A stretch of DNA of 64,000 nt. Source: Isoetes taiwanensis. Taxonomy: Eukaryota > Streptophyta > Lycopodiopsida > Isoetales > Isoetaceae. Within the stretch, counting starts at the first letter, position 1. The number at the start of each line of letters is the position of its first letter. A model generated the notes under the pieces. The model ran no database searches. It was not told the origin of the DNA and saw only the letters and a program-made list of their open reading frames with translations. Both the position numbers and the translations under genes were made by a program. Positions 1 to 64,000 of this stretch are shown here, piece by piece. Location of the stretch: positions 18,646,386-18,710,385 of the forward strand of contig JAJEKV010000003.1 in NCBI GenBank assembly GCA_021234155.1, read 5' to 3'.

Positions 1-2715
1 ATGTTTTGGCAAGAAATTACAAAGAATTGAAAGGCATTCCACCAGAGGTTGTGGTGCATACCATTGATTTGAAACAAGGATCAAAACCAGTCCAACAAGC
101 TCAAAGGCGAATGAGTCCAGCAATAGAGGAGCAAGTAAAGGCTGAAGTTATGAAGCTTTTGGAGGCGGGATTTATTGTACCAGTGCCCAATTCAGATTGG
201 ATCAGTTCTATTGTCCCAGTGAGAAAGCCAAATAACTCAATCCGAGTATGCATTGATTACAGGGATCTCAATAAAGCTACCAAAAGAGATCATTTTCCTA
301 CACCATTCATAGACACTTTGTTGGATATTGTTGCAGGAAATCAGGCCTATTCTTTCTTGGATGGGTATTCAGGATATAATCAGATCCAAATCTATCCACC
401 ACATCAAGCAATGACAGACTTTTGAACACCTTTTGGCATCTATGCTTACAAGGTATTACTTTTGTGGCCTTACAAATGCTCCAGCCACATTTCAAATGAG
501 CTATGACATATGTTTTTCATGATATTTTAGACTTTTTGAGAGTCTTTATAGATGACTTAACAGTATTTTCTAATCCAAGAAAGGATCACTTGGATCATCT
601 CAGAAAAGTTCTTGAAAGATGCCGATTGTATGGCATAAGTTTGAATCCTGCTAAGTGTATTTTCTTCACTAGAGGAGGAAAACTATTGGGCAATTATGTT
701 TCAGAAAAGGGATTACAAGTGGATCATGGTAAGATTGCAGCCTTGGAGAAGGTCAAACCACCTACAAATGTATCCCAAGTGAGAAGCTTATATGGCCAAC
801 TCAGTTTTAGTAGGAGGTATTTGCATAATTTTGCTCAAGTAACTTGACCACTTGTGGATTGTATGAAGCCAGGGCAGCATTTTAGATGGAAGGAAGATGC
901 TCAAGAAGCATTTGAATGGTGCCTTGCACAATTAAAAGAGAGAACTTTGCTGATTCCTCCAAGAATGAGTGAGCCATTTCATTTATTCTTTACAGTTTGG
1001 GAGCAAGCTTTGGCTGTCACACTATGTCAGAAAAATCAGCAAAAGCATTATGATGTGAATTACTATGCTAGCAGGTTGTTAACTCCACAAGAGCAGAAAT
1101 GGACTCATGTGGAGCATCTTGGGTTAGCATTGAAGTGGGCCTTAAACAAATTTAGACATTATCTTCTTCCTTCACAATGGAATTCAGCAAATGTACAATA
1201 TGTTTCCATTCATATGGATGTGAACCCGTTGCCATGCATTTACAACAAGACTGTCCAAGATCCTAAGTTTACAAGATGGGCTCTTATCATACAAGAATTT
1301 GAGTTGAAGTATGTTAAGATGGCTCAAGGAGCTCATAATCCAAGTGCATATTTGAGTAGTGGTGCTGAAATAGAAGAGGAAACAGACCAGCAAGTAGCAT
1401 TTCAGGATAATGGAGTATTACAAGGGTTCATTGAGACGGTGGATCTTTGGTATGCCAACATATACAGGTATTTGCAAGATCCGATTTATCCTTCATCATT
1501 TTCAAAGCAACAAAAGCATGCTCTTAGAGTACAAGCAGCTGGTTATGTGGTGCATAAAGCTATTCTTTATAAGAGGACCATGGAAGGTCTCTTATTAAGA
1601 TGTGTTGCTGGTCAACAAACTCATGATTTGTTGCAGCAAGCACATGATTGTCAGGGGCATTTTGCAGCCAGAACCACAGCTCGGAAGATCCTTCATTGGG
1701 GATATTATTGGCCAACTCTTTACAAGGATACTAGAGACTTTGTTAGCAAATGTGAGAAGTGTCAAAGGCATAAGCAGTTAACAGGCCATAATAATATGCC
1801 ATTCCATCCTATTTTGAGCGTTGGTCCATTTCATATGTGGGGATTGGATTACATTGGGCCTATCAATCCTCCATCTTCCAAAGGTCATAAGTATATCTTG
1901 GCAGCCACATGTATGTTTACAAAGTGGGTAGAAGCAATTCCAAGCAAAGCATGCTCTGAGAAAATACCACAAGAAGCTTTCTTTATCACAATTTGATTTT
2001 CGGTTTGGTGTTCCAACCACCATTTTTTGTCCGATCGGGGAAGTCATTTCATGGGAAAAGTAGTAGCTAGTTAACGAGAAAAGATTGGTGTTCAACATGT
2101 GCAAGCTTCGCTTATTATCCGGGGCAATGGGCAAGCCGAGTCTACTAACAAAATTTGAAAGCTATCTTGGCCAAAACAGTGAAGGATAATCAAAGAAATT
2201 GGCATGAAGCCTTTGAGTGCATTATGGAGTTTGGTGTACTTACAAGTTGGCTACTGGATTTACACCATTTGAATTGGTTTATGGAGTGCAAGCTGTGATG
2301 CCGATTCATTTGGACATTCCTTTGTGTTCATTTGTGGAGCTACCTTATTATGAGAATTTAGGAGAAGTTCCAACTCCAAATCAAGTGCATAATAGGATGG
2401 ATGATTTTTTTGCAATTGCAAAGAGATGAGACAAGAAGCAAAGCAGACTTCAATATGAGGCATAAACAGAAAGTAAAGCTTATCAAAGATAAGTTACAGG
2501 TTGTCAATCCATTTGAGGAAGGCCAATTGGTGTTGTGCAGGACCACTAAGAAGCATCTGACCAAATTTCAAAGCCCATGGGAAGGCCCATTTCTGATTGA
2601 TAAAGAGGTACCAGGTGGGGCTTTCTACTTGATGACTCCAGAAGGGGAATTGTTGCCTAATCCCAGAAATAGCAAGGATCTCAGGCCTTATTTTGAAAGA
2701 GAAGTGCTTTTCTAA
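1..2715 (+). pseudogene. pol: Ty3/Gypsy (OTA/Athila-Tat-like) pol fragment, decayed
   Basis: This is the 3' part of a retrotransposon polyprotein, entering from the left edge and broken into several frames. The first piece (to 425) is reverse transcriptase palm with a VCIDYRDLN motif and a FLDGYSGYNQI motif typical of the non-chromodomain (OTA) Gypsy branch. The second piece (503-847) carries FIDDLTVFS, the YxDD-type catalytic site. The third (854-1996) covers an RNase H remnant, the integrase zinc-binding histidines and cysteines (CEKCQRH) and the first catalytic aspartate in GLDYIGP. Later pieces to 2715 are integrase C-terminal. Stops near 423, 845 and 1994 and several frame changes make it non-functional. 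It differs in sequence from the chromovirus family that fills the rest of the window, so it is an older, unrelated insertion. Confidence 0.9.
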
Positions 2716-3008
2716 GGGATTCAGATTTGGTATAGCTCCAATTACAGAGAATTGTGGACAATTTTTGGGTTACAGCAGGTCGTTTTTCTGTAAAAACAGG
2801 TGGTGACAGTTCCATAATACTTCATCTATCCTACATCAAAAGATGTGTTTCGACGATACGAATCCAACGAGCTATGGTGCAGGTCAAACGGAGGTCTGGA
2901 ACTCAAGATATCAGCTTTCAAAGTTTGCCACAGTTACAGAGGCTCTGTTTCGTCACTGTAAATTTTTGGACCAGTTTGTTTGTATTAGTCATTTGGATTT
3001 GAGGAGGG
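2716..3008 (+). other. 3' untranslated segment of the OTA element with polypurine tract
   Basis: No coding content is evident. It ends in the purine run GAGGAGGG (3001-3008) followed directly by TG, the arrangement expected for a polypurine tract abutting a 3' LTR. Confidence 0.5.
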
Positions 3009-3600
3009 TGTAAATGGGTCATTTGGGGACATGTCCCAAGGACCGTATGAGTTTGTTTTGTTGTGGGTTCTCCGCCACGGAGTGGCACATTTTCCCACTG
3101 TGGTCGCCACTGTTGGGGTCGTCACCACTCACCACACCACTCACCACACCACTCACCACACTTGTCACCACTAACCACATTCACCACTATTGAGGTGGTA
3201 TAGAAGATAGTATACCGTATATGGAGTGATGTATGCGCATGCACGCGTGCAGGATATTTGCACGTATGCATTGTGGGCATTATGAGGAGTATTATCTGAG
3301 TAGAGAGAGAAGAACAGAGGGAGACGGTGTATTGAGAGAGTGTATTGTGCTTGATCTAGCTATGGAGATGATGATTCTTTGTCTTGTGCATTGCCTTGTT
3401 CTGATAGATTGAGCTTGGATTGTTGGGTTTTTCATCCTTCTTGCAAGGTTAGAGTTCAGGCTCTAACACCTTGATCTGTTTTTATCCTTGTCTTTTTCAT
3501 CTGAATGATTCTGGTCATTCGGTTTACCAGTTTCCCTCTTTGTTTCTGCTCTTGTCTTTTCTCTAGTCATCCTAGTTTGTCCCATTCTTTTTGAGGTAGA
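3009..3600 (+). repeat. Probable 3' LTR of the OTA Gypsy element
   Basis: It starts TGTAAATGGG straight after the purine tract. It contains a 12-bp tandem repeat and then T-rich, gene-poor sequence. I could not see the partner LTR, which would lie left of the window, so the right boundary near 3600 is a guess. Confidence 0.4.
3123..3188 (+). repeat. 12-bp minisatellite (CACCACTCACCA)n
   Basis: Three perfect tandem units of CACCACTCACCA occupy 3123-3158, followed by degenerate CACCAC/ACCACATTC units to about 3188. It lies within the probable LTR. Confidence 0.8.
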
Positions 3601-3611
3601 TTCCTCTTCTA

Positions 3612-3651
3612 TCGGCCACTTGATTGTATCATAGGACCCATCCTAGGAATG
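3612..3651. repeat. 40-bp repeat, left copy (partner at 50354-50393)
   Basis: The 40 nt from TCGGCCACTTGATTG to TCCTAGGAATG recur in the same orientation at 50354-50393 with one mismatch (C3619 against T). The two copies bracket roughly 1 kb of non-coding DNA plus element A. The right copy lies at the truncated end of a reverse-strand LINE reverse transcriptase. It could be a target-site duplication or a shared fragment; I cannot decide. Confidence 0.75.
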
Positions 3652-3698
3652 CCACGGTTCTATTGTGATAGCAATAGAACCGACATTCCTTGGATGGG
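3637..3698. repeat. 62-nt near-perfect hairpin
   Basis: The outer arms are CCCATCCTAGGAATG (3637-3651) and CATTCCTTGGATGGG (3684-3698), complementary with one mismatch. The inner arms are CGGTTCTATTG (3655-3665) and CAATAGAACCG (3672-3682), perfectly complementary around a six-base loop. It overlaps the 40-bp repeat. Function is unknown. Confidence 0.8.
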
Positions 3699-4643
3699 GA
3701 CGCCCTTCCTCGCCTCTCCTATTTATATGGCTTCATTCTTCTTTTCTAGTCATCGGCGTTGAGTTCCTTTTTCATTCTTTCTCTTTTGCCTCCACAAGTT
3801 TCCCGCCCCCCTCACCCTCTATCATATCTGGCTTGTTGGTTGTATGTACAGTTTTCAGAGTGTTTAGTATTTGGTTATGATTCATTTAGGTTGTGGCCCC
3901 ATGGCCTCCGGGACAGTATTTTCTTAGTCATTTTTCAATCGGCGGTTTGTTCCGTATGGTATGGCTATGTGGTCGTTGGCTTTGTCTGCATAGTTTCTTT
4001 TTCTCGGTGTGGCATTGTAGCCTCCGAGACTGTACTTGTCATTTATTTTCTCCTCGGCGTGGCGCTGTAGCCTCCGAGGCAGCACTAGCCAGATGTTCTT
4101 TCCCGTGACAGTCTTTTCCCGCGGACGGTTCCCGACTGGTCGGCTGTGTTTCTTCCTTGGCGTGACCCTGGAGCCTCCGAGTGCTATTATATAATTGATC
4201 ATTGCGCTTTGATGCGTGCCTATGCCTATAGCTTCTAACTTTCTAATGGATCATTCTCCTTTTCAGACTTTTCAGACTTTTCATTGCAGGTCATTTTCTT
4301 GCAACTTAATTGTATTATCATCTCACTTCTCGGCAGACGTATGCTAGCAGCATTCTTCGAGAGCGTTGACGACCGTTTCTCATTAGGGTTTTCCTTGAAA
4401 ACCCGAAAGGGCGGGGTTTTTCATCCCGATGAGAAACGGTCGTCAGTTTTTCTCATTTTTGCATAGACCCAGCAGCAGACGAATCATCTTTGATCGTGTA
4501 GTCCTTAGTTTCATTGTGCTCTCGATGATTGTCTAGTTTCGGAGCACTCAAATTTCAAGTTTTTTAGAAGTTCTACCCCGAGTAGGGGAATCATTTTGTA
4601 CTCTACGATTTTACAAAGCTCAATGAGAACACCACTTCACTTC
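3699..4643. other. Non-coding block with GCCTCCGAG repeats and a second hairpin
   Basis: I see no gene here. Four degenerate units of the form GGYGTGRC...GCCTCCGAG occur near 3893, 4009, 4056 and 4160. A perfect 17-bp inverted repeat TGACGACCGTTTCTCAT (4367-4383) pairs with 4429-4445, and inside it GGGTTTTC-CTT-GAAAACCC forms a smaller stem (4386-4404). The last bases, ACTTC (4639-4643), are the left target-site copy of element A. Confidence 0.6.
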
Positions 4644-6106
4644 TGTGACGTTCCAGTACGATATACGGTCTCAAGACGTATACCGTACTGCACCGTCATG
4701 CGTACACGCCATTCCAATCGACGTGTACGCCGACATATAGCCAAGCAAGTAGCGCCCTAGGGGGCAACTTGCAAGGATGCGCACACTTATTAATTTGCGC
4801 ACTTTAAACCTTTAACCAATTAAAGGCAGACCAAGGGTCATAGAAACCCTAAACCTAACTTATAGCCTATGTAAGGCAACCAAACCCTAATTCTTCCCTT
4901 TTCGTCCACGAACCTTCCGAGCTCCAGTTCGCGCGCCTCAAGAGTCAAATCCGACTCTCAAGATCTGCCCGTGCGCTCTAGCTCGTCAGATTCCCTTTCC
5001 GACCGCATCCCCAAGCAGAACAACGACATGGACGCATTCGGATCAAGAGGAGTGAACCAGGGATCAGGTATTTAGTCGATTTAATAGCCTAAACCGTATT
5101 CCAGCCATCGAACCAATAGGTTTAGCCTATTAAATTACCCTTAGTAGCCAAGCAGATCCCCAGACTGGCCCTAACTAAAGAACCTAACTCTATGATATAG
5201 ATTAGATCTTATTCTTTAGTTCTATGATGATGTGATGGATGGATGAATTCTGTGGACTCATTGTATTGGGAAGGGGGGTAGAGACTTACAGCTTAGTAGT
5301 TGATGCTCCTAGCTAGCCTCCTTAGCACACTGTAGATTCGGCCTGTGTACAAGAACCACACCTGGTTGTGGGTGAAGGGGCCAGACTGGCTCAGAAGGAG
5401 GTTCGTGTTCTGACTCTTGAACGATCCCTCTGGTGTGTAAGGCCTACCGGGGATCATAGTGGACTAGGTCTAATGGCTTGCCACTGAGTGTGGGCAAGGC
5501 ATGGGCTCGACACCCATGGGGTGATGCGTCACTCTCCAGTGGGTTCAAGTCGAATAAGGGCAGTGGCCCTCTAGTCACCTTGAGTCAGCATGGAGATCTC
5601 TGGAGGGAGTGATCCCTACCTGCCCCATCGGAACTGGGGAGATGCAACCCAGGAATAGCCCCTTTGGCTATGCATCCGGCGGGCTACAGTCAGGTCCCAA
5701 CACTCTTCAACCTACTCTGCAAAGTGTGCACAGGAGGGGCGGATGGAGTGGAACCCTATGCCATGTTCTCATGCCAGCCAAATCCATTGTCATGAATTCT
5801 GTCTGCAATGAACTCTAAAGACCCAAGCCGTCAGTCACCCCCTGGAGTCTGAGCCTTGGGTAGGAACCCATATGTATTGTGCTGATCTTTGTCTATGCAG
5901 ATGTTGATGTACCACCCTTCGAGGTGGATATGTGATGATGTTGTATACTGACATGTATGTTTACGCTTCCGCAGCTAGGTAGGCCCTGAGGGAGACGGGG
6001 TAAAATGGCCCCTTCATTCTTCCCACTGGAACTCATTAGCTGGTATGGGGGATGAACTCCAGTTTGTATACGGTGAGTGCACCGTATACGAGTAGGGGAC
6101 GTCACA
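4644..6106 (+). repeat. Element A 5' LTR
   Basis: It begins TGTGACGTTCC and ends GGGGACGTCACA. The start holds inverted repeats (AGTACG...CGTACT; GCGTACACG...CGTGTACGC). Near the end lies a perfect 9-bp palindrome, GTATACGGT-GAGTGC-ACCGTATAC (6066-6089). Its partner at 48917-50345 aligns along most of its length, with small deletions in each copy. Confidence 0.95.
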
Positions 6107-6107
6107 G

Positions 6108-6119
6108 TGGTATCAGAGC
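6108..6119 (+). promoter_or_regulatory. Primer-binding site (initiator Met tRNA), element A
   Basis: TGGTATCAGAGC begins one base after the LTR. This is the common plant retroelement primer site complementary to the 3' end of initiator methionine tRNA. The same site follows the LTRs of B, C and the copia element. Confidence 0.95.
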
Positions 6120-6311
6120 AATGTTCTTGGAGACCAAGAGCAAAGCACTGACCATGCTCCCAGTAGTACTAACTTGATAGGATCCTCAAACCTCGAAAAA
6201 TGGGAAAAAATTTTCTCAATTTTTTTTAGTATATGCTAAGCTAGTAACAGTATGTGAATTAGAACATAAAAAGATTAAAAATAGTGAGCCAAAACCTTCA
6301 AAAGACAGATG

Positions 6312-6592
6312 GTCTCACACGTCGCGCCAGGAGCAATAATGAAACTCTCATTTTTGAGCTGGGCGCAACGTGTGAGACATTGAGCCAAAAACACCTTAAA
6401 AAGTGATGAATTTCAGAAAAGTAACATGGTAATTCGAATTTCAAGCTAAGAACTAGCCAGATTAGTATATTACATTCCTAGAAACATGCTTAGAAAGCAT
6501 AAGATTTAGCATCAAAATCCACCATGTCTCACACGTCGCGCCAGGAGCAAAACTGGAACTCCAGATATTGATCTGGGCGCAACGTGTGAGAC
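6312..6592 (+). repeat. Leader hairpin pair upstream of ORF1, element A
   Basis: Two 67-nt hairpins lie at 6312-6378 and 6526-6592. Each has arms GTCTCACACGT and ACGTGTGAGAC, then GCGCC against GGCGC; the inner stem is less conserved. B and C carry the same structure with arms CTCACAGCT/AGCTGTGAG, so the changes are compensatory. The rest of the leader (6120-6810) is AT-rich and non-coding, with a run of 15 C at 6709-6723. Confidence 0.85.
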
Positions 6593-6692
6593 CAATAGTT
6601 AGAAAAGTCTAAATTACGCCCATGTAACAGGTTAATAAGTGTCTTGGCTCACCCAAAAGAGTAGTTTGAAATTTGACCAAAAATTGACCATC

Positions 6693-6700
6693 TATAAATA
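6693..6700 (+). promoter_or_regulatory. TATA box of element A ORF1
   Basis: TATAAATA followed by GACCTAGACC lies 118 bp before the ORF1 ATG at 6811. The same box sits at the same spacing before ORF1 and ORF2 in B and C, which suggests an internal promoter separate from the LTR. Confidence 0.7.
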
Positions 6701-6810
6701 GACCTAGACCCCCCCCCCCCCCCAATTTCTACGTTCCTCTTTGGAAAAATCGCTCCCCCTTGCTAAGGCGATTTTTGGGCGCCCGACATCGGATTGACGA
6801 GCCGTCAAAC

Positions 6811-7459
6811 ATGGCCAGAGGCCATCCTTCATCTAGTGAAGGAACCGAGTCCGAAGAGCACCCCGACAACCCTACTAACCAAGGAGGGGATGAGATGGAG
6901 GTCAAGGAGGACGCACACTCCAATGCGGGGACAGAAGTCCTCGATAATGAGGAAGGAGATGTGATGCAGCAGGTTTTTGAAGAAATGGAGGAGGAAAAGA
7001 GGCGGAAGGAGGAACAAGATCGGGTGGCCGAGGAGCAGGAAGAACAGAGAGAGCCGACACTCGATCCAGCCGAAGAGGAGGAACTAGCGGCGTGGATAAA
7101 GAAGCACGAAGCGGAAGAACGCCGCCGAGAGAGAAAGAGGGAGGAGCAAGAGGCCAAGGAGGCCGAATTCAAGAAAAAGCTCAAGGGCAAAGGCGTGGCG
7201 CAGCCCAAGAGGAAGCTGAAGGAAAATCCCCGCACCAAGGTCGTCATCCAGGAACAGCCCGCAGACAAACCCCCATCCTCCTCGGATGACTCGGAGGATG
7301 AGGATTGTAACCCCCACGATAAAGAGGCAGGTCCTTCGAAGGATCCCGTCAATGAGCAGGCAGTACCTGACCAGAGCAGCCCGAGCAGGCGCAGAAGCCC
7401 CCACCATACTCGACATGGGGTAGAAACAAAGCACCGCGGCCAGCCCGAGAGGCGTATGT
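6811..7459 (+). pseudogene. Element A ORF1, 5' part (H3-like protein, tail deleted)
   Basis: This is the N-terminal part of the split-H3 protein. It keeps the first three residues MAR of the histone tail and then jumps to the SSSEG region that in element B begins about 39 residues in, so TKQTARK and the following helix are lost by internal deletion. The rest is acidic, then Lys/Glu-rich and probably coiled-coil (EEERR/KREEQ repeats), like the linker in B and C. At 7459 the frame is cut by element B, whose target duplication TATGT falls in the codons for AYV. The remainder is at 36781-37268. Confidence 0.85.
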
Positions 7460-8969
7460 TGTGACGTCCCCTACTCATATACGATGCCCGCACCATATAC
7501 AAACAGGAGTTCATCCCCCGCACCAGCTACATACTGATACAGGGCCCTCCACATATCACTGTGTCCGCCTAGAGTCCACAGTGGGAAGAGTGAAGGGGTC
7601 ATTTTACCCCGTCTTCCTCAGGGCCTACCTAGCTGCGGAAGCGTAAATATACACGTCAGTAACATAACATCATATATCCACCTCGAAGGGTGGCACATCA
7701 AACTCTGCATAGACAAAGATCGGCACAATACAAGGGAAGTTCCTACCCAAGGCTCGGACTCGGGGGAAGGACCGACTAGCTTGATCTCTCCGAGTTGGTC
7801 TGCGCGAGAATCATGGCGGTGGATTGGGTGGCATAAGAACATGGCTTAGGGTTGTCCACTCCATCCGCCCCTCCCGTGCACACTTTGCGAGTAGGTTGAA
7901 AAGTGTTGGGACTGGCCCAGTAGGCCCGGGGTGCATAGCCAAGGGGGCTATTCTGGGCTACATCTCCCGGTCCCGATATGGGGCGGTAGGGATCACTCCC
8001 TCGAGAGATCTACATGCTGACCCAAGGTGACTAGAGGGCCCTTGCCCTTATTCGACTTAACCCTTTGGAAGGTGAACTCCACCCCACGGGTGTCGAGCCC
8101 ATGCCTTACCCACACTCAGTGGCAAGCCATTAGACCTAGTCACTCTGATCCCCGGTAGGCCTTACACACCAGAGGGATCGGTCAAGGGTCAGAACACGAA
8201 CCTCATTCTAAGCCCGGTCGGCCCCTTCACCCACAAACGGTGGGGTTCTTGTGCACAGGCGAATTCTAGTAATGCACTAAGAGGGACTAGCTAGGAGCAT
8301 CATCTACTAAGCTTTAAGTCTCTACCCACCCTTCCCAATACAATGAGTCCACAGAATACAACCATCCATCATATGATCATAAATAATAAGAACTAATCTA
8401 ATACATAGAGTCAATTCTTTAGTTAGAGTCAATCTCAGGGTCTGTTGGGCTACTAAGGGCGATTTAATAGGCTAAACCTACTAGTTGAGAAGGTTTTGGA
8501 ATGAGGTTTAAGCTATTCAATCGACCAAATACCTGATCCCCTGGTTCACTCCCTCTTGATCCGAAGGCGTCCATGTCTCATTTCTGCCTCGGGATGCGGT
8601 CGGAAGGATGATCTGACAAGCTGGGGCGTGCGTTGGCAGATCGTGGGAGTTGGAATTGACTCCTCGGGCGCGCGAATCGGAGCTCTCGGAAGGTGCGGGC
8701 GAAAAAAGGGAATGTTAGGGTTTGGTGCCTTATGTAGGCTATCGGTTAGGTTTAGGGTTCCCATGACCCTTTGTCTACCTTTAAGGGTTTAAAGGTCTAA
8801 AAGGTTGCGCATTGCTAAGTGTGCGCACCATTGCAAGTTGCCCCCTAGGGCGTCCTTGCTTGAGTATTCGTCGGCGTACATCGTCGACCGGGGCGGCGAT
8901 AATGCTTGGCGTCAAGACAAGATGCGGTATACGCCCCGAGACCGTATATATCGTCTTTGGAGCGTCACA
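7460..8969 (-). repeat. Element B 3' LTR
   Basis: Reverse-strand LTR, TGTGACGTCCCC at 7460 to GCGTCACA at 8969. On the right it abuts TTCTCCCCACCTT (8970-8982), the reverse complement of the family's polypurine tract. It matches 35286-36775. Confidence 0.95.
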
Positions 8970-9344
8970 TTCTCCCCACCTTGAATTGATCTTTGTCCGC
9001 GGCATCTTTGGTCTCCAGCCTTGGGATCTTCTTAACACCGCAATCAACTTTGATGCATACCATATACTTATTATTATAGTTATGTATTTCGTAGTATTAC
9101 CTCAAGGTAATATTTATAGAACATTATTATACTATTATTCAATTCAATAGTTATCACTTATGTCATTATAACAATAACTCCTAAAGTTTCAGTCTATCAT
9201 TATATATACAATTATTGCTTGAGGTACTCTTTATTCCTTGCAACACATTATAACAAAATTGTGTTGCAAGTCTTCGTAGTTCGACCTCGTGGCCCTCCGG
9301 AGCGCTCTATTGGCCTGCAGGTCAACACTACGTTAGTACCATAA
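8970..9344 (-). other. Element B 3' untranslated region, distal part
   Basis: Non-coding sequence shared with the 3' regions of A and C. It holds the polypurine tract (8970-8982) and a perfect 11-bp stem CTTGCAACACA/TGTGTTGCAAG (9237-9247, 9260-9270) that is also present in A (48591-48625) and C (26922-26957). It is split from its proximal part (12534-12985) by the Helitron. Confidence 0.85.
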
Positions 9345-9839
9345 TCTTATATCTTATATAATAATGTTCTTATATAATAATGTTATAGAGTGTGTCTTGA
9401 ATCACGCCCTAATTTTGACGGCTAGGATTAGACGAGCAGATTTGACGGTCCAAAAATAAAGAAAACAGATGTACTTAGGCGGCCATCGAACTGGGCTATG
9501 CTACCGCGAGGCTGTCGAACTATTTCGGCGTAGCCCAATGTTTTACCTTGGGAGATTGGCTATCTGTTTTGTGAAAGAGTTTTGGATGCTTTGTCACTGG
9601 AGTGCAGCAGGCTTTATTGGCCATGGGAGCTCTTCTTCAAATGTCTCTCATTGCATCAAGAAGATAGCACCATTTGAGTTAATAGAATGATGATCTTCAG
9701 TAAACTCGATGCCAGATTTGGATGTGAGACCTCCCAGAGCAGATGGTTTCAAAATTCCTTTGCCCTTCCGAGACTTCCAAAGACAGTTTCAAAATTCCTT
9801 TGCTCGCTTCGAAGCTTGCACAAAGTTTTTTATGTTATG

Positions 9840-9947
9840 AATGATCATGGATGAAGCAGACTCTGAGAAAAGGACATGTGCTTGCATCTACAAACAAACA
9901 TAAAATCTGGAGGTCTTGCTGATCTGGGCTTAGTGTTGATGAGACAG
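9840..9947 (+). pseudogene. Exon-like open stretch inside the Helitron (possible captured exon)
   Basis: A frame open from about 9864 ends in ...GGLADLGLVLMRQ and is followed directly by a splice-donor-like CAG|GTATTT (9947/9948). It ends on a full codon, matching the phase-0 start of the next exon-like stretch at 10391. I do not recognise the protein, and the left boundary is uncertain. Confidence 0.35.
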
Positions 9948-10390
9948 GTATTTTTTGTACTTGCATTTTTGCTTAGGAATTATATATATTCCGCCCATTC
10001 TACATGCATATTTGCTTTGGTGCTTGCTTAGAGAAGAGCCAGTTATTAAGTTCGGTGCAGAAGAATGCATGTCCCCTTTTACATGCATTTTTTTAGCCTT
10101 GATGTTTGCGTTGCATATTATTATCTATCATGTTAGATCTGTAAATTAGAAGAGTTATCTTCATGTACAACTGAAAATATGGTCTCTTTTATGTGCTCAA
10201 CTTAAAATCTGGAAAGTACAACTCTATATAGCTGCCATTTGCTCTAGGAAGCTTGGTCTGGACAGATCAATTGTGTGTCATTGTTCTTCATGATGAGTAT
10301 GTATGCACACATGATAATTAATGATTAAATACAAGATTGAATAATCTGGAAGATATATTAAGCTTAATTTTGTGTTTTCTGCCTATCTAG

Positions 10391-10501
10391 ATCGTAGGAG
10401 TCCTGCTGCATGCTACTAAGCAACTGCAAGCACACTGTAAGTCTTGCCAAAATGTTGCCGTCCTTGAGATTTCTTATGATTGCATTCGAGATGGAATTCA
10501 G
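10391..10501 (+). pseudogene. Exon-like 111-nt stretch inside the Helitron (possible captured exon)
   Basis: A 37-codon open stretch is flanked by an acceptor-like CTATCTAG (before 10391) and a donor-like CAG|GTCAGG (after 10501). Its translation (IVGVLLHATKQLQ..., with ...VAVLEISYDC) looks protein-like. The phase is 0 at both ends and agrees with the stretch ending at 9947. I cannot name the source gene. Gene-fragment capture is common in plant Helitrons. Confidence 0.45.
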
Positions 10502-12533
10502 GTCAGGTTATCTTCATGTGGAGCAGTTTTTTTCATGTATTAGACTTTTCATAAGGTGTCCAAAGTTTATAGGTCACATTTTTTGGGATCTTTTTGAGTT
10601 TAAGCTTCACTCACGGGACCTCATTTTCTTATTCATTTTTTTTTAGTCAATGGGCCTATAGTAATACTTAAACATGCGGGCCGACAACATAGATGACAGT
10701 GACAAACCGATCTCCAAGCATGTAAGCTCAAACACCATATACAATAGCATTTCAAATATCATTTCATATGCTTTGGCAGTGTACATTCTGTAAACATGCA
10801 TTTGATCCCTTTTAATCCCATAGCATTGTTTGGGAGGATTTTGAAGTGTTTGCAAGGTTTAGGGGGTTTCTGTAGTGCCATCAGGGGGTAACAAAGTCAT
10901 CGTGATATAATGAAAAAGATATGGCTTTTGTTGCTGTCGTGCTTCTATGCAGCTCAATTTGATGAATTTGTTGAAAAATCTATCTTGCATATATGCTAAA
11001 ACATCAGTAATTTTATATAATATGCATGCCCACATAATACAGCATATAAGTGAACATTCAAGATATTGGTTTATTATGGGAAAATTTTGTCACCCTTTAA
11101 TTATCCTGTCCATGTTGCAAGCTCCAATGTCTGGCTTATTACACGAAAATCTATTCTGCCCATATTGCTACTTTTGGAAATAACAATGTCTTATGTTTGA
11201 ACTAACGTGTCCAATGAATCTATTGCAGGGTACAGTTCTTTGCAGCCAAGGCAATGTAACGTTGACTTCATATTTGTTGAACAGAATATTATTGTTGATG
11301 TATGCACGTAATTTAGCTACAAAGCTGAACAACAGCAATAATTGCAGCACAAATGTTGTATTGCTTACGGTTTCATCAACTTACAATTTCATCATCTTAT
11401 GTTCTATACAACTGTATTTAAATATTGATTGGGCCCACACATCTATCAAATTTAAAGCTTTAAAATGCAAAATTAAGGCACTAGCACAATGTTGGCAACA
11501 TGCCAACATGCCATCGATAAAGGTCCATGCCGTATTAGTATTGGTACAATATTGGCAAAATGCCATTGATCCCTTCCACACATGAAAGATCTTAGTCATA
11601 TTAGAGTGCCCTCAAACATTAGATAGGTAGAAACACTAAAGCCAAGTTCACCATGGACAAGTAGGTCGTACATCACAAAATGAAAATGAAAGACACGCCA
11701 AAAAATAATACAAAACGAAAATGAAAGACACGCCAAAAAATAATAAGCTATGCGAAACCTTTACCTCTTCAAATATGAAGGCATCCCCTCTTCAAAAAAA
11801 AGGGGGGGAAAGAGGGGGAAAGAATTCCTGAATGTTTTGAGCCATACGATAATTTTTTACTAAGGCCCAGATTCCACTGAGCTGGAAGTTCTTATACCTG
11901 GACGAATTGCAAAAGCCCAATAACAAAGTTTTTGGGTTTTGACATTCCATTACTGACCCAGAGAGTTCACGATGTGGCGGCCACAATCAAAGTTTTTATT
12001 GCCGGGCAAGATCCCTAGGAGTTTGCGACTCTATTTCTAACGAACTATCATTCAATCTAGGCTAAGTCAATGGTATGATCCATACAACTATACATGTGGC
12101 AATACACACTTAAATGGAATAATAAAAGAACATTGAACCATTGAGATCGGGAAAGGATAAAAGAGATAAATAAAAGAACATTCGACATTGAGATCCTGAA
12201 AAGGATTAAAATTGTCACGGTTCACATGGCAAACATCCTCAACTAGCAAAATAAAGAGGTGGTGGAGGAATCGAACCTCCACACACCCCACACACTCCAC
12301 AAAATAAAAATTGAAAAAGATGCAGAAATACGATACAATACATTTCTGATAGATGAGAACATGTAGAGATACAATGCAAAATTGGATAAAAAGGCCATTA
12401 AGCTCTTGAAACCTTCAAGAGCACAAGCATAAGCATAAGCACAAATGATTCTTTGAAGCAGCTCTAATCCTAAATAATATCACTTACACGTTCTTCTTAA
12501 CTTATGCCCAGCAACGCTGGGCACCATTACTAG

Positions 12534-12985
12534 TTATTAATAAAATTTTTGGTTATATGGTGACCACCCCACCTATCTACATGGATGCATGGCTAATCTC
12601 CCGGCGTCGGAAGAGGGTGAGTCTTCCATTATGGCCGTGGGGACAGCGCCTATATGCCTATATGCCGCTCATGCCTACACCCTAGTTGCCCAGCGTGGCG
12701 GATAGGTCCTTCCCGTATAGGGGGCGTGAAGGCCAGATTCCTCCTATCAAAGCATATATGGGGTTAGAGGTGCTTTTCCGATCAATGCATTCTTCAATGA
12801 CCTCCTTTCTCTCGAGGTCGTCTACTTCCGTGGGACAGAAGTAGACTTTCCAAGCGGAACCGCGGTCATGCCTACATTGACATTACACCACGTCCTAGAG
12901 ATCACCGTGGTAATCTCATCATCGGCAACAACGCATGCAACCTTAACCTCATAGGTTGCATGCGTAGATTATACTAAACAAGCTA
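12534..12985 (-). other. Element B 3' untranslated region, proximal part
   Basis: Non-coding, similar (reverse complement) to 26367-26860 in C and 48076-48500 in A. It continues the segment 8970-9344 across the Helitron. Confidence 0.85.
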
Positions 12986-15626
12986 TTAATCTACTCGAAT
13001 CGACATGCCTGAGCCGATTTCTTCGGAGATGACCTTGCCGTCCCATTGCTCCATAAACTGTGGGTACTGTTTTTCCAGATCTCTTTTGAGTACCCATGTC
13101 GCGTCTTCCACTGGCAAGTGTTTCCACTTGACTAAGTATTGGAGAAACTCCGATCTCCTTGTTTTCTTGAATGCTTTATCAAGAATTAGCTCTGGAACTA
13201 TTTCTAACTGTTCTTCTGTCATTTCCAACATCGTTGGAGTGTCCAAAACTTCTTACGGATTGGGGGTATGCTTCTTGGCCAGACTCCGTGGAAGACTTTG
13301 TGTATCTTTAAGTGTCTTTGGTAAGTCTAGTGCGTAGGATTGGTTACCCACTCTCTTGACTATTTTGAATGGTCCAGCCCACCTTGGAGCAAGCTTCTTG
13401 CAATTTTCGATGCGGAGCTTCGCCTGCTTTACCTTGATCTTGAGCCACACATTGTCGCCAACTTGATTTCCTCGGGCTGTTCGATGTTTGTCGGCGATGC
13501 TCTTTTAACGACTTCTTCTTTGCTAGGAGGTATCCCCGCACTTCTTCTACGAGCTGGCGTGCATGTCGCCAAAGCATTTGTTGAGAGACTTCTACTTTTG
13601 ACGGGATTGTGCCAAGTGTGCGGAGTTAGGCATTGGTAGCCGTAGTTGATCATGAGCGGGGACATTTGGGATGATTCTTGCTTGGTGCTATTGTATGCAA
13701 ATTCCACCAAGTGAATAAATTCCTCCCACATACCTTGCTTGTTCCAGACGTAGTTTCTGAGTATGTCTTCCAATATTCTGTTGATACGCTCTGTTTGCCC
13801 GTCCGTCTGAGGATGATAGGCCGTGCTCATGGATAATTTTGTTCCAATCGTTGTGAAGAGAGATCCCGCGAAAAGCAGCGATGAACCGGATCTCGGTGGG
13901 AGATGATTTCCCTTGGCATGCCATGGAGTGCGAAGATCTCTTTGGTGAAGAGCTTTCTTGCGTGTCCATAGTCGCGTGTCCGGTGGTCCTGCAAGGCACA
14001 AAATGTGCCATTTTCGACAACTTGTCGACCACGACCATTAAGGCATCCTTGCCTCTTACCGTCCTCGGCAGTCCTGTTATAAAGTCCATGCTGACTACTT
14101 CCCACTTAGCGTTTGGGACGGCTAATGGTTCCAATTCCCACGGTATTCGAGTTGTTCGCGCCTTTGTTTCTTTGGCATAGCTGACATTCCTTGATGTAGC
14201 GGGCTATTTGCTTCTTCATTCCGGCCAATAGTAGCTGCTACGCACTTTAAAATATGTCTTCATAAATCACGCATGGCGGCTATTGGGCTGTTGTGGTTGT
14301 CGTGGAGGATCAACTTCCTTACTCCGGATGATTCGCACGCACAACTTGTTCTTATGGTATAGGAGGTCACCTTCCTTCTTAAAGTTTTGAAGGCTTCCCT
14401 CTCCTTATCCGTTTCGCCTCCTTTTGCAGGCTTGCCCATACTTCCTTGAAGTCGACATCGTTGGCGAGTTTCTTCTATCTTTTTTCCCCGAAATCATTTG
14501 AAGAGCGTCGAGATTGCGTTGCGATTGCACCCCGGTTGTCGGTGGATGCCTTGAAAGCGCATCTGCTACCACATTAAGCTTCGGGCTTGTGGACTATCTC
14601 AAAGTCGTACTCTTGAGAAACTCCATCCACCTTCTCGCCTTAGATTGAGATGTGGTTGTGTGAATCGTCTTGGAGGCTCACGGTGATCGGTGTCAACTGA
14701 AACTTCCTCCCTAAGAGGTAATGCCTCAGATTCTCAATGCCCGACAAGCGCTAGCAGCTCTTGATCATCGCGTCGGGTGTCGTTTTGGGCGTCGTTCATT
14801 TTCCTTGAGTAAATGCGCTATTACCCGCTCTTCTTGCATCGACCTTTTTGTGGCTATCTTGCTTGCGTCCCGCCGCCACCAACTTGTCCTTTTAAGGTGC
14901 GGCGAGGTCAAGACGGGAGCGGTTGTCAAAGCTTCCTTCAACAACTCAAATCCTGCTTGGGCTTTCTTGAGCCAATGGTCGGCCCAATTTTTGACTTTCT
15001 CCGTCTTTGTCAGGTCCGTCAGTGGAGCTGCTATCTTTGTGAAGTTCTTCACGAACTTCCTGTAGTACCCTGCTAGGCCAAGGAAACTTCTGACCTCGTG
15101 GACGTTCTTTGGTGCTGGCCATTGGATGACTGCTTCAATCTTGGCGGGGTGCCGCCGAGATTCCTTCTGCTGAAATCACATGACCGAGGTATTCCACCTT
15201 TTACATTTGCGCGGTGACGCCCGACAACTTGGCATACAATTGATGCCTCCTTAACTTCTCGAGCACCTTTCTGACGTGCTAAGCATGCTCTTCAATGAAT
15301 TTACTGTACACCAGAATGTCATCGAAGAATACTATCACAAAGGTGTCCAAGTATTCTCTGAAGATGTCGTTCATGAGTCTCATGAACGTAGCTGGGGCAT
15401 TGGATAGCCCAAATGGCATTACGGTGAATTCGTAATGCCCATATCTGGTCCTGAAAGCCGTTTTGTGGATGTCCTCTTCCTTTATTCTGATCTGGTGATA
15501 GCCTGATCTTAGGTCGATCTTGGAGAAGACCCTTGCCCCTTGGAGTTGATCCATCAAGTCGTCTGACCTGGGGAGTGCGTACTTGTTCTTGATGGTGTGC
15601 TTGTTCAATTGTCTGTAATCTATGCA
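12986..15626 (-). pseudogene. pol: Element B pol, 3' part (reverse transcriptase to chromodomain)
   Basis: Read right to left it holds reverse transcriptase with the FFDD catalytic motif (about 15315-15330), RNase H, integrase and a clean chromodomain segment (13246-12986; [17 protein letters not shown]). It is broken by many small indels, for example around 15270, 14600-14900, 14150 and 13640. Its 5' part is displaced to 28813-29570 by element C, whose ATGCA duplication (15622-15626) lies in the codons of the [10 protein letters not shown] motif. Confidence 0.92.
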
Positions 15627-17169
15627 TGTGACGTTCAAAGCCACGATTATCACGGTCCCGAACGTATATCGCATCGCCTCACACGCAGCGTACCGCCACT
15701 CGACCGGGCGTGCGCGACGACGGATAGCCAGGTAAGTAGCCCTAGGGGCAACTTGCTAGGTATGTTCACATGTTATTAATGTGCACATATGCACATTAAT
15801 GTGGGCACACTTTTCCATGTGGGCACATTTTGCCACCTAGCCATTAATGGCAAGTGGGCCCTTTCCAATTATCCCACATGCCAAAAAGGGATAATTGGAA
15901 ACCCTAGCCCTAACCCCATGTCTATTTAGGGTAGGGAAACCCTAACTTGCTAGTTTTCGTCCATAGGGTTTTAGAGCTCTGTTTTGGCTGCCCCAGGAGC
16001 CAAAACCGCCTCCCAGACGCTGCCCAAGCGAATCGCACCATCAGTTTTCCTGAATTCGATCAGCTCAGCAGAATGGTTGAACTCAGGTCAGGAGGAGCCA
16101 CCTAGGGATCAGGTATTTGGTCAATTTAATAGCTTAAACCGTCTTCTAGTCATAGAACCAGTAAGTTTAGACTATTAAATTGCCCATAGCAGCTATCTAG
16201 ATCTTTAGATCTCAGACACTAACTAAAGAACCTAACTCTATGATATAAATTAGATCTAGTTCTTTAGTTCTTCTGTGATGTATATGGATGATGTATCTCT
16301 GTGAACTCCTTGTATTGGGAAGGGGGGTAGAGGCCCTGAAGCTGTGTAGTTGATGCTCCTAGCATAGCCTCTCTAACACACTGTAGATTCGGCCTGTGTA
16401 CAAGAACCACACCTTGAGAAGGAGGTTCATGTCCTGACTCTTGAACGATCCCTCTGGTGTGTAAAGCCTACCAGGGATCATTGTGACTAGGTCTAATGGC
16501 TCACCACTGAGTGCGGGTAAGGCATGGACTCGACACGTGAAGTGGTGTACACTTTCCGGTGGGTTCGGTCGAATCACAGGCGGTGGCCCTCTAGTCACCT
16601 TGAGTCGGCATGTAGATCTCTGGGGTGATCCCTTCCCGCCCCATCGGGCTGGGAGGATGAGACCCGGGGAATAGCCCCTTGGCTATGCATCCCGTGGGCT
16701 CTGATCCAGTCCGGCGGCTTTTCAGCCTACTCTGCAAAGTGTACACAGGAGGGGCGGATGGAGTGGTCAACCCTATGCCATGTTCTTATGCCGACCAACT
16801 CCATTGCCATGAATTGCATGCGCAATGAACTCACGGAGACCCAAGCCGTCGGTCATCCCTCGAGCCCCAGAGCCTTGGGTAGGATTCCCCATGTGATGTG
16901 CTGATCATTGTCTATGCAGGTGGTGGTGCACCACCCTTCGAGGTGGATGGAGGATTATGTTGAGTACTGACATGTATGTTTTCGCTTCCGCAGCTAGGTC
17001 GGCCCTGAGGGAGGCGAGGGTAGAATGACACCTTCACTCTTCCCTTTGGGACTCATTCACGGTGTGCGATGATGTGTGGAGGGCCTGTGATCGGTGTGGA
17101 GCTGGTATGGGGAAGAACTCTGTTTGTATCACGGTGAGGGCAGGTATGATGCGAGTAGGGGACGTCACA
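15627..17169 (+). repeat. Element C 5' LTR
   Basis: TGTGACGTTC to GGGGACGTCACA. Its first ~110 bp (CCACGATTATCACGGTCCC...) differ from those of A, marking a subfamily, while the remainder is clearly related. It pairs with 27252-28812. Confidence 0.95.
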
Positions 17170-17170
17170 A

Positions 17171-17182
17171 TGGTATCAGAGC
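17171..17182 (+). promoter_or_regulatory. Primer-binding site (initiator Met tRNA), element C
   Basis: TGGTATCAGAGC one base after the LTR. Confidence 0.95.
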
Positions 17183-17371
17183 AATGTTCTTGGAGACCAA
17201 GAGCAAAGCACTGGCCATGTTCCAGTAGTACTGACTTGATAGGATCCTCAAGCCTCGAAAAGTGGGAAAATTTTTCTCATTTTTGTAGTTATGCTAAGCT
17301 AGTAACAATTAAGTTTAATTGGAATTTGATAAGATTAAAAAGAATAAGCCCAAAATTTTCCAAGTGAGGTG

Positions 17372-17626
17372 GTCTCACATTTCACCGGTCATGAGAACTA
17401 AATTTCAGTTTTGGAGCGAGGCGCAAGCTGTGAGACATCGAGCCAAGACCACCAAAATATGATGAATTTGAGAAAAGTAATGTGGTAAGGCCAGTTCTAA
17501 GGTAGGAATTAATTAGAATAGCACGTTTTAATTACCTAAATAACCTAGAAATGTATGAGATCTCACAGCTCGTGCCTGGTCTAAAAACTAAACTTTAGTT
17601 TTGGAGCGAGGCGCAAGCTGTGAGAC
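17372..17626 (+). repeat. Leader hairpin pair upstream of ORF1, element C
   Basis: Hairpins lie at 17372-17436 (left arm partly decayed) and about 17559-17626 (arms CTCACAGCT/AGCTGTGAG, inner AAAACTAAA/TTTAGTTTT). They are 190 nt apart in a non-coding AT-rich leader (17183-17838) and precede the TATA box, as in A. Confidence 0.85.
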
Positions 17627-17729
17627 CAATAGGTAGAAAAAAAGTCTGAAATAAGTGTAAATTTCAATTAAATAGGTGCTTAGCATGTTAAATAGAGCAA
17701 CTTGAATTTTGATCTAAAACTTCCCAAGC

Positions 17730-17737
17730 TATAAATA
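17730..17737 (+). promoter_or_regulatory. TATA box of element C ORF1
   Basis: TATAAATA then GATGTAGACCCCCC, 109 bp before the ATG at 17839. Confidence 0.72.
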
Positions 17738-17838
17738 GATGTAGACCCCCCTCATTTCCACGTCCCAGTCCTAGAAATCCGCTCCTCCGCACTTAGGCGA
17801 TCTTTTGGCGCTTTTACCCGATTGACAATCCGTAAAGC

Positions 17839-19092
17839 ATGGCCCGAACCAAACAGACCGCCAGGAAGTGTCGCCCAGGCGAAACCACCAGCGCCACTGA
17901 GGCTGAGATCATTCGACAGATGCTTCGCGACAGGCTCGCGAAAGGAGGTCGTTCACCTTCGAACGGGGAAGACGTCTCGGAGGAACAAGACACGTCCGAT
18001 CTGATTGACGTCTTCAACCAGCAGGTGGAGCAGGACGAGGCAACATCACCAACCTCCATGGACGAGGAGACAAGGGAGGTATATGAAGAAATAGAGCGGG
18101 AGATCCGGCGGCAGGAAGGAGCAGAAGATCATTCTGATGCAGCCACGGAGATCCTCGAGCAGGAAGAGCAGGCGACAGGTCTGGAGCCAGCGGAGGAAGC
18201 AGATCTCGCGAGATTCATTAGAAAATATGAACACCGGGAGAAAAAGAAGGAAGACAAAAAGAGGAAGAGGGAGGAGGAGGAACACAAGGCGGCAGAAGAG
18301 AAAAAGAAGGCGAAGGGGAAGTTCGTGGTCGGCACAAGGAAGCTGAAGGACGTCCCGCCAAGGAAGAGGCCTAACCCCAAGATCGTCATCAAGGAGCGGC
18401 AAGCCGACGAACCTCCGAACCCCTCCGACGACTCTTCTGATGAGGACGTCAACCCTAATGCTGCAGGTGGAAGCTCTTCTAAACACCCAGGCGACGAACA
18501 GGTAGCACCTGAGCAACCCCAGCAAGATCAAGTACAGAAGCCCCCTGAGTACCCGGCGTGGGATAGGAAGAAACAGCCGCGCCCTGCCCGTGAAGCTTAC
18601 GTCACCGACAGGGTAAAGATATACGAAAGAAAGATGAGGGAGCACGAGGCTTATATGAAGAAATGGGAAGCCTACAGCAAGTACTACGAAGAAAACAGAG
18701 TTGCATTTGTTGAAGGAGGGCGCTCAACGAAGCAACAGACCTTGAAGCCGCCACCACCAAAGCCCAAGGCCCCCAAGCCGCCACCCAAGAAGAAGATTGA
18801 CAGGAAGGAGGTGGAGAGGAGAGCGCTAAGGGAGATTAGGCACTTCCAGCGCAGCTACAGTCTTCTAATTCCCCGTGCCCCCTTTGCTCGGTTAGTGCGA
18901 GAAGTGATGCAGGCCTACAGGACGGACTTTAGAGTCACAGATGAGGCGCTGCTGGCAATGCAAGAGGCGGCTGAGGCAAAGATAGTGCAACATTTTGAAG
19001 ATTCAACAGCTTGCACTGTTCACGCCAAGCGGGTAACCCTCATGCGACAGGACATGAGTCTTGCGACCCGCATAAAGGGAGAACGCCCTTAG
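17839..19092 (+). CDS. ORF1: split histone H3 protein (H3 tail + 318-aa insert + H3 fold)
   Basis: 417 residues, uninterrupted. Residues 1-10 are MARTKQTARK, identical to the canonical H3 tail through lysine 9, so Arg2, Thr3, Lys4, Arg8 and Lys9 are all present; Ser10 is replaced by Cys. Residues 11-328 are an insert: acidic (about 40-125), Lys/Glu coiled-coil-like (about 125-165), basic, then proline-rich (about 300-320). Residues 329-417 run from ALREIR to RIKGERP and align without gaps to the 89 residues of the H3 alpha-N to C-terminus, about 50 identical by eye. Kept H3 residues include FxRLVRE, TDxR of loop 1, LQEAAEA-like, FED, and C/HAKRVT with the His and Asp of the H3-H3 interface. 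Loop 1 is not lengthened, so it derives from canonical H3, not CENH3. It is preceded by its own TATA box. I infer a nuclear, chromatin-directed protein; nucleosome incorporation is untested. Confidence 0.95.
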   Translation: MARTKQTARKCRPGETTSATEAEIIRQMLRDRLAKGGRSPSNGEDVSEEQDTSDLIDVFNQQVEQDEATSPTSMDEETREVYEEIEREIRRQEGAEDHSDAATEILEQEEQATGLEPAEEADLARFIRKYEHREKKKEDKKRKREEEEHKAAEEKKKAKGKFVVGTRKLKDVPPRKRPNPKIVIKERQADEPPNPSDDSSDEDVNPNAAGGSSSKHPGDEQVAPEQPQQDQVQKPPEYPAWDRKKQPRPAREAYVTDRVKIYERKMREHEAYMKKWEAYSKYYEENRVAFVEGGRSTKQQTLKPPPPKPKAPKPPPKKKIDRKEVERRALREIRHFQRSYSLLIPRAPFARLVREVMQAYRTDFRVTDEALLAMQEAAEAKIVQHFEDSTACTVHAKRVTLMRQDMSLATRIKGERP

Positions 19093-19240
19093 AACCTTTT
19101 TTGTAAATAATTAAAATTTTTTTGTAATATAGAGCAATTTTGTGTACTCTAATTGCATGAGCTGGATTAATTAGGGCAAGTTAGTAAGTTTTAGCTTTTA
19201 TTTCAGTAAAATAGGACATTTGCAAACCGAAAAATGTGAT

Positions 19241-19507
19241 GTCTCACAGCTCGCGCCTGGTCGCAAAACTAAATTTTAGTTTTGAAGCGAGGCGCAAGCT
19301 GTGAGACCTCGCCCAAACTTGACCAAAACAGCTCCAAATCGACCAAATAAGGGGTCAATTCTGTCTGATTTGATGAGCCCGTCATCCTTACACCCTTAGT
19401 TTACCCAAATTGGATACCTTTTGATCGGAATGAGATTGATGTCTCACAGCTCGCGCCTGGTCGAAGAACTAAACTTTAGTTTTTAAACGAGGCGCAAGCT
19501 GTGAGAC
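19241..19507 (+). repeat. Hairpin pair between ORF1 and ORF2, element C
   Basis: Two 67-nt hairpins at 19241-19307 and 19441-19507 with arms GTCTCACAGCT/AGCTGTGAGAC, GCGCCT/AGGCGC and an inner AAACTAAA/TTTAGTTT stem. The remainder of 19093-19818 is AT-rich and non-coding. Same 200-nt spacing as the leader pair. Confidence 0.9.
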
Positions 19508-19695
19508 CTCCTACCATTTCTTCACCAGGACTTGTCCAGATCATCCTCAACCCGTTGTATAGCATCTTTTAGGTAATCTAACCTTGTTCAAACATCTCAT
19601 CTAGTCTTCAAATTCCCATTTTGACCTCAGATAGACTAGAATTACCCAACCCTAGGAATTTCCAAGTCATCCAAAAATTAGGGTTTCCCCCTTTC

Positions 19696-19703
19696 TATAA
19701 ATA
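19696..19703 (+). promoter_or_regulatory. TATA box of element C ORF2
   Basis: TATAAATA then GACCCC, 123 bp before the ORF2 ATG at 19819. It repeats the arrangement upstream of ORF1. Confidence 0.7.
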
Positions 19704-19818
19704 GACCCCTCATTTCTCAGATAGCACCCTACAAATCTGCTCCTGCCCTTCTAGCCGATTTCTCAACTCCCCTCGAGGCTCTTGCAACCCGTTTGTTACC
19801 CCTTTCCGCAATTAACCA

Positions 19819-21350
19819 ATGGCAACCTCGATTTTTTGAGATGGTACAAGCCGCGCTCATGCTGCCGAGGCTGACGTCGACCAAATCTCCCATATCTTCA
19901 GGAAGGAGGTAGATGTCCAAGCAACCTTGCACGCAACCCCACCTACAGTGAGAAGTCTTGTTTGAGTTCCAAGCTAGGGTAGAACCGGTAGCTAGTGCAA
20001 CTCCCCCTTGCATAGGCTACTTTGTTCCTAGGCAATCCCCGCAAACAAACATCGGGGTGATATCCCAAACATTGCCAAGTACTGACAAACAAAGCGCACA
20101 AGACACTCCGAGCCAATGGTCCTAAGCTGTCCAATGGGACCAAGTACTTCTCTTTCAACACCGCTTTGGCAATCTTTCTCACCCACCGTCGCGAGAAACA
20201 CCGTGAGGGGAAACCTCCATTCCCCCTTGGACATAGACCCATTAGCCATAGCAAAGAACAAGCGGCTCCTTACGCAAGTATGAGCGGAGCAGGAAGGAAA
20301 AGAAGAGGAGGACTGTAATTTAACGGGGAATCGAGGAGGAGGAAGACTATGTCGATTTCGACCCGTGGAGGAGCGGCGACAAGCGAGCGAGGAGTGGCAA
20401 GACTTCGAGAAGAACGGCAAACTCGTCGAGTCGCTGCCCTTTGGGTTAGGCATTACAAGCCTAGCCCCCATTATTGTTGAAGCGAGGAGTTTCGCTTCTA
20501 AGCGACATCCAAACCTTCAGTCGAGGGGAAAGGAGTACCGACCTGGAAGAATTGCCGCACCAACTCCGGAAGAACGGACTTAGACAACTTCATCGTCAGA
20601 GGAGCATCGACTTCCCCTCTAAGTAAGGGAAGCCGACACTTACGGGGAGAGTCTACCTCCGACATCCAAGCCCTGGCAAACATTATGGATTATGGAGGAC
20701 CAAGCCGCTTAAATCAACTCACCGGCGGAGGAAGAGTTCCTTGCCCTCACAGAGCAGATGGGGATCCGCCACGCAACATCGAACATCCTAACGGCAAGCT
20801 GGAAATTGGCAGCACCTCCCCGAGAGAAGAGGCGAAGCCCCGACCTGGGAGAGCTTCAGAAAGCGGGCCGAGACTACAGGGGACCTCATCACGGTGGAAA
20901 TAGATGACTTTGCGGCGCGGAACCGAGCTGGATACCGAGTGGCCGGGCGGGCCTACTTAGCGATTGGGTCATTGCGGTACTACGCCCTGGCGATGGATGG
21001 AAGAATAGCGGTAATTCACCGCAAATTCTTGAGGCGAGGAAGGAGTATCGATGCTAATTGCGCTCTCGAGGATTTGGCGGCATGCTTGGCGGTTGCCCCT
21101 CAACACCAAAGTATGCCATCACGGTAAAGAGAGCGTAGCACTCGATGTTTTCGACCGCCATACCTTACAAGCGGCAAGCAAGGCTGGCGTGACCGCGGCT
21201 TATACCCCGCAGGGGTAGAAGACTTGGCGAGAGCCTTTGTGTATGGATCTTGACCAACATCCTTAGGAACTTGGGTCATTCAATTGGGAACAGCCCAAGT
21301 GAAAAAGTTCCTAGAGGATAATCCATCCTACGGCAACATCAAGAATAGTT
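19819..21350 (+). pseudogene. Element C ORF2, unrecognised accessory protein, decayed
   Basis: It corresponds to element A 41650-43125. The start MATS is followed within a few codons by a stop, then by recognisable pieces such as FRKEVDVQATLHATP, the acidic block around 20310-20400, GLGITSLAPII (about 20440) and DGRIAVIHRKF (about 21000). Numerous indels break the frame. I recognise no domain; see the copy in A for the clearest reading. Confidence 0.75.
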
Positions 21351-21499
21351 AGCAATCTTGATCAGGAAGTTTTAATTTTGTATTAGCATATTATAAAATA
21401 TGAATATAATTTCTTTTTGCACTATAAATGTTTTGTGGATGTATTTTGTGTCCCCAACTATACCAACAAACATAAATAATGCAAGAGAATAAGTAAAAC

Positions 21500-22870
21500 T
21501 AACCATATAGCCATGAACTACTTGTGTATGCAGCTAGAGGCCTAAGCTCGGGGAACGACAATAGAAGGGAACATGTGGAAGAACGAGTCCGCCCAGCCAC
21601 GCAAGCAAGAAACCCTCGTTCGAGGAATTTGGAGCCATCACCCCTAAGAGGAAATATCTCGTGATGAGGGCCGGACCGAACGGATAAAGGCTTTGTCGCC
21701 GCAAAAGTAAGAGCTGGGTTTCCGGTGGGCAACGCTTTCGTTGCCTCAAGCATCGGTTCGAAAAACGGGGAGAGACAAGAAGAGAAGCAAGAGAAGGAGG
21801 TCCCCGGCTTCGAATCCTGGACTCAAGATTGGTCAGACTCCGGGACAGGAGGAAGAGGAAGAGCAGCCCAGGACCGAAACGGATGCAAGGCGAGAAACCG
21901 GCAGATGCAAAGGCAGAGGGACGCCATAGATGGATCGACAAAAGGGACACGAACCTCGACTACGTAAGAAGGTAGATTCCTGACTTTGGGCAATGTATGG
22001 AAGGCCCTGAATCGGAACAGTTCTCGAGGGGGAGAACAGTCGATTAGAAAGCGAGAGGCATGGCTGGGCCGAAATGAGTGAGTGCGGCAATGCTTATGGC
22101 ATGAAGGATAAGGACAAAGGTAGAGTGGCAACAGCCAACTTGAAAGGAGCCGCACGAATTTGGTGGAAAGGTTATGCAAAGGCACATGGCTTAAGCAGGG
22201 ATGCTTGTAAGTTCAGGAAGTTTGCTAAAGCCTTCAAGCGCCATTACGTACCAAGGGAGCACAAGTCCAACATGATGCAGCAGTTCTACAGGTTGCAGCA
22301 AGGCAACAAGTCAGTCGAAAAATATCTGAGAGGAATTCATGAGGTCGAGGTGGCATGCGTGCCAAAGTTAGGTGAAAAGCATGCGGTAGAAAGCTACGTT
22401 GAAGGCCCGAATGAGGAGATCCATAAGCTTGTAAGGGCAATAAACCCCTAGAAACGATGCTCAGAAGCGGAGTCCAAGGCAATAAGCTTGCAAGGAACGG
22501 GACCTCAGAATAGCGGGCAGAGGCAGCAGTAATACCAGGACAAAGGCAAGGCAGCAGGCAGTTTTAGCCCAAGGACAGCCAGCCCAGGACCAGCTAGAGC
22601 CCCGTATAGCGGCAATCAGGGGAAGCGGCGAGAGAAGAAGCGGGGTGTCCTTCAAAGACAAGCAGGAAGGGTCAAACTACTCCAAAGCAGTGCGTTCCTT
22701 TTTGCAGGCCATGCCCAAGGAAAAGAGACAGGAGTGCATAGAAAAGCAGCTTTGCTTCATGTGCTTCCAGCCAAAGCCATAGGGCAATGAAGCGCCATAT
22801 CGTCATGAGTGCAAAAAGCGAGTTGGGAGATTGGGACACCACGACGACGACGGCGGCGAGGAAGCCCGCT
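21500..22870 (+). pseudogene. gag: Element C gag, decayed
   Basis: The Gypsy gag domain is clear at 22074-22449 (GRVATANLKGAARIWWKGYA, FAKAFKRHYVPREHKSNMMQQFYRLQQG). Upstream is a Lys/Arg/Ser-rich, RS-like stretch corresponding to SKRRRSPS in A and B. A stop at 22449 and frameshifts on both sides inactivate it. The zinc-knuckle region near 22740-22810 is frayed. Confidence 0.85.
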
Positions 22871-22904
22871 GACTACATTGTGGTGAGTGTCATATCTTTG
22901 CCAT

Positions 22905-23168
22905 AATAGATACAAAGCAAAGAGAGCCGCGATATAAAGTAATTTCCACGGTAGGGAAGGCCAAGACCAAGTCCTTCATAGTCTTGATAGACTCAGGAAG
23001 TAGCCATAACTTTGCATCCCCCAGAATGGTTCAAATGTTGAAGTTGAAACCACTAAAGTCAAAGCCAAGGCCCGTTGTCTTAGCAAGTGGAGCAATAAGG
23101 CAGATGGCAGGTAAGAGAATCAACCGACATCGACTTGCGGGGATTAAAATCCGGATGGGGCAGAAGTA
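22905..23168 (+). pseudogene. pol: Element C protease remnant
   Basis: It contains the aspartic protease active site in [15 protein letters not shown] (about 22984-23030) and flap-region LASGAIR. A one-base loss in a G run near 23157-23160 (GGGGC here, GGGGGC in element A) throws it out of frame with the downstream pol. Confidence 0.85.
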
Positions 23169-26100
23169 ATGGGCATTGGCAAATACGACTTGATCATAGG
23201 TATGGAGTACCTTGGACCAGCAGGGGCCATTATCGATTGTGGAAAGCGGAAGGTGACCTTCCCAATGCCCGACGGCAAGATCATTGAGATCACAGGTAAA
23301 GAAGTTGTTCCCGTCATGCAGTGTATGTCTTCTAAACAGCTGTTCAAGTGCATCAAGAGTGAGCAGGTGGCATACATCTTCAAGCTTGAGATTAGTGAGC
23401 CGGAATCAGAAGAAAGCAAAGAAGACAAGGTGCTCAGCAAGTTGCCGAAGCAAATAGCTGAGCTGATCACGGAGTTCCATGATCTCTTTCCAGATGAGAT
23501 CAAGCAGCTTCCTCCTTATAGGGGAGTCGAGTGCGAGATAGCACTCGAACCGGGAACAAAGCCGACAAGCAAGGCTCCATACAGAATGACGATGCAGGAG
23601 TTGTCAGAACTAAAGAAGCAATTGCAGGAGCTACTCGACCTAGGATTCATTAGGCCTAGCGTCTCGCCGTTTGGAGCGCCCATTCTTTTTGTCAAGAAGA
23701 AGGATGGATCCTTGAGGATGTGCATAGACTATAGGCAGTTGAATAAGCACACCATTAAGAACAAGTATGCGCTCCCAAGATCAGACGACTTGATGGATCA
23801 GCTTCAAGGAGCAAGGATCTTCTCCAAAATCGACTTAAGGTCAGGTTATCATCAGATCCGGATAAAGGAGGAAGATATCCATAAGACCGCCTTCAGAACG
23901 CGGTATGGGCACTATGAGTTCACGGTAATGCCTTTCGGCTTATCGAATGCCCCCGCGACGTTCATGAGGCTCATGAACGACATCTTCAGGGAGTTTTTAG
24001 ACACCTTTGTGATTGTATTCTTTGACGACATTTTGGTGTATAGCAGATCCCTTGAAGAGCACGTACAACACTTAAGGAGAGTGCTAGAGAAGTTGAAGAG
24101 GCACCAGTTGTACGCCAAGTTGTCGAAGTGCCACTTCGCAACGGAGAAGGTAGAATACCTGGGTCACGTGATCTCAGCAGAAGGCATCTCGACGGACCCC
24201 GCCAAGATTGAAGCAGTGATTCAGTGGCCGGCGCCGAAGAATGTGCACGAGGTCAGAAGTTTTCTCGGGTTAGCAGGGTACTATAGGAAGTTCGTGAAGA
24301 ACTTTGCTAAGATAGCGGCCCCGTTAACAGATTTGACGAGGGCAGAGAAGGTGAAAGATTGGGCAGAGCATTGGCACAAGACAGCCCAAAAGGGGTTTGA
24401 ATTGTTGAAGGAAGCTTTGACGACAGCCCCTGTCTTGACCCTGCCGGACCCGGAGAAAGATAAGCTTGTAGCAACAGATGCGAGTAAGATAGCTACAGGT
24501 GCAGTGCTTATGCAAGAAGAGCGCGTGGTAGCATATGATTCCAGGAAGATGAACGACGCCGAGACGCGCTACCCAACGCACGATCAGGAATTGCTTGCAG
24601 TTGTCAGGGCGTTAAGAATATGGAGGCACTACCTCTTGGGAAGGAAGTTCCAATTGGATACTGACCATCAGAGCCTCCAGTATGTATTCACGCAACCACA
24701 CCTTAATCTGAGGCAGCGGAGGTGGATGGAGTTCCTCGAAGAATATGACTTTGTTATAGTCTACAAGCCGGGGAAGCTCAATGTGGTAGCAGATGCGCTT
24801 TCAAGACATCCCCTGACAACTAGAGTGCATTGCAATGCAATTTCGACGCTCTCCAGCGACTTTGGTAAGAAGATTGAAGAGTCCTTGCCAACGGATGTGG
24901 ATTTCAGGGAAGTATGGGCAAGCCTCTCTAAGGAGGCTAGAACAGATAAAGAGCGGGAGGCCTTCAAGCATTATAAGAAGGAAGGCAACCTGTTATATCA
25001 TAAGAACAAGTTGTGCGTACTCGAATCATCAGGTGTAAGGAAGTTGATCCTCCACGACACGCACAACAGCCCAATAGCTGGCCATGCGGGCTTCATGAAA
25101 ATATATTTCAAAGTGCGCAGCAGCTATTATTGGCCAGGAATGAAGAAGCAAGTAGCTCGCTACATCAAAGAATATCAGCTATGCCAGCAGACGAAGGCGG
25201 AGCAGCTTCGAATTCCAGGGGCATTAGAGCCATTAGCGGTGCCAAATGCTAAGTGGGAGGTGATCAGCATGGATTTCATCACAGGGCTCCCAAGGACGGT
25301 AAGAGGGAAGGATGCCTTGATGGTAGTGGTCGACAAGTTGTCGAAGATGGCACACTTCGTGCCTTGCAAGACCACGAGTCTGACTATGGATACAGCAAAG
25401 CTCTTCACCAAAGAGATCTTCGGGCTTCATGGCATGCCAAGGGAGATTATATCCGACAGGGACCCGAAGTTCATGAGTGCATTTTGGCAAGACCTCTTTG
25501 CGACGATTCAGACCAAGCTATCCATGAGCACGGCGTATCATCCTCAGACGGATGGCCAAACGGAGCGGACCAACAGGATCTTAGAAGACATGCTACGAAA
25601 CTATGTCTGGAATAAGCAAAGTATGTGGGAAGAATTTATTCACTTGGTGGAGTTTGCATACAATAGCACCAAGCAGGAATCATCCCAAATGTCGCCGTTT
25701 ATGATCAATTACGGCTACCAGTGCCTAACTCCAGACACTTGGCACAACCCTGTGTCAAAAGTGGAAGTTTCGCAGCAGATGTTGGCCGATATGCAGCAGC
25801 TTGTGGAAGAGGTTCGAGGGTATCTGCTAGCAGCAAGAAGTCGACAAAAGAGCATCGCCGACAAGCATCGAACAGTCAGAGAGTTCAAGGTTGGAGATGA
25901 TGTATGGCTCAAGATCAAGGTGAAGCAGGCGAAGCTCAGGATCGGGAATTGCAAGAAGCTTGCTCCAAGGTGGGCTGGACCTTTCAGAATAATTAAGAGA
26001 GTAGGTAATCAATCCTACAAGTTAGATTTGCCAGCACACCTAAAGATTCATAAGGTCTTCCATGTGAGTTTGTTGAAGAAGTACACTCCAAACCCAGACG

Positions 26101-26366
26101 AAGTCTTGGACACTCCAACGTTGTTGGAAATGACGGAGGAGCAGCTGGAAATAGTTCCAGAATTGATTCTTGATAAAGCTTTCAAGAAAACAAGGAGGTC
26201 GGAGTTCCTCCAATACTTGGTTAAGTGGAAGCACTTGCCGGTGGAAGACGCGACATGGGTACTCAAGAAAGATTTGGAAAAACAGTACCCACAGTTTATG
26301 GAGCAATGGGACGGCAAGGTCATCTCCGAAGAAATCGGCTCAGGCATGTCGAATTGTGTAGGTTAA
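23169..26366 (+). CDS. pol: Element C pol: reverse transcriptase, RNase H, integrase, chromodomain
   Basis: 1065 residues open from the first ATG after the protease frameshift. Residues 7-15 (DLIIGMEYL) are the end of the protease. Reverse transcriptase spans about 100-330, with FFDDILVYS near 285. RNase H lies at about 430-560 ([27 protein letters not shown]). Integrase runs from about 625 with catalytic Asp in SMDFITGLP (about 700), Asp in SDRDPKF (about 763) and Glu in GQTERTN (about 798). The zinc site HDTHN...H...YQLCQQ has Tyr for the first cysteine, which is Cys in element A, so C's integrase may be impaired. The C-terminal chromodomain (about 997-1040) has [21 protein letters not shown]; its aromatic cage is only partial, as in many plant chromoviruses. 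Confidence 0.96.
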
Positions 26367-27238
26367 TTCTTGTGTAGTTAGATTAATCTACGCATGCCAC
26401 CTATGCTTGGTATGGGTCGCATGTGTTGTTACCGATGATGGGACCACTACGGTGATCTCTAGGGCGTGGTGTAATGCCAATGTAGGCATGACCGCATTTT
26501 TAAACAGGAAAGTGGAAGGTAGATTAGAAAGTCTACTGTTCCACGGAGTAGGCGACCTCGAAGAAAGGAGGTCATTAAGGAATGCAGCGATAGGGAAAAG
26601 CACCTCTAGCCCCATATATGCTTTGATAGGAGGAATCAGGCCCTTCACGCCCCATATCTGGGAAGGACCTATCCTCCTCCTTATTTGGGCAACTAGGGTG
26701 TAGGCATGAGCGGCATATAGGCATATAAGCGCTGTCTCCACGGCCATAATGGAAGATTCACCCTCTTCCTACGCCGGGAGATTAGCCATGCATCCATGTA
26801 GATAGGTGGGGTGGTCACCATATAACCAAAAATTTATTAAATAATTAAAATGGTACTAACGTAGTATCGACCTGCAGGCCAATAGAGCGCTCCGGAGGGC
26901 AAGGAGGTCGAGCTACGAAGACTTGCAACACAAATTTTTGTTGGAATGTGTTGCAAGGAACGAAGAGTACCTCGAACAATAATTATAGATATGAAATGTT
27001 GAAATTTTGTCTAACTTAATGTCATAATAACTGAGATAGCGAATAACTTGTTTAATGATGTTATGAATTGATAAGTATTCCATAGTATGATGACGTGAAA
27101 ATGTTCTAAAAATATTACCTTAGGGTAATCTTGGTAAATGTATAACTATTATATTGTATGCATCACGTTGATTGCAGATTGCAGATTAGGAAGATCCCAA
27201 GGTGGGGAGACCCACGATGCTGCGGACAGCATCATTTC
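26367..27238 (+). other. Element C 3' untranslated region with conserved stem-loops
   Basis: Non-coding. The stem CTTGCAACACA/TGTGTTGCAAG at 26922-26957 recurs in A and B. Close to the LTR lies a first purine tract AAGGTGGGGAGA (27199-27210) and a perfect stem GATGCTG-CGGA-CAGCATC (27216-27233). The reason for conserving this 0.9-kb region is unknown. Confidence 0.85.
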
Positions 27239-27251
27239 AAGGTGGGGAGAA
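27239..27251 (+). promoter_or_regulatory. Polypurine tract, element C
   Basis: AAGGTGGGGAGAA immediately before the 3' LTR; identical in A (48904-48916) and, reversed, in B (8970-8982). Confidence 0.9.
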
Positions 27252-28812
27252 TGTGACGTTCGGCCACGATTATCACGGTCCCGAGGCATTATCGCATCGC
27301 CCGCCACGCAGCGTACCGCCACTCCGACCGACGTGTACGCCGACGAATAGCCAGGTAAGTAGCCCTAGGGGCAACTTGCTAGGTATGTTCACATGTTATT
27401 AATGTGCACATATGCACATTAATGTGGGCACACTTTTCCATGTGGGCACATTTTGCCACCTAGCCATTAATGGCAAGTGGGCCCTTTCCAATTATCCCAC
27501 ATGCCAAAAAGGGATAATTGGAAACCCTAGCCCTAACCCCATGTCTATTTAGAGTAGGGAAACCCTAACTTGCTAGTTTTCATCCATAGGGTTTTAGAGC
27601 TCTGTTTTGGCTGGCCCAGGAGCCAAAACCGCCTCCCGAGCGACGCCCAAGCTTAATCGCACCATCAGTTTTCCTGAATTCGATCAGCTCAGCAGAATGG
27701 TTGAACTCAGGTCAGGAGGAGCCACCCAAGGATCAGATATTTGGTCAATTTAATAGCTTAAACCGTCTTCTAGTCATAGAACCAGTAAGTTTAGACTATT
27801 AAATTGCCCATAGCAGCTATCTAGATCTTTAGATCTCAGACACTAACTAAAGAACCTAACTCTATGATATAGATTAGATCTAGTTCTTTAGTTCTTCTGT
27901 GATGTATATGGATGATGTATCTCTGTGAACTCCTTGTATTGGGAAGGGGGGTAGAGGCCCTGAAGCTGTGTAGTTGATGCTCCTAGCATAGCCTCTCTAA
28001 CACACTGTAGATTCGGCCTGTGTACAAGAACCACACCTGGTTGTGGGTGAAGGGGCTAGACTGGCTGAGAAGGAGGTTTATGTCCTGACTCTTGAACGAT
28101 CCCTCTGGTGTGTAAAGCCTACCAGGGATCATTGTGACTAGGTCTAATGGCTCATCGCTGAGTGCGGGTAAGGCATGGACTCGACACCCGTGAAGTGGTG
28201 TACACTTTCCAGTGGGTTGGTCGAAAGGCGGTGGCCCTCTAGTCACCTTGAGTCGGCATGTAGATCTCGGAGGGAGTGATCCCTTCCCGCCCCATCGGGC
28301 GGGAGGATGAGACCGGGGAATAGCCCCTTCGGCTATGCATCCGTGGGCTCTGATCAGTCCCGGCGGCTTTTCAGCCTACTCTGCAAAGTGTACACAGGAG
28401 GGGCGGATGGAGTGGTCAACCCTATGCCATGTTCTTATGCCAGCCAACTCCATTGCCATGAATTCTGTCTGCAATGAACTCTGGAGACCCAAGTCGTCAG
28501 TCATCCCCTCGAGTCTGAGCCTTGGGTAGGATTCCCCATGTGATGTGTTGATCATTGTCTATGCAGGTGGTGGTGCACCACCCTTCGAGGTGGATGGAGG
28601 ATTATGTTGAGTACTGACATGTATGTTTTCGCTTCCGCAGCTAGGTCGGCCCTGAGGGAGACAGGGTAGAATGACACCTTCACTCTTCCCACTGGGACTC
28701 ATTACGGGTGCAGTGATGTGTGGAGGGCCCTGTATCAGTGTGGAGCTGGTATGGGGGAAGAACTCCTGTTTGTATACGGTGAGGGCACCGTATGCGAGTA
28801 GGGGACGTCACA
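27252..28812 (+). repeat. Element C 3' LTR
   Basis: TGTGACGTTCGGCC to GGGGACGTCACA, followed by the duplicated ATGCA. Very similar to the 5' LTR; small indels distinguish them (for example near 16410 and 28050). Confidence 0.95.
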
Positions 28813-29570
28813 ATGCACATCCTCAAGCTTCCATCCTTCTTCTTGACAAAGAGGATGGGTGCCCCAAATGGTGAGACACTGGGCCTGATAAAGCCTAGAT
28901 CGAGCAATTCTTGTAGCTGCTTCTTTAGCTCCGTGAGTTCATGTGTGGTCATTCTATATGGGGCCTTGCTTGTCGGCTTGGTCCCTGGTTCGAGTGCTAT
29001 TTCACACTCTACTCCCCTGTAAGGAGGAAGCTTCTCGATCTCATCTGGAAAGAGATCGTGGAACTCCGTAATCAAGTTGGCGATTGGCTTGGGTAACTTG
29101 CTGAGCCCCTTGTCTTCCTTGCTTTCTTCCGACTCGGGTTCCTCAATCTCGAGCTTGAAGATGTATGCTACTTTCTCGCTCCTTATAGATTTGAACAGCT
29201 TCTTAACGGACATACATTGCATGATGGGGGTAACTTCTTTACACCGTGATCTCAATGGCTTTCTTTGTCGAGGCGTTGGGAAGGTCACCTTAAAGCTTTC
29301 CACAATCTATGATGGCCCTATTTGGACCAAGGTACTCCATTCCAACGATCAAGTCGTATTTGCCAATGCCCATTATACGCCCCCATCACGGATATTAATC
29401 CACGGCAAGTCAATGTCGAAGTTGATTCTCTTCCCAGCTGTATGTCTTACTGCCCCGCTTGCCAAGATTACGGGCCTTGGTTTGGACTTTAGTGGTTTCA
29501 ATTTCAACATTTCAACCATTCTCGGGGATGCGAAGTTATGGCTACTTCGGAGTCTATCAAGACTATGAAG
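28813..29570 (-). pseudogene. pol: Element B pol, 5' part (protease to reverse transcriptase start)
   Basis: Reverse-strand continuation of 12986-15626 beyond element C. 29303-28813 is open and carries the protease-RT linker and RT motifs ([35 protein letters not shown]). The protease (about 29570-29310; SHNFASPR-like pieces) is broken by frameshifts. Confidence 0.9.
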
Positions 29571-30990
29571 GACTTGGCCTTTGCCTTCCCCTCTTTTGTG
29601 GTGATTACCTTATCTTTGGGTCTCTTGCACATTACGTATCTATAGCGGCGAAGATGTGGCACTCACCAGAATGTAATCGCGTGCTTCCTCGTCGTCCTCG
29701 TCGGAGGGGTGTCCCATCCGCCAACTCTGCTGGCCGAGCTCATAACAAATGGGCGATTCATTTTGGTTTAATTTTGGAAACATCTAAAAAGCAGGCTGCT
29801 TCTCCATGCATTCTGCCTTTTCTCCTTGGGCATCGCTGCAAGAAGGACCGTCTTTGCTTCGAGTAGTTGGATCCTTCTGTTTGTCCTTGAAGGACACACT
29901 GCTTTCTTTCCTCTTTGTTTTTCCCTGGTTGCTATTATATGGGGACTTTCTTTGGGCTTGGGCTGGCTGCCCTAGAATTTGTAGCTCCACATTGCTTTCC
30001 TCTGTCACGATAGTAAGGCTGCCTACGTGCGCTGTTTTTTGGGTCCCGATCCTTACAAACTAATTGCCTTGGACTCGCTTGAGACCTTTACTTTTTTTGG
30101 GGTCTATTGCCCTTACGAGTTTCACGAGTTCCTCGTTCAGCCCTTCTATGTAGTTTTCCACTGCGTGTTTTAAGCTCGTTTAGGCACATCTGATCTTAGC
30201 CTCATGAATTCTTGATTGTACTTACGCACCATCTTGTACCCTAGCGCAATCGTAAAAGCTGGCGCATCATGTTCAACTTGTGTTCAGGAACATAGTGTTT
30301 CTTGAAAGCTTTTGAGAACTTCTTAAATCGGCATGCGTCCCTGCTCAACCCATGGGCTTTGGCATAGCCCTTCCACCATATGCGTGCGGCCCCTTTCAGG
30401 TTGGCTGTCGCCACCCTGCCTTTGTCTTTGTCCTTCATGCCATAGGCGTTGCCGTACTCACTCATTTCGTCCAGCCATGCCTCCGCTTCTAGGCCGGATC
30501 TGTTCTCGCCCGAGAACTGTTCGAGTTTCCGGGCTTTCCAAACATTGCCCAGTGCTGAGTCCACCTTCTTCTGGTAATCTAGGGCCTTAGTGTCCTTCTG
30601 TCTGCCGTCTCTACGGTCCGGCGCCTGCTCGGCCTCTTTTTCGGACTCAGAGTCCGAGGTTGAGCTTGATTCGGAGGTCTCTGTGCTAGGGGACCTCCTT
30701 CTCTTACTCCTTTTCTTGTCTTTCCCCGACTTTCGGGGCGTCGTTTGTGGCCCGGATGATGCTTGGGCTGCTAGTAGGGCCTTTATCTGGTCCAGGTCTG
30801 TTCGCATCTGTGACAACTCTTCTTCTGGTGTCATGGGGCCATATCCCTCGAAGAGGTTCCTTTGAAGGGGTTGCCTGTCAGGAGTTTCTTCATCTCTGTT
30901 GGGCCTCCTGTTTTGCTCGACTGTTCGTTGTTCCCTTTCTGCATACACAATTGGTCATGGTTGTACGGTTAGTTTTGTTTGTTCTGTTGC
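29571..30990 (-). pseudogene. gag: Element B gag
   Basis: 30948-30241 is open in one frame: a charged N-terminus (EREQRTVEQNRRP), MTPEEELSQMRTDLDQ, an RS-like block SKRRRSPSTET, then the Gypsy gag core GRVATANLKGAARIWWKGYAKAHG. The frame is lost at 30240, and the later part with the former zinc-knuckle area is scrambled. There is no ATG at the 5' end of the open stretch. It follows a TGTATGCAG acceptor-like site, so it may be reached by splicing. Confidence 0.88.
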
Positions 30991-31089
30991 ATTATATGTG
31001 TTGTTGGTATAGTTGCGGAACAAAATATATCAACAAAACATTTAAAAATGCAGAAGAAGTTATATTTATATTATATAATATGTTTACTA

Positions 31090-32627
31090 CAAAAGACTTC
31101 CGGTATCAAGATTCCTAACTATTCTTGATAACGGTAGAGGATGGATTATCCTCTAGGAACTTCTTCACTTGGGCTGTTCCCTTTGAATGACCCAAGTTCC
31201 TAAGGACGTTGGATGAAGATCCACCCGCAAAGCTCTCGCCAAGTCTTCGACTCTGCGGCCGGAGGTATAAGGCTGCGGATAGCCGGTCTTCCTGCCGCTG
31301 TAAGGTATGGCCCGGTCGAAAACATCGAGTGCTACGCTCTCTTCACGAGGATGGCATATTCGGTGTTGAGGGTAGCCGAGCATGCCGACAAATCCCGAGG
31401 AGCGATCAGCATCGACCTCCTTCTTAAGCCCACGGGGGTGAATTTCGCGGTGAATTACCGCTATTCTTCCGCCCATCGCGGGGAAGGTAATACCGCGAAC
31501 GATGGATTTGCGTGGCGGGTCCTCGGCTGTTGGGTATCCAGCTACGTAATGCGCCCGCCAAAATCATCAACCTCCACCATGGTGAGCTCCCTGTAGTCCC
31601 CGATTTGTTTGAAGCTGTCACGAGGTCGAACTTCGCCTCTTCTCTCAGGGGAGGTGTTGAAAAGAGCTTGCCGTTAAGATGTTTGATGTCGGCGTGGCGA
31701 ATCCCCATCTGTTCTGTAGAGCAAGGAACTCTTCTTCCGTCGGTAGTTGGTATGCGATGCAGTGCGCCTCCATAATGCGCCTGATCTTTCTTTGTAGGCT
31801 TGGATATGGAGGTCGACTCCCGTGTAAGTGTCGGCTTCCCTTACTTGGGTGGGAAGTCGAGGTTCTCGGGACGATGAAGTCATCGGATCCGTTCTTGGAG
31901 TTGGTGCGGCAACTCTTGGTGTCGATATTCCCTTTCTGCACTCCGGGAGATTTTTAATGTCGCTTAGGAGCAAAAATTCTTCGCCTTCGACAATGATGGG
32001 GGCTAGGCTTGTAATGCCTAGCCCAAGGGGTGGCGCGATTCTAAGAGTTTGCCGGCTTCTTTCGAAGTCTTGCCACTCTTGTTCTGCCTGTCGCCGCTCT
32101 TCCGCCGGGTCGAGTTCGACGTAGTCTTCCTCCTCTTCTGATTCCTCTTCTTCTGAGTCTTCTTCTTTTCCTTCCTGCTCCTGTTCGTATTGCATAAGGA
32201 GCCGTTGTTCTGCTGCTATGGCTAATGGGTCCACGTCCATGGGGGGAATGGAGGTTTCTCCCACAGTGTTTTCGGCACGATGGGTAAGAAAAATTGCCAA
32301 GGCAGTGTTGAAAGAGAAGTATTTGGTCCTATTGACAGTTAGGACCATTGGCTCGGGCGTGCGCTGCGCCTTGTTTGTGTACTTGGCAATGTTTGGAACA
32401 TCGCCTAAAGCTGCTTGCAGGGATTGCCTAGGGATCGCCTAAAGCTGCACTAGAGATGGCTCTACCCTAGCTTGGAATTCAGACAGAACGCTGCTGTAAG
32501 CTGGGGTTGCGTGCAAAGTTGCTTGGACATCTACCTCCTTCCGGAAGACATGGAAAATTTCATCGATGTCGGCCGCGGCAGCATGAGCGCTGGCGCTGTA
32601 CCATCTGCGGAAATCAGAGGTTGCCAT
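31090..32627 (-). pseudogene. Element B ORF2, unrecognised accessory protein, decayed
   Basis: The ATG at 32627 starts MATSDFRRWYSASAHAA, and the frame is open to 32439. After a break it resumes with MVLTVNRTKYFSFNTALAIFLTHRAE (from 32348), an acidic Glu/Asp block, LDPAEERRQ and GLGITSLAPIIVEGEEFLLLSDI. The C-terminal part near 31480-31090 includes DGRIAVIHR and VKKFLEDN-like pieces in shifted frames. A TATA box (32742-32749, reverse) lies about 115 bp upstream. Confidence 0.78.
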
Positions 32628-32741
32628 GAGTTCAATGCGGAAGAGAGTAGCAAATGGTTGCAAGAGCGCCTCAGGGAGTTGGAAAATCGGCTAAGAGAGC
32701 AGGAGCAAACTTGTGGGGTGCTACGCGTAAAATGAGGGACT

Positions 32742-32749
32742 TATTTATA
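32742..32749 (-). promoter_or_regulatory. TATA box of element B ORF2
   Basis: TATTTATA on the + strand, TATAAATA on the minus strand, about 115 bp upstream of the ORF2 ATG at 32627. Confidence 0.7.
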
Positions 32750-32939
32750 GAAAAGAGGAAAACCCTAATTTTTGAGGGACATGGAAAATTCTTCGGGTTG
32801 GGTGTTTGTAGTTTGTAATGAGGTCAAAATGGGAATTTGAAGACTAGTTCAAGTGTTAGAGCATGGCTGGATTACTGAAAGATGCTATACAACAGGTTGA
32901 AGATCATTTTGGCAAGCTCCGGTGAAGAAATGGTAGGAG

Positions 32940-33206
32940 GTCTCACAGCTTGCGCCTCGCTCAAAAACTAAAGTTTAGTTTCTAGTCCAGGCGCGAGCTG
33001 TGAGACATCGGTCCCATTTTGATCAAAACATATCCAATTTAGGTGAACTAAAGGTGTAAGGATGATGGCCTCATCAAATCAGGTAGAATTGACCCCTTAT
33101 TTGGTCAATTTGGAGCTGTTTTGGGCAAGTTTTGGGCAAGGTCTCACAGACTTTAGCCTCGCTCAAAAACTAAAGCTTAGTTTCTTGCCCGGTAGAGCTG
33201 TGAGAC
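32940..33206 (-). repeat. Hairpin pair between ORF1 and ORF2, element B
   Basis: Hairpins at 32940-33006 and 33141-33206, arms GTCTCACAGCT/AGCTGTGAGAC; the second has a decayed left arm. The spacing of 201 nt equals that in C and A. 33207-33351 is AT-rich and non-coding. Confidence 0.88.
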
Positions 33207-33351
33207 ATCACGCCTTCGATTTCGGCAAATGTCCTATTTCACTAAAATAAAAACTAAAACCTGCTAACTCATCCTAATTAGTCAAGTTCAGGCAACTAAA
33301 GTACACAAAATTGTTCCATTTTACAAAATTTTCAATTATTTACAAATGGTT

Positions 33352-34614
33352 CTAAGGGCGTTCTCCCTTAATGCGTCTAGCAAGATACATGTCTTGCCTC
33401 ATAAGGGTTACTCATTTGGCATGGACAGTGCAAGATGTTGAGTCTTCAAAATGTTGTACTATAAACTGCTCAGCCGCTTCTTGCAGTGCCAGCAGCATTT
33501 CATCTGTGACCCTAAAGTCAGTCCTGAAATCCTGCATTACCTCTCTAACTAGCCGAGCAAAGGGGGCACGGGGAATCAGGAAGCCGTAGCTGCGCTGGAA
33601 GTGCCGAATCTCCCGTAGTGCTCTTTGCTCGAGCTGCTTCTTAGTGAGCTTCTTCTGGGAAGGCTTTTTCGGGACCTTGGGCTTGGGTGGTGGGGGTCGT
33701 AGGGTCTGCTGCTTTGTGGGGTGACCCCCTTCGATGGTCTTGACCCTGTTCTCCTGATAGTAGGAGTTGTATGCCTCCCACTCCTTCATATAGGCCTCGT
33801 GGTCCTGCATCTTTCGCTCGTAGACTTTGATGGGGTTGGTGACGTAAGACTCTCGGGCAGGCCGGGGTTGCTTCTTCCTGTCCCATTTCGGGTAAGGAGG
33901 GGGCTTCTTCACTGTGTCCTGCTGCTCCTCCTCGGGTGCTATCTGCTCGGTCACCACCTGCTCTACAGTCGGGGGTTTGGAGGAGCCTGCTCCCTCAGTG
34001 TTGGGATTATGATCTCCGTCAGAATCGTCCGAGGTCGCCGGGGGCTGATCAGGTGGTCGTTCGGCTATCACTATCTTAGGATTGGGCGTTTTCTTTAGCT
34101 TCCTTTTGGGCTGCTCCACGGCTTTGCCCTTCTTCTTCTTCAGTTCCTCGGCCGCTTTTGCCTCCTCCTCTTCTCTCTTCCTCTTCTTTTGTTCCCTTTT
34201 TCTTTCTCGGCGTTCATATTTCCTGATGAAAGCAGCGAGGTCTGCTTCCTCTGCCGGCTCGAGCCTCGGCTCGCTCTGCTCTTGCTGCTCCTCCGCTTCT
34301 TTTTCTCGAATCCAGGCCTCGACTTGTTCTTCAATGGTCGGCTCTGGCGTCGGCATCCTCTGTTCTTCTCGGGCCTTGGTTCTCTTTTCCCTCTGCGCTC
34401 CCTCCTCCTCTTCCTCAATCACTTCCGTCCCGGCCTCTGAATGTACTTCCTCTTCTTGATTTTGCTCGTTCGAAGGTTCTCCCTCACTCGAAGAAGATTG
34501 AGCGTTAGGGTTAAGGAGGCGCTCTTGGAGCATGCGCCGAATCGTACCGGCATCGACGGCGCTGGTCGCTTCGCCTGGGCGGGCTTTCCTCGCAGTCTGC
34601 TTGGTTCGTGCCAT
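33352..34614 (-). pseudogene. Element B ORF1: split histone H3 protein with one nonsense codon
   Basis: It begins MARTKQTARK, the same exact H3 tail as element C, although the residues after it differ (ARPGEATSAVDAG). The insert is acidic, then Lys/Glu-rich, then proline-rich (PPPPKPKVPKKP). The H3 fold starts at about residue 332 (ALREIRHFQRSYGFLIPRAP, FARLVREVMQDFRTDFRV). A single TGA at 33412-33414, CGA in element C, stops it after HAK at residue 400, removing the last 20 residues of the fold. The reading frame continues beyond the stop to the family terminus GERP at 33352. Apart from that C-to-T change the frame is open along its full length, unlike ORF2 and pol of the same element. Confidence 0.95.
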
Positions 34615-34715
34615 GTTTGACGGGTCGTCAATCGGATCTCGGGCGCCAAAGATCGCCTTAGAGAGCGAGAGCTGGTTTCTAAGGCGGGAACATTCAAATG
34701 AGGGGGGTCTACTTC

Positions 34716-34723
34716 TATTTATA
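34716..34723 (-). promoter_or_regulatory. TATA box of element B ORF1
   Basis: TATAAATA on the minus strand about 102 bp upstream of the ATG at 34614. Confidence 0.7.
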
Positions 34724-34825
34724 GCTTGGGAAATTTTAGGTCAAAATTCAAGTTGCTCTATTTAGCCTGCTAAGGTACCTATTTAATTAAAACTTACACT
34801 TATTTCAGACTTTTTCTACTTATTG

Positions 34826-35082
34826 ATCTCACAGGTCGCGCCTCGCTCAAAAACTAAAGTTTAGTTTTTAGACCAGGCGCGAGCTGTGAGATTTCACATA
34901 TCTTTAAGTCATTTAAGTAATTAAAACATGCTATTCTAATTAATTCCTATCTTAGAATTAGCCTTACCACCTTAGTTTTCTCAAATTTGTCATGTTTGAG
35001 TGACCTTGGCTCGATGTCTCACAGCTTGCGCCTCGCTCAAAAACTAAAGTTTAGTTCTTTGCCCAGGCGCGAGCTGTGAGAC
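34826..35082 (-). repeat. Leader hairpin pair upstream of ORF1, element B
   Basis: Hairpins at about 34826-34892 and 35016-35082 with arms CTCACAGCT-type and AGCTGTGAG, inner AAAACTAAA/TTTAGTTTT. The surrounding leader (34724-35272) is non-coding. Confidence 0.88.
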
Positions 35083-35272
35083 CACCTTACTTGGCAAATT
35101 TTTGGCTCATTCTTTTTATTCTTATTAAGTTCCAATTCACTTAACTGTTACTAGCTTAGCATAACTACCAAAAATGAGAAAAATTTTCCCACTTTTTGAG
35201 GCTTGAAGATCCTATTAAGTTAGTACTACTGGGAGTATGGTCAGTGCTTTGCTCTTGGTCTCCAAGAACATA

Positions 35273-35284
35273 GCTCTGATACCA
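35273..35284 (-). promoter_or_regulatory. Primer-binding site (initiator Met tRNA), element B
   Basis: GCTCTGATACCA on the + strand is the reverse complement of TGGTATCAGAGC, one base from the LTR. Confidence 0.95.
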
Positions 35285-35285
35285 C

Positions 35286-36775
35286 TGTGACGTCCCCTAC
35301 TCATATACGATGCCCGCACCGTATACAAACAGGAGTTCATCCCCCGCACCAGCTATACAGGGCCCTCCACATATCACTGTGTCCGCCTAGAGTCCACAGT
35401 GGGAAGAGTGAAGGGGTCATTTTACCCCGTCTTCCTCAGGGCCTACCTAGCTGCGGAAGCGTAAATATACACGTCAGTAACATAACATCATATATCCACC
35501 TCGAAGGGTGGCACATCAATACCTGCATAGACAAAGATCAGCACAATACAAGGGAAGTTCCTACCCAAGGCTCAGACTCCAGGGAAGGACTGACTAGCTT
35601 GGGTCTCCAGAGTTCAGTGCAGACAGAATCATGACAGTGGATTGGGCTGGCATAAGAACATGGCTTAGGGTTGTCCACTCCATCCGCCCCTCCTGTGCAC
35701 ACTTTGCAGAGTAGGTTGAAAAGTGTTGGGACTGGATCAGTAGCCCAGGGTGCATAGCCAAAGGGGCTATTCTGGGTTACATCTCCCGTCCCGATGGGGC
35801 AGGTAGGGATCACTCCCTCCATGGAGATCTACATGCTGACCCAAGGTGACTAGAGGGCCTTGCCCTTATTCGACTTAACCCTTTGGAAGGTGAACTCCAC
35901 CCCACGGGTGTCGAGCCCATGCCTTACCCACACTCGGTGGCAAGCCATTAGACCTAGTCACTCGATCCCGGTGAGGCCTTACACACGGAGGGATCGGTCA
36001 AGGGTCGAGAACACGAACCTCATTCTAAGCGATCGGCCCCTTCACCCACAACCGGTGGGGTTCTTGTGCACAGGCGAATTCTAGTAATGCACTAAGAGGG
36101 ACTAGCTAGGAGCATCATCTACTAAGCTTTAAGTCTCTACCCACCCTTCCCAATACAATGAGTCCCAGAATACAACCATCCATCATATGATCATAAATAA
36201 TAAGAACTAATCTAATACATAGAGTCAATTCTTTAGTTAGAGTCAATCTCGTGGAGTGCGTTGGGCTACTAAGGGCGATTTAATAGGCTAAACCTACTAG
36301 TTCGAAGGCTGGAATGAGGTTTAAGCTATTCAATCGACCAAATACCTGATCCCTCGGTTCCTCCTCTTGATCGAAAGGCGTCCACGTCTACATTTACGCC
36401 TCGGGATGCGGTCGGAAGGATGATCTGACAAGCTGGGGCGTGCTGGCAGATCGTGGAAGTTGGAATTGACTCCTCAGGCACGCGAATCGGAGCTCAGAAG
36501 GTCTGTGGGCAAAAAAGGGAATGTTAGGGTTTGGTGCCTTATGTAGGCTATCGGTTAGGTTTAGGGTTCCCATGACCCTTTGTCTACCTTTAAGGGTTTA
36601 AAGGTCTAAAGGTGCGCCGCATTGCTAAGTAATGCGCACCATTGCAAGTTGCCCCTAGGGCGCCCTTGCTTGAGATTACGTCCGGGCGCATTGGGCCGCC
36701 GACCGACGGGCGGTACGCTGGATCACAAGACGGTATCGCCCCAGAGACCGTGATATCGATCGAACGAACGTCACA
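35286..36775 (-). repeat. Element B 5' LTR
   Basis: TGTGACGTCCCC to GAACGTCACA in + orientation, then the duplicated TATGT. It aligns with 7460-8969. Confidence 0.95.
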
Positions 36776-36780
36776 TATGT

Positions 36781-37268
36781 GATCGACCCCATCAAAGTTT
36801 ACGAGAGGAAGATGAGGGAGCACAACGCATATATGAAGAAGTGGGAGGATTATAACTCCTATTACCAGTAAAACAGGGTAAGAACCATTGAAGGGGGACA
36901 TCCGACGAAGAAGCAGACCCTCAGGCCACCACCCGAGAAGCCCAAGCCTCCTAGGCGACCAGCAAAAAGAAGAGCCAACAAAAAGGAGAGCGAGAGGAAA
37001 GCACTACGGGAAATCAGGCATTTTCAACGTAGCTTCGGTTTCTTAATCCCCCGTGCACCGTTCGCCCGACTGGTCCGAGAAGTTATTCAAGTACAACACG
37101 GAAATGAGGGTGACGGGCGAGATGTTGCTGGCCCTGCAAGAGGCAACATAGCAAAAACTGGTGCAGCATTTTGAAGATTCGACAGCCTGCACAGTACATG
37201 CTAAGCGAGTCACGCTAATGAAGCAAGACATGCATCTCGCCAGTTATATTAAGGGAGAACGCCCGTAA
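36781..37268 (+). pseudogene. Element A ORF1, 3' part (H3 fold, broken)
   Basis: It resumes the frame interrupted at 7459 (DPIKVYERKMREHNAYMKKWE). A stop lies near 36869-36871, a frameshift after REVIQ (about 37088) and another stop at about 37150. Through these the H3 fold is still legible: ALREIRHFQRSFGFLIPRAP, then LLALQEA, QHFEDSTACTVHAKRVTLM and the terminal IKGERP. Seen alone it could be mistaken for a decayed host H3 gene. The upstream linker and family context show it is the retroelement ORF1. Confidence 0.9.
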
Positions 37269-37412
37269 AATTTTGTAAATGATGAAAACATTTTGTTAAT
37301 ATAAAGAGCTTTGGACTAAATAACATGTGTAATCTTGCTTAATTAAGTTGAGTTAGTAAGTTCCAGCTTTTGTTTTAGTCAAAACAGACATCTTAGACCA
37401 ATTTGAGAGGAT

Positions 37413-37678
37413 GTCTCACACGTCGCGCCAGGAACAAAAATGAAACTCCCATTTTTGATCTGGGTGCAACGTGTGAGACCATGTCCAAATTTGCCCAAAA
37501 CAGCTCCAAATCGACCAAATAAGGGGTCAATTCTGCCTAACTCGATGACTCTAGCAGGATTAGACCCTCATATCACCCAAATTGGACAAGTTTAACCCAC
37601 TTAGAGTCGATGTCTCACACGTCGCGCCAGGAGCAAAAATGAAACTCCCATTTTTGATCTGGGCGCAACGTGTGAGAC
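37413..37678 (+). repeat. Hairpin pair between ORF1 and ORF2, element A
   Basis: Two 67-nt hairpins at 37413-37479 and 37612-37678, arms GTCTCACACGT/ACGTGTGAGAC and inner AAAAATG/CATTTTT. They lie in the non-coding interval 37269-37868. Confidence 0.9.
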
Positions 37679-37868
37679 CTCTTAGTAATTTCTCCACCAT
37701 GCCATATCCAAATGACTCCAGTTTGTTGCAATAGGTTCATTAGCTAATCTTAAAATGCTCAAACCCAAAAGTAGCCTTCAAATCCTCATTTGGACCTCCT
37801 AATAGGTCAGAATCGCCCAACCCCCATAAATTTCTAAGTCACCCAAAAATTAGGGTTTTTCACTTGCC

Positions 37869-37875
37869 TATAAAT
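37869..37875 (+). promoter_or_regulatory. TATA box of element A ORF2, split by a LINE
   Basis: TATAAAT is followed by the LINE. After the LINE, TAAATAGACCCCC (41531 on) continues the motif, with TAAAT as the duplicated target. In B and C the box is intact at this place. Confidence 0.75.
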
Positions 37876-37897
37876 TAGGGTTGCAAAATTAGGGTTT

Positions 37898-38182
37898 TTG
37901 CACCTATCTGATCCAGGCTTCACCTTTTGCAAAAGAATTGGACGTAAGCAAGAAGGTAAGCATCGTCCTATTATTTTGAAATTTCAAAGTCTAGAAAGTA
38001 GAAACCGTGTTATGCAGCATAGAGGACACTTGAAAGGTCACCGCATCTGGCTCAACGATGATTTGACTGTACAGCAACAAAAAGAGCGCAGGCAATTGAT
38101 GGATGAGGTTCATAAAATGAAAGCTGAAGGGAAAAATGCTTTTATTGTGAGCAATCGGATTGTTGTTCGCAATAATGCATAG
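37898..38182 (+). pseudogene. LINE ORF1, C-terminal remnant
   Basis: RPIILKFQSLESRNRVMQHRG and IWLNDDLTVQQQKERRQL resemble the C-terminal RNA-binding half of L1-type ORF1 proteins. The N-terminal half is missing through 5' truncation. It ends 21 bp before the ORF2 ATG. Confidence 0.75.
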
Positions 38183-38203
38183 GAAGTAAAGACCCTCAGT
38201 CTA

Positions 38204-41200
38204 ATGGCTTGGAATATACACGGTTTTAATGAATCAAAGATTCTTAGTAATATGGAAATGTTTGAGCAGTTTGATATTCTTGCATTCAGTGAGACATGGG
38301 AACATGAAGCAAACAGATTGATTCCCATCCAGGGGTTTACACTGCTTGAGACCGCTTGGAATGAGCTACAGGGAAGCCGTAGAGGATGGGGCGGACTTGC
38401 ATGCTTTGTTAAAACTGAAATTTGCAATGCGGTTAGCGTGGTCAAAATATGTAAACATAAGCAGTATATATGGATTTGTGTAAATAACTGCATTTATGTG
38501 GCAATAGTATACTTTGCTCCCTTAGAGCCCTATCCCGCGCGGATCTATAACAGCCCAGAGCTTGCTGCGAATGACCCATTTTGTTACCTCTCTGCTGATA
38601 TTGCGTTCTATAAAACTAAAGGACAGGTTTATGTAATAGGAGACATGAATGGCAGGCTCAAGAATAAGCAAGCTACTGTTTTGGCTCATGAAGGAAATCA
38701 TTTGTGGCTTATGGAACAGGCAGACCCTTTGTTGGCATGGCCTAGGACCTCTTGTGATATGCATTTGAATAAAATGGGAGAACACATTCTTGGCTTATGT
38801 GAAGCACATGAATTAGTCGTGTATAATGGTGTTGCTGCATTTCCAGAATCCAACAAATACACATGTTTTCAGCCCAATGGAAATAGTACTGTGGATATGT
38901 TATTGGGAAGTCCAGATGATATGCACTTGGTGACTAGTTTTGAAGTTCTTCCTCAGCATGAGGACTCTGATCATGCCCCTCTTGTCATAAAATACAAGAT
39001 GAAAGTCAAATGTGCGGGGAAAAGCAAAAAACAAGCCCCACCCAGGTTTAAAGTGCAATATAAACTTGCTGGGCAATATGAGAAAGCAATTGATTCAGGC
39101 TTGGAAGGAACTCTTTGGCCTACAGATGATGTTGAAGAAATGCATACACTGCTTAAAGCAGTCCTATCGCAAGCCACCGCAAATGTCTTTGGACTTACTA
39201 AACCAAGGTCAGCTAAATACCATAATAAAAAGTGGTTTGATCACGAATGTATTATGGCAAAGCGCGCATTCCAAGCTGCTATAGACAAATGTGCTGCCAA
39301 GAGAGATTATAAGAATCTTGTTAAGCATAAAAAGCGAAAATGGGAAAGGGAACACCTGCAAAAACTTCTAGATGATATTGCAGTGGATCCAAAATGTTTT
39401 TGGACAAAACTGCAACATCCCATTGAATTGGGAGAGATCGCACAGGAAAGTTTGCTTGAATGGATAAGAGAATTATATACTGTTGCTAATAGCACTGAAA
39501 TGCAAATTGATACTGCCTATACTACACTCTTTGATAAGAGTGATGTTACATATGCTTTACAAAGGATGCAAAATGGGAAATCCTTAGACCTAAATGGGTT
39601 CTGTGCTGAGCTGCTTAAATGGGGAGGTGATCTTTTAAAGGATAAGTTGGTTGATATTTGTAACTTGGCTTTCCATTATGGCTTTCCACATGAATGGTAT
39701 TTAAGCAAGGTGGTTCCTATTCATAAGTCCGGTGATAAAAACCAGGCAAGAAATTATCGGACAATTTTGGTTAGCAATGTATTTGCAAAACTCTTTGCAA
39801 CTATGCTTGAGAGAAAGCTCTCTAATTGGGCTGATGAGAAGAACGAGCGCGCTTATGGACAAGCAGGTTTTCGCAATGACCATTCCACTGTTGATCATTT
39901 TGTCACTTTAAGGGTGATTAATGAAAGAGCAAAGGGTGCTATGCATAATCAGTTTTTGGCCTTCATTGATCTAGCAAAAGCTTTTGATAGAGTTGATCGA
40001 GGTGACTTGCAGAATAGGCTAGAGCTGCTACAAGTTCCTCGGAGCTCCAGTGACGATTCTTGGCGTCTATACCAACAGGTACTCATTGAACTTTCATTTC
40101 CATTTAAAAGCACTGAACAGGTCCAGAGCACGATTGGGGTGAAACAGGGGTGCCCTTGTTCTCCCACTCTCTTTGGACTTTATATTGATGAACTAGAGGG
40201 GTGGCTTGCACGCATGGGAGGAGTTGGAGTCAATGTTGGTAGATATCTCATACAGGTTTTACTTTTTGCGGATGATATAGTTTTGATTTCTAGAACTGCT
40301 GCTGGTCTCCAACATCATTTGGATACTCTTCAGAGATTTTGCGATCAAAAAGGTATGGCTATCAATGTTGCAAAATCTAAAGTCATGATAGTTGGCACAA
40401 AAAAAACTTTTCGATTCACCATTGGGGAATGTGAGTTAGAAACAGTGCATAGTTATAAATACCTTGGAATAGAGGTGGCAAGTAATTATTCATGGAAGCT
40501 GGCAGCTGAAAAACGCGCTTCTGGTGGGCTTAGAACCCTTTATGGTATGTTCCATACTTGTCGTGTGAATAACTTGTGGCATTGGAAACTCAGGAGATTA
40601 CTTTATGACACTCAAGTTAAGGCGGTTGTTTTATATGGCTGTCCAGCTTGGGCCCCTGGACTTGATCGGCAAAGCTGGGACAAGATTGAAAAGGTGCAGA
40701 AACGATTTCTCATGGAAGAGCTTGGAACTAAAATGCAAACTCCATACTGCATTATGCTTGCGGAAACTGGATTGATTCCCCTTGAAACTGAAGCTTTATG
40801 CCGTACTATTAATATGTAAATCGGGTGAAATTGCTCCCTTCAGATCGTCTCCCTTTCCAGGCTATGCAGCAATCCAAAGTACGAGGATGGTTCTCCCAAG
40901 TGATTCAATGGGCAGAAAAATGGGGTGTAGATGATTCTGCTTGGCCGGAGTCAACCAAACTAAAAGAGGTACGCATGCAAATACTTCCAAGAGTCTTGGG
41001 CAAATTGTGGAATCCAAACGATATTGCTGTGAAAAAAAATATTTATAGAGATGATATTAATAGTATGGCTACATATGGAGAACAATCTTACTTGCTATCT
41101 AATATTAGCAGGAAAAATAGAATCTTGATTTCTCAGCTACGAACTTCCTCTCATCATCTGCACATTGAGACAGGAAGGTGGTATGGAACTCCTCGACATA

Positions 41201-41445
41201 CAAGGTACTGCCCAAGCTGTCTTGACCCTAAAATTGAGTCAGAGGTACATACTTTTTTGGAGTGTCCTGCCTATGAACATATAAGAAGTAAGTATAACAT
41301 TTCAGGATTCACATTGTCAGAGCTTTTTAATACGCCTCCAAATCTCCTTAGTTCATATCTCAAGGATGTTTGGAAGGAAAGAGCTGACATAATGGAGTTG
41401 TTTGTTAATATGGAAATACTTGAAGCTACAGGTGCCTTTGTTTAA
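38204..41445 (+). pseudogene. LINE ORF2: AP endonuclease and reverse transcriptase, one frameshift
   Basis: 871 residues are open from ATG 38204 (AWNIHGFN start typical of APE-type endonuclease). Endonuclease motifs are FSETWE, VIGDMNGR and EDSDHAPLV. Reverse transcriptase has AGFRNDHST, AFIDLAKAFDRV, GVKQGCPCSPTLFGLYIDEL and the catalytic LLFADD (about 40266). A frameshift near 40815-40825 separates the last 206 residues (40825-41445), which hold a CPSC...H...C zinc knuckle. It is close to intact and may be a fairly recent insertion. Confidence 0.93.
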
Positions 41446-41649
41446 GCGCCTTGTGGACTATATATCTCTTGTAATATCTTCGCCATATGGACCTGAGGGT
41501 CTTAAATGGCGTGATTAATATTATTATTATTAAATAGACCCCCATTTCCCACTTGGCACCCTACAAGTCTGCTCTTGACATGCTAGGTGATCTTTCAGCT
41601 CCCTGAGGCGCTCCTGCATCTGTTTGTTAGTCCCATCTTCCCTAGATCC

Positions 41650-43125
41650 ATGGCAACTGCTGATTTCAGGCGATGGTACAGCGCCAGTGCTCATGCTGCC
41701 GAGGTCGATGTCAATGACATTTTCCGAGTCTTCCGGAAAGAAATAGATGTCCAAGCAACCCTGCACGCAACCCCAGCATATAGACAAGTCTTGACCGAAT
41801 TCCAAGCTAGGGTAGGACCGTCCTTAGTGCAGCTCCCCCCTTGTACAGACTATTTTGTTCCCAGGCAATCCCTTCAAGCAGCCTTGGGTGATGTCCCAAA
41901 CATTGCCAAGTACCTGACTAACAAGGCCCAGAGGTTGCCAGACTACATGGTCCTGACAGTTGACAGGACCAAGTATTTTTCCTACACAGCCGCCTTAGCG
42001 ATCTTCCTTTTCCACCGTGCGGAATGGGGGAAACCTCTATCCCTCCCATGGAGGTGGACCCCATAGCATCCTCAGCAGCAGACCAACTCCTTTTACAGTA
42101 CCAGCAGGAGCAAGAAGGAGGGACAGAGGAAGAGGAATCGGAAGATGAGGAGTACGTGGAGCTCGACCCAGTAGAAGAACGACGGCTAGCAGAAGAGGAG
42201 TTACCCAACTTCGAGCGAAGCCGGCAGACCCTCAGAGTCGCTCCCCCACTTGGGCTAGGCATCACAAGCCTAGCCCCCATCATCATTGACGGCGAGGAGT
42301 ACTTGCTCCTCAGTGACATCCAAAACCTCCCTGAATGCAGGGAGAGAGAGTTCCGACCCGACGAGTTGCTGCACCAACTGCGGCAGGAACCAGACCTAGA
42401 TGACTTCATCGTCCGGGGAGTCTTGGACTTCCCGCTTCAAGTGAGAGAAGCCGACACCTATACAGGGGAGTCGACTTCGGACATCCAAGCCTACAGCAAC
42501 ATAAGGCAAATAATGGAAGCTCGAGAACTGCCATCTGAGGAGGAGTTCTATGCCATCCAGGAACGGATGGGGATCCGTGGCAAGACCACAAGCATTTTGA
42601 TGCCGAGTTCTTCGACAACAGCTCGCACAAGAGGAGCAGGAATCGACATCAGGCGAGTTTCATCGACAATCAGAGATTACAGAGAAATCACTGAGGTAGA
42701 GGTCGATGAATACGCCGGAAGACATAGAGCGGGAGGCCGAGGGGGCGACGAGTCATCAACGATGCGCAATGACAGGTCGCTGAGGTACTACCTCCCCCTG
42801 CTGCTGGATGGGAGAATAGCGGTAATACACCGCAAATTTAGTCCCAGGGGCGAAGAAGGAGTGTTCATGCTCATTGCACTCTCTGGCTTTGGCATGCATG
42901 CTCGGTTGGCTGCAAACATCGACTATGCCATCTTAATCAAGAGAGCAAAAGCACTCGACATCTTCGACTCGGCAGGGAAGACTGGCAGTGACCGCGGCCT
43001 ACACCTCCGACAGCATGGTGGAAGAGTTGGTGACAGCCTTGCAGGGCGGGTCATCAACAAACGTCCTCAGGAACTTGGGACGCTCAGTAGGAACGGCCCA
43101 AGTTAAGAAGTTCCTTGAGGATAAC
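41650..43125 (+). pseudogene. Element A ORF2, unrecognised accessory protein
   Basis: This is the best-preserved copy of ORF2. It starts MATADFRRWYSASAHAAEVD and runs to about 42030, where a small deletion shifts the frame. It resumes GETSIPPMEVDP through an acidic run (EEEESEDEEYVELDPVEERR), GLGITSLAPIIIDGEEYLLL and LRYYLPLLLDGRIAVIHRKF. Near 42990 the frame shifts again toward a C-terminus with VKKFLEDN. Full length would be about 480 residues. I see no signal peptide, membrane segment, zinc site or protease/polymerase motif. It is not an envelope-like gene. Its position between the H3-like gene and gag, with its own TATA box, suggests a separate product. Confidence 0.8.
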
Positions 43126-43288
43126 CTATCCTACCGGTGATTTCAAGAATAGTTAGACTCTTGATCCCGGAGGCTCTGTATTAAGATATTATATAATATA
43201 AATATAATTTCTTTTGTACTTTAAATGTTTTGTTGACGTATTTTGTGCCACAACTATACCAACAAATACATATAATGCAATAGAATAA
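43126..43288 (+). other. AT-rich ORF2-gag spacer, possible intron
   Basis: AT-rich and conserved in A, B and C, followed by TGTGTATGCAG directly before the shared gag start region. In B and C the frame upstream of this point has stops and no ATG, so splicing onto gag is possible. A donor is not clear. Confidence 0.35.
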
Positions 43289-44569
43289 ATGAATCTAACC
43301 GTAAGGCCATGGTCAACTGTGTATGCAGATAGAGAACAAAGAACAGTCGAACAAAACAGGAGGCCCAACAGAGACGAAGAGACCCCTGACATGCAACCCA
43401 TCCCAAGGAACCTATTCGAGGCATTTGGTCCCATGACCCCAGAAGAGGAGATGTCGCAAATGAGAACCGAACTCGACCTAGATAAAGGCTCTACTAGGGC
43501 ACAAGCATCAGCCAGGCCGCAAACAACACCTCGAAAGTCGGGGAAGGATAAGAAGAGGAGTAAGAGAAGGAGGTCTCCTAGTACAGAAACCTCCGATTCA
43601 AGCTCGGTCTCGGACTCTGAGTCCGAGAAAGAGGCTGAACAAGTGCAGGACCGTAGGGGCAGAAGGACGCTAAGGCCTTAGACTACCAGAAGAAGGTAAA
43701 CTCAAGCATTGGGCAATGTATGAAAGGCCAGAAAGCTTGAACAGTTCTCAGGCGAGAACAGATCAGGCTTGGAAGCAGAGGCATGGCTCGACGAGATGAG
43801 CGAGTATGGCAACGCATACAGGATGAAAGACAAGGACAAAGGCAGGGTGGCAACAGCCAACTTGAAGGGAGCCGCACGCATCTGGTGGAAGGGTTATGCC
43901 AAGGCCCATGGCTTAAGCAGAGATGGGTGCAGATTTAAAAAGTTTGCTAAAGCCTTCAAGCGCCATTACGTCCCCAGGGAACACAAGTCCAACATGATGC
44001 AGCAGTTTTACAGATTGCAGCAAGGGTACAAAATAGTCCAGAAGTACACCGAGGAGTTCATGAGACTAAGGCTGTATGTGCCGAAGTTGAGTGAAAAGCA
44101 CGCAGTGGAGAGCTACATTGAAGGACTGAACGAAGAGATCCGTAAGCTTGTAAGGGCAATAGATCCCAACACAGTATTAGAAGCAGAATCCAAAGCAATA
44201 AGTTTGCAAGGAACGGGGCCTCAGAACAGTGGGCAGAAGCAGCAATACTACCAGGATAGAGGCAAGGCAACAGGGATTTATAGCCCTAGAGCATCCAGCC
44301 CAAGTCCAGCTAAATCCCCATATAGTGGCAACCAGGGGAGACAGCAGGAGAGGAAGCAGGTGTCCTTCAAGGACAAGCAGGAAGGGTCGAACTACTCAAA
44401 AGCAGTGCGATCTTTCTTACAAGCAATGCCCAAAGAGAAGAGACAGGAGTGTATAAAGAAGCAGCTTTGTTTCAGATGCTTCCAACCGAAGCCACAAAAA
44501 ACCCCTTCATCCCTTCATCATCCGGGCCTTGGAGTGGGTGGATGGGACACTCCGCCCCGACGACGATGA
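43289..44569 (+). pseudogene. gag: Element A gag
   Basis: The frame from ATG 43289 carries REQRTVEQNRRP, MTPEEEMSQM and the RS-like block SKRRRSPSTETSDSS, stopping at 43681. It resumes at 43769 with the gag core (GRVATANLKGAARIWWKGYA, HYVPREHKSNMMQQFYRLQQG, KHAVESYIEGLNEEIRKLV). The end includes [21 protein letters not shown], the first half of a CCHC knuckle, after which the frame is lost. One frameshift near 43680 separates the two halves. Confidence 0.88.
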
Positions 44570-47500
44570 CGCGAGGCGGCCGCAGCGACTACATTCAGGG
44601 TGAGTGTCACATTTTCGTTGCCATAGATACAGAACAAGCAGAGAACCAGTATAAGGTAATTTCCACAGTAGGGAAGGCCAAGACCAAGTCTTTCATAGTC
44701 CTGATAGACTCCGGAAGTAGCCACAACTTTGCATCCCCAAGAATGGTTGAGATGTTGAAGTTGAAACCATTGAAATCCAAGCCGAGACCCGTAATCTTGG
44801 CAAGCGGAGCAGTAAGACATACGGCAGAGAAGAGGATCAATTTCGACATTGACTTGCCGGGAATTAATATCCCGATGGGGGCAGAAGTAATGGGCATCGG
44901 CAAGTACGACTTGATAATAGGAATGGAGTACCTTGGAAAGTGGAAGGTGACCCTCACAACGCCCGACGGCAAAGTCATTGAGATCACATGTAAAGAAGTT
45001 GCTTCCATCATGCAGTGTATGTCTATTAAGAAGCTGCTCAAGACTATCAAGAGCGAGCAGGTAGCATATATCTTCAAACTTGAGATTGAAGAACCCAAGT
45101 CAGAAGAAAGCAAGGAAGACAAGGTGCTCAGCAAGTTGCCCAAGCAAATAGCCAACTTGATCATGGAATTCCACGATCTCTTCCCAGATGAGATCGAGCA
45201 GCTTCCTCCTTACAGGGGAGTCGAGTGTGAGATAGCACTCGAACTAGGAACCAAGCCGACGAGCAAGGCTCCGTATAGAATGACGACGCAGGAACTGACG
45301 GAGCTAAAGAAGCAATTGCAGGAGTTGCTCGACCTAGGCTTCATTAGACCTAGCGTCTCACCATTTGGGGCACCCATTCTCTTTGTCAAGAAGAAGGATG
45401 GCAGCTTGAGGATGTGCATAGATTATAGACAGCTGAATAAGCACACCATCAAGAACAAGTACGCGCTCCCCAGATCGGACGACTTGATGGATCAGCTCCA
45501 AGGGGCAAAAGTCTTCTCCAAGATCGACCTAAGGTCAGGTTATCACCAGATCAGGATAAAGGAAGAAGACGTCCACAAAACGGCCTTCAGGACCAGGTAT
45601 GGGCATTACGAGTTCACAGTAATGCCATTTGGGCTATCAAATGCCCCAGCAACGTTCATGAGACTCATGAACGACATCTTCAGGGAGTTCTTGGACACCT
45701 TCGTGATAGTGTTCTTTGACGACATTCTGGTGTATAGCAGGTCCATTGAAGAACATGCACAACACGTAAGAAGGGTGCTCGAAAAGTTGAGAAGGCACCA
45801 GTTATACGCCAAGTTGTCGAAGTGCCACTTCGCAACAGAGAAGGTGGAATACCTGGGTCATGTGATTTCAGCAGAAGGAATCTCGACGGATCCTACCAAG
45901 ATTGAAGCAGTGATTCAATGGCCGGCGCCAAAGAACGTCCACGAGGTCAGAAGTTTCCTTGGCCTAGCAGGGTACTACAGGAAGTTCATGAAGAACTTCG
46001 CAAAGATAGCAGCCCCACTAACAGACTTGACGAAGGCGGAAAAGGTGAAGAATTGGGCAGACTATTGGCTCAAGAAAGCGCAAGCAGGCTTTGAATTGTT
46101 GAAGGAAGCTTTAACAACCGCCCCCGTCTTGACCCTGCCAGACCCAGAGAAGGACAAGTTAGTGGCGACAGACGCAAGTAAGATAGCCACAGGTGCAGTG
46201 CTCATGCAAGAAGAGCGGGTAATAGCGTATGACTCCAGGAAGATGAACGACGCCGAAACGTGTTACCCGACGCACGATCAGGAATTGCTTGCAGTTGTCA
46301 GGGCATTAAGAATTTGGAGGCACTACCTCTTAGGAAGGAAGTTCCAGTTGGACACAGATCATCAGAGCCTCCAATATGTATTTACGCAACCACACCTTAA
46401 CCTGAGGCAGCGAAGGTGGATGGAGTTCCTCGAAGAGTATGACTTTGACATAGTTTACAAGCCGGGGAAGCTTAATGTGGTAGTAGATGCACTTTCAAAG
46501 CATCCGCTGACAACTAGAGTGCATTGCAATGCAATTTCGACACTCTCCAGCGACTTCGGGAAGAAGATTGAAGAAACACTGCCAACGGATGTGGACTTCA
46601 AGGAAGTATAGGCAAGCTTGTGCAAGGAAGCAAGAACGGACAAGGAGAGGGAAACCTTCAAAAATTTTAAGAAGGAAGGTAACCTTCTGTACCATAAGAA
46701 CAAGTTGTGCATGTCTGAATCATCAGGAGTAAGGAAGTTGATCCTTCATGACACCCACAACAGCCCAATAGCTGGCCACGCAGGATTCATGAAGACATAC
46801 TTCAAAGTGCGCAGCAGCTATTATTGGCCAGGAATGAAGAAGCAGATAGCTCGCCACATCAAGGAATGTCAGCTATGTCAGCAAACGAAGGCAGAGCAGC
46901 TTCAAATTCCAGGGGCATTGGAACCATTAGCGGTGCCGAACGCTAAGTGGGAGGTCATCAGCATGGACTTCATAATGGGGCTTCCAAGGACAGTAAGAGG
47001 GAAGGATGCCTTGATGGTCGTGGTCGACAAGTTGTCGAAGATGGCACATTTTGTGCCTTGCAGGACCACCGACATAGCTATGGATACAGCGAAGCTCTTC
47101 ACCAAAGAAATCTTCAGGCTCCATGGCATGCCTAAGGAGATCATCTTCGACAGAGATCCGAAGTTCATGAGTGCCTTTTGGCAAGATCTCTTTGCGACGA
47201 TTCAGACGAAGCTATCCATGAGCACGGCCTATCATCCTCAGACGGATGGGCAAACGGAGCGGACCAACAGAATTTTAGAGGATATGCTACGAAACTATGT
47301 CTGGAACAAGCAAGGTATGTGGGAAGAATTTATTCACTTGGTGGAGTTTGCGTATAATAGCACGAAGCAAGAATCATCCCAAATGTCGCCGTTTATGATC
47401 AACTACGGCTACCAATGCCTAACTCCAGACACCTGGCACAACCCCATGTCAAAAGTGGAAGTTTCGCAGCAAATGTTGGGCGACATGCAGCAGCTCGTGG

Positions 47501-48075
47501 AAGAAGTTCGAGGATATCTTCTGGCAGCAAGGAGTCGACAAAAGAGCATCGCCGACAAGCATTGGACAGTCAGAGAGTTCCAAGTTGGCGACGACGTATG
47601 GCTCAAGATCAAAGTGAAGCAGGCGAAGCTCCGCATCGGAAATTGTAAGAAGCTTGCTCCAAGGTGGGCTGGACCCTTCAGAATAGTCAAGAGAGTAGGT
47701 AATCAATCCTACAGATTGGATCTACCAGCACACTTAAAGATCCACAAAGTCTTCCACGTGAGTTTGCTGAAGAAGCATACTCCTAATCCAGATGAAGTCT
47801 TGGACACTCCAACGATGTTGGAAATGACAGAAGAGCAGATAGAAATAGTTCCATAACTGATTCTCGATAAAGCGTTCAAGAAGACAAGGAGATCGGAGTT
47901 TCTCCAATATTTGGTCAAGTGGAAACACTTGCCGGTGGAAGACGCAACATGGGTACTTAAGAGAGATCTGATAAAGCAGTACCCACAGTTTATGGAGCAA
48001 TGGGACGGCAAGATCATCTCCGAAGAAATCGGCTCAGGCAAGTTGATTTGTGTAGATTTATGTCTTGATAGCTAA
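44570..48075 (+). pseudogene. pol: Element A pol: protease, RT, RNase H, integrase, chromodomain; two nonsense codons
   Basis: The same frame is already open from 44449, overlapping the end of gag. The protease active site lies in [16 protein letters not shown] (about 44700), with LASGAVR and [11 protein letters not shown] carries FFDDILVYS (about 45715). RNase H ([12 protein letters not shown]) and integrase follow, with an intact zinc site (HDTHN, H, CQLCQQ) and Asp-Asp-Glu in DFIMGLP, DRDPKF and GQTERTN. TAG at 46609-46611 replaces the Trp codon seen in C, and TAA at 47854-47856 replaces a Glu codon just before the chromodomain ([15 protein letters not shown]). Otherwise the frame is continuous to 48075. 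Confidence 0.93.
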
Positions 48076-48903
48076 GAATAATCTACGCATGCAACCTATG
48101 ATAGGTATGGGTTGCATGCGTTGTTACCGATGATGAGACCACTACGGTGATCTCTAGGACGTGGTGTAATGTCAATGTAGGCATGACCGCGGTTCCGCTT
48201 GGGAAGTCTACTTCTGTCCCACGGAAGTAGACGACCTCGAGAGATAAGAGGTCATTCAGGAATGCATTGATAGGGAAAGCACCTCTAGCCAATGCCTACG
48301 GGGGGGACACTATCCTTCACGCTCCATATACGAGAAGGACCCCATCCTCCATGCTGGGCAACTAAAGGTGTAGGCATGAGCGCCATATAGGCATTATAGG
48401 GCGTTGTCTCCATGGCCACGATGGAAGAAGCATCCTCTTCCTACGCCGAGAGATTAGCCATGCATTCACGTAGATAGTTGGGGTGGTTCCCTTATAACCA
48501 AATTTATAAATAATTAAAGTGGTACTAACGTAGTGTCGACCTGCAGGCCAATAGAGCGCTCCGGAGGGCAAGGAGGTCGAGCTACGAAGACTTGCAACAC
48601 AAATTTTGTTGGAATGTGTTGCAAGGAATGAAGAGTACCTCAAAGAATAATTGTATATATTAAAATATTGATAAACTAAAATATTGTGATAAGTGAAACT
48701 AATGGGTAACTGTTGTAATGACATACGGATTGATAAGTTAATTGATTGAATAATGGTATAATAATGTTCTAAAAATATTACCTTAAGGTAATCCTAATAA
48801 AATGTGTAAGTATGATAATAGTATATCGTATGCATCAAGTTGATTGCAGGTTAGGAAGATCCCAAGGTGGGGAGACCCACGATGCTGCGGACAGCATCAT
48901 TTT
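48076..48903 (+). other. Element A 3' untranslated region
   Basis: Non-coding, similar to 26367-27238 of C. It holds the stem CTTGCAACAC(A)/TGTGTTGCAAG (48591-48625) and, near the end, a first purine tract and a GATGCTG-CGGA-CAGCATC stem before the polypurine tract at 48904-48916. Confidence 0.85.
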
Positions 48904-48916
48904 AAGGTGGGGAGAA
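48904..48916 (+). promoter_or_regulatory. Polypurine tract, element A
   Basis: AAGGTGGGGAGAA directly before the 3' LTR. Confidence 0.9.
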
Positions 48917-50345
48917 TGTGACGTTCTAGTATGATATACAGTCTCAAGACGTATACTGTACTGTACCGTCATGCGTACACGCCATTCCAATCGACGTGTA
49001 CGCCGACGTATAGCCAAGCAAGTAGCCCTCTAGGGGGCAACTTGCAAGGATGCGCACACTTATTAATGTGCGCACTTTAAACCTTTAACCAATTAAAGGC
49101 AGACCAAGGGTCATAGAAACCCTAAACCTAACTTATAGCCTATGTAAGGCAACCAAACCCTAATTCTTCCATTTTCGTCCACGAACCTTCCGAGCTCCAG
49201 TTCGCGCGCCTCAAGAGTCAAATCTGACTCCCAAGATCTGCCCGTGCGCTCTAGCTCGTCAGATTCCCTTTCCGACCGCATCCCCAAGCAGAACAGCGAC
49301 ATGGACGCATTCGGATCAAGAGGAGTGAACCAGGGATCAGGTATTTAGTCGATTTAATAGCCTAAACCGTATTCCAGCCATCGAACCAATAGGTTTAGCC
49401 TATTTAATTACCCTTAGTAGCCAAGCAGATCCCCAGACTGGCCCTAACTAAAGAACCTAACTCTATGATATAGATTAGATCTTATTCTTTAGTTCTATGA
49501 TGATGTGATGGATGGATGAATTCTGTGGACTCATTGTATTGGGAAGGGGGGTAGAGACTTACAGCTTAGTAGTTGATGCTCCTAGCTAGCCTCCTTAGCA
49601 CACTGTAGATTCGGCCTGTGTACAAGAACCACACCTGGTTGTGGGTGAAGGGGCCAGACTGGCTCAGAAGGAGGTTCGTGTTCTGACTCTTGAATAAGGC
49701 CTATCGGGGATCATAGTGGACTAGGTCTAATGGCTTGCCACTGAGTGTGGGCAAGGCATGGGCTCGACACCCGTGGGGTGATGCGTCACTCTCCAGTGGG
49801 TTCAAGTCGTCCCTACCTGCCCCATCGGAACTGAGGAGATGCAACCCAGGAATAGCCCCTTTGGCTATGCATCCGGCGGGCTACAGTCAGGTCCCAACAC
49901 TCTTCAACCTACTCTGCAAAGTGTGCACAGGAGGGGCGGATGGAGTGGACAACCCTATGCCATGTTCTCATGCCAGCCAAATCCATTGTCATGAATTCTG
50001 TCTGCAATGAACTCTAGAGACCCAAGCCGTCAGTCACCCCCTGGAGTCTGAGCCTTGGGTAGGAACCCATATGTATTGTGCTGATCTTTGTCTATGCAGA
50101 TGTTGATGTACCACCTTTCGAGGTGGATATGTGATGATGTTGTATACTGACATGTATGTTTACGCTTCCGCAGCTAGGTAGGCCCTGAGGGAGACGGGGT
50201 AAAATGGCCCCTTCATTCTTCCCACTGAAACTCATTACGGTTGCAGTGATATGTGGAGGGCCATGTATCAGCATGGAGCTGGTATGGGGGATGAACTCCT
50301 GTTTGTATATGGTGAGTGCATCGTATACGAGTAGGGGAGGTCACA
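48917..50345 (+). repeat. Element A 3' LTR
   Basis: TGTGACGTTCTAG to GGGGAGGTCACA; the terminal CGTCACA has become GGTCACA. Deletions near 49695 and 49809 relative to the 5' LTR. Followed by the duplicated ACTTC (50346-50350). Confidence 0.95.
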
Positions 50346-50353
50346 ACTTCACT

Positions 50354-50393
50354 TCGGCCATTTGATTGTATCATAGGACCCATCCTAGGAATG
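50354..50393. repeat. 40-bp repeat, right copy (partner at 3612-3651)
   Basis: 39 of 40 bases match the left copy. It falls at the edge of the truncated reverse-strand LINE. Confidence 0.75.
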
Positions 50394-53300
50394 AAACCTT
50401 ATAATGCATCTATGTATATTCCGAACAAAGTCGGGGATAGAGGGCACCCCTGTTTGACTCCTATATCGCAATTTATCGCCTGTCCTTCCTGTTCCATTTT
50501 TGCGTATACCCTGTGATATAGTCTTGCAATTGCTCCTACCATGTCCCCCGGTGCCTACATATCAATTAGTCTCTGTAGGAGTTTTTCCCTTGGGACGGTG
50601 TCAAATGCCTTTCTCAAGTCCACAAAGCAGCATACTACTTTCCTTCCCTGTGATCTGTTATGCTCTATTAGTATCCGGAGGGTTACTAGGTGATCTGTGG
50701 TTGAGTGTTCCGGCCTGAAGCCTGCTTGTCCTTGTGCCCTTAGGTTTCCTGTTTCTGCCCACTATTTTAATTTATTGTTCAGTACTTTTCCGAACCATTT
50801 CGCAAAAATAGAGCTCACCATTATTGTCCTATATTCCCAGGTTCTTCCCCGATCCCTCCTTTGTGTAGAGGTATTACCCTATTGTATGCCCATCTATTTG
50901 GGAGCCCCGTATGGATTATGCCATTGAAAATGTCGGTAACCTGTTTCCCAATTACTGTATCCGCACATTTTAGTAGTTCGTCTGGGACTTTGTTATTGGC
51001 CATCCTGTTTAGTGCTACCATTACTTCCTGCATGCTGAAGCATGGTTTATCCATCTTCTGTAGGGCGGGTATTGGCATTGGGGATGCCCCCGTCTTATAG
51101 AGTTCCTCAAGGTATTTCTCCCATCCGGCTCTTCCGATACTATTCAATGTATTTTTTGTTTTCCTATTCCCTTCTCCCTTTATTCTAAGTCCCTTCCAGA
51201 AATTCCGGGGTTGCTTTTTTAGCATTTTAGCTAAACCCCATTGGTGCTGTGCCAATCTTTTGTTCCATTTAAACTTCAACATTCTTAGGTATACTGCTCT
51301 TTCTCTTTCGTATGTATCTCTGCCTATGTGTGCTCTGACTCTTCTTTTTTGTTCCCTGCATTCCTCGTCATACCATATAGAGGCCTTGAATGTATTGCTC
51401 CTCCTGGGCCTCTTTCATTTCCCGAAAACCTCAATTGCCACCTTCACCATTATGTCGTTAAGACGTTCCCATTCTCGTCTGCCCTATGCTCCCCCCATGC
51501 CCAGTTTCCCATTTCTGCTCTGACACTTCGCGGTGAATGTATCTGCGTACTTATCCTGGAACTATATTTTCATTTTCATGTTGTTTTCTTCCTGTGTGCT
51601 ATCAACCTATGCTTGCTCGCCCCCTCTGAGCATTAACTGAATGGGTCTGTGGTTCCCCCTCTCCCCAGTCGGCCATTCGCACGAAGCTTGAAACGTTTAC
51701 CACTGCTTGGTCATTCAGGATCACATAATCTACTATGCTCCTCCCATGTGTATTCTGACTCGTGAAATTCCCGGATCCATACCAATTTTGTATTCCATTG
51801 GCTATAATGACCCCTGTCGTTGTGCATACTTCCAACAGTAATTCTCCTTTGGCATTAATCTCTGTCTTGTCTTCCATACTTCTTCTCCAATCCTGTGATC
51901 TCGCAGTATGTGTCCACTGCCCATTCTCTTCATTTATGCTCGTGATTTGTGATTGTTCCTGGCCTGTTCTGGCGTTTAGGTCCCCTATTAGGATCATAGG
52001 TCCCTGGTCTTTTCATTTCATCATACTCTCCCCCAGGTCTAGCAATTCTAATTTGTCACTGTTCGGCGGGTAATACGCTATGATCAAAATTAAATTTTTT
52101 TTTGATATTGTGTTCCCATGTCTCTACCAGACATATTATGTCGTAGTTATAGGCTCCCTCAAGCCCCTCTCCATCATCCCAAGGGTACCCAGTGCAATTC
52201 CAGTACCAGTTTGTCAGCGTCTCTTCCCTTGAGGCTACTCCTTTGGGATTTCTGCGTGCTCTGCCCCATTGACTGCTCTTCTTGGTCATCCCCTAGCTTT
52301 TGTGATCGAGTTGGACCCATGCTTCCGATTTGGGGCATTCGATCTTCGCCGGCCCCGCTTCCGCTTCTTTCTTCTACTGGCTGTATCGCTTCTAGAGCCC
52401 TCCCCATCGGGGCTCCACCCAAAGCTACCTCTTCATGTCCTTGTACTATGACCGCCAAGGGGTTGATATTCTTTTTCTCCAGCCCTTTTAATTTTATGGC
52501 CTCCGGTTCTTGTCCCAGGAGCGTCTGCTCCCTGATCCTCTTGTGAAAGTATACTTTGCCATTTCGAACTCCCACATGTATTCCTGCCTGGTTCAATTCC
52601 CTGGCTCTGGCCAGTTCTCTGTGTAGCCCCTGACGTTGCATGACCGTTAGCGTTTCTTGCACTTTGATTCCATTCCTTAGTCTGGATCCCATGCACAGTA
52701 TACGTTCCTTGGCTGTCATGTCTCTGAGTGTCAGGTTTATATGCCTCGCCCGGCCCCTCCATTGGCATGACCGCACTGCTTTGACGATGATGCTCCGGTG
52801 TTCTTTGAAAACTGTCTCTATTATTTTTGCAGTAACTCGGTATATGTCTTCGTTAGGTTTCTCTGCTATCCCTATCAGCCTAACATCATGCTTAATTCTA
52901 TTCTGCTCCTCAAATTCCATGATATGCGACTTTATTCTATCAAATGATTCCCATGCATCTAACTCAACATTTGCTTTTTCTAACTCAACCAACCTCTGCA
53001 TGATCTTAGCTTTTTCTTCTTCAATCTCGTTTATCCTTCATTGCATCTCCTCGCTCGTCCTCTCGACCCCTCCAATCCTTAAATCCATGCTGGAGATGGC
53101 TATCTTGTTGCGGTTGGCCGTCTCCGCCAGTGTAGAGCATCCATGCTCGGGATTCTGGATTCTAGCTGCTTGTTCATCTGGGCCAGAAAATCTTTGAGGT
53201 CCTGCTGGCTTATTGGTGCTCTTGCCATATCTGCCTTCTTTCGCTGGCGGAGGCCGGTATTTGTCGCCATCGTTCCCTGGGTACAGTATGCAGTGGCGTC

Positions 53301-53433
53301 TTCCGTCTGATTCATTGTTAATGGAAATTCTTCTGCTGGAATAGCTATTTCTCGTTCGTATAACATACTCCATCTCTAAGCGGTCTCTTATTTGGAACAC
53401 CATTAATTCTGAATTTGAATTTGAAATTGCCAT
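50394..53433 (-). mobile_element. Reverse-strand LINE, 3'-truncated, with ORF1, endonuclease and RT
   Basis: Read right to left. ORF1 (53433-52174) has a Gln/Glu-rich coiled-coil segment (about 53040-52960) and an RNA-binding part (RHINLTLRDMTAKERIL, NGIKVQETLTVMQRQGLHREL, GVRNGKVYFHKRIREQ) with one stop near 53038. The endonuclease (about 52240-51600) has LVETWEH, LIGDLNARTG and SIVDYVI. RT (about 51282-50394) has NRVIPLHKGG, AGFRPEHST, CFVDLRKAFDTVPREK and GVKQGCPLSPTLFGIYIDAL, broken by frameshifts, then the sequence ends. The LINE's 3' half (catalytic FADD onward) is absent. Its sequence differs from the LINE at 37876-41530. Confidence 0.88.
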
Positions 53434-54825
53434 ACTTATTAATTATTCTACCCACCTCCACGTATTATTTGATTTATCGTTTGTGGAATATCGTCGCCTT
53501 ACCGTTCCAGCTGATTGGCCGGGGGTGACCCCAATCCAATATTCGGTAGCTATCTACCGAGATGTTATTTATTTACGCCATTATTCAGTTATTTTGATGA
53601 CCCCGGTACCAGTTGGAGAGTCGTGCCCTCACTGGCATACGGCGGGAGTTAAACCCCTCTGCCCGTAGCATATCCCAGTCTCCTTTTTTGACAACTTTGC
53701 ACTTATATATACATGTTGGCTTTTATTCCGTGCCGCTCATATATTGCTGTGTTTTGTGATGTTTTCGAGCTCATGGTGATCTATATTACCAGTTAGTGGG
53801 TCTGGCCCTCGCTATCCTAGTGAACGACAGAGGCTGGGCCTCTCTGTCCCGTATCTTACTCCGTCCACCTTTTGCTCGATGTATGGAGATTTATCCCCCT
53901 GTCCGTAGCGCGGTATGATCTCCTTGTTGACGTGTCAATCCTGCTGATGTGGATCATGTCCACTGTACCACTAGAGTTCGTGGTAGTCCTGGATACCAGT
54001 TGGTGGGTCTAGCCCTCGCTATCCTGGTGTACGGCGGAGGCTGGGCCTCTCTATCCTGTAACTTGTTCCGTCCCCGTTTTACTCATTTGGTATAGAATAT
54101 CTGCTCCTTCTTTGGATGCATATATCGTGCTTTGTGTCGGGATCTCTTCATCTATCATAGGATACAGATATGCAATATAAGTCTTCTCCATCTAGCATAT
54201 GATATAGATGCAAAATATAAGTCTCTTGCCGTTTTGGGCCCTTTTTTATTCCTTTTTTGTTATTCTGCAACCCACTCGTATTTGTCATGGCTCTTAATAT
54301 ATGGCCTGACTCATATAACCCTCCTTGTCGTCGTTCTTTCTGTTTCTCACCCTTTGCAATCGTTTACTGTTGATTTCATGTCATGTATCCATAAAATAGT
54401 CTGTATTCCTCCCACGTTATAAGATATGTACCTTTATCTTCTGTGACTTTGCTAAAGGTGACATTTTGTACTTGCCTATCTATTTCCGTGACGCATTACA
54501 CAGTGTGACTATACCTCCTTGTTCTATCAGAAGATCTTAATAACAGAAACAATTCGTGTTCACATTCCCGATCAATTGGGATATATATTAGCATTTCATT
54601 ACGTAGGTAATATCCATTTTTAATTCTCAAAGTTTGGCACATGAAGAATACATATACTGAACGATTCAACCAGGGGCTGAATCAGATGGATATCATGTAG
54701 CAAAGAATTTGGCAAACATAGAATATAAAAAGAAAGTAGACATAAAATAAAAACAAAATAAATCCAAAAAAATTTCTTTGGGTCGCTCGTTCAGCTTCTT
54801 CCCCATCTGCATACCCTTGATCTGT
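53434..54825. repeat. Non-coding region with three ~200-bp degenerate repeats
   Basis: Three related units occur near 53605, 53788 and 53994, each with ACCAGTTgGtGgGTC(T)...GCCCTCgCTatCctgGTg...GGCGGaGgcTgGgCCTCTCTatCC. They lie directly upstream of the reverse-strand LINE, so they may be its tandem 5' promoter monomers. From 54090 to 54825 I see only AT-rich sequence. Confidence 0.5.
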
Positions 54826-55373
54826 TCATTTTCTCGATTTTTTACCTGTAGATGATTCCCCTATCTTCTTTTTTTTCTCAACATTTCTCGCCATGCAGGC
54901 TCTGCAAATATAATCTGTTGGATTTTTTTTCACAACAAAAAACACAAAATTATTACCAAAATCTTTGACCAGTAGCTCATGTTGATAGCATGACTTCTAA
55001 ATTGTCGCGTTCATTTGTAGCCAACTAAAACACTGCATCACCCTTTCTCTGTCCTGCTTCCTTACTGTATCGTTATTGTCAGCTATAACTCCCATGACTT
55101 CCAGCAAATGGAGGTTGTATCCTGCATCTTTCATCGATTATGAATGGTGAATTCTATCACAAAAAAGAAGTGGACTCTCCCGCAGTTTATGCATGAGGGA
55201 AGTCCCCTTTCCAAACACAAACAATCCTGTTCAAAGATGCACCAAGGGCCCGCTTCTTCAAGCTCTGGATTCCGTGGCACCGTAAGGTTTCCAGAAATTC
55301 CAGATCTCAGCTGCTTCCTAGCTACTGGTTCATCGATCGGTTGTGAATCCACAATCCTCTTGCCTTTATCCAT
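54826..55373 (-). pseudogene. Decayed coding sequence with CxxC pairs, unrecognised
   Basis: On the minus strand an 80-residue frame (55373-55131) begins MDKGKRIVDSQPIDEPVARK and contains CLCLERGLPSCINCG. A one-base shift later the frame continues as MKDAGYNLHLLEVMGVIADN, RERVMQCFSWLQMN, a stop, then DYICRACMARNVEKKKKIGESS and a final stop at 54826-54828. Repeated Cys pairs suggest a zinc-binding protein. I do not recognise a family. It could belong to the neighbouring LINE or be a host gene remnant. Confidence 0.4.
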
Positions 55374-55483
55374 AGCTTCTTGGCGCTATGTTGGCGAGCC
55401 GGGTGCTTAGACCATAGAAGAATTGCGGCCGGATCGAACAAATTCCTGAGGCGGATTTCATCCTCCTCTTCCTCCTCTCTTAT

Positions 55484-57300
55484 AGGATTGTTCCAGTTTA
55501 TGAAGGCGGGGATAAAGAGGTAGTGAGCAATTACAGGACTATCATGGTAAGTAATTTATGGGCTAAGCTCTTTGCAAACATAGTTAAATCTAAATTGAGT
55601 ACGTGGGCTGAGGCAAATGGAGTCAGAGCACATGGACAAGCTGGATTTAGACCTAAACATTCTACCATAGACCAGCTGGTTACATTGAGAGCAATTGTGG
55701 AGAGCGTCAAAGGTAAAAAGAAGCCTATTTTTATTGCATTTGTTGATTTTAAAACCGCTTTTGATACCGTGCCGAGAGGAAAGTTATGGGATAGATTGGA
55801 AGCATTGAATGTTCCAGTTACCATCAGACAAGCTGTTAAAGTTTTGTATGAGCAAGTGCTGGTAGAGCTTTCGTATCCCTGGTCAGAATGTGCCAGTGGA
55901 GGAATAGCAAGCAACATTGGCGTGAAACAGGGCTGCCCATTGTCCCCCACTCTATTTGGGATTTTTATTGATGAATTAGAAGATTGGATTGTCTTCCATG
56001 GTGGTGCTGGATCCCCACTGCTGGCATATGTCATTGCCATCCTTTTATATGCAGATGATGTGGCTTTGTTGGCGCGAACAAAGCTGGATTTGGAAAGGCA
56101 TCTTGAGGCCCTATCAACCTTTTGCACAAAGATAGGTATGATGGTGAACACTACGAAGACGAAGGTTATGATTGTTGGCACAAGGAGCAAACACGATTTC
56201 ACTTACAGAGACATGCCATTGGAAACGGTAACCTCTTTTAAGTATTTGGGAATTATTTTTAGTAGCAATTATTTATGGGATGAATGCATAGAGCAGCGAT
56301 ACAGTAATGCGCTTAAGGCACTATGTGCGATGCAAAAGCAATGTCATAAAATACATTTATGGAATTGGGATTTAAAGAAGCAGCTCTATAGAGCACTTGT
56401 ACAAACAGTTATGCTATATGGCTGTGAAGTATGGGCTCCAAGCTTGACGGCCAAGCTATGGAAAAAGGTGGAGAATTTGCAAAAGAAATTTTTGCGCGCT
56501 GAGTTAGGGGTGAAAATGCAAACGCCATATGCGATGATGCTTGCAGAAGTGGGAATGCTGCCTCTTGAGGGAGAAGCAATGATTCATACTGCCTCTTACT
56601 TGCTCAAGGTCAAGGCATTAAGTGAAGACCGCCTTCCCAGTATAGCTAAAAGAGCGTCTGCGGATAAAGGTTGGTACCATGATGTAATTTGTTGGTTTCA
56701 GAAATGGAATATCAGTGTAGGTGAGTTGGTGGGCAAGAGAGATAAAATAAGAGATTTGGTTTTTCAGAAGTTTCAAATTAAAACCTGGAGCACGGTCCAA
56801 GAGGTAAAGATGTCTTTCTACCAGCAATTTATTAACCCATCTTTACAGGTAGCAAAATACTTGTCAGAGAATATATCTATCTCAAATAGGCATTTGCTTG
56901 CTCGCATGCGTTTGAGCTCACATTATTTGAAAATTGAGACTGGAAGATGGCAGAGGATAGAAAGGGCTGACCATATATGTGAGTTGTGTCCTGATGGTAT
57001 GATTGAAGATGAAGCGCACACCCTGTTATACTGTAAGTGTTATGAAGACATTAGACTTCAATATTCTATACAAGAAAGTTCATTAGTTGAGCTCTTTGGA
57101 CTCTCAACAAAATACTTGTGTTCTTATATAGATGAGGTGCTACAGAAAAGATGTACTTGCTTGAAAAAAGAAAAAACAGGTGGAGAGTGAGGAGTTGGAG
57201 GTTTATGATTAGAGTGATATTTTGTGTTTTGTACTTTCTCGTTCTATAGACCTGATAGGTCTCTAAAGGACGTAATAAAACATTTCATTTCATTTCTTTT
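55484..57300 (+). mobile_element. LINE, 5'-truncated, with long RT open reading frame
   Basis: It begins inside RT (RIVPVYEGGDKEVVSNYRT). It ends after a stem-loop AGACCT-GAT-AGGTCT (about 57248-57262) and ATTTC tandem repeats. A short TTATAG duplication flanks it (before 55484 and at about 57299-57304). The 3' stem-loop resembles that of the LINE at 37876-41530, so they are related lineages. Confidence 0.88.
55523..57190 (+). pseudogene. LINE reverse transcriptase, 5'-truncated but otherwise open
   Basis: 555 residues, uninterrupted: AGFRPKHSTIDQLVTLRAI, FVDFKTAFDTVPRGK, GVKQGCPLSPTLFGIFIDEL and the catalytic LLYADDVALLA. A C-terminal zinc knuckle follows (CELCPDGMIEDEAHTLLYC). The endonuclease and the first RT motifs are missing, so it cannot move by itself. 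The long open frame suggests a recent insertion. Confidence 0.92.
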
Positions 57301-58730
57301 ATAGCCTGATAGCTTGTAGGGTTTCGCTTCCTTGTTCCCGCTCCTTTATTATGCTACGCCCGTCTTTATTAATTGCTAGTGTTGTCTTATCTTGTCCTAT
57401 TCTTTTTCTAGTTTTTCGTATGTGTGTCCAGGAAACATCGTACTGCACTCTATAAACCTTTCTGACAGTCGTACTCTGGCCTTCCCCTCTGGCAACTAGT
57501 CATCATTAATAGCTCCCCCCATCCATCGGATGGGTGACACGTCATTAGGGTTTAATGCATTGCAATATCCATATACTCACTATCGTATTATTCTTCTTTT
57601 ATTCTCGCCAATTCGGGTTAAAAATTTTAAAATTGGCATTTAGGATTAGCTACTCGTATTTTCCTACCGTTATTTGTTAAACGGTTATTAATTTCAAATT
57701 CCATCCCCGAAGTCTGAGTAGCGTGAATTGCTTCTCTACCCCTGGTGGATTAACACCCTTGATTTCGTCCTCTTTTCTGTGCTGTTGTAGTGATCGCACT
57801 CCGTCCATGGCCCAGCACTCCCGAATTTATACAAATTAGTCTATGTCTGATTTATTATGCAATATTATCTTCTATTCGTTCCTATCATAGCCAGAGGCAA
57901 CTCAAAGAGATTGCCAGTGGTAACTCAAAGACACATATCCAATTACAAGAGATAACTAAGGAAAGATGTAAGAATTAACGAGCATTTTCTTTGAAATTCC
58001 TGGTCGGGTGATGTGTATCCTCAAACTGCCTCCCCCCCCCAAAACCCGAATTGTATGTCCTTTACCAATATGCTATTCTACTATTATGGTTCCGGTACTC
58101 ACTTGGTAAACGCAATCCGCAACCCACAACCCGCAACCCGCTGAAAATAGAATGTTCTGGAAGCTCAAATATCAAATTCAAGGCCAACCAATATTTTTAT
58201 GGGATGGATGAACTTGTCAATTGCTTATATATCAAATATTAGCTCAAAATGCATTATTTCCTTGTAAAAGCTGTTGTATTTAAACTACAACTACCTTTTA
58301 GGAACCATAATTGGTTCTGAGGAGGCAGAAAGCAGTTTTGACCCTGTCATGTTTGAATAGTCCTATCTTTCTTCACAGACTTCGGATTGACATGTGGTTT
58401 TTTGTGTTTTTTTCTCTATCTCGTGTAGAAAACTATTATGGTAATCAAAAAATTTGAAAAAATCTTTTTGTCAAAACTGTTTGACTTTATTTAAACATGA
58501 ACCTTTTGGTACTTGATCCCTCGAGTTTGTTAGAGCATAACTTATAAGAATGGAGGTGTATATATTTTTAGATATTTTTTTAGTAGAGCATGACTGTCAT
58601 ATATGAACTTCTAGGAAGGGTTCGAATAGATTTTGTACCGTTGATTTTATACGAATTTTAAAGTGAACACTACAAATGGACTATTTTTGGTCCATCATGG
58701 GACAACTCTAGTGTTAAGGCAAGTAGTTGA
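57301..58730. other. Non-coding interval
   Basis: AT-rich, with short simple-sequence patches (for example CCGCAACCCRCAACCCGC near 58110-58140). I see no gene or mobile element. Confidence 0.5.
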
Positions 58731-61066
58731 TTATGGCAAGAAACCTTTGTACCCAATGGAGACCGAATACTGGACAGTCACTTTTTCTCCAGTAATCTTC
58801 TTCACAAGGGCCACTTTTCTTCTCAACTCGGCCGGTACCTTAGGGGGCAGAGTCTCTTTATGTTTTGCATTTTTAGCCTTCCAATTCTTTAGGAAGTCCT
58901 TTGACCAGAATACAAACTTTTTGATGTCATCATTACTGACCTTGTATTTGCCCAGCAATCCAATTTCAGATAATGCCACATCCCCCGATAGCCTTTGTAA
59001 CTCAGCTCCTATAGCTGACTTCATTGTACGTACATCCTTCACATGGTTGCAGCCAAGAAGGACATCCTATCCTTAGTGAAAGCACTCTTCTTGTATAAGA
59101 CTTCCTTCTTCAGGCACTGGTTTAAAACCCAAATGGTCTCAGTGTCATCTAGCCCCTGAGTCTTTCTCATCTCTGACACATTCAAGTCAAAGATGCTTAC
59201 ATCAACAGGAGGCACCCTACCCATAGTATCTGGCAACTTCTTTTGTGCATAAGCATCCCAGAATTCATTCTGCTTGAGCCATACTGCCTCTTTACAAAAG
59301 ACAATCTTATACGAATCTGTTGGACCTGACCTGCTAGTTGTGCTATCAGAATATCTGCATTGTCATCACCACCTTTTTTCTTCGATTTTCTTGCAGTCTT
59401 CTTCTTCTCCTGTATAATTGTCTGCGACAGAGTCCGCTCAAGCAGCATGAATGCCTCATACTTTGACCCGCCCTCTCTGGTGGGTAATGGGCAGCCATAT
59501 TCCACCCACTGTTGACGTGTACGGCGCAGTTGCTCCACGTATGGACTACAATAGTACAGGAATTGAATCAGTATCTTAGACCAGAAACACGCCTGGCACG
59601 AATTGAATAGAATTGAATTGATCAACACAAAAAACGCAGCTGGCGTGAAATGAATTGAGCTATGAACGCAATTCACGCCAGGCGTGCTTTTAAATCAAAG
59701 CAATTCGCGCCAGGCATGCTTTATGCTGTGTAGAAAGCACGCTTGGCTTGAATTAAATTGAATTAAGCTATATACGCAATTCACAACAGATGTGCTTTTA
59801 AATCAATTTAATCATGCCAGGTGTGCTTTAAAACACGTCTGGCGTGAATTCAATTGATTTAAAAGCACGTCTGGTGTGAATTAGAATGATTTAAAAGCAT
59901 GACTGAATATTAAAATGGTAACATCCTACTGTAGTTAATTACCTTTTGCATAGAAATGTCTTCCCCATTTCGTTTAAAGTTGCACTAATCTCAATCATAT
60001 CTGCAGGTGAAGTATTGGCATCCAAGAGTCGACACCTCCTATACGCATAGTGATTGTAGAACATGGTTTGGCCTATTTGTTCTGCCTGCCTGATGAGGGC
60101 CTTTTCTGCCTCAACGGAATGCTGCCCATCGATGATGACGAATTTAATGTCATCATTTAATAATAACTCCACGGTGTTCGACCACACAGCAGGCTTGTTT
60201 GTAATCGTATCCTAAGGTAACACATCTGCTAGCATAGGCATTTGAACTGGATTACTAATCATACTATGAACAATCTCCATGGCATGTGATGAATCATATC
60301 TTCTGCTAATATAAATGGAGCTTGGTGAATGGATGAGGCACTTCACGTGGATCTGAAAAGTTGTCTTAAGACCACATGGATAATGGTCAGAGTACTTATT
60401 CAGCTTGTTCATGGCCTCTAGCTGCGCCACTCTGTCCTGTTCATTCTCAAACACGGAAGCCTGCAAGTTGAGCATCCTTCCCTAGATTCAGGACCCTCCT
60501 AGAAGCTTTCAAGTCAGCTAATTCTCTAGCTTGCTGCAAGTAGTGACTTGGTGTCGGTTTATTGAACATGCCTCTATGCACAGCTGTAACCCCGTGGCAA
60601 ATAGATATTGGTGTAACTGCTACATTAGTGGGCCAGCCATACTTAAAACATGTCTCACCATTCACATCTGTCTTCATGAAGGTATCTTTGTATGCAGTAG
60701 CTCTACAATGAGTAAGTCTGAGCAGATCTTTCTTCGGCTTATATGTCATCTCCAAGAGCAATTTGCAGTTGGTGTCATCCTCTTCCTCACAAGAGATTAC
60801 GATCCCTTGTTTGGTCATCTTGTCTGCTTCCTTTTCCCTCGAGAAGAGCGTTAGGTCGAGCTTGCCATTTGTCTTGGCGAGGTCAACGTACCACTCGGCA
60901 CCCTCATCTATTTCCTCTTCAGTGCATGCAGGGTCAATGGTTGCTATAAGAATAGGCCCTTCGTTATCTAAGGTGAGATCATATGGTATTACATCTGGGT
61001 CGTCTACCCTTGGCTTCTTACCAGGAATAGACCCCGAATTATTAGGGGTTTTCTTCCTCTTGGGCA
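58731..61066 (-). pseudogene. Spliced gene remnant with DGQH motif (ParB/DGQHR-like), frameshifted
   Basis: Two exons are supported. Exon 61066-59943 follows an acceptor TTTTGCAG and ends at donor AAAAG|GTAATT. Exon 59545-about 58735 follows acceptor ATTGTAG. The 397-bp intron joins in phase. Exon 1 starts PKRKKTPNNSG, includes IPYDLTLDNEGPILIATIDP and HGVTAVHRGMFNKPTPSHYL, and later KFVIIDGQHSVEAEKALI, which resembles the DGQHR motif of ParB-like domains. Exon 2 has a Lys-rich block (EKKKTARKSKKKGGDD) and ends VQYSVSIGYKGF. A stop near 60213, a frameshift near 60475 and two more near 59300 and 59040 make it a pseudogene. The family is uncertain; no transposon terminal structure is seen. Confidence 0.6.
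59583..59895. repeat. Palindromic (GCACGCCTGGCGTGAATT-type) repeats in intron
   Basis: Within the intron, at least eight degenerate copies of CACG(C/T)CTGGCGTGAATT and its reverse complement alternate with TTTTAAATCAATT-like spacers. Related motifs recur at 61120-61380. Confidence 0.75.
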
Positions 61067-62550
61067 CTGCAAAAGAAGATGAACATGATTTAGAATACTT
61101 TTGTGAACATGAGATCATGTTTGGCGTGAATTTCAAGCTATATTAGTATAATTCATTCACGCTTGGCATGTTTGTAGCTCCTATTGTAGACCACGCTTGG
61201 CATGAATTTGAAGCTAAATTAGTACAATTCATGCTTGACGTGTTTCTAGCTTCTATTACAGACCACTCTTGGCGTGAATTTGAAACCAAATTAGTCTAAT
61301 TCATGCTTGGCGTGTTTCTATCTCCTATTAGTATAATTCAAGCTTGGCATGTTTTTAGCTCTTATTATAGACCCTTTATGCATCTTTTACACTACGTACC
61401 CTCACTGAAGACTGCTATCTCTAAGTGTCAAACCTCAGTTCACTGAGCGTGTACCCCTCTATTTAAAACTACTAAGAACTATATTCTAAATGGGTGTGTA
61501 CCCCTCTGTTAAAAACTACCAAGAACTATATTCTAAAAAATAGAACAAAATTATATTCTAAAAAATAGAGAATCATAGCATTAACTGAAGGTAATATACC
61601 TTGTATATTGCAGAGAAAGAATTCAAACTCCTGCAAAGCATAATACTCTCTACACAGTGTGTATTTTGTGGCAAAAAGGCAAATTAAATACCTTGAATAG
61701 GTTATGTTTGACAGTTTACTTAGAGGAAGAGAGTGGCCACTTCAGCTAGAAAAGACCCAAATGATTGCTGCCACTATAAACAGCTTGGATACATCCTATC
61801 GCCTAATTCTAGAACAAAAGGCTTTGGAATTATAACTTGTAATGGTTAAAAAGGTAATATATACAGACAAAACACTGTCTAGAAATTATATTCAATGTCA
61901 TAGATAACTATTTTCAGATGCACTTATCATAGAAAGTGGCAAATAGGTGGTCAACTTTTGAACAACTCATTTGCATTTCACAGCGGCAAAGCTATCTTGT
62001 TACAATATCCATTGCCCTAGCTCTATTTTCTTGCGTGACATTCCTAATTTTAGGTCTCTCGTTTTCCACTTGTTTTCTAGCAAAAGTCATAACCTCCTCT
62101 AAGATCCAGTAAAGGAGAAAGGAACTGATCTGCTCTAAGAGATTGCTTCTAATTCCATTGGAAAGGCTTTTGTGCTTTTATTGGCATAATATTAGTGTCC
62201 ATTGCAGTGATCGTTATTCCAAACAACTGAACTATAAATAAGTTTACATTTGCATTGTTACTGTTAAAACAATAGAAATAGTTTTTTTCATCTGTATATA
62301 TAAAAAAAAAAAAAAAAAAAAAAAAGAATAGTGTAGGAGAAAGGCAAATAAAATGCAGGGCCAAATACATAGTTAATGCAATGATGGCCTTGCAACCAAC
62401 AGTAGAGTGATTATGCTAATGCACGCAGCTACTATTGCAGCTTAACTGTAGATTAGCTTGAAAATATATTGCACACGCATGGAAAACTAATAGAATATTC
62501 TAGCAGTTAAAAAGATCTCCAAGAACATCCTAGCAGTTAATAGAACAGTC
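61067..62550. other. Upstream intron and AT-rich region, repeats and poly(A)
   Basis: 61120-61380 holds about four tandem ~65-bp units with CACGCTTGGCRTG(AATTTGAAGCTAAATTAGT). A short exon-like stretch on the minus strand (about 61631-61600) sits between TGCTTTGCAG and GTATAT. Another minus-strand open stretch (about 62150-62005; MTFARKQVENERPKIRNV) looks coding and may be a further exon of the pseudogene at 58731-61066. A run of 24 A lies at 62302-62325. No other gene is seen. Confidence 0.4.
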
Positions 62551-63125
62551 TGTTAGAATAGTTCATGTTATAATTGTTTGATCCAGTCTGAGATTGAAGA
62601 CTACATCATGAGGGTGAGATTCATTTAACCTAATGTAGGTGATGGTGATTTATTTCTAAGGTGCCATTAGACCGTAAGACCATTGGTTCGATGAAGACGT
62701 TTATATTTATGGTAAATGGACACCTAATATGTGGCTAAGGGGGAAACTTTGTTCAAAACTTCCTGTTTGAGTTTTACATGATAAGCCTAGCTCGATCGGT
62801 CCGCCTTAGCGGCCGGATCCAGGGCTATAACATAATCAAGAAGTATTGATTTGATTATCGGCCATATTGAAGTTGAATGCAGGTGCTGGATGGATTATCG
62901 GACCTAAAGCTTGGGTTGTCGGGTGCAGGTCAACCAAGCTACAATAGCTTGGTCAATACCAATGCTACAGTGTTTTTACTGTAGCTATTATAAGGTTTGA
63001 AAACAATTGTTTAAGTTGTGAAGATAAACCAAAGGGAGAAATTAGCTAGAGATTATTGCTTGTTTCTATTCAATTTTATCTTTGAATAGATTATCTGCTA
63101 GTACCGTTGTGTTTAAAATTCATCA
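62551..63125 (+). repeat. Ty1/copia 5' LTR
   Basis: TGTTAGAATAG to AAAATTCATCA, 575 bp, followed after one base by an initiator-Met primer site. A TATAAGG lies near 62989. The 3' LTR is beyond the window. Confidence 0.8.
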
Positions 63126-63126
63126 T

Positions 63127-63139
63127 TGGTATCAGAGCC
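63127..63139 (+). promoter_or_regulatory. Primer-binding site (initiator Met tRNA), copia element
   Basis: TGGTATCAGAGCC, the standard site in plant copia elements. Confidence 0.93.
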
Positions 63140-63161
63140 AGAGATTCAAGGTGAAATAATC

Positions 63162-64000
63162 ATGTCTAGTTTGGTGCTAATTTGCTTAATGCCATTGAGG
63201 TGTTTAAAGGAGAAAGTGGTTTCCAAGCTTGGAAACAAAGCATCCAAGAGGTTCTGGAGTTTGAAAAGTTATGGCATTTGGTTGATCCAAGTGCAGGTAG
63301 ACGTCCTACTGCTAATGTTAGTGCAGGATCTGCAAATGTTGCAGGAGCTAGTTCAAGCTCAAGTAGAGAAGGTTCCACGGTTGGAGGAGATGCTGAAGCA
63401 AGTGGAGGAAAGGATAGTACAATATCATCAAGCATTCAGATAGATGATGAACTCAAAATTAAAGAAGCTCAAGCAATTATTAGTTGTAAGGTTGGTCCTG
63501 CAATTAAGCTTAAGCTCAGAGGATTAAGCCCGATTGAAATGTGGTCATACATGATTAAGAACTATGAAGCCAAAACTTCTTCACAGATAGATGTGCTGGA
63601 AAAACAATTGAGGAAATTGAAACTTCATGATAAAGAAAATATTACAGAGTTTCTTGAAAATTTTGATTCAATCATTGCTGATTTAGAAGGGGCAGGGGTA
63701 ATTCTAAATGAACAGTACCAGCTTTTAGCAATCTCAAGGGCAGTATCTCATAATGCTTATCTGGCCACGCTCTTGAGGAATATTGCTAGGTCAAAGGAAC
63801 ATGCAATTCAAATAATAAGGACAGAATTTGAATAAAAACAAATGGGCCAAGAGGAAGATGATCAAGCCATTGAAGTGTTGTATGCTAGAAATTTCAGAGC
63901 AAAAAAGGGAAATGATGTTGCAAGCAAGGAAAGAATTGGTCCATGTTACAATTGTAACAAATATGGCCACTTGAAGGCTGACTGTCATAAGAAGGCAGGG
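63162..64000 (+). pseudogene. gag: Ty1/copia gag, partial at window end
   Basis: The product is the capsid protein of a copia element. The ATG at 63162 is one base out of frame with the main open stretch (63182-63835). That stretch has FKGESGFQAWKQSIQEVLEF, AQAIISCKVGPAIKLKLRG, MWSYMIKNYEAKT and LRKLKLHDKENITEFLENFD, matching the UBN2/retrotran_gag fold of copia elements. A stop at 63833-63835 precedes the CCHC zinc knuckle CYNCNKYGHLKADC (63944-63985). Protease and pol lie beyond the window. Confidence 0.88.

Follow-up and report, generated by a model that had tools for sequence, protein, structure and literature searches.

A histone H3 gene at the head of nested chromodomain elements

The window analysed here, a stretch of 64,000 nucleotides from the genome of Isoetes taiwanensis, contains three nested LTR retrotransposons, A, B and C, each bounded by its own 5-bp target site duplication and each carrying, in the same place, an open reading frame (ORF1) for a protein with the fold of histone H3 (Table 1). 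In element A, a Ty3/Gypsy chromodomain element whose structure is complete, ORF1 comes first among the genes and lies upstream of gag. The assignment to the Ty3/Gypsy chromoviruses follows from the LTRs with their 5-bp duplication, a primer binding site that we take to be of the initiator-tRNA (initiator-Met) type, a polypurine tract recognised by eye, and the order reverse transcriptase (RT), RNase H, integrase and C-terminal chromodomain within pol. The RT, the RNase H, the integrase zinc finger (59.7 bits) and the chromodomain (Chromo, 39.3 bits against a cut-off of 25.1) all pass their Pfam cut-offs, and the integrase core (rve) falls just under its own (31.4 versus 32.6 bits). The gag piece of element C matches Retrotrans_gag. 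The initial annotation had described the surroundings of ORF1 as a full-length Ty3/Gypsy element, which is borne out by the LTRs, duplication, primer binding site and pol but has to be qualified, as the frames of ORF2 and gag are broken in this structurally complete copy.

Table 1. Features of elements A, B and C in the window
Feature	Position	Strand	Remarks
Element A, 5' LTR	15627..17169	+	93.9% identity to 3' LTR
Element A, 3' LTR	27252..28812	+	
Element A, target site duplications	left 15622..15626, right 28813..28817	+	5 bp, ATGCA
Element A, primer binding site	17171..17182	+	TGGTATCAGAGC
Element A, ORF1	17839..19092	+	H3-fold protein, 417 aa
ORF1 of A, H3-tail decapeptide	17839..17868	+	MARTKQTARK
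ORF1 of A, arm	17869..18822	+	residues 11-328, charged
ORF1 of A, H3 fold	18823..19089	+	residues 329-417
Element A, ORF2 remnant	19698..21692	+	second accessory gene, frameshifted; kin to 41531-43490 of element C
Element A, gag segment	22011..22451	+	frame broken; similarity to element C gag
Element A, pol	23169..26366	+	RT, RNase H, integrase, chromodomain at C-terminus
Pol of A, chromodomain	26154..26312	+	
Element B	7460..36775	-	duplication ACATA; LTRs 91.3% identical; element A inside
Element B, ORF1	33355..34614	-	MARTKQTARK...H3 fold; single stop (TGA) in fold
Element C	4644..50345	+	duplication ACTTC; LTRs 98.3% identical; B and a LINE inside
Element C, ORF1, part one	6811..7460	+	MARGHP..., without H3-tail codons
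Element C, ORF1, part two	36776..37268	+	H3 fold; two stops and one frameshift

By eye, a 28-nt motif (TTTTGGAGCGAGGCGCAAGCTGTGAGAC) occurs twice in the leader of element A, at 17400-17640, ahead of ORF1. Database matches of pol come from Closterium, from angiosperms and from entries with PITA codes, presumably pine. A gag-pol of 1602 residues (P0122) with 83% identity to the pol of A was found on a 5-kb contig too short to include ORF1, indicating that a close relative of the element exists elsewhere. When the chromodomain is aligned manually to HP1 and compared with the three-aromatic cage of the group I (H3K9me-reading) chromodomains, the Trp is kept and the other two positions look aliphatic; the apparent absence of two of the three cage aromatics leaves a direct link between this domain and methylated K9 unsupported.

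ORF2, the second accessory gene, lies between ORF1 and gag and is broken in A, B and C. It is clearest in C (approximately 41587-43106), where it has an acidic stretch, and persists as fragments in A and B; the pieces from B and C gave no Pfam match above cut-off. The ORF1 of element C is split by the insertion of element B. The LTR identities run against the nesting order, the outermost element C having the most similar pair and the innermost A a more similar pair than B, a contradiction for which gene conversion of the LTRs of C or a mosaic origin of the elements is a possible explanation. Between A and C, pS is 0.75-0.88 in ORF1, far above the 0.46 seen in pol, which suggests recombination between sub-lineages. 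The LINE inside element C (38204-41445) encodes endonuclease and reverse transcriptase domains, a further reverse transcriptase ORF at 55523-57190 (PF00078) looks to be of the non-LTR type, and at the end of the window (63127-63835) a primer binding site followed by a Copia-type gag (PF14223) marks the start of another LTR element.

The ORF1 protein

The ORF1 frame of element A is open over 417 codons and starts with ten residues identical to the canonical H3 tail. The protein matches the Pfam Histone family (PF00125) with 97.7 bits (E 7.6e-28, cut-off 26.4) and the top H3 chain in the PDB with 98.5 bits, and its C-terminal 89 residues align to plant H3.3 with no gap and 51 identities; the match to H3 is far beyond chance. 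The reading of this frame in the initial annotation, as a 417-codon gene joining the H3 decapeptide to an H3 fold with about 50 identities in a gapless 89-residue alignment, is thus confirmed, including by the profile search against the histone family that it had proposed. Its residue assignments are also correct: in A, Arg occupies H3 positions 56 and 79, and the position of S10 is taken by Cys (Ala in B). Although the phmmer alignment to H3 reaches back to residue 292, the recognisable H3 parts are limited to H3 residues 1-9 and 47 onward, with no continuous 1-46 tail containing RPGTVALREIR; the RPGT segment (H3 43-46) and R63 are missing from the family of ORF1 genes found in the window, referred to below as the window family. 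The interface residues of the histone core are largely retained. Six of eight H3-H3' contact positions are identical across A, B and C, the exceptions being N108, which is Thr, and R116, which coincides with the stop codon in B.

The arm that separates the tail from the fold contains 66 Lys and Arg and 71 Asp and Glu among its 318 residues and so is not net basic. Its residues 165-325 have no database homologue at E<=1 among 215 candidates. The initial annotation had viewed ORF1 as an H3 split by an insert. The C-terminal H3 core and the tail decapeptide stand; the bisection of a canonical H3 is not supported, given that candidate remnants of H3 10-46 within residues 11-328 did no better than shuffled sequences (p 0.27-0.75), that the fold groups with plant CENH3 in the trees described below, and that a sibling family is itself a fusion. 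Whole-protein matches (the 120 best of 8000 scored) were mostly gene models containing H3, and the 13 inspected proved to be H3s arranged in tandem or in fusions, unrelated to the arm. Six loci from a prokaryote collection have the look of eukaryotic H3 contamination and were used merely as additional H3 rows, and searches of viral contigs and plasmids with ORF1 gave no matches. The structure models of both the whole protein (pLDDT 53.5, with the arm at low confidence and some helix) and the fold alone (pLDDT 55.2) are poor. With the latter, Foldseek nevertheless points to H3 (best E 4.3e-4, TM about 0.5), a match that lends weak support to the modelled fold because H3 sequences were present in the model's own alignment.

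Copies, selection and a sibling family

The 1.66-Gb assembly of the host genome contains at least 109 matches to ORF1, with the best 100 of 20,111 candidates scored. Together with the gene's presence in three nested elements, this dispels the concern raised in the initial annotation that the frame might prove to be a chance insertion in a single copy. By our own count, 50 of the 109 listed matches extend from residue 1 to at least residue 414, and these are divided between 24 without stops and 26 with stops. We examined 28 loci (L007-L034), consisting of the eight best, among them the window copy, and 20 picked for the absence of listed stops. A single open frame with the fold is present in 26 of them, and a frame of at least 400 residues starting with MARTK or MAQTK in 22, an open fraction that is not representative of the genome, since most of the loci were picked for their lack of stops. 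Upstream of ORF1, an LTR end and primer binding site (within three edits) were found at seven of the eight loci checked, the window copy included, at a distance of 687-701 nt from the fourth ORF1 codon in the six that could be measured.

ORF1 is kept by purifying selection, with the tightest constraint on the H3-tail decapeptide. A comparison of A with B gives a dN/dS of 0.12 (bootstrap 0.05-0.24) for the fold, and the ten tail codons differ by five synonymous and no nonsynonymous changes. Averaged over the 22 open copies, pN/pS is 0.031 in codons 1-10, 0.123 in the fold, and 0.41 and 0.25 in the two halves of the arm; these figures rest on open frames at loci mostly picked for having no listed stops, and the MARTK or MAQTK start filter behind the tail value biases it toward conservation of codons 1-5. 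An unfiltered survey of the tail therefore took in the 28 loci, 20 further ones and window copy B, a total of 49 copies, of which 46 could be aligned and three (L034, L043, L046) could not at their starts. K4 and K9 are present in all 46, among them one copy badly degraded at its start (L042) and three others that lack one base of codon 8; the exact MARTKQTARK is found in 31. Ser is present at the Ser10 position in none of the 46, its place being taken by Arg, Pro, Ala, Cys, Thr or Leu. The tail is gone from window copy C, which was not one of the 49. The constraint on the tail and the retention of K4 and K9 argue that selection acts on the epitope that H3K4 and H3K9 enzymes recognise, from which the phospho-switch residue has gone.

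A search of the host genome with canonical H3 revealed, among the 150 scored of 9,031 candidates, 15 near-identical H3 genes (97-99% identity) and 135 places at 72-87% identity. We read 24 distinct loci of the latter group, the majority picked for long frames, and 18 of them hold an ORF of at least 380 residues in which an N-terminal region unlike that of the window family precedes a near-canonical H3 end (KPHRYRPGTVALREIR...). The sibling ORF (L071-L094, L101-L110) is about 400 residues long and consists of a new N-terminal domain of approximately 230 residues fused to near-canonical H3; in the two copies scanned this domain has no Pfam match above cut-off, and the homology sought between it and the N-terminal region of the window family was not found (probability 0.8%). 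More divergent H3-fusion ORFs occur at L084, L091 and L092, with N-terminal regions that seem to be different again and, in L092, a start reading MARTKG. Two sibling loci inspected in context are flanked by LTR pairs roughly 1.6 kb long, with identities of 95.4% and 90.3%, and in both elements, which have a related pol and the same type of primer binding site, the first long ORF downstream of that site is the H3 ORF. What the families have in common is the H3 core at the C-terminus, preceded by N-terminal regions that differ.

In 16 sibling copies, pN/pS is 0.030-0.036 in the H3 core, 0.17 in the N-terminal domain and 0.37 in the linker, the value for the core being lowered by the choice of these copies for their H3 similarity. 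Ten further copies were chosen by rank of the N-terminal domain, skipping one that was already included. All ten have H3 at the C-terminal end, undamaged in four and damaged in six; H3 pN/pS is 0.071 over the four intact copies and 0.78 over all ten, a figure in which the damaged pieces are counted. The same counting for the 15 host H3 genes gives 0.042, a value that two-step changes between serine codons may have inflated. In intact copies, the constraint on the sibling core (0.03-0.07) is thus close to that on host H3 (0.04).

As to the kind of H3 that was captured, in trees of the fold built with provisional CENH3 reference sequences the window family joins plant CENH3 (bootstrap 95, SH-aLRT 92-94), and it shares 7 of 16 plant-CENH3 states, versus 2-3 for animal and fungal CENP-A. 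Loop 1 of ORF1 is of canonical H3 length and lacks the extension typical of CENH3. With the same provisional references, a TE+H3 clade has a p-AU of 0.047 in the tree lacking the sibling family, and a single origin with that family is not rejected when it is included (p-AU 0.21-0.22). Of the phylogenetic comparison suggested in the initial annotation, the outcome is therefore a fold that groups away from canonical H3 and with the provisional plant CENH3 rows, and a shared origin with the sibling family that is not rejected; judged from these sequences, there may have been two captures, or one capture followed by divergence. Searching the host genome with CENH3 brought no recognisable host CENH3 among 150 matches scored, whose table rows did not distinguish such a gene from H3 genes and element copies.

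Retrotransposons that may contribute to chromatin

Mobile and viral genomes that encode histones include those of giant viruses and polydnaviruses; these are DNA viruses with other histone sets and are not known to be related to a retroelement. The closest precedent for the capture of H3 is in Dothideomycete fungi, where hAT elements multiplied an intron-less H3 coding sequence, as here (PMC6710886). These are DNA transposons whose copies in P. fijiensis and its relatives are mostly truncated and inactivated, many of those in Pyrenophora being called potentially active, and the accessible text of that report describes neither a long arm nor selection on the element copies (PMC6710886). Likewise, a Culex Helentron captured histones (H4 and H15), as damaged fragments within a rolling-circle element (PMC4067079). 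Among plant LTR retrotransposons, the Ogre/Tat elements share with element A an extra ORF between the 5' LTR and gag; their primer binding site corresponds to tRNA-Arg and that of element A to initiator Met. The nearest added ORF with tested activity is the AlkB RNA demethylase of orchid Ty3/Gypsy elements, which is similarly conserved and host-derived; there, however, an enzyme is encoded in Tat/Ogre-related elements with a tRNA-Arg site, whereas here a histone ORF lies upstream of gag in a chromodomain element (PMC9289625). Plant chromoviruses, including the centromeric retrotransposons, have the same type of gag-pol and an integrase chromodomain, with a link to chromatin-guided insertion; the known members read chromatin, and element A additionally encodes a histone (PMC12786077). 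Plant CENH3 resembles ORF1 in its divergent H3 fold and variable N-terminal tail (PMC8603533). The two also share LIPxAPF and TxExL-type residues, and they differ in that ORF1 has an unextended loop 1, a canonical H3-like tail start and a location within a retrotransposon. Among the open-licence PMC papers listed in our searches we recognised none describing a retrotransposon-encoded histone H3, and the word "histone" is absent from the main text of a review on the additional ORFs of plant LTR elements (PMC7264820). The initial annotation's remark that it knew of no described retroelement with a captured, bisected histone agrees with the literature searched, with the reservation that H3 capture by the fungal hAT transposons has been published (PMC6710886).

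An H3-like first gene under selection suggests that these elements supply part of the chromatin with which they interact. We consider the probabilities evenly balanced for and against ORF1 being an H3 variant that the element itself encodes, with a long N-terminal arm as its effector, and that, paired with H4, becomes part of chromatin. The protein would probably be the first to be translated from LTR-driven RNA, and would then probably be imported into the nucleus, pair with host H4 and be deposited in chromatin with its arm projecting. In the window family, the tip of the arm would present the H3 K4/K9 epitope without Ser10, and the arm would most likely mark or dock chromatin for the element, by guiding the integration complex or by maintaining active element chromatin. 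A more tentative extension, conceivable though somewhat on the doubtful side, is that of a retrotransposon lineage with an H3 variant as a core gene, in which element-labelled nucleosomes bear an arm, either with the K4/K9 tip lacking Ser10 or with the new domain, that directs integration or blocks silencing.

Other roles for the protein can be envisaged. A soluble or chromatin-bound ORF1 product might mainly sequester the host readers and writers of H3 K4 and K9 and so weaken the silencing of the element. The concentration of constraint in codons 1-10 and the retention of K4 and K9 with loss of Ser10 in all 46 alignable copies are what such a decoy would lead one to expect; we nevertheless regard it as rather unlikely, in that the fold is kept as well, the tail is lost in copy C, and sibling members that have no K9 region still keep a near-canonical H3 core. 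It is less probable again, and decidedly unlikely, that the window-family gene began as a captured CENH3 and that the centromeric histone pathway steers the element to centromeres. The grouping of the fold with plant CENH3 (95/92 and 95/94) and the 7 of 16 shared states favour this route and are countered by the H3-length loop 1, the provisional nature of the CENH3 rows, the p-AU of 0.21 for a shared origin with the sibling family, and the lack of a recognised host CENH3 among the 150 scored matches.

The position of the gene upstream of gag in the element and the charged arm would also suit a packaging protein that compacts the element's nucleic acid in virus-like particles or as unintegrated DNA. 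H3 wraps DNA only together with H4, the arm is not net basic, and the constraint on the H3 tail would have no explanation, so that we judge this role improbable. Finally, the captured H3 might be a passenger carried along with no function, for which the published fungal hAT captures provide a precedent (PMC6710886), and with which the stops in 26 of the 50 end-to-end matches and the damage to H3 in six of the ten sibling copies are compatible. The purifying selection seen when open copies from diverged sub-lineages are compared makes this highly improbable, and the dN/dS values largely refute it.

Retroelements are known as readers of chromatin through their integrase chromodomains, and DNA transposons of fungi have multiplied H3. 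The Isoetes elements offer a natural experiment to show how much of H3 is needed by a parasite, with the core constrained to about the degree of host H3 in the sibling family and tail residues 1-9 among the most constrained parts in the window family. They make testable the deposition of nucleosomes by an element, the behaviour of an H3 tail that lacks Ser10 and sits at the end of a 300-residue arm, and the tolerance of the host for a second pool of H3. If element-encoded H3 does enter chromatin as proposed, retroelements would write the composition of chromatin besides reading its marks.
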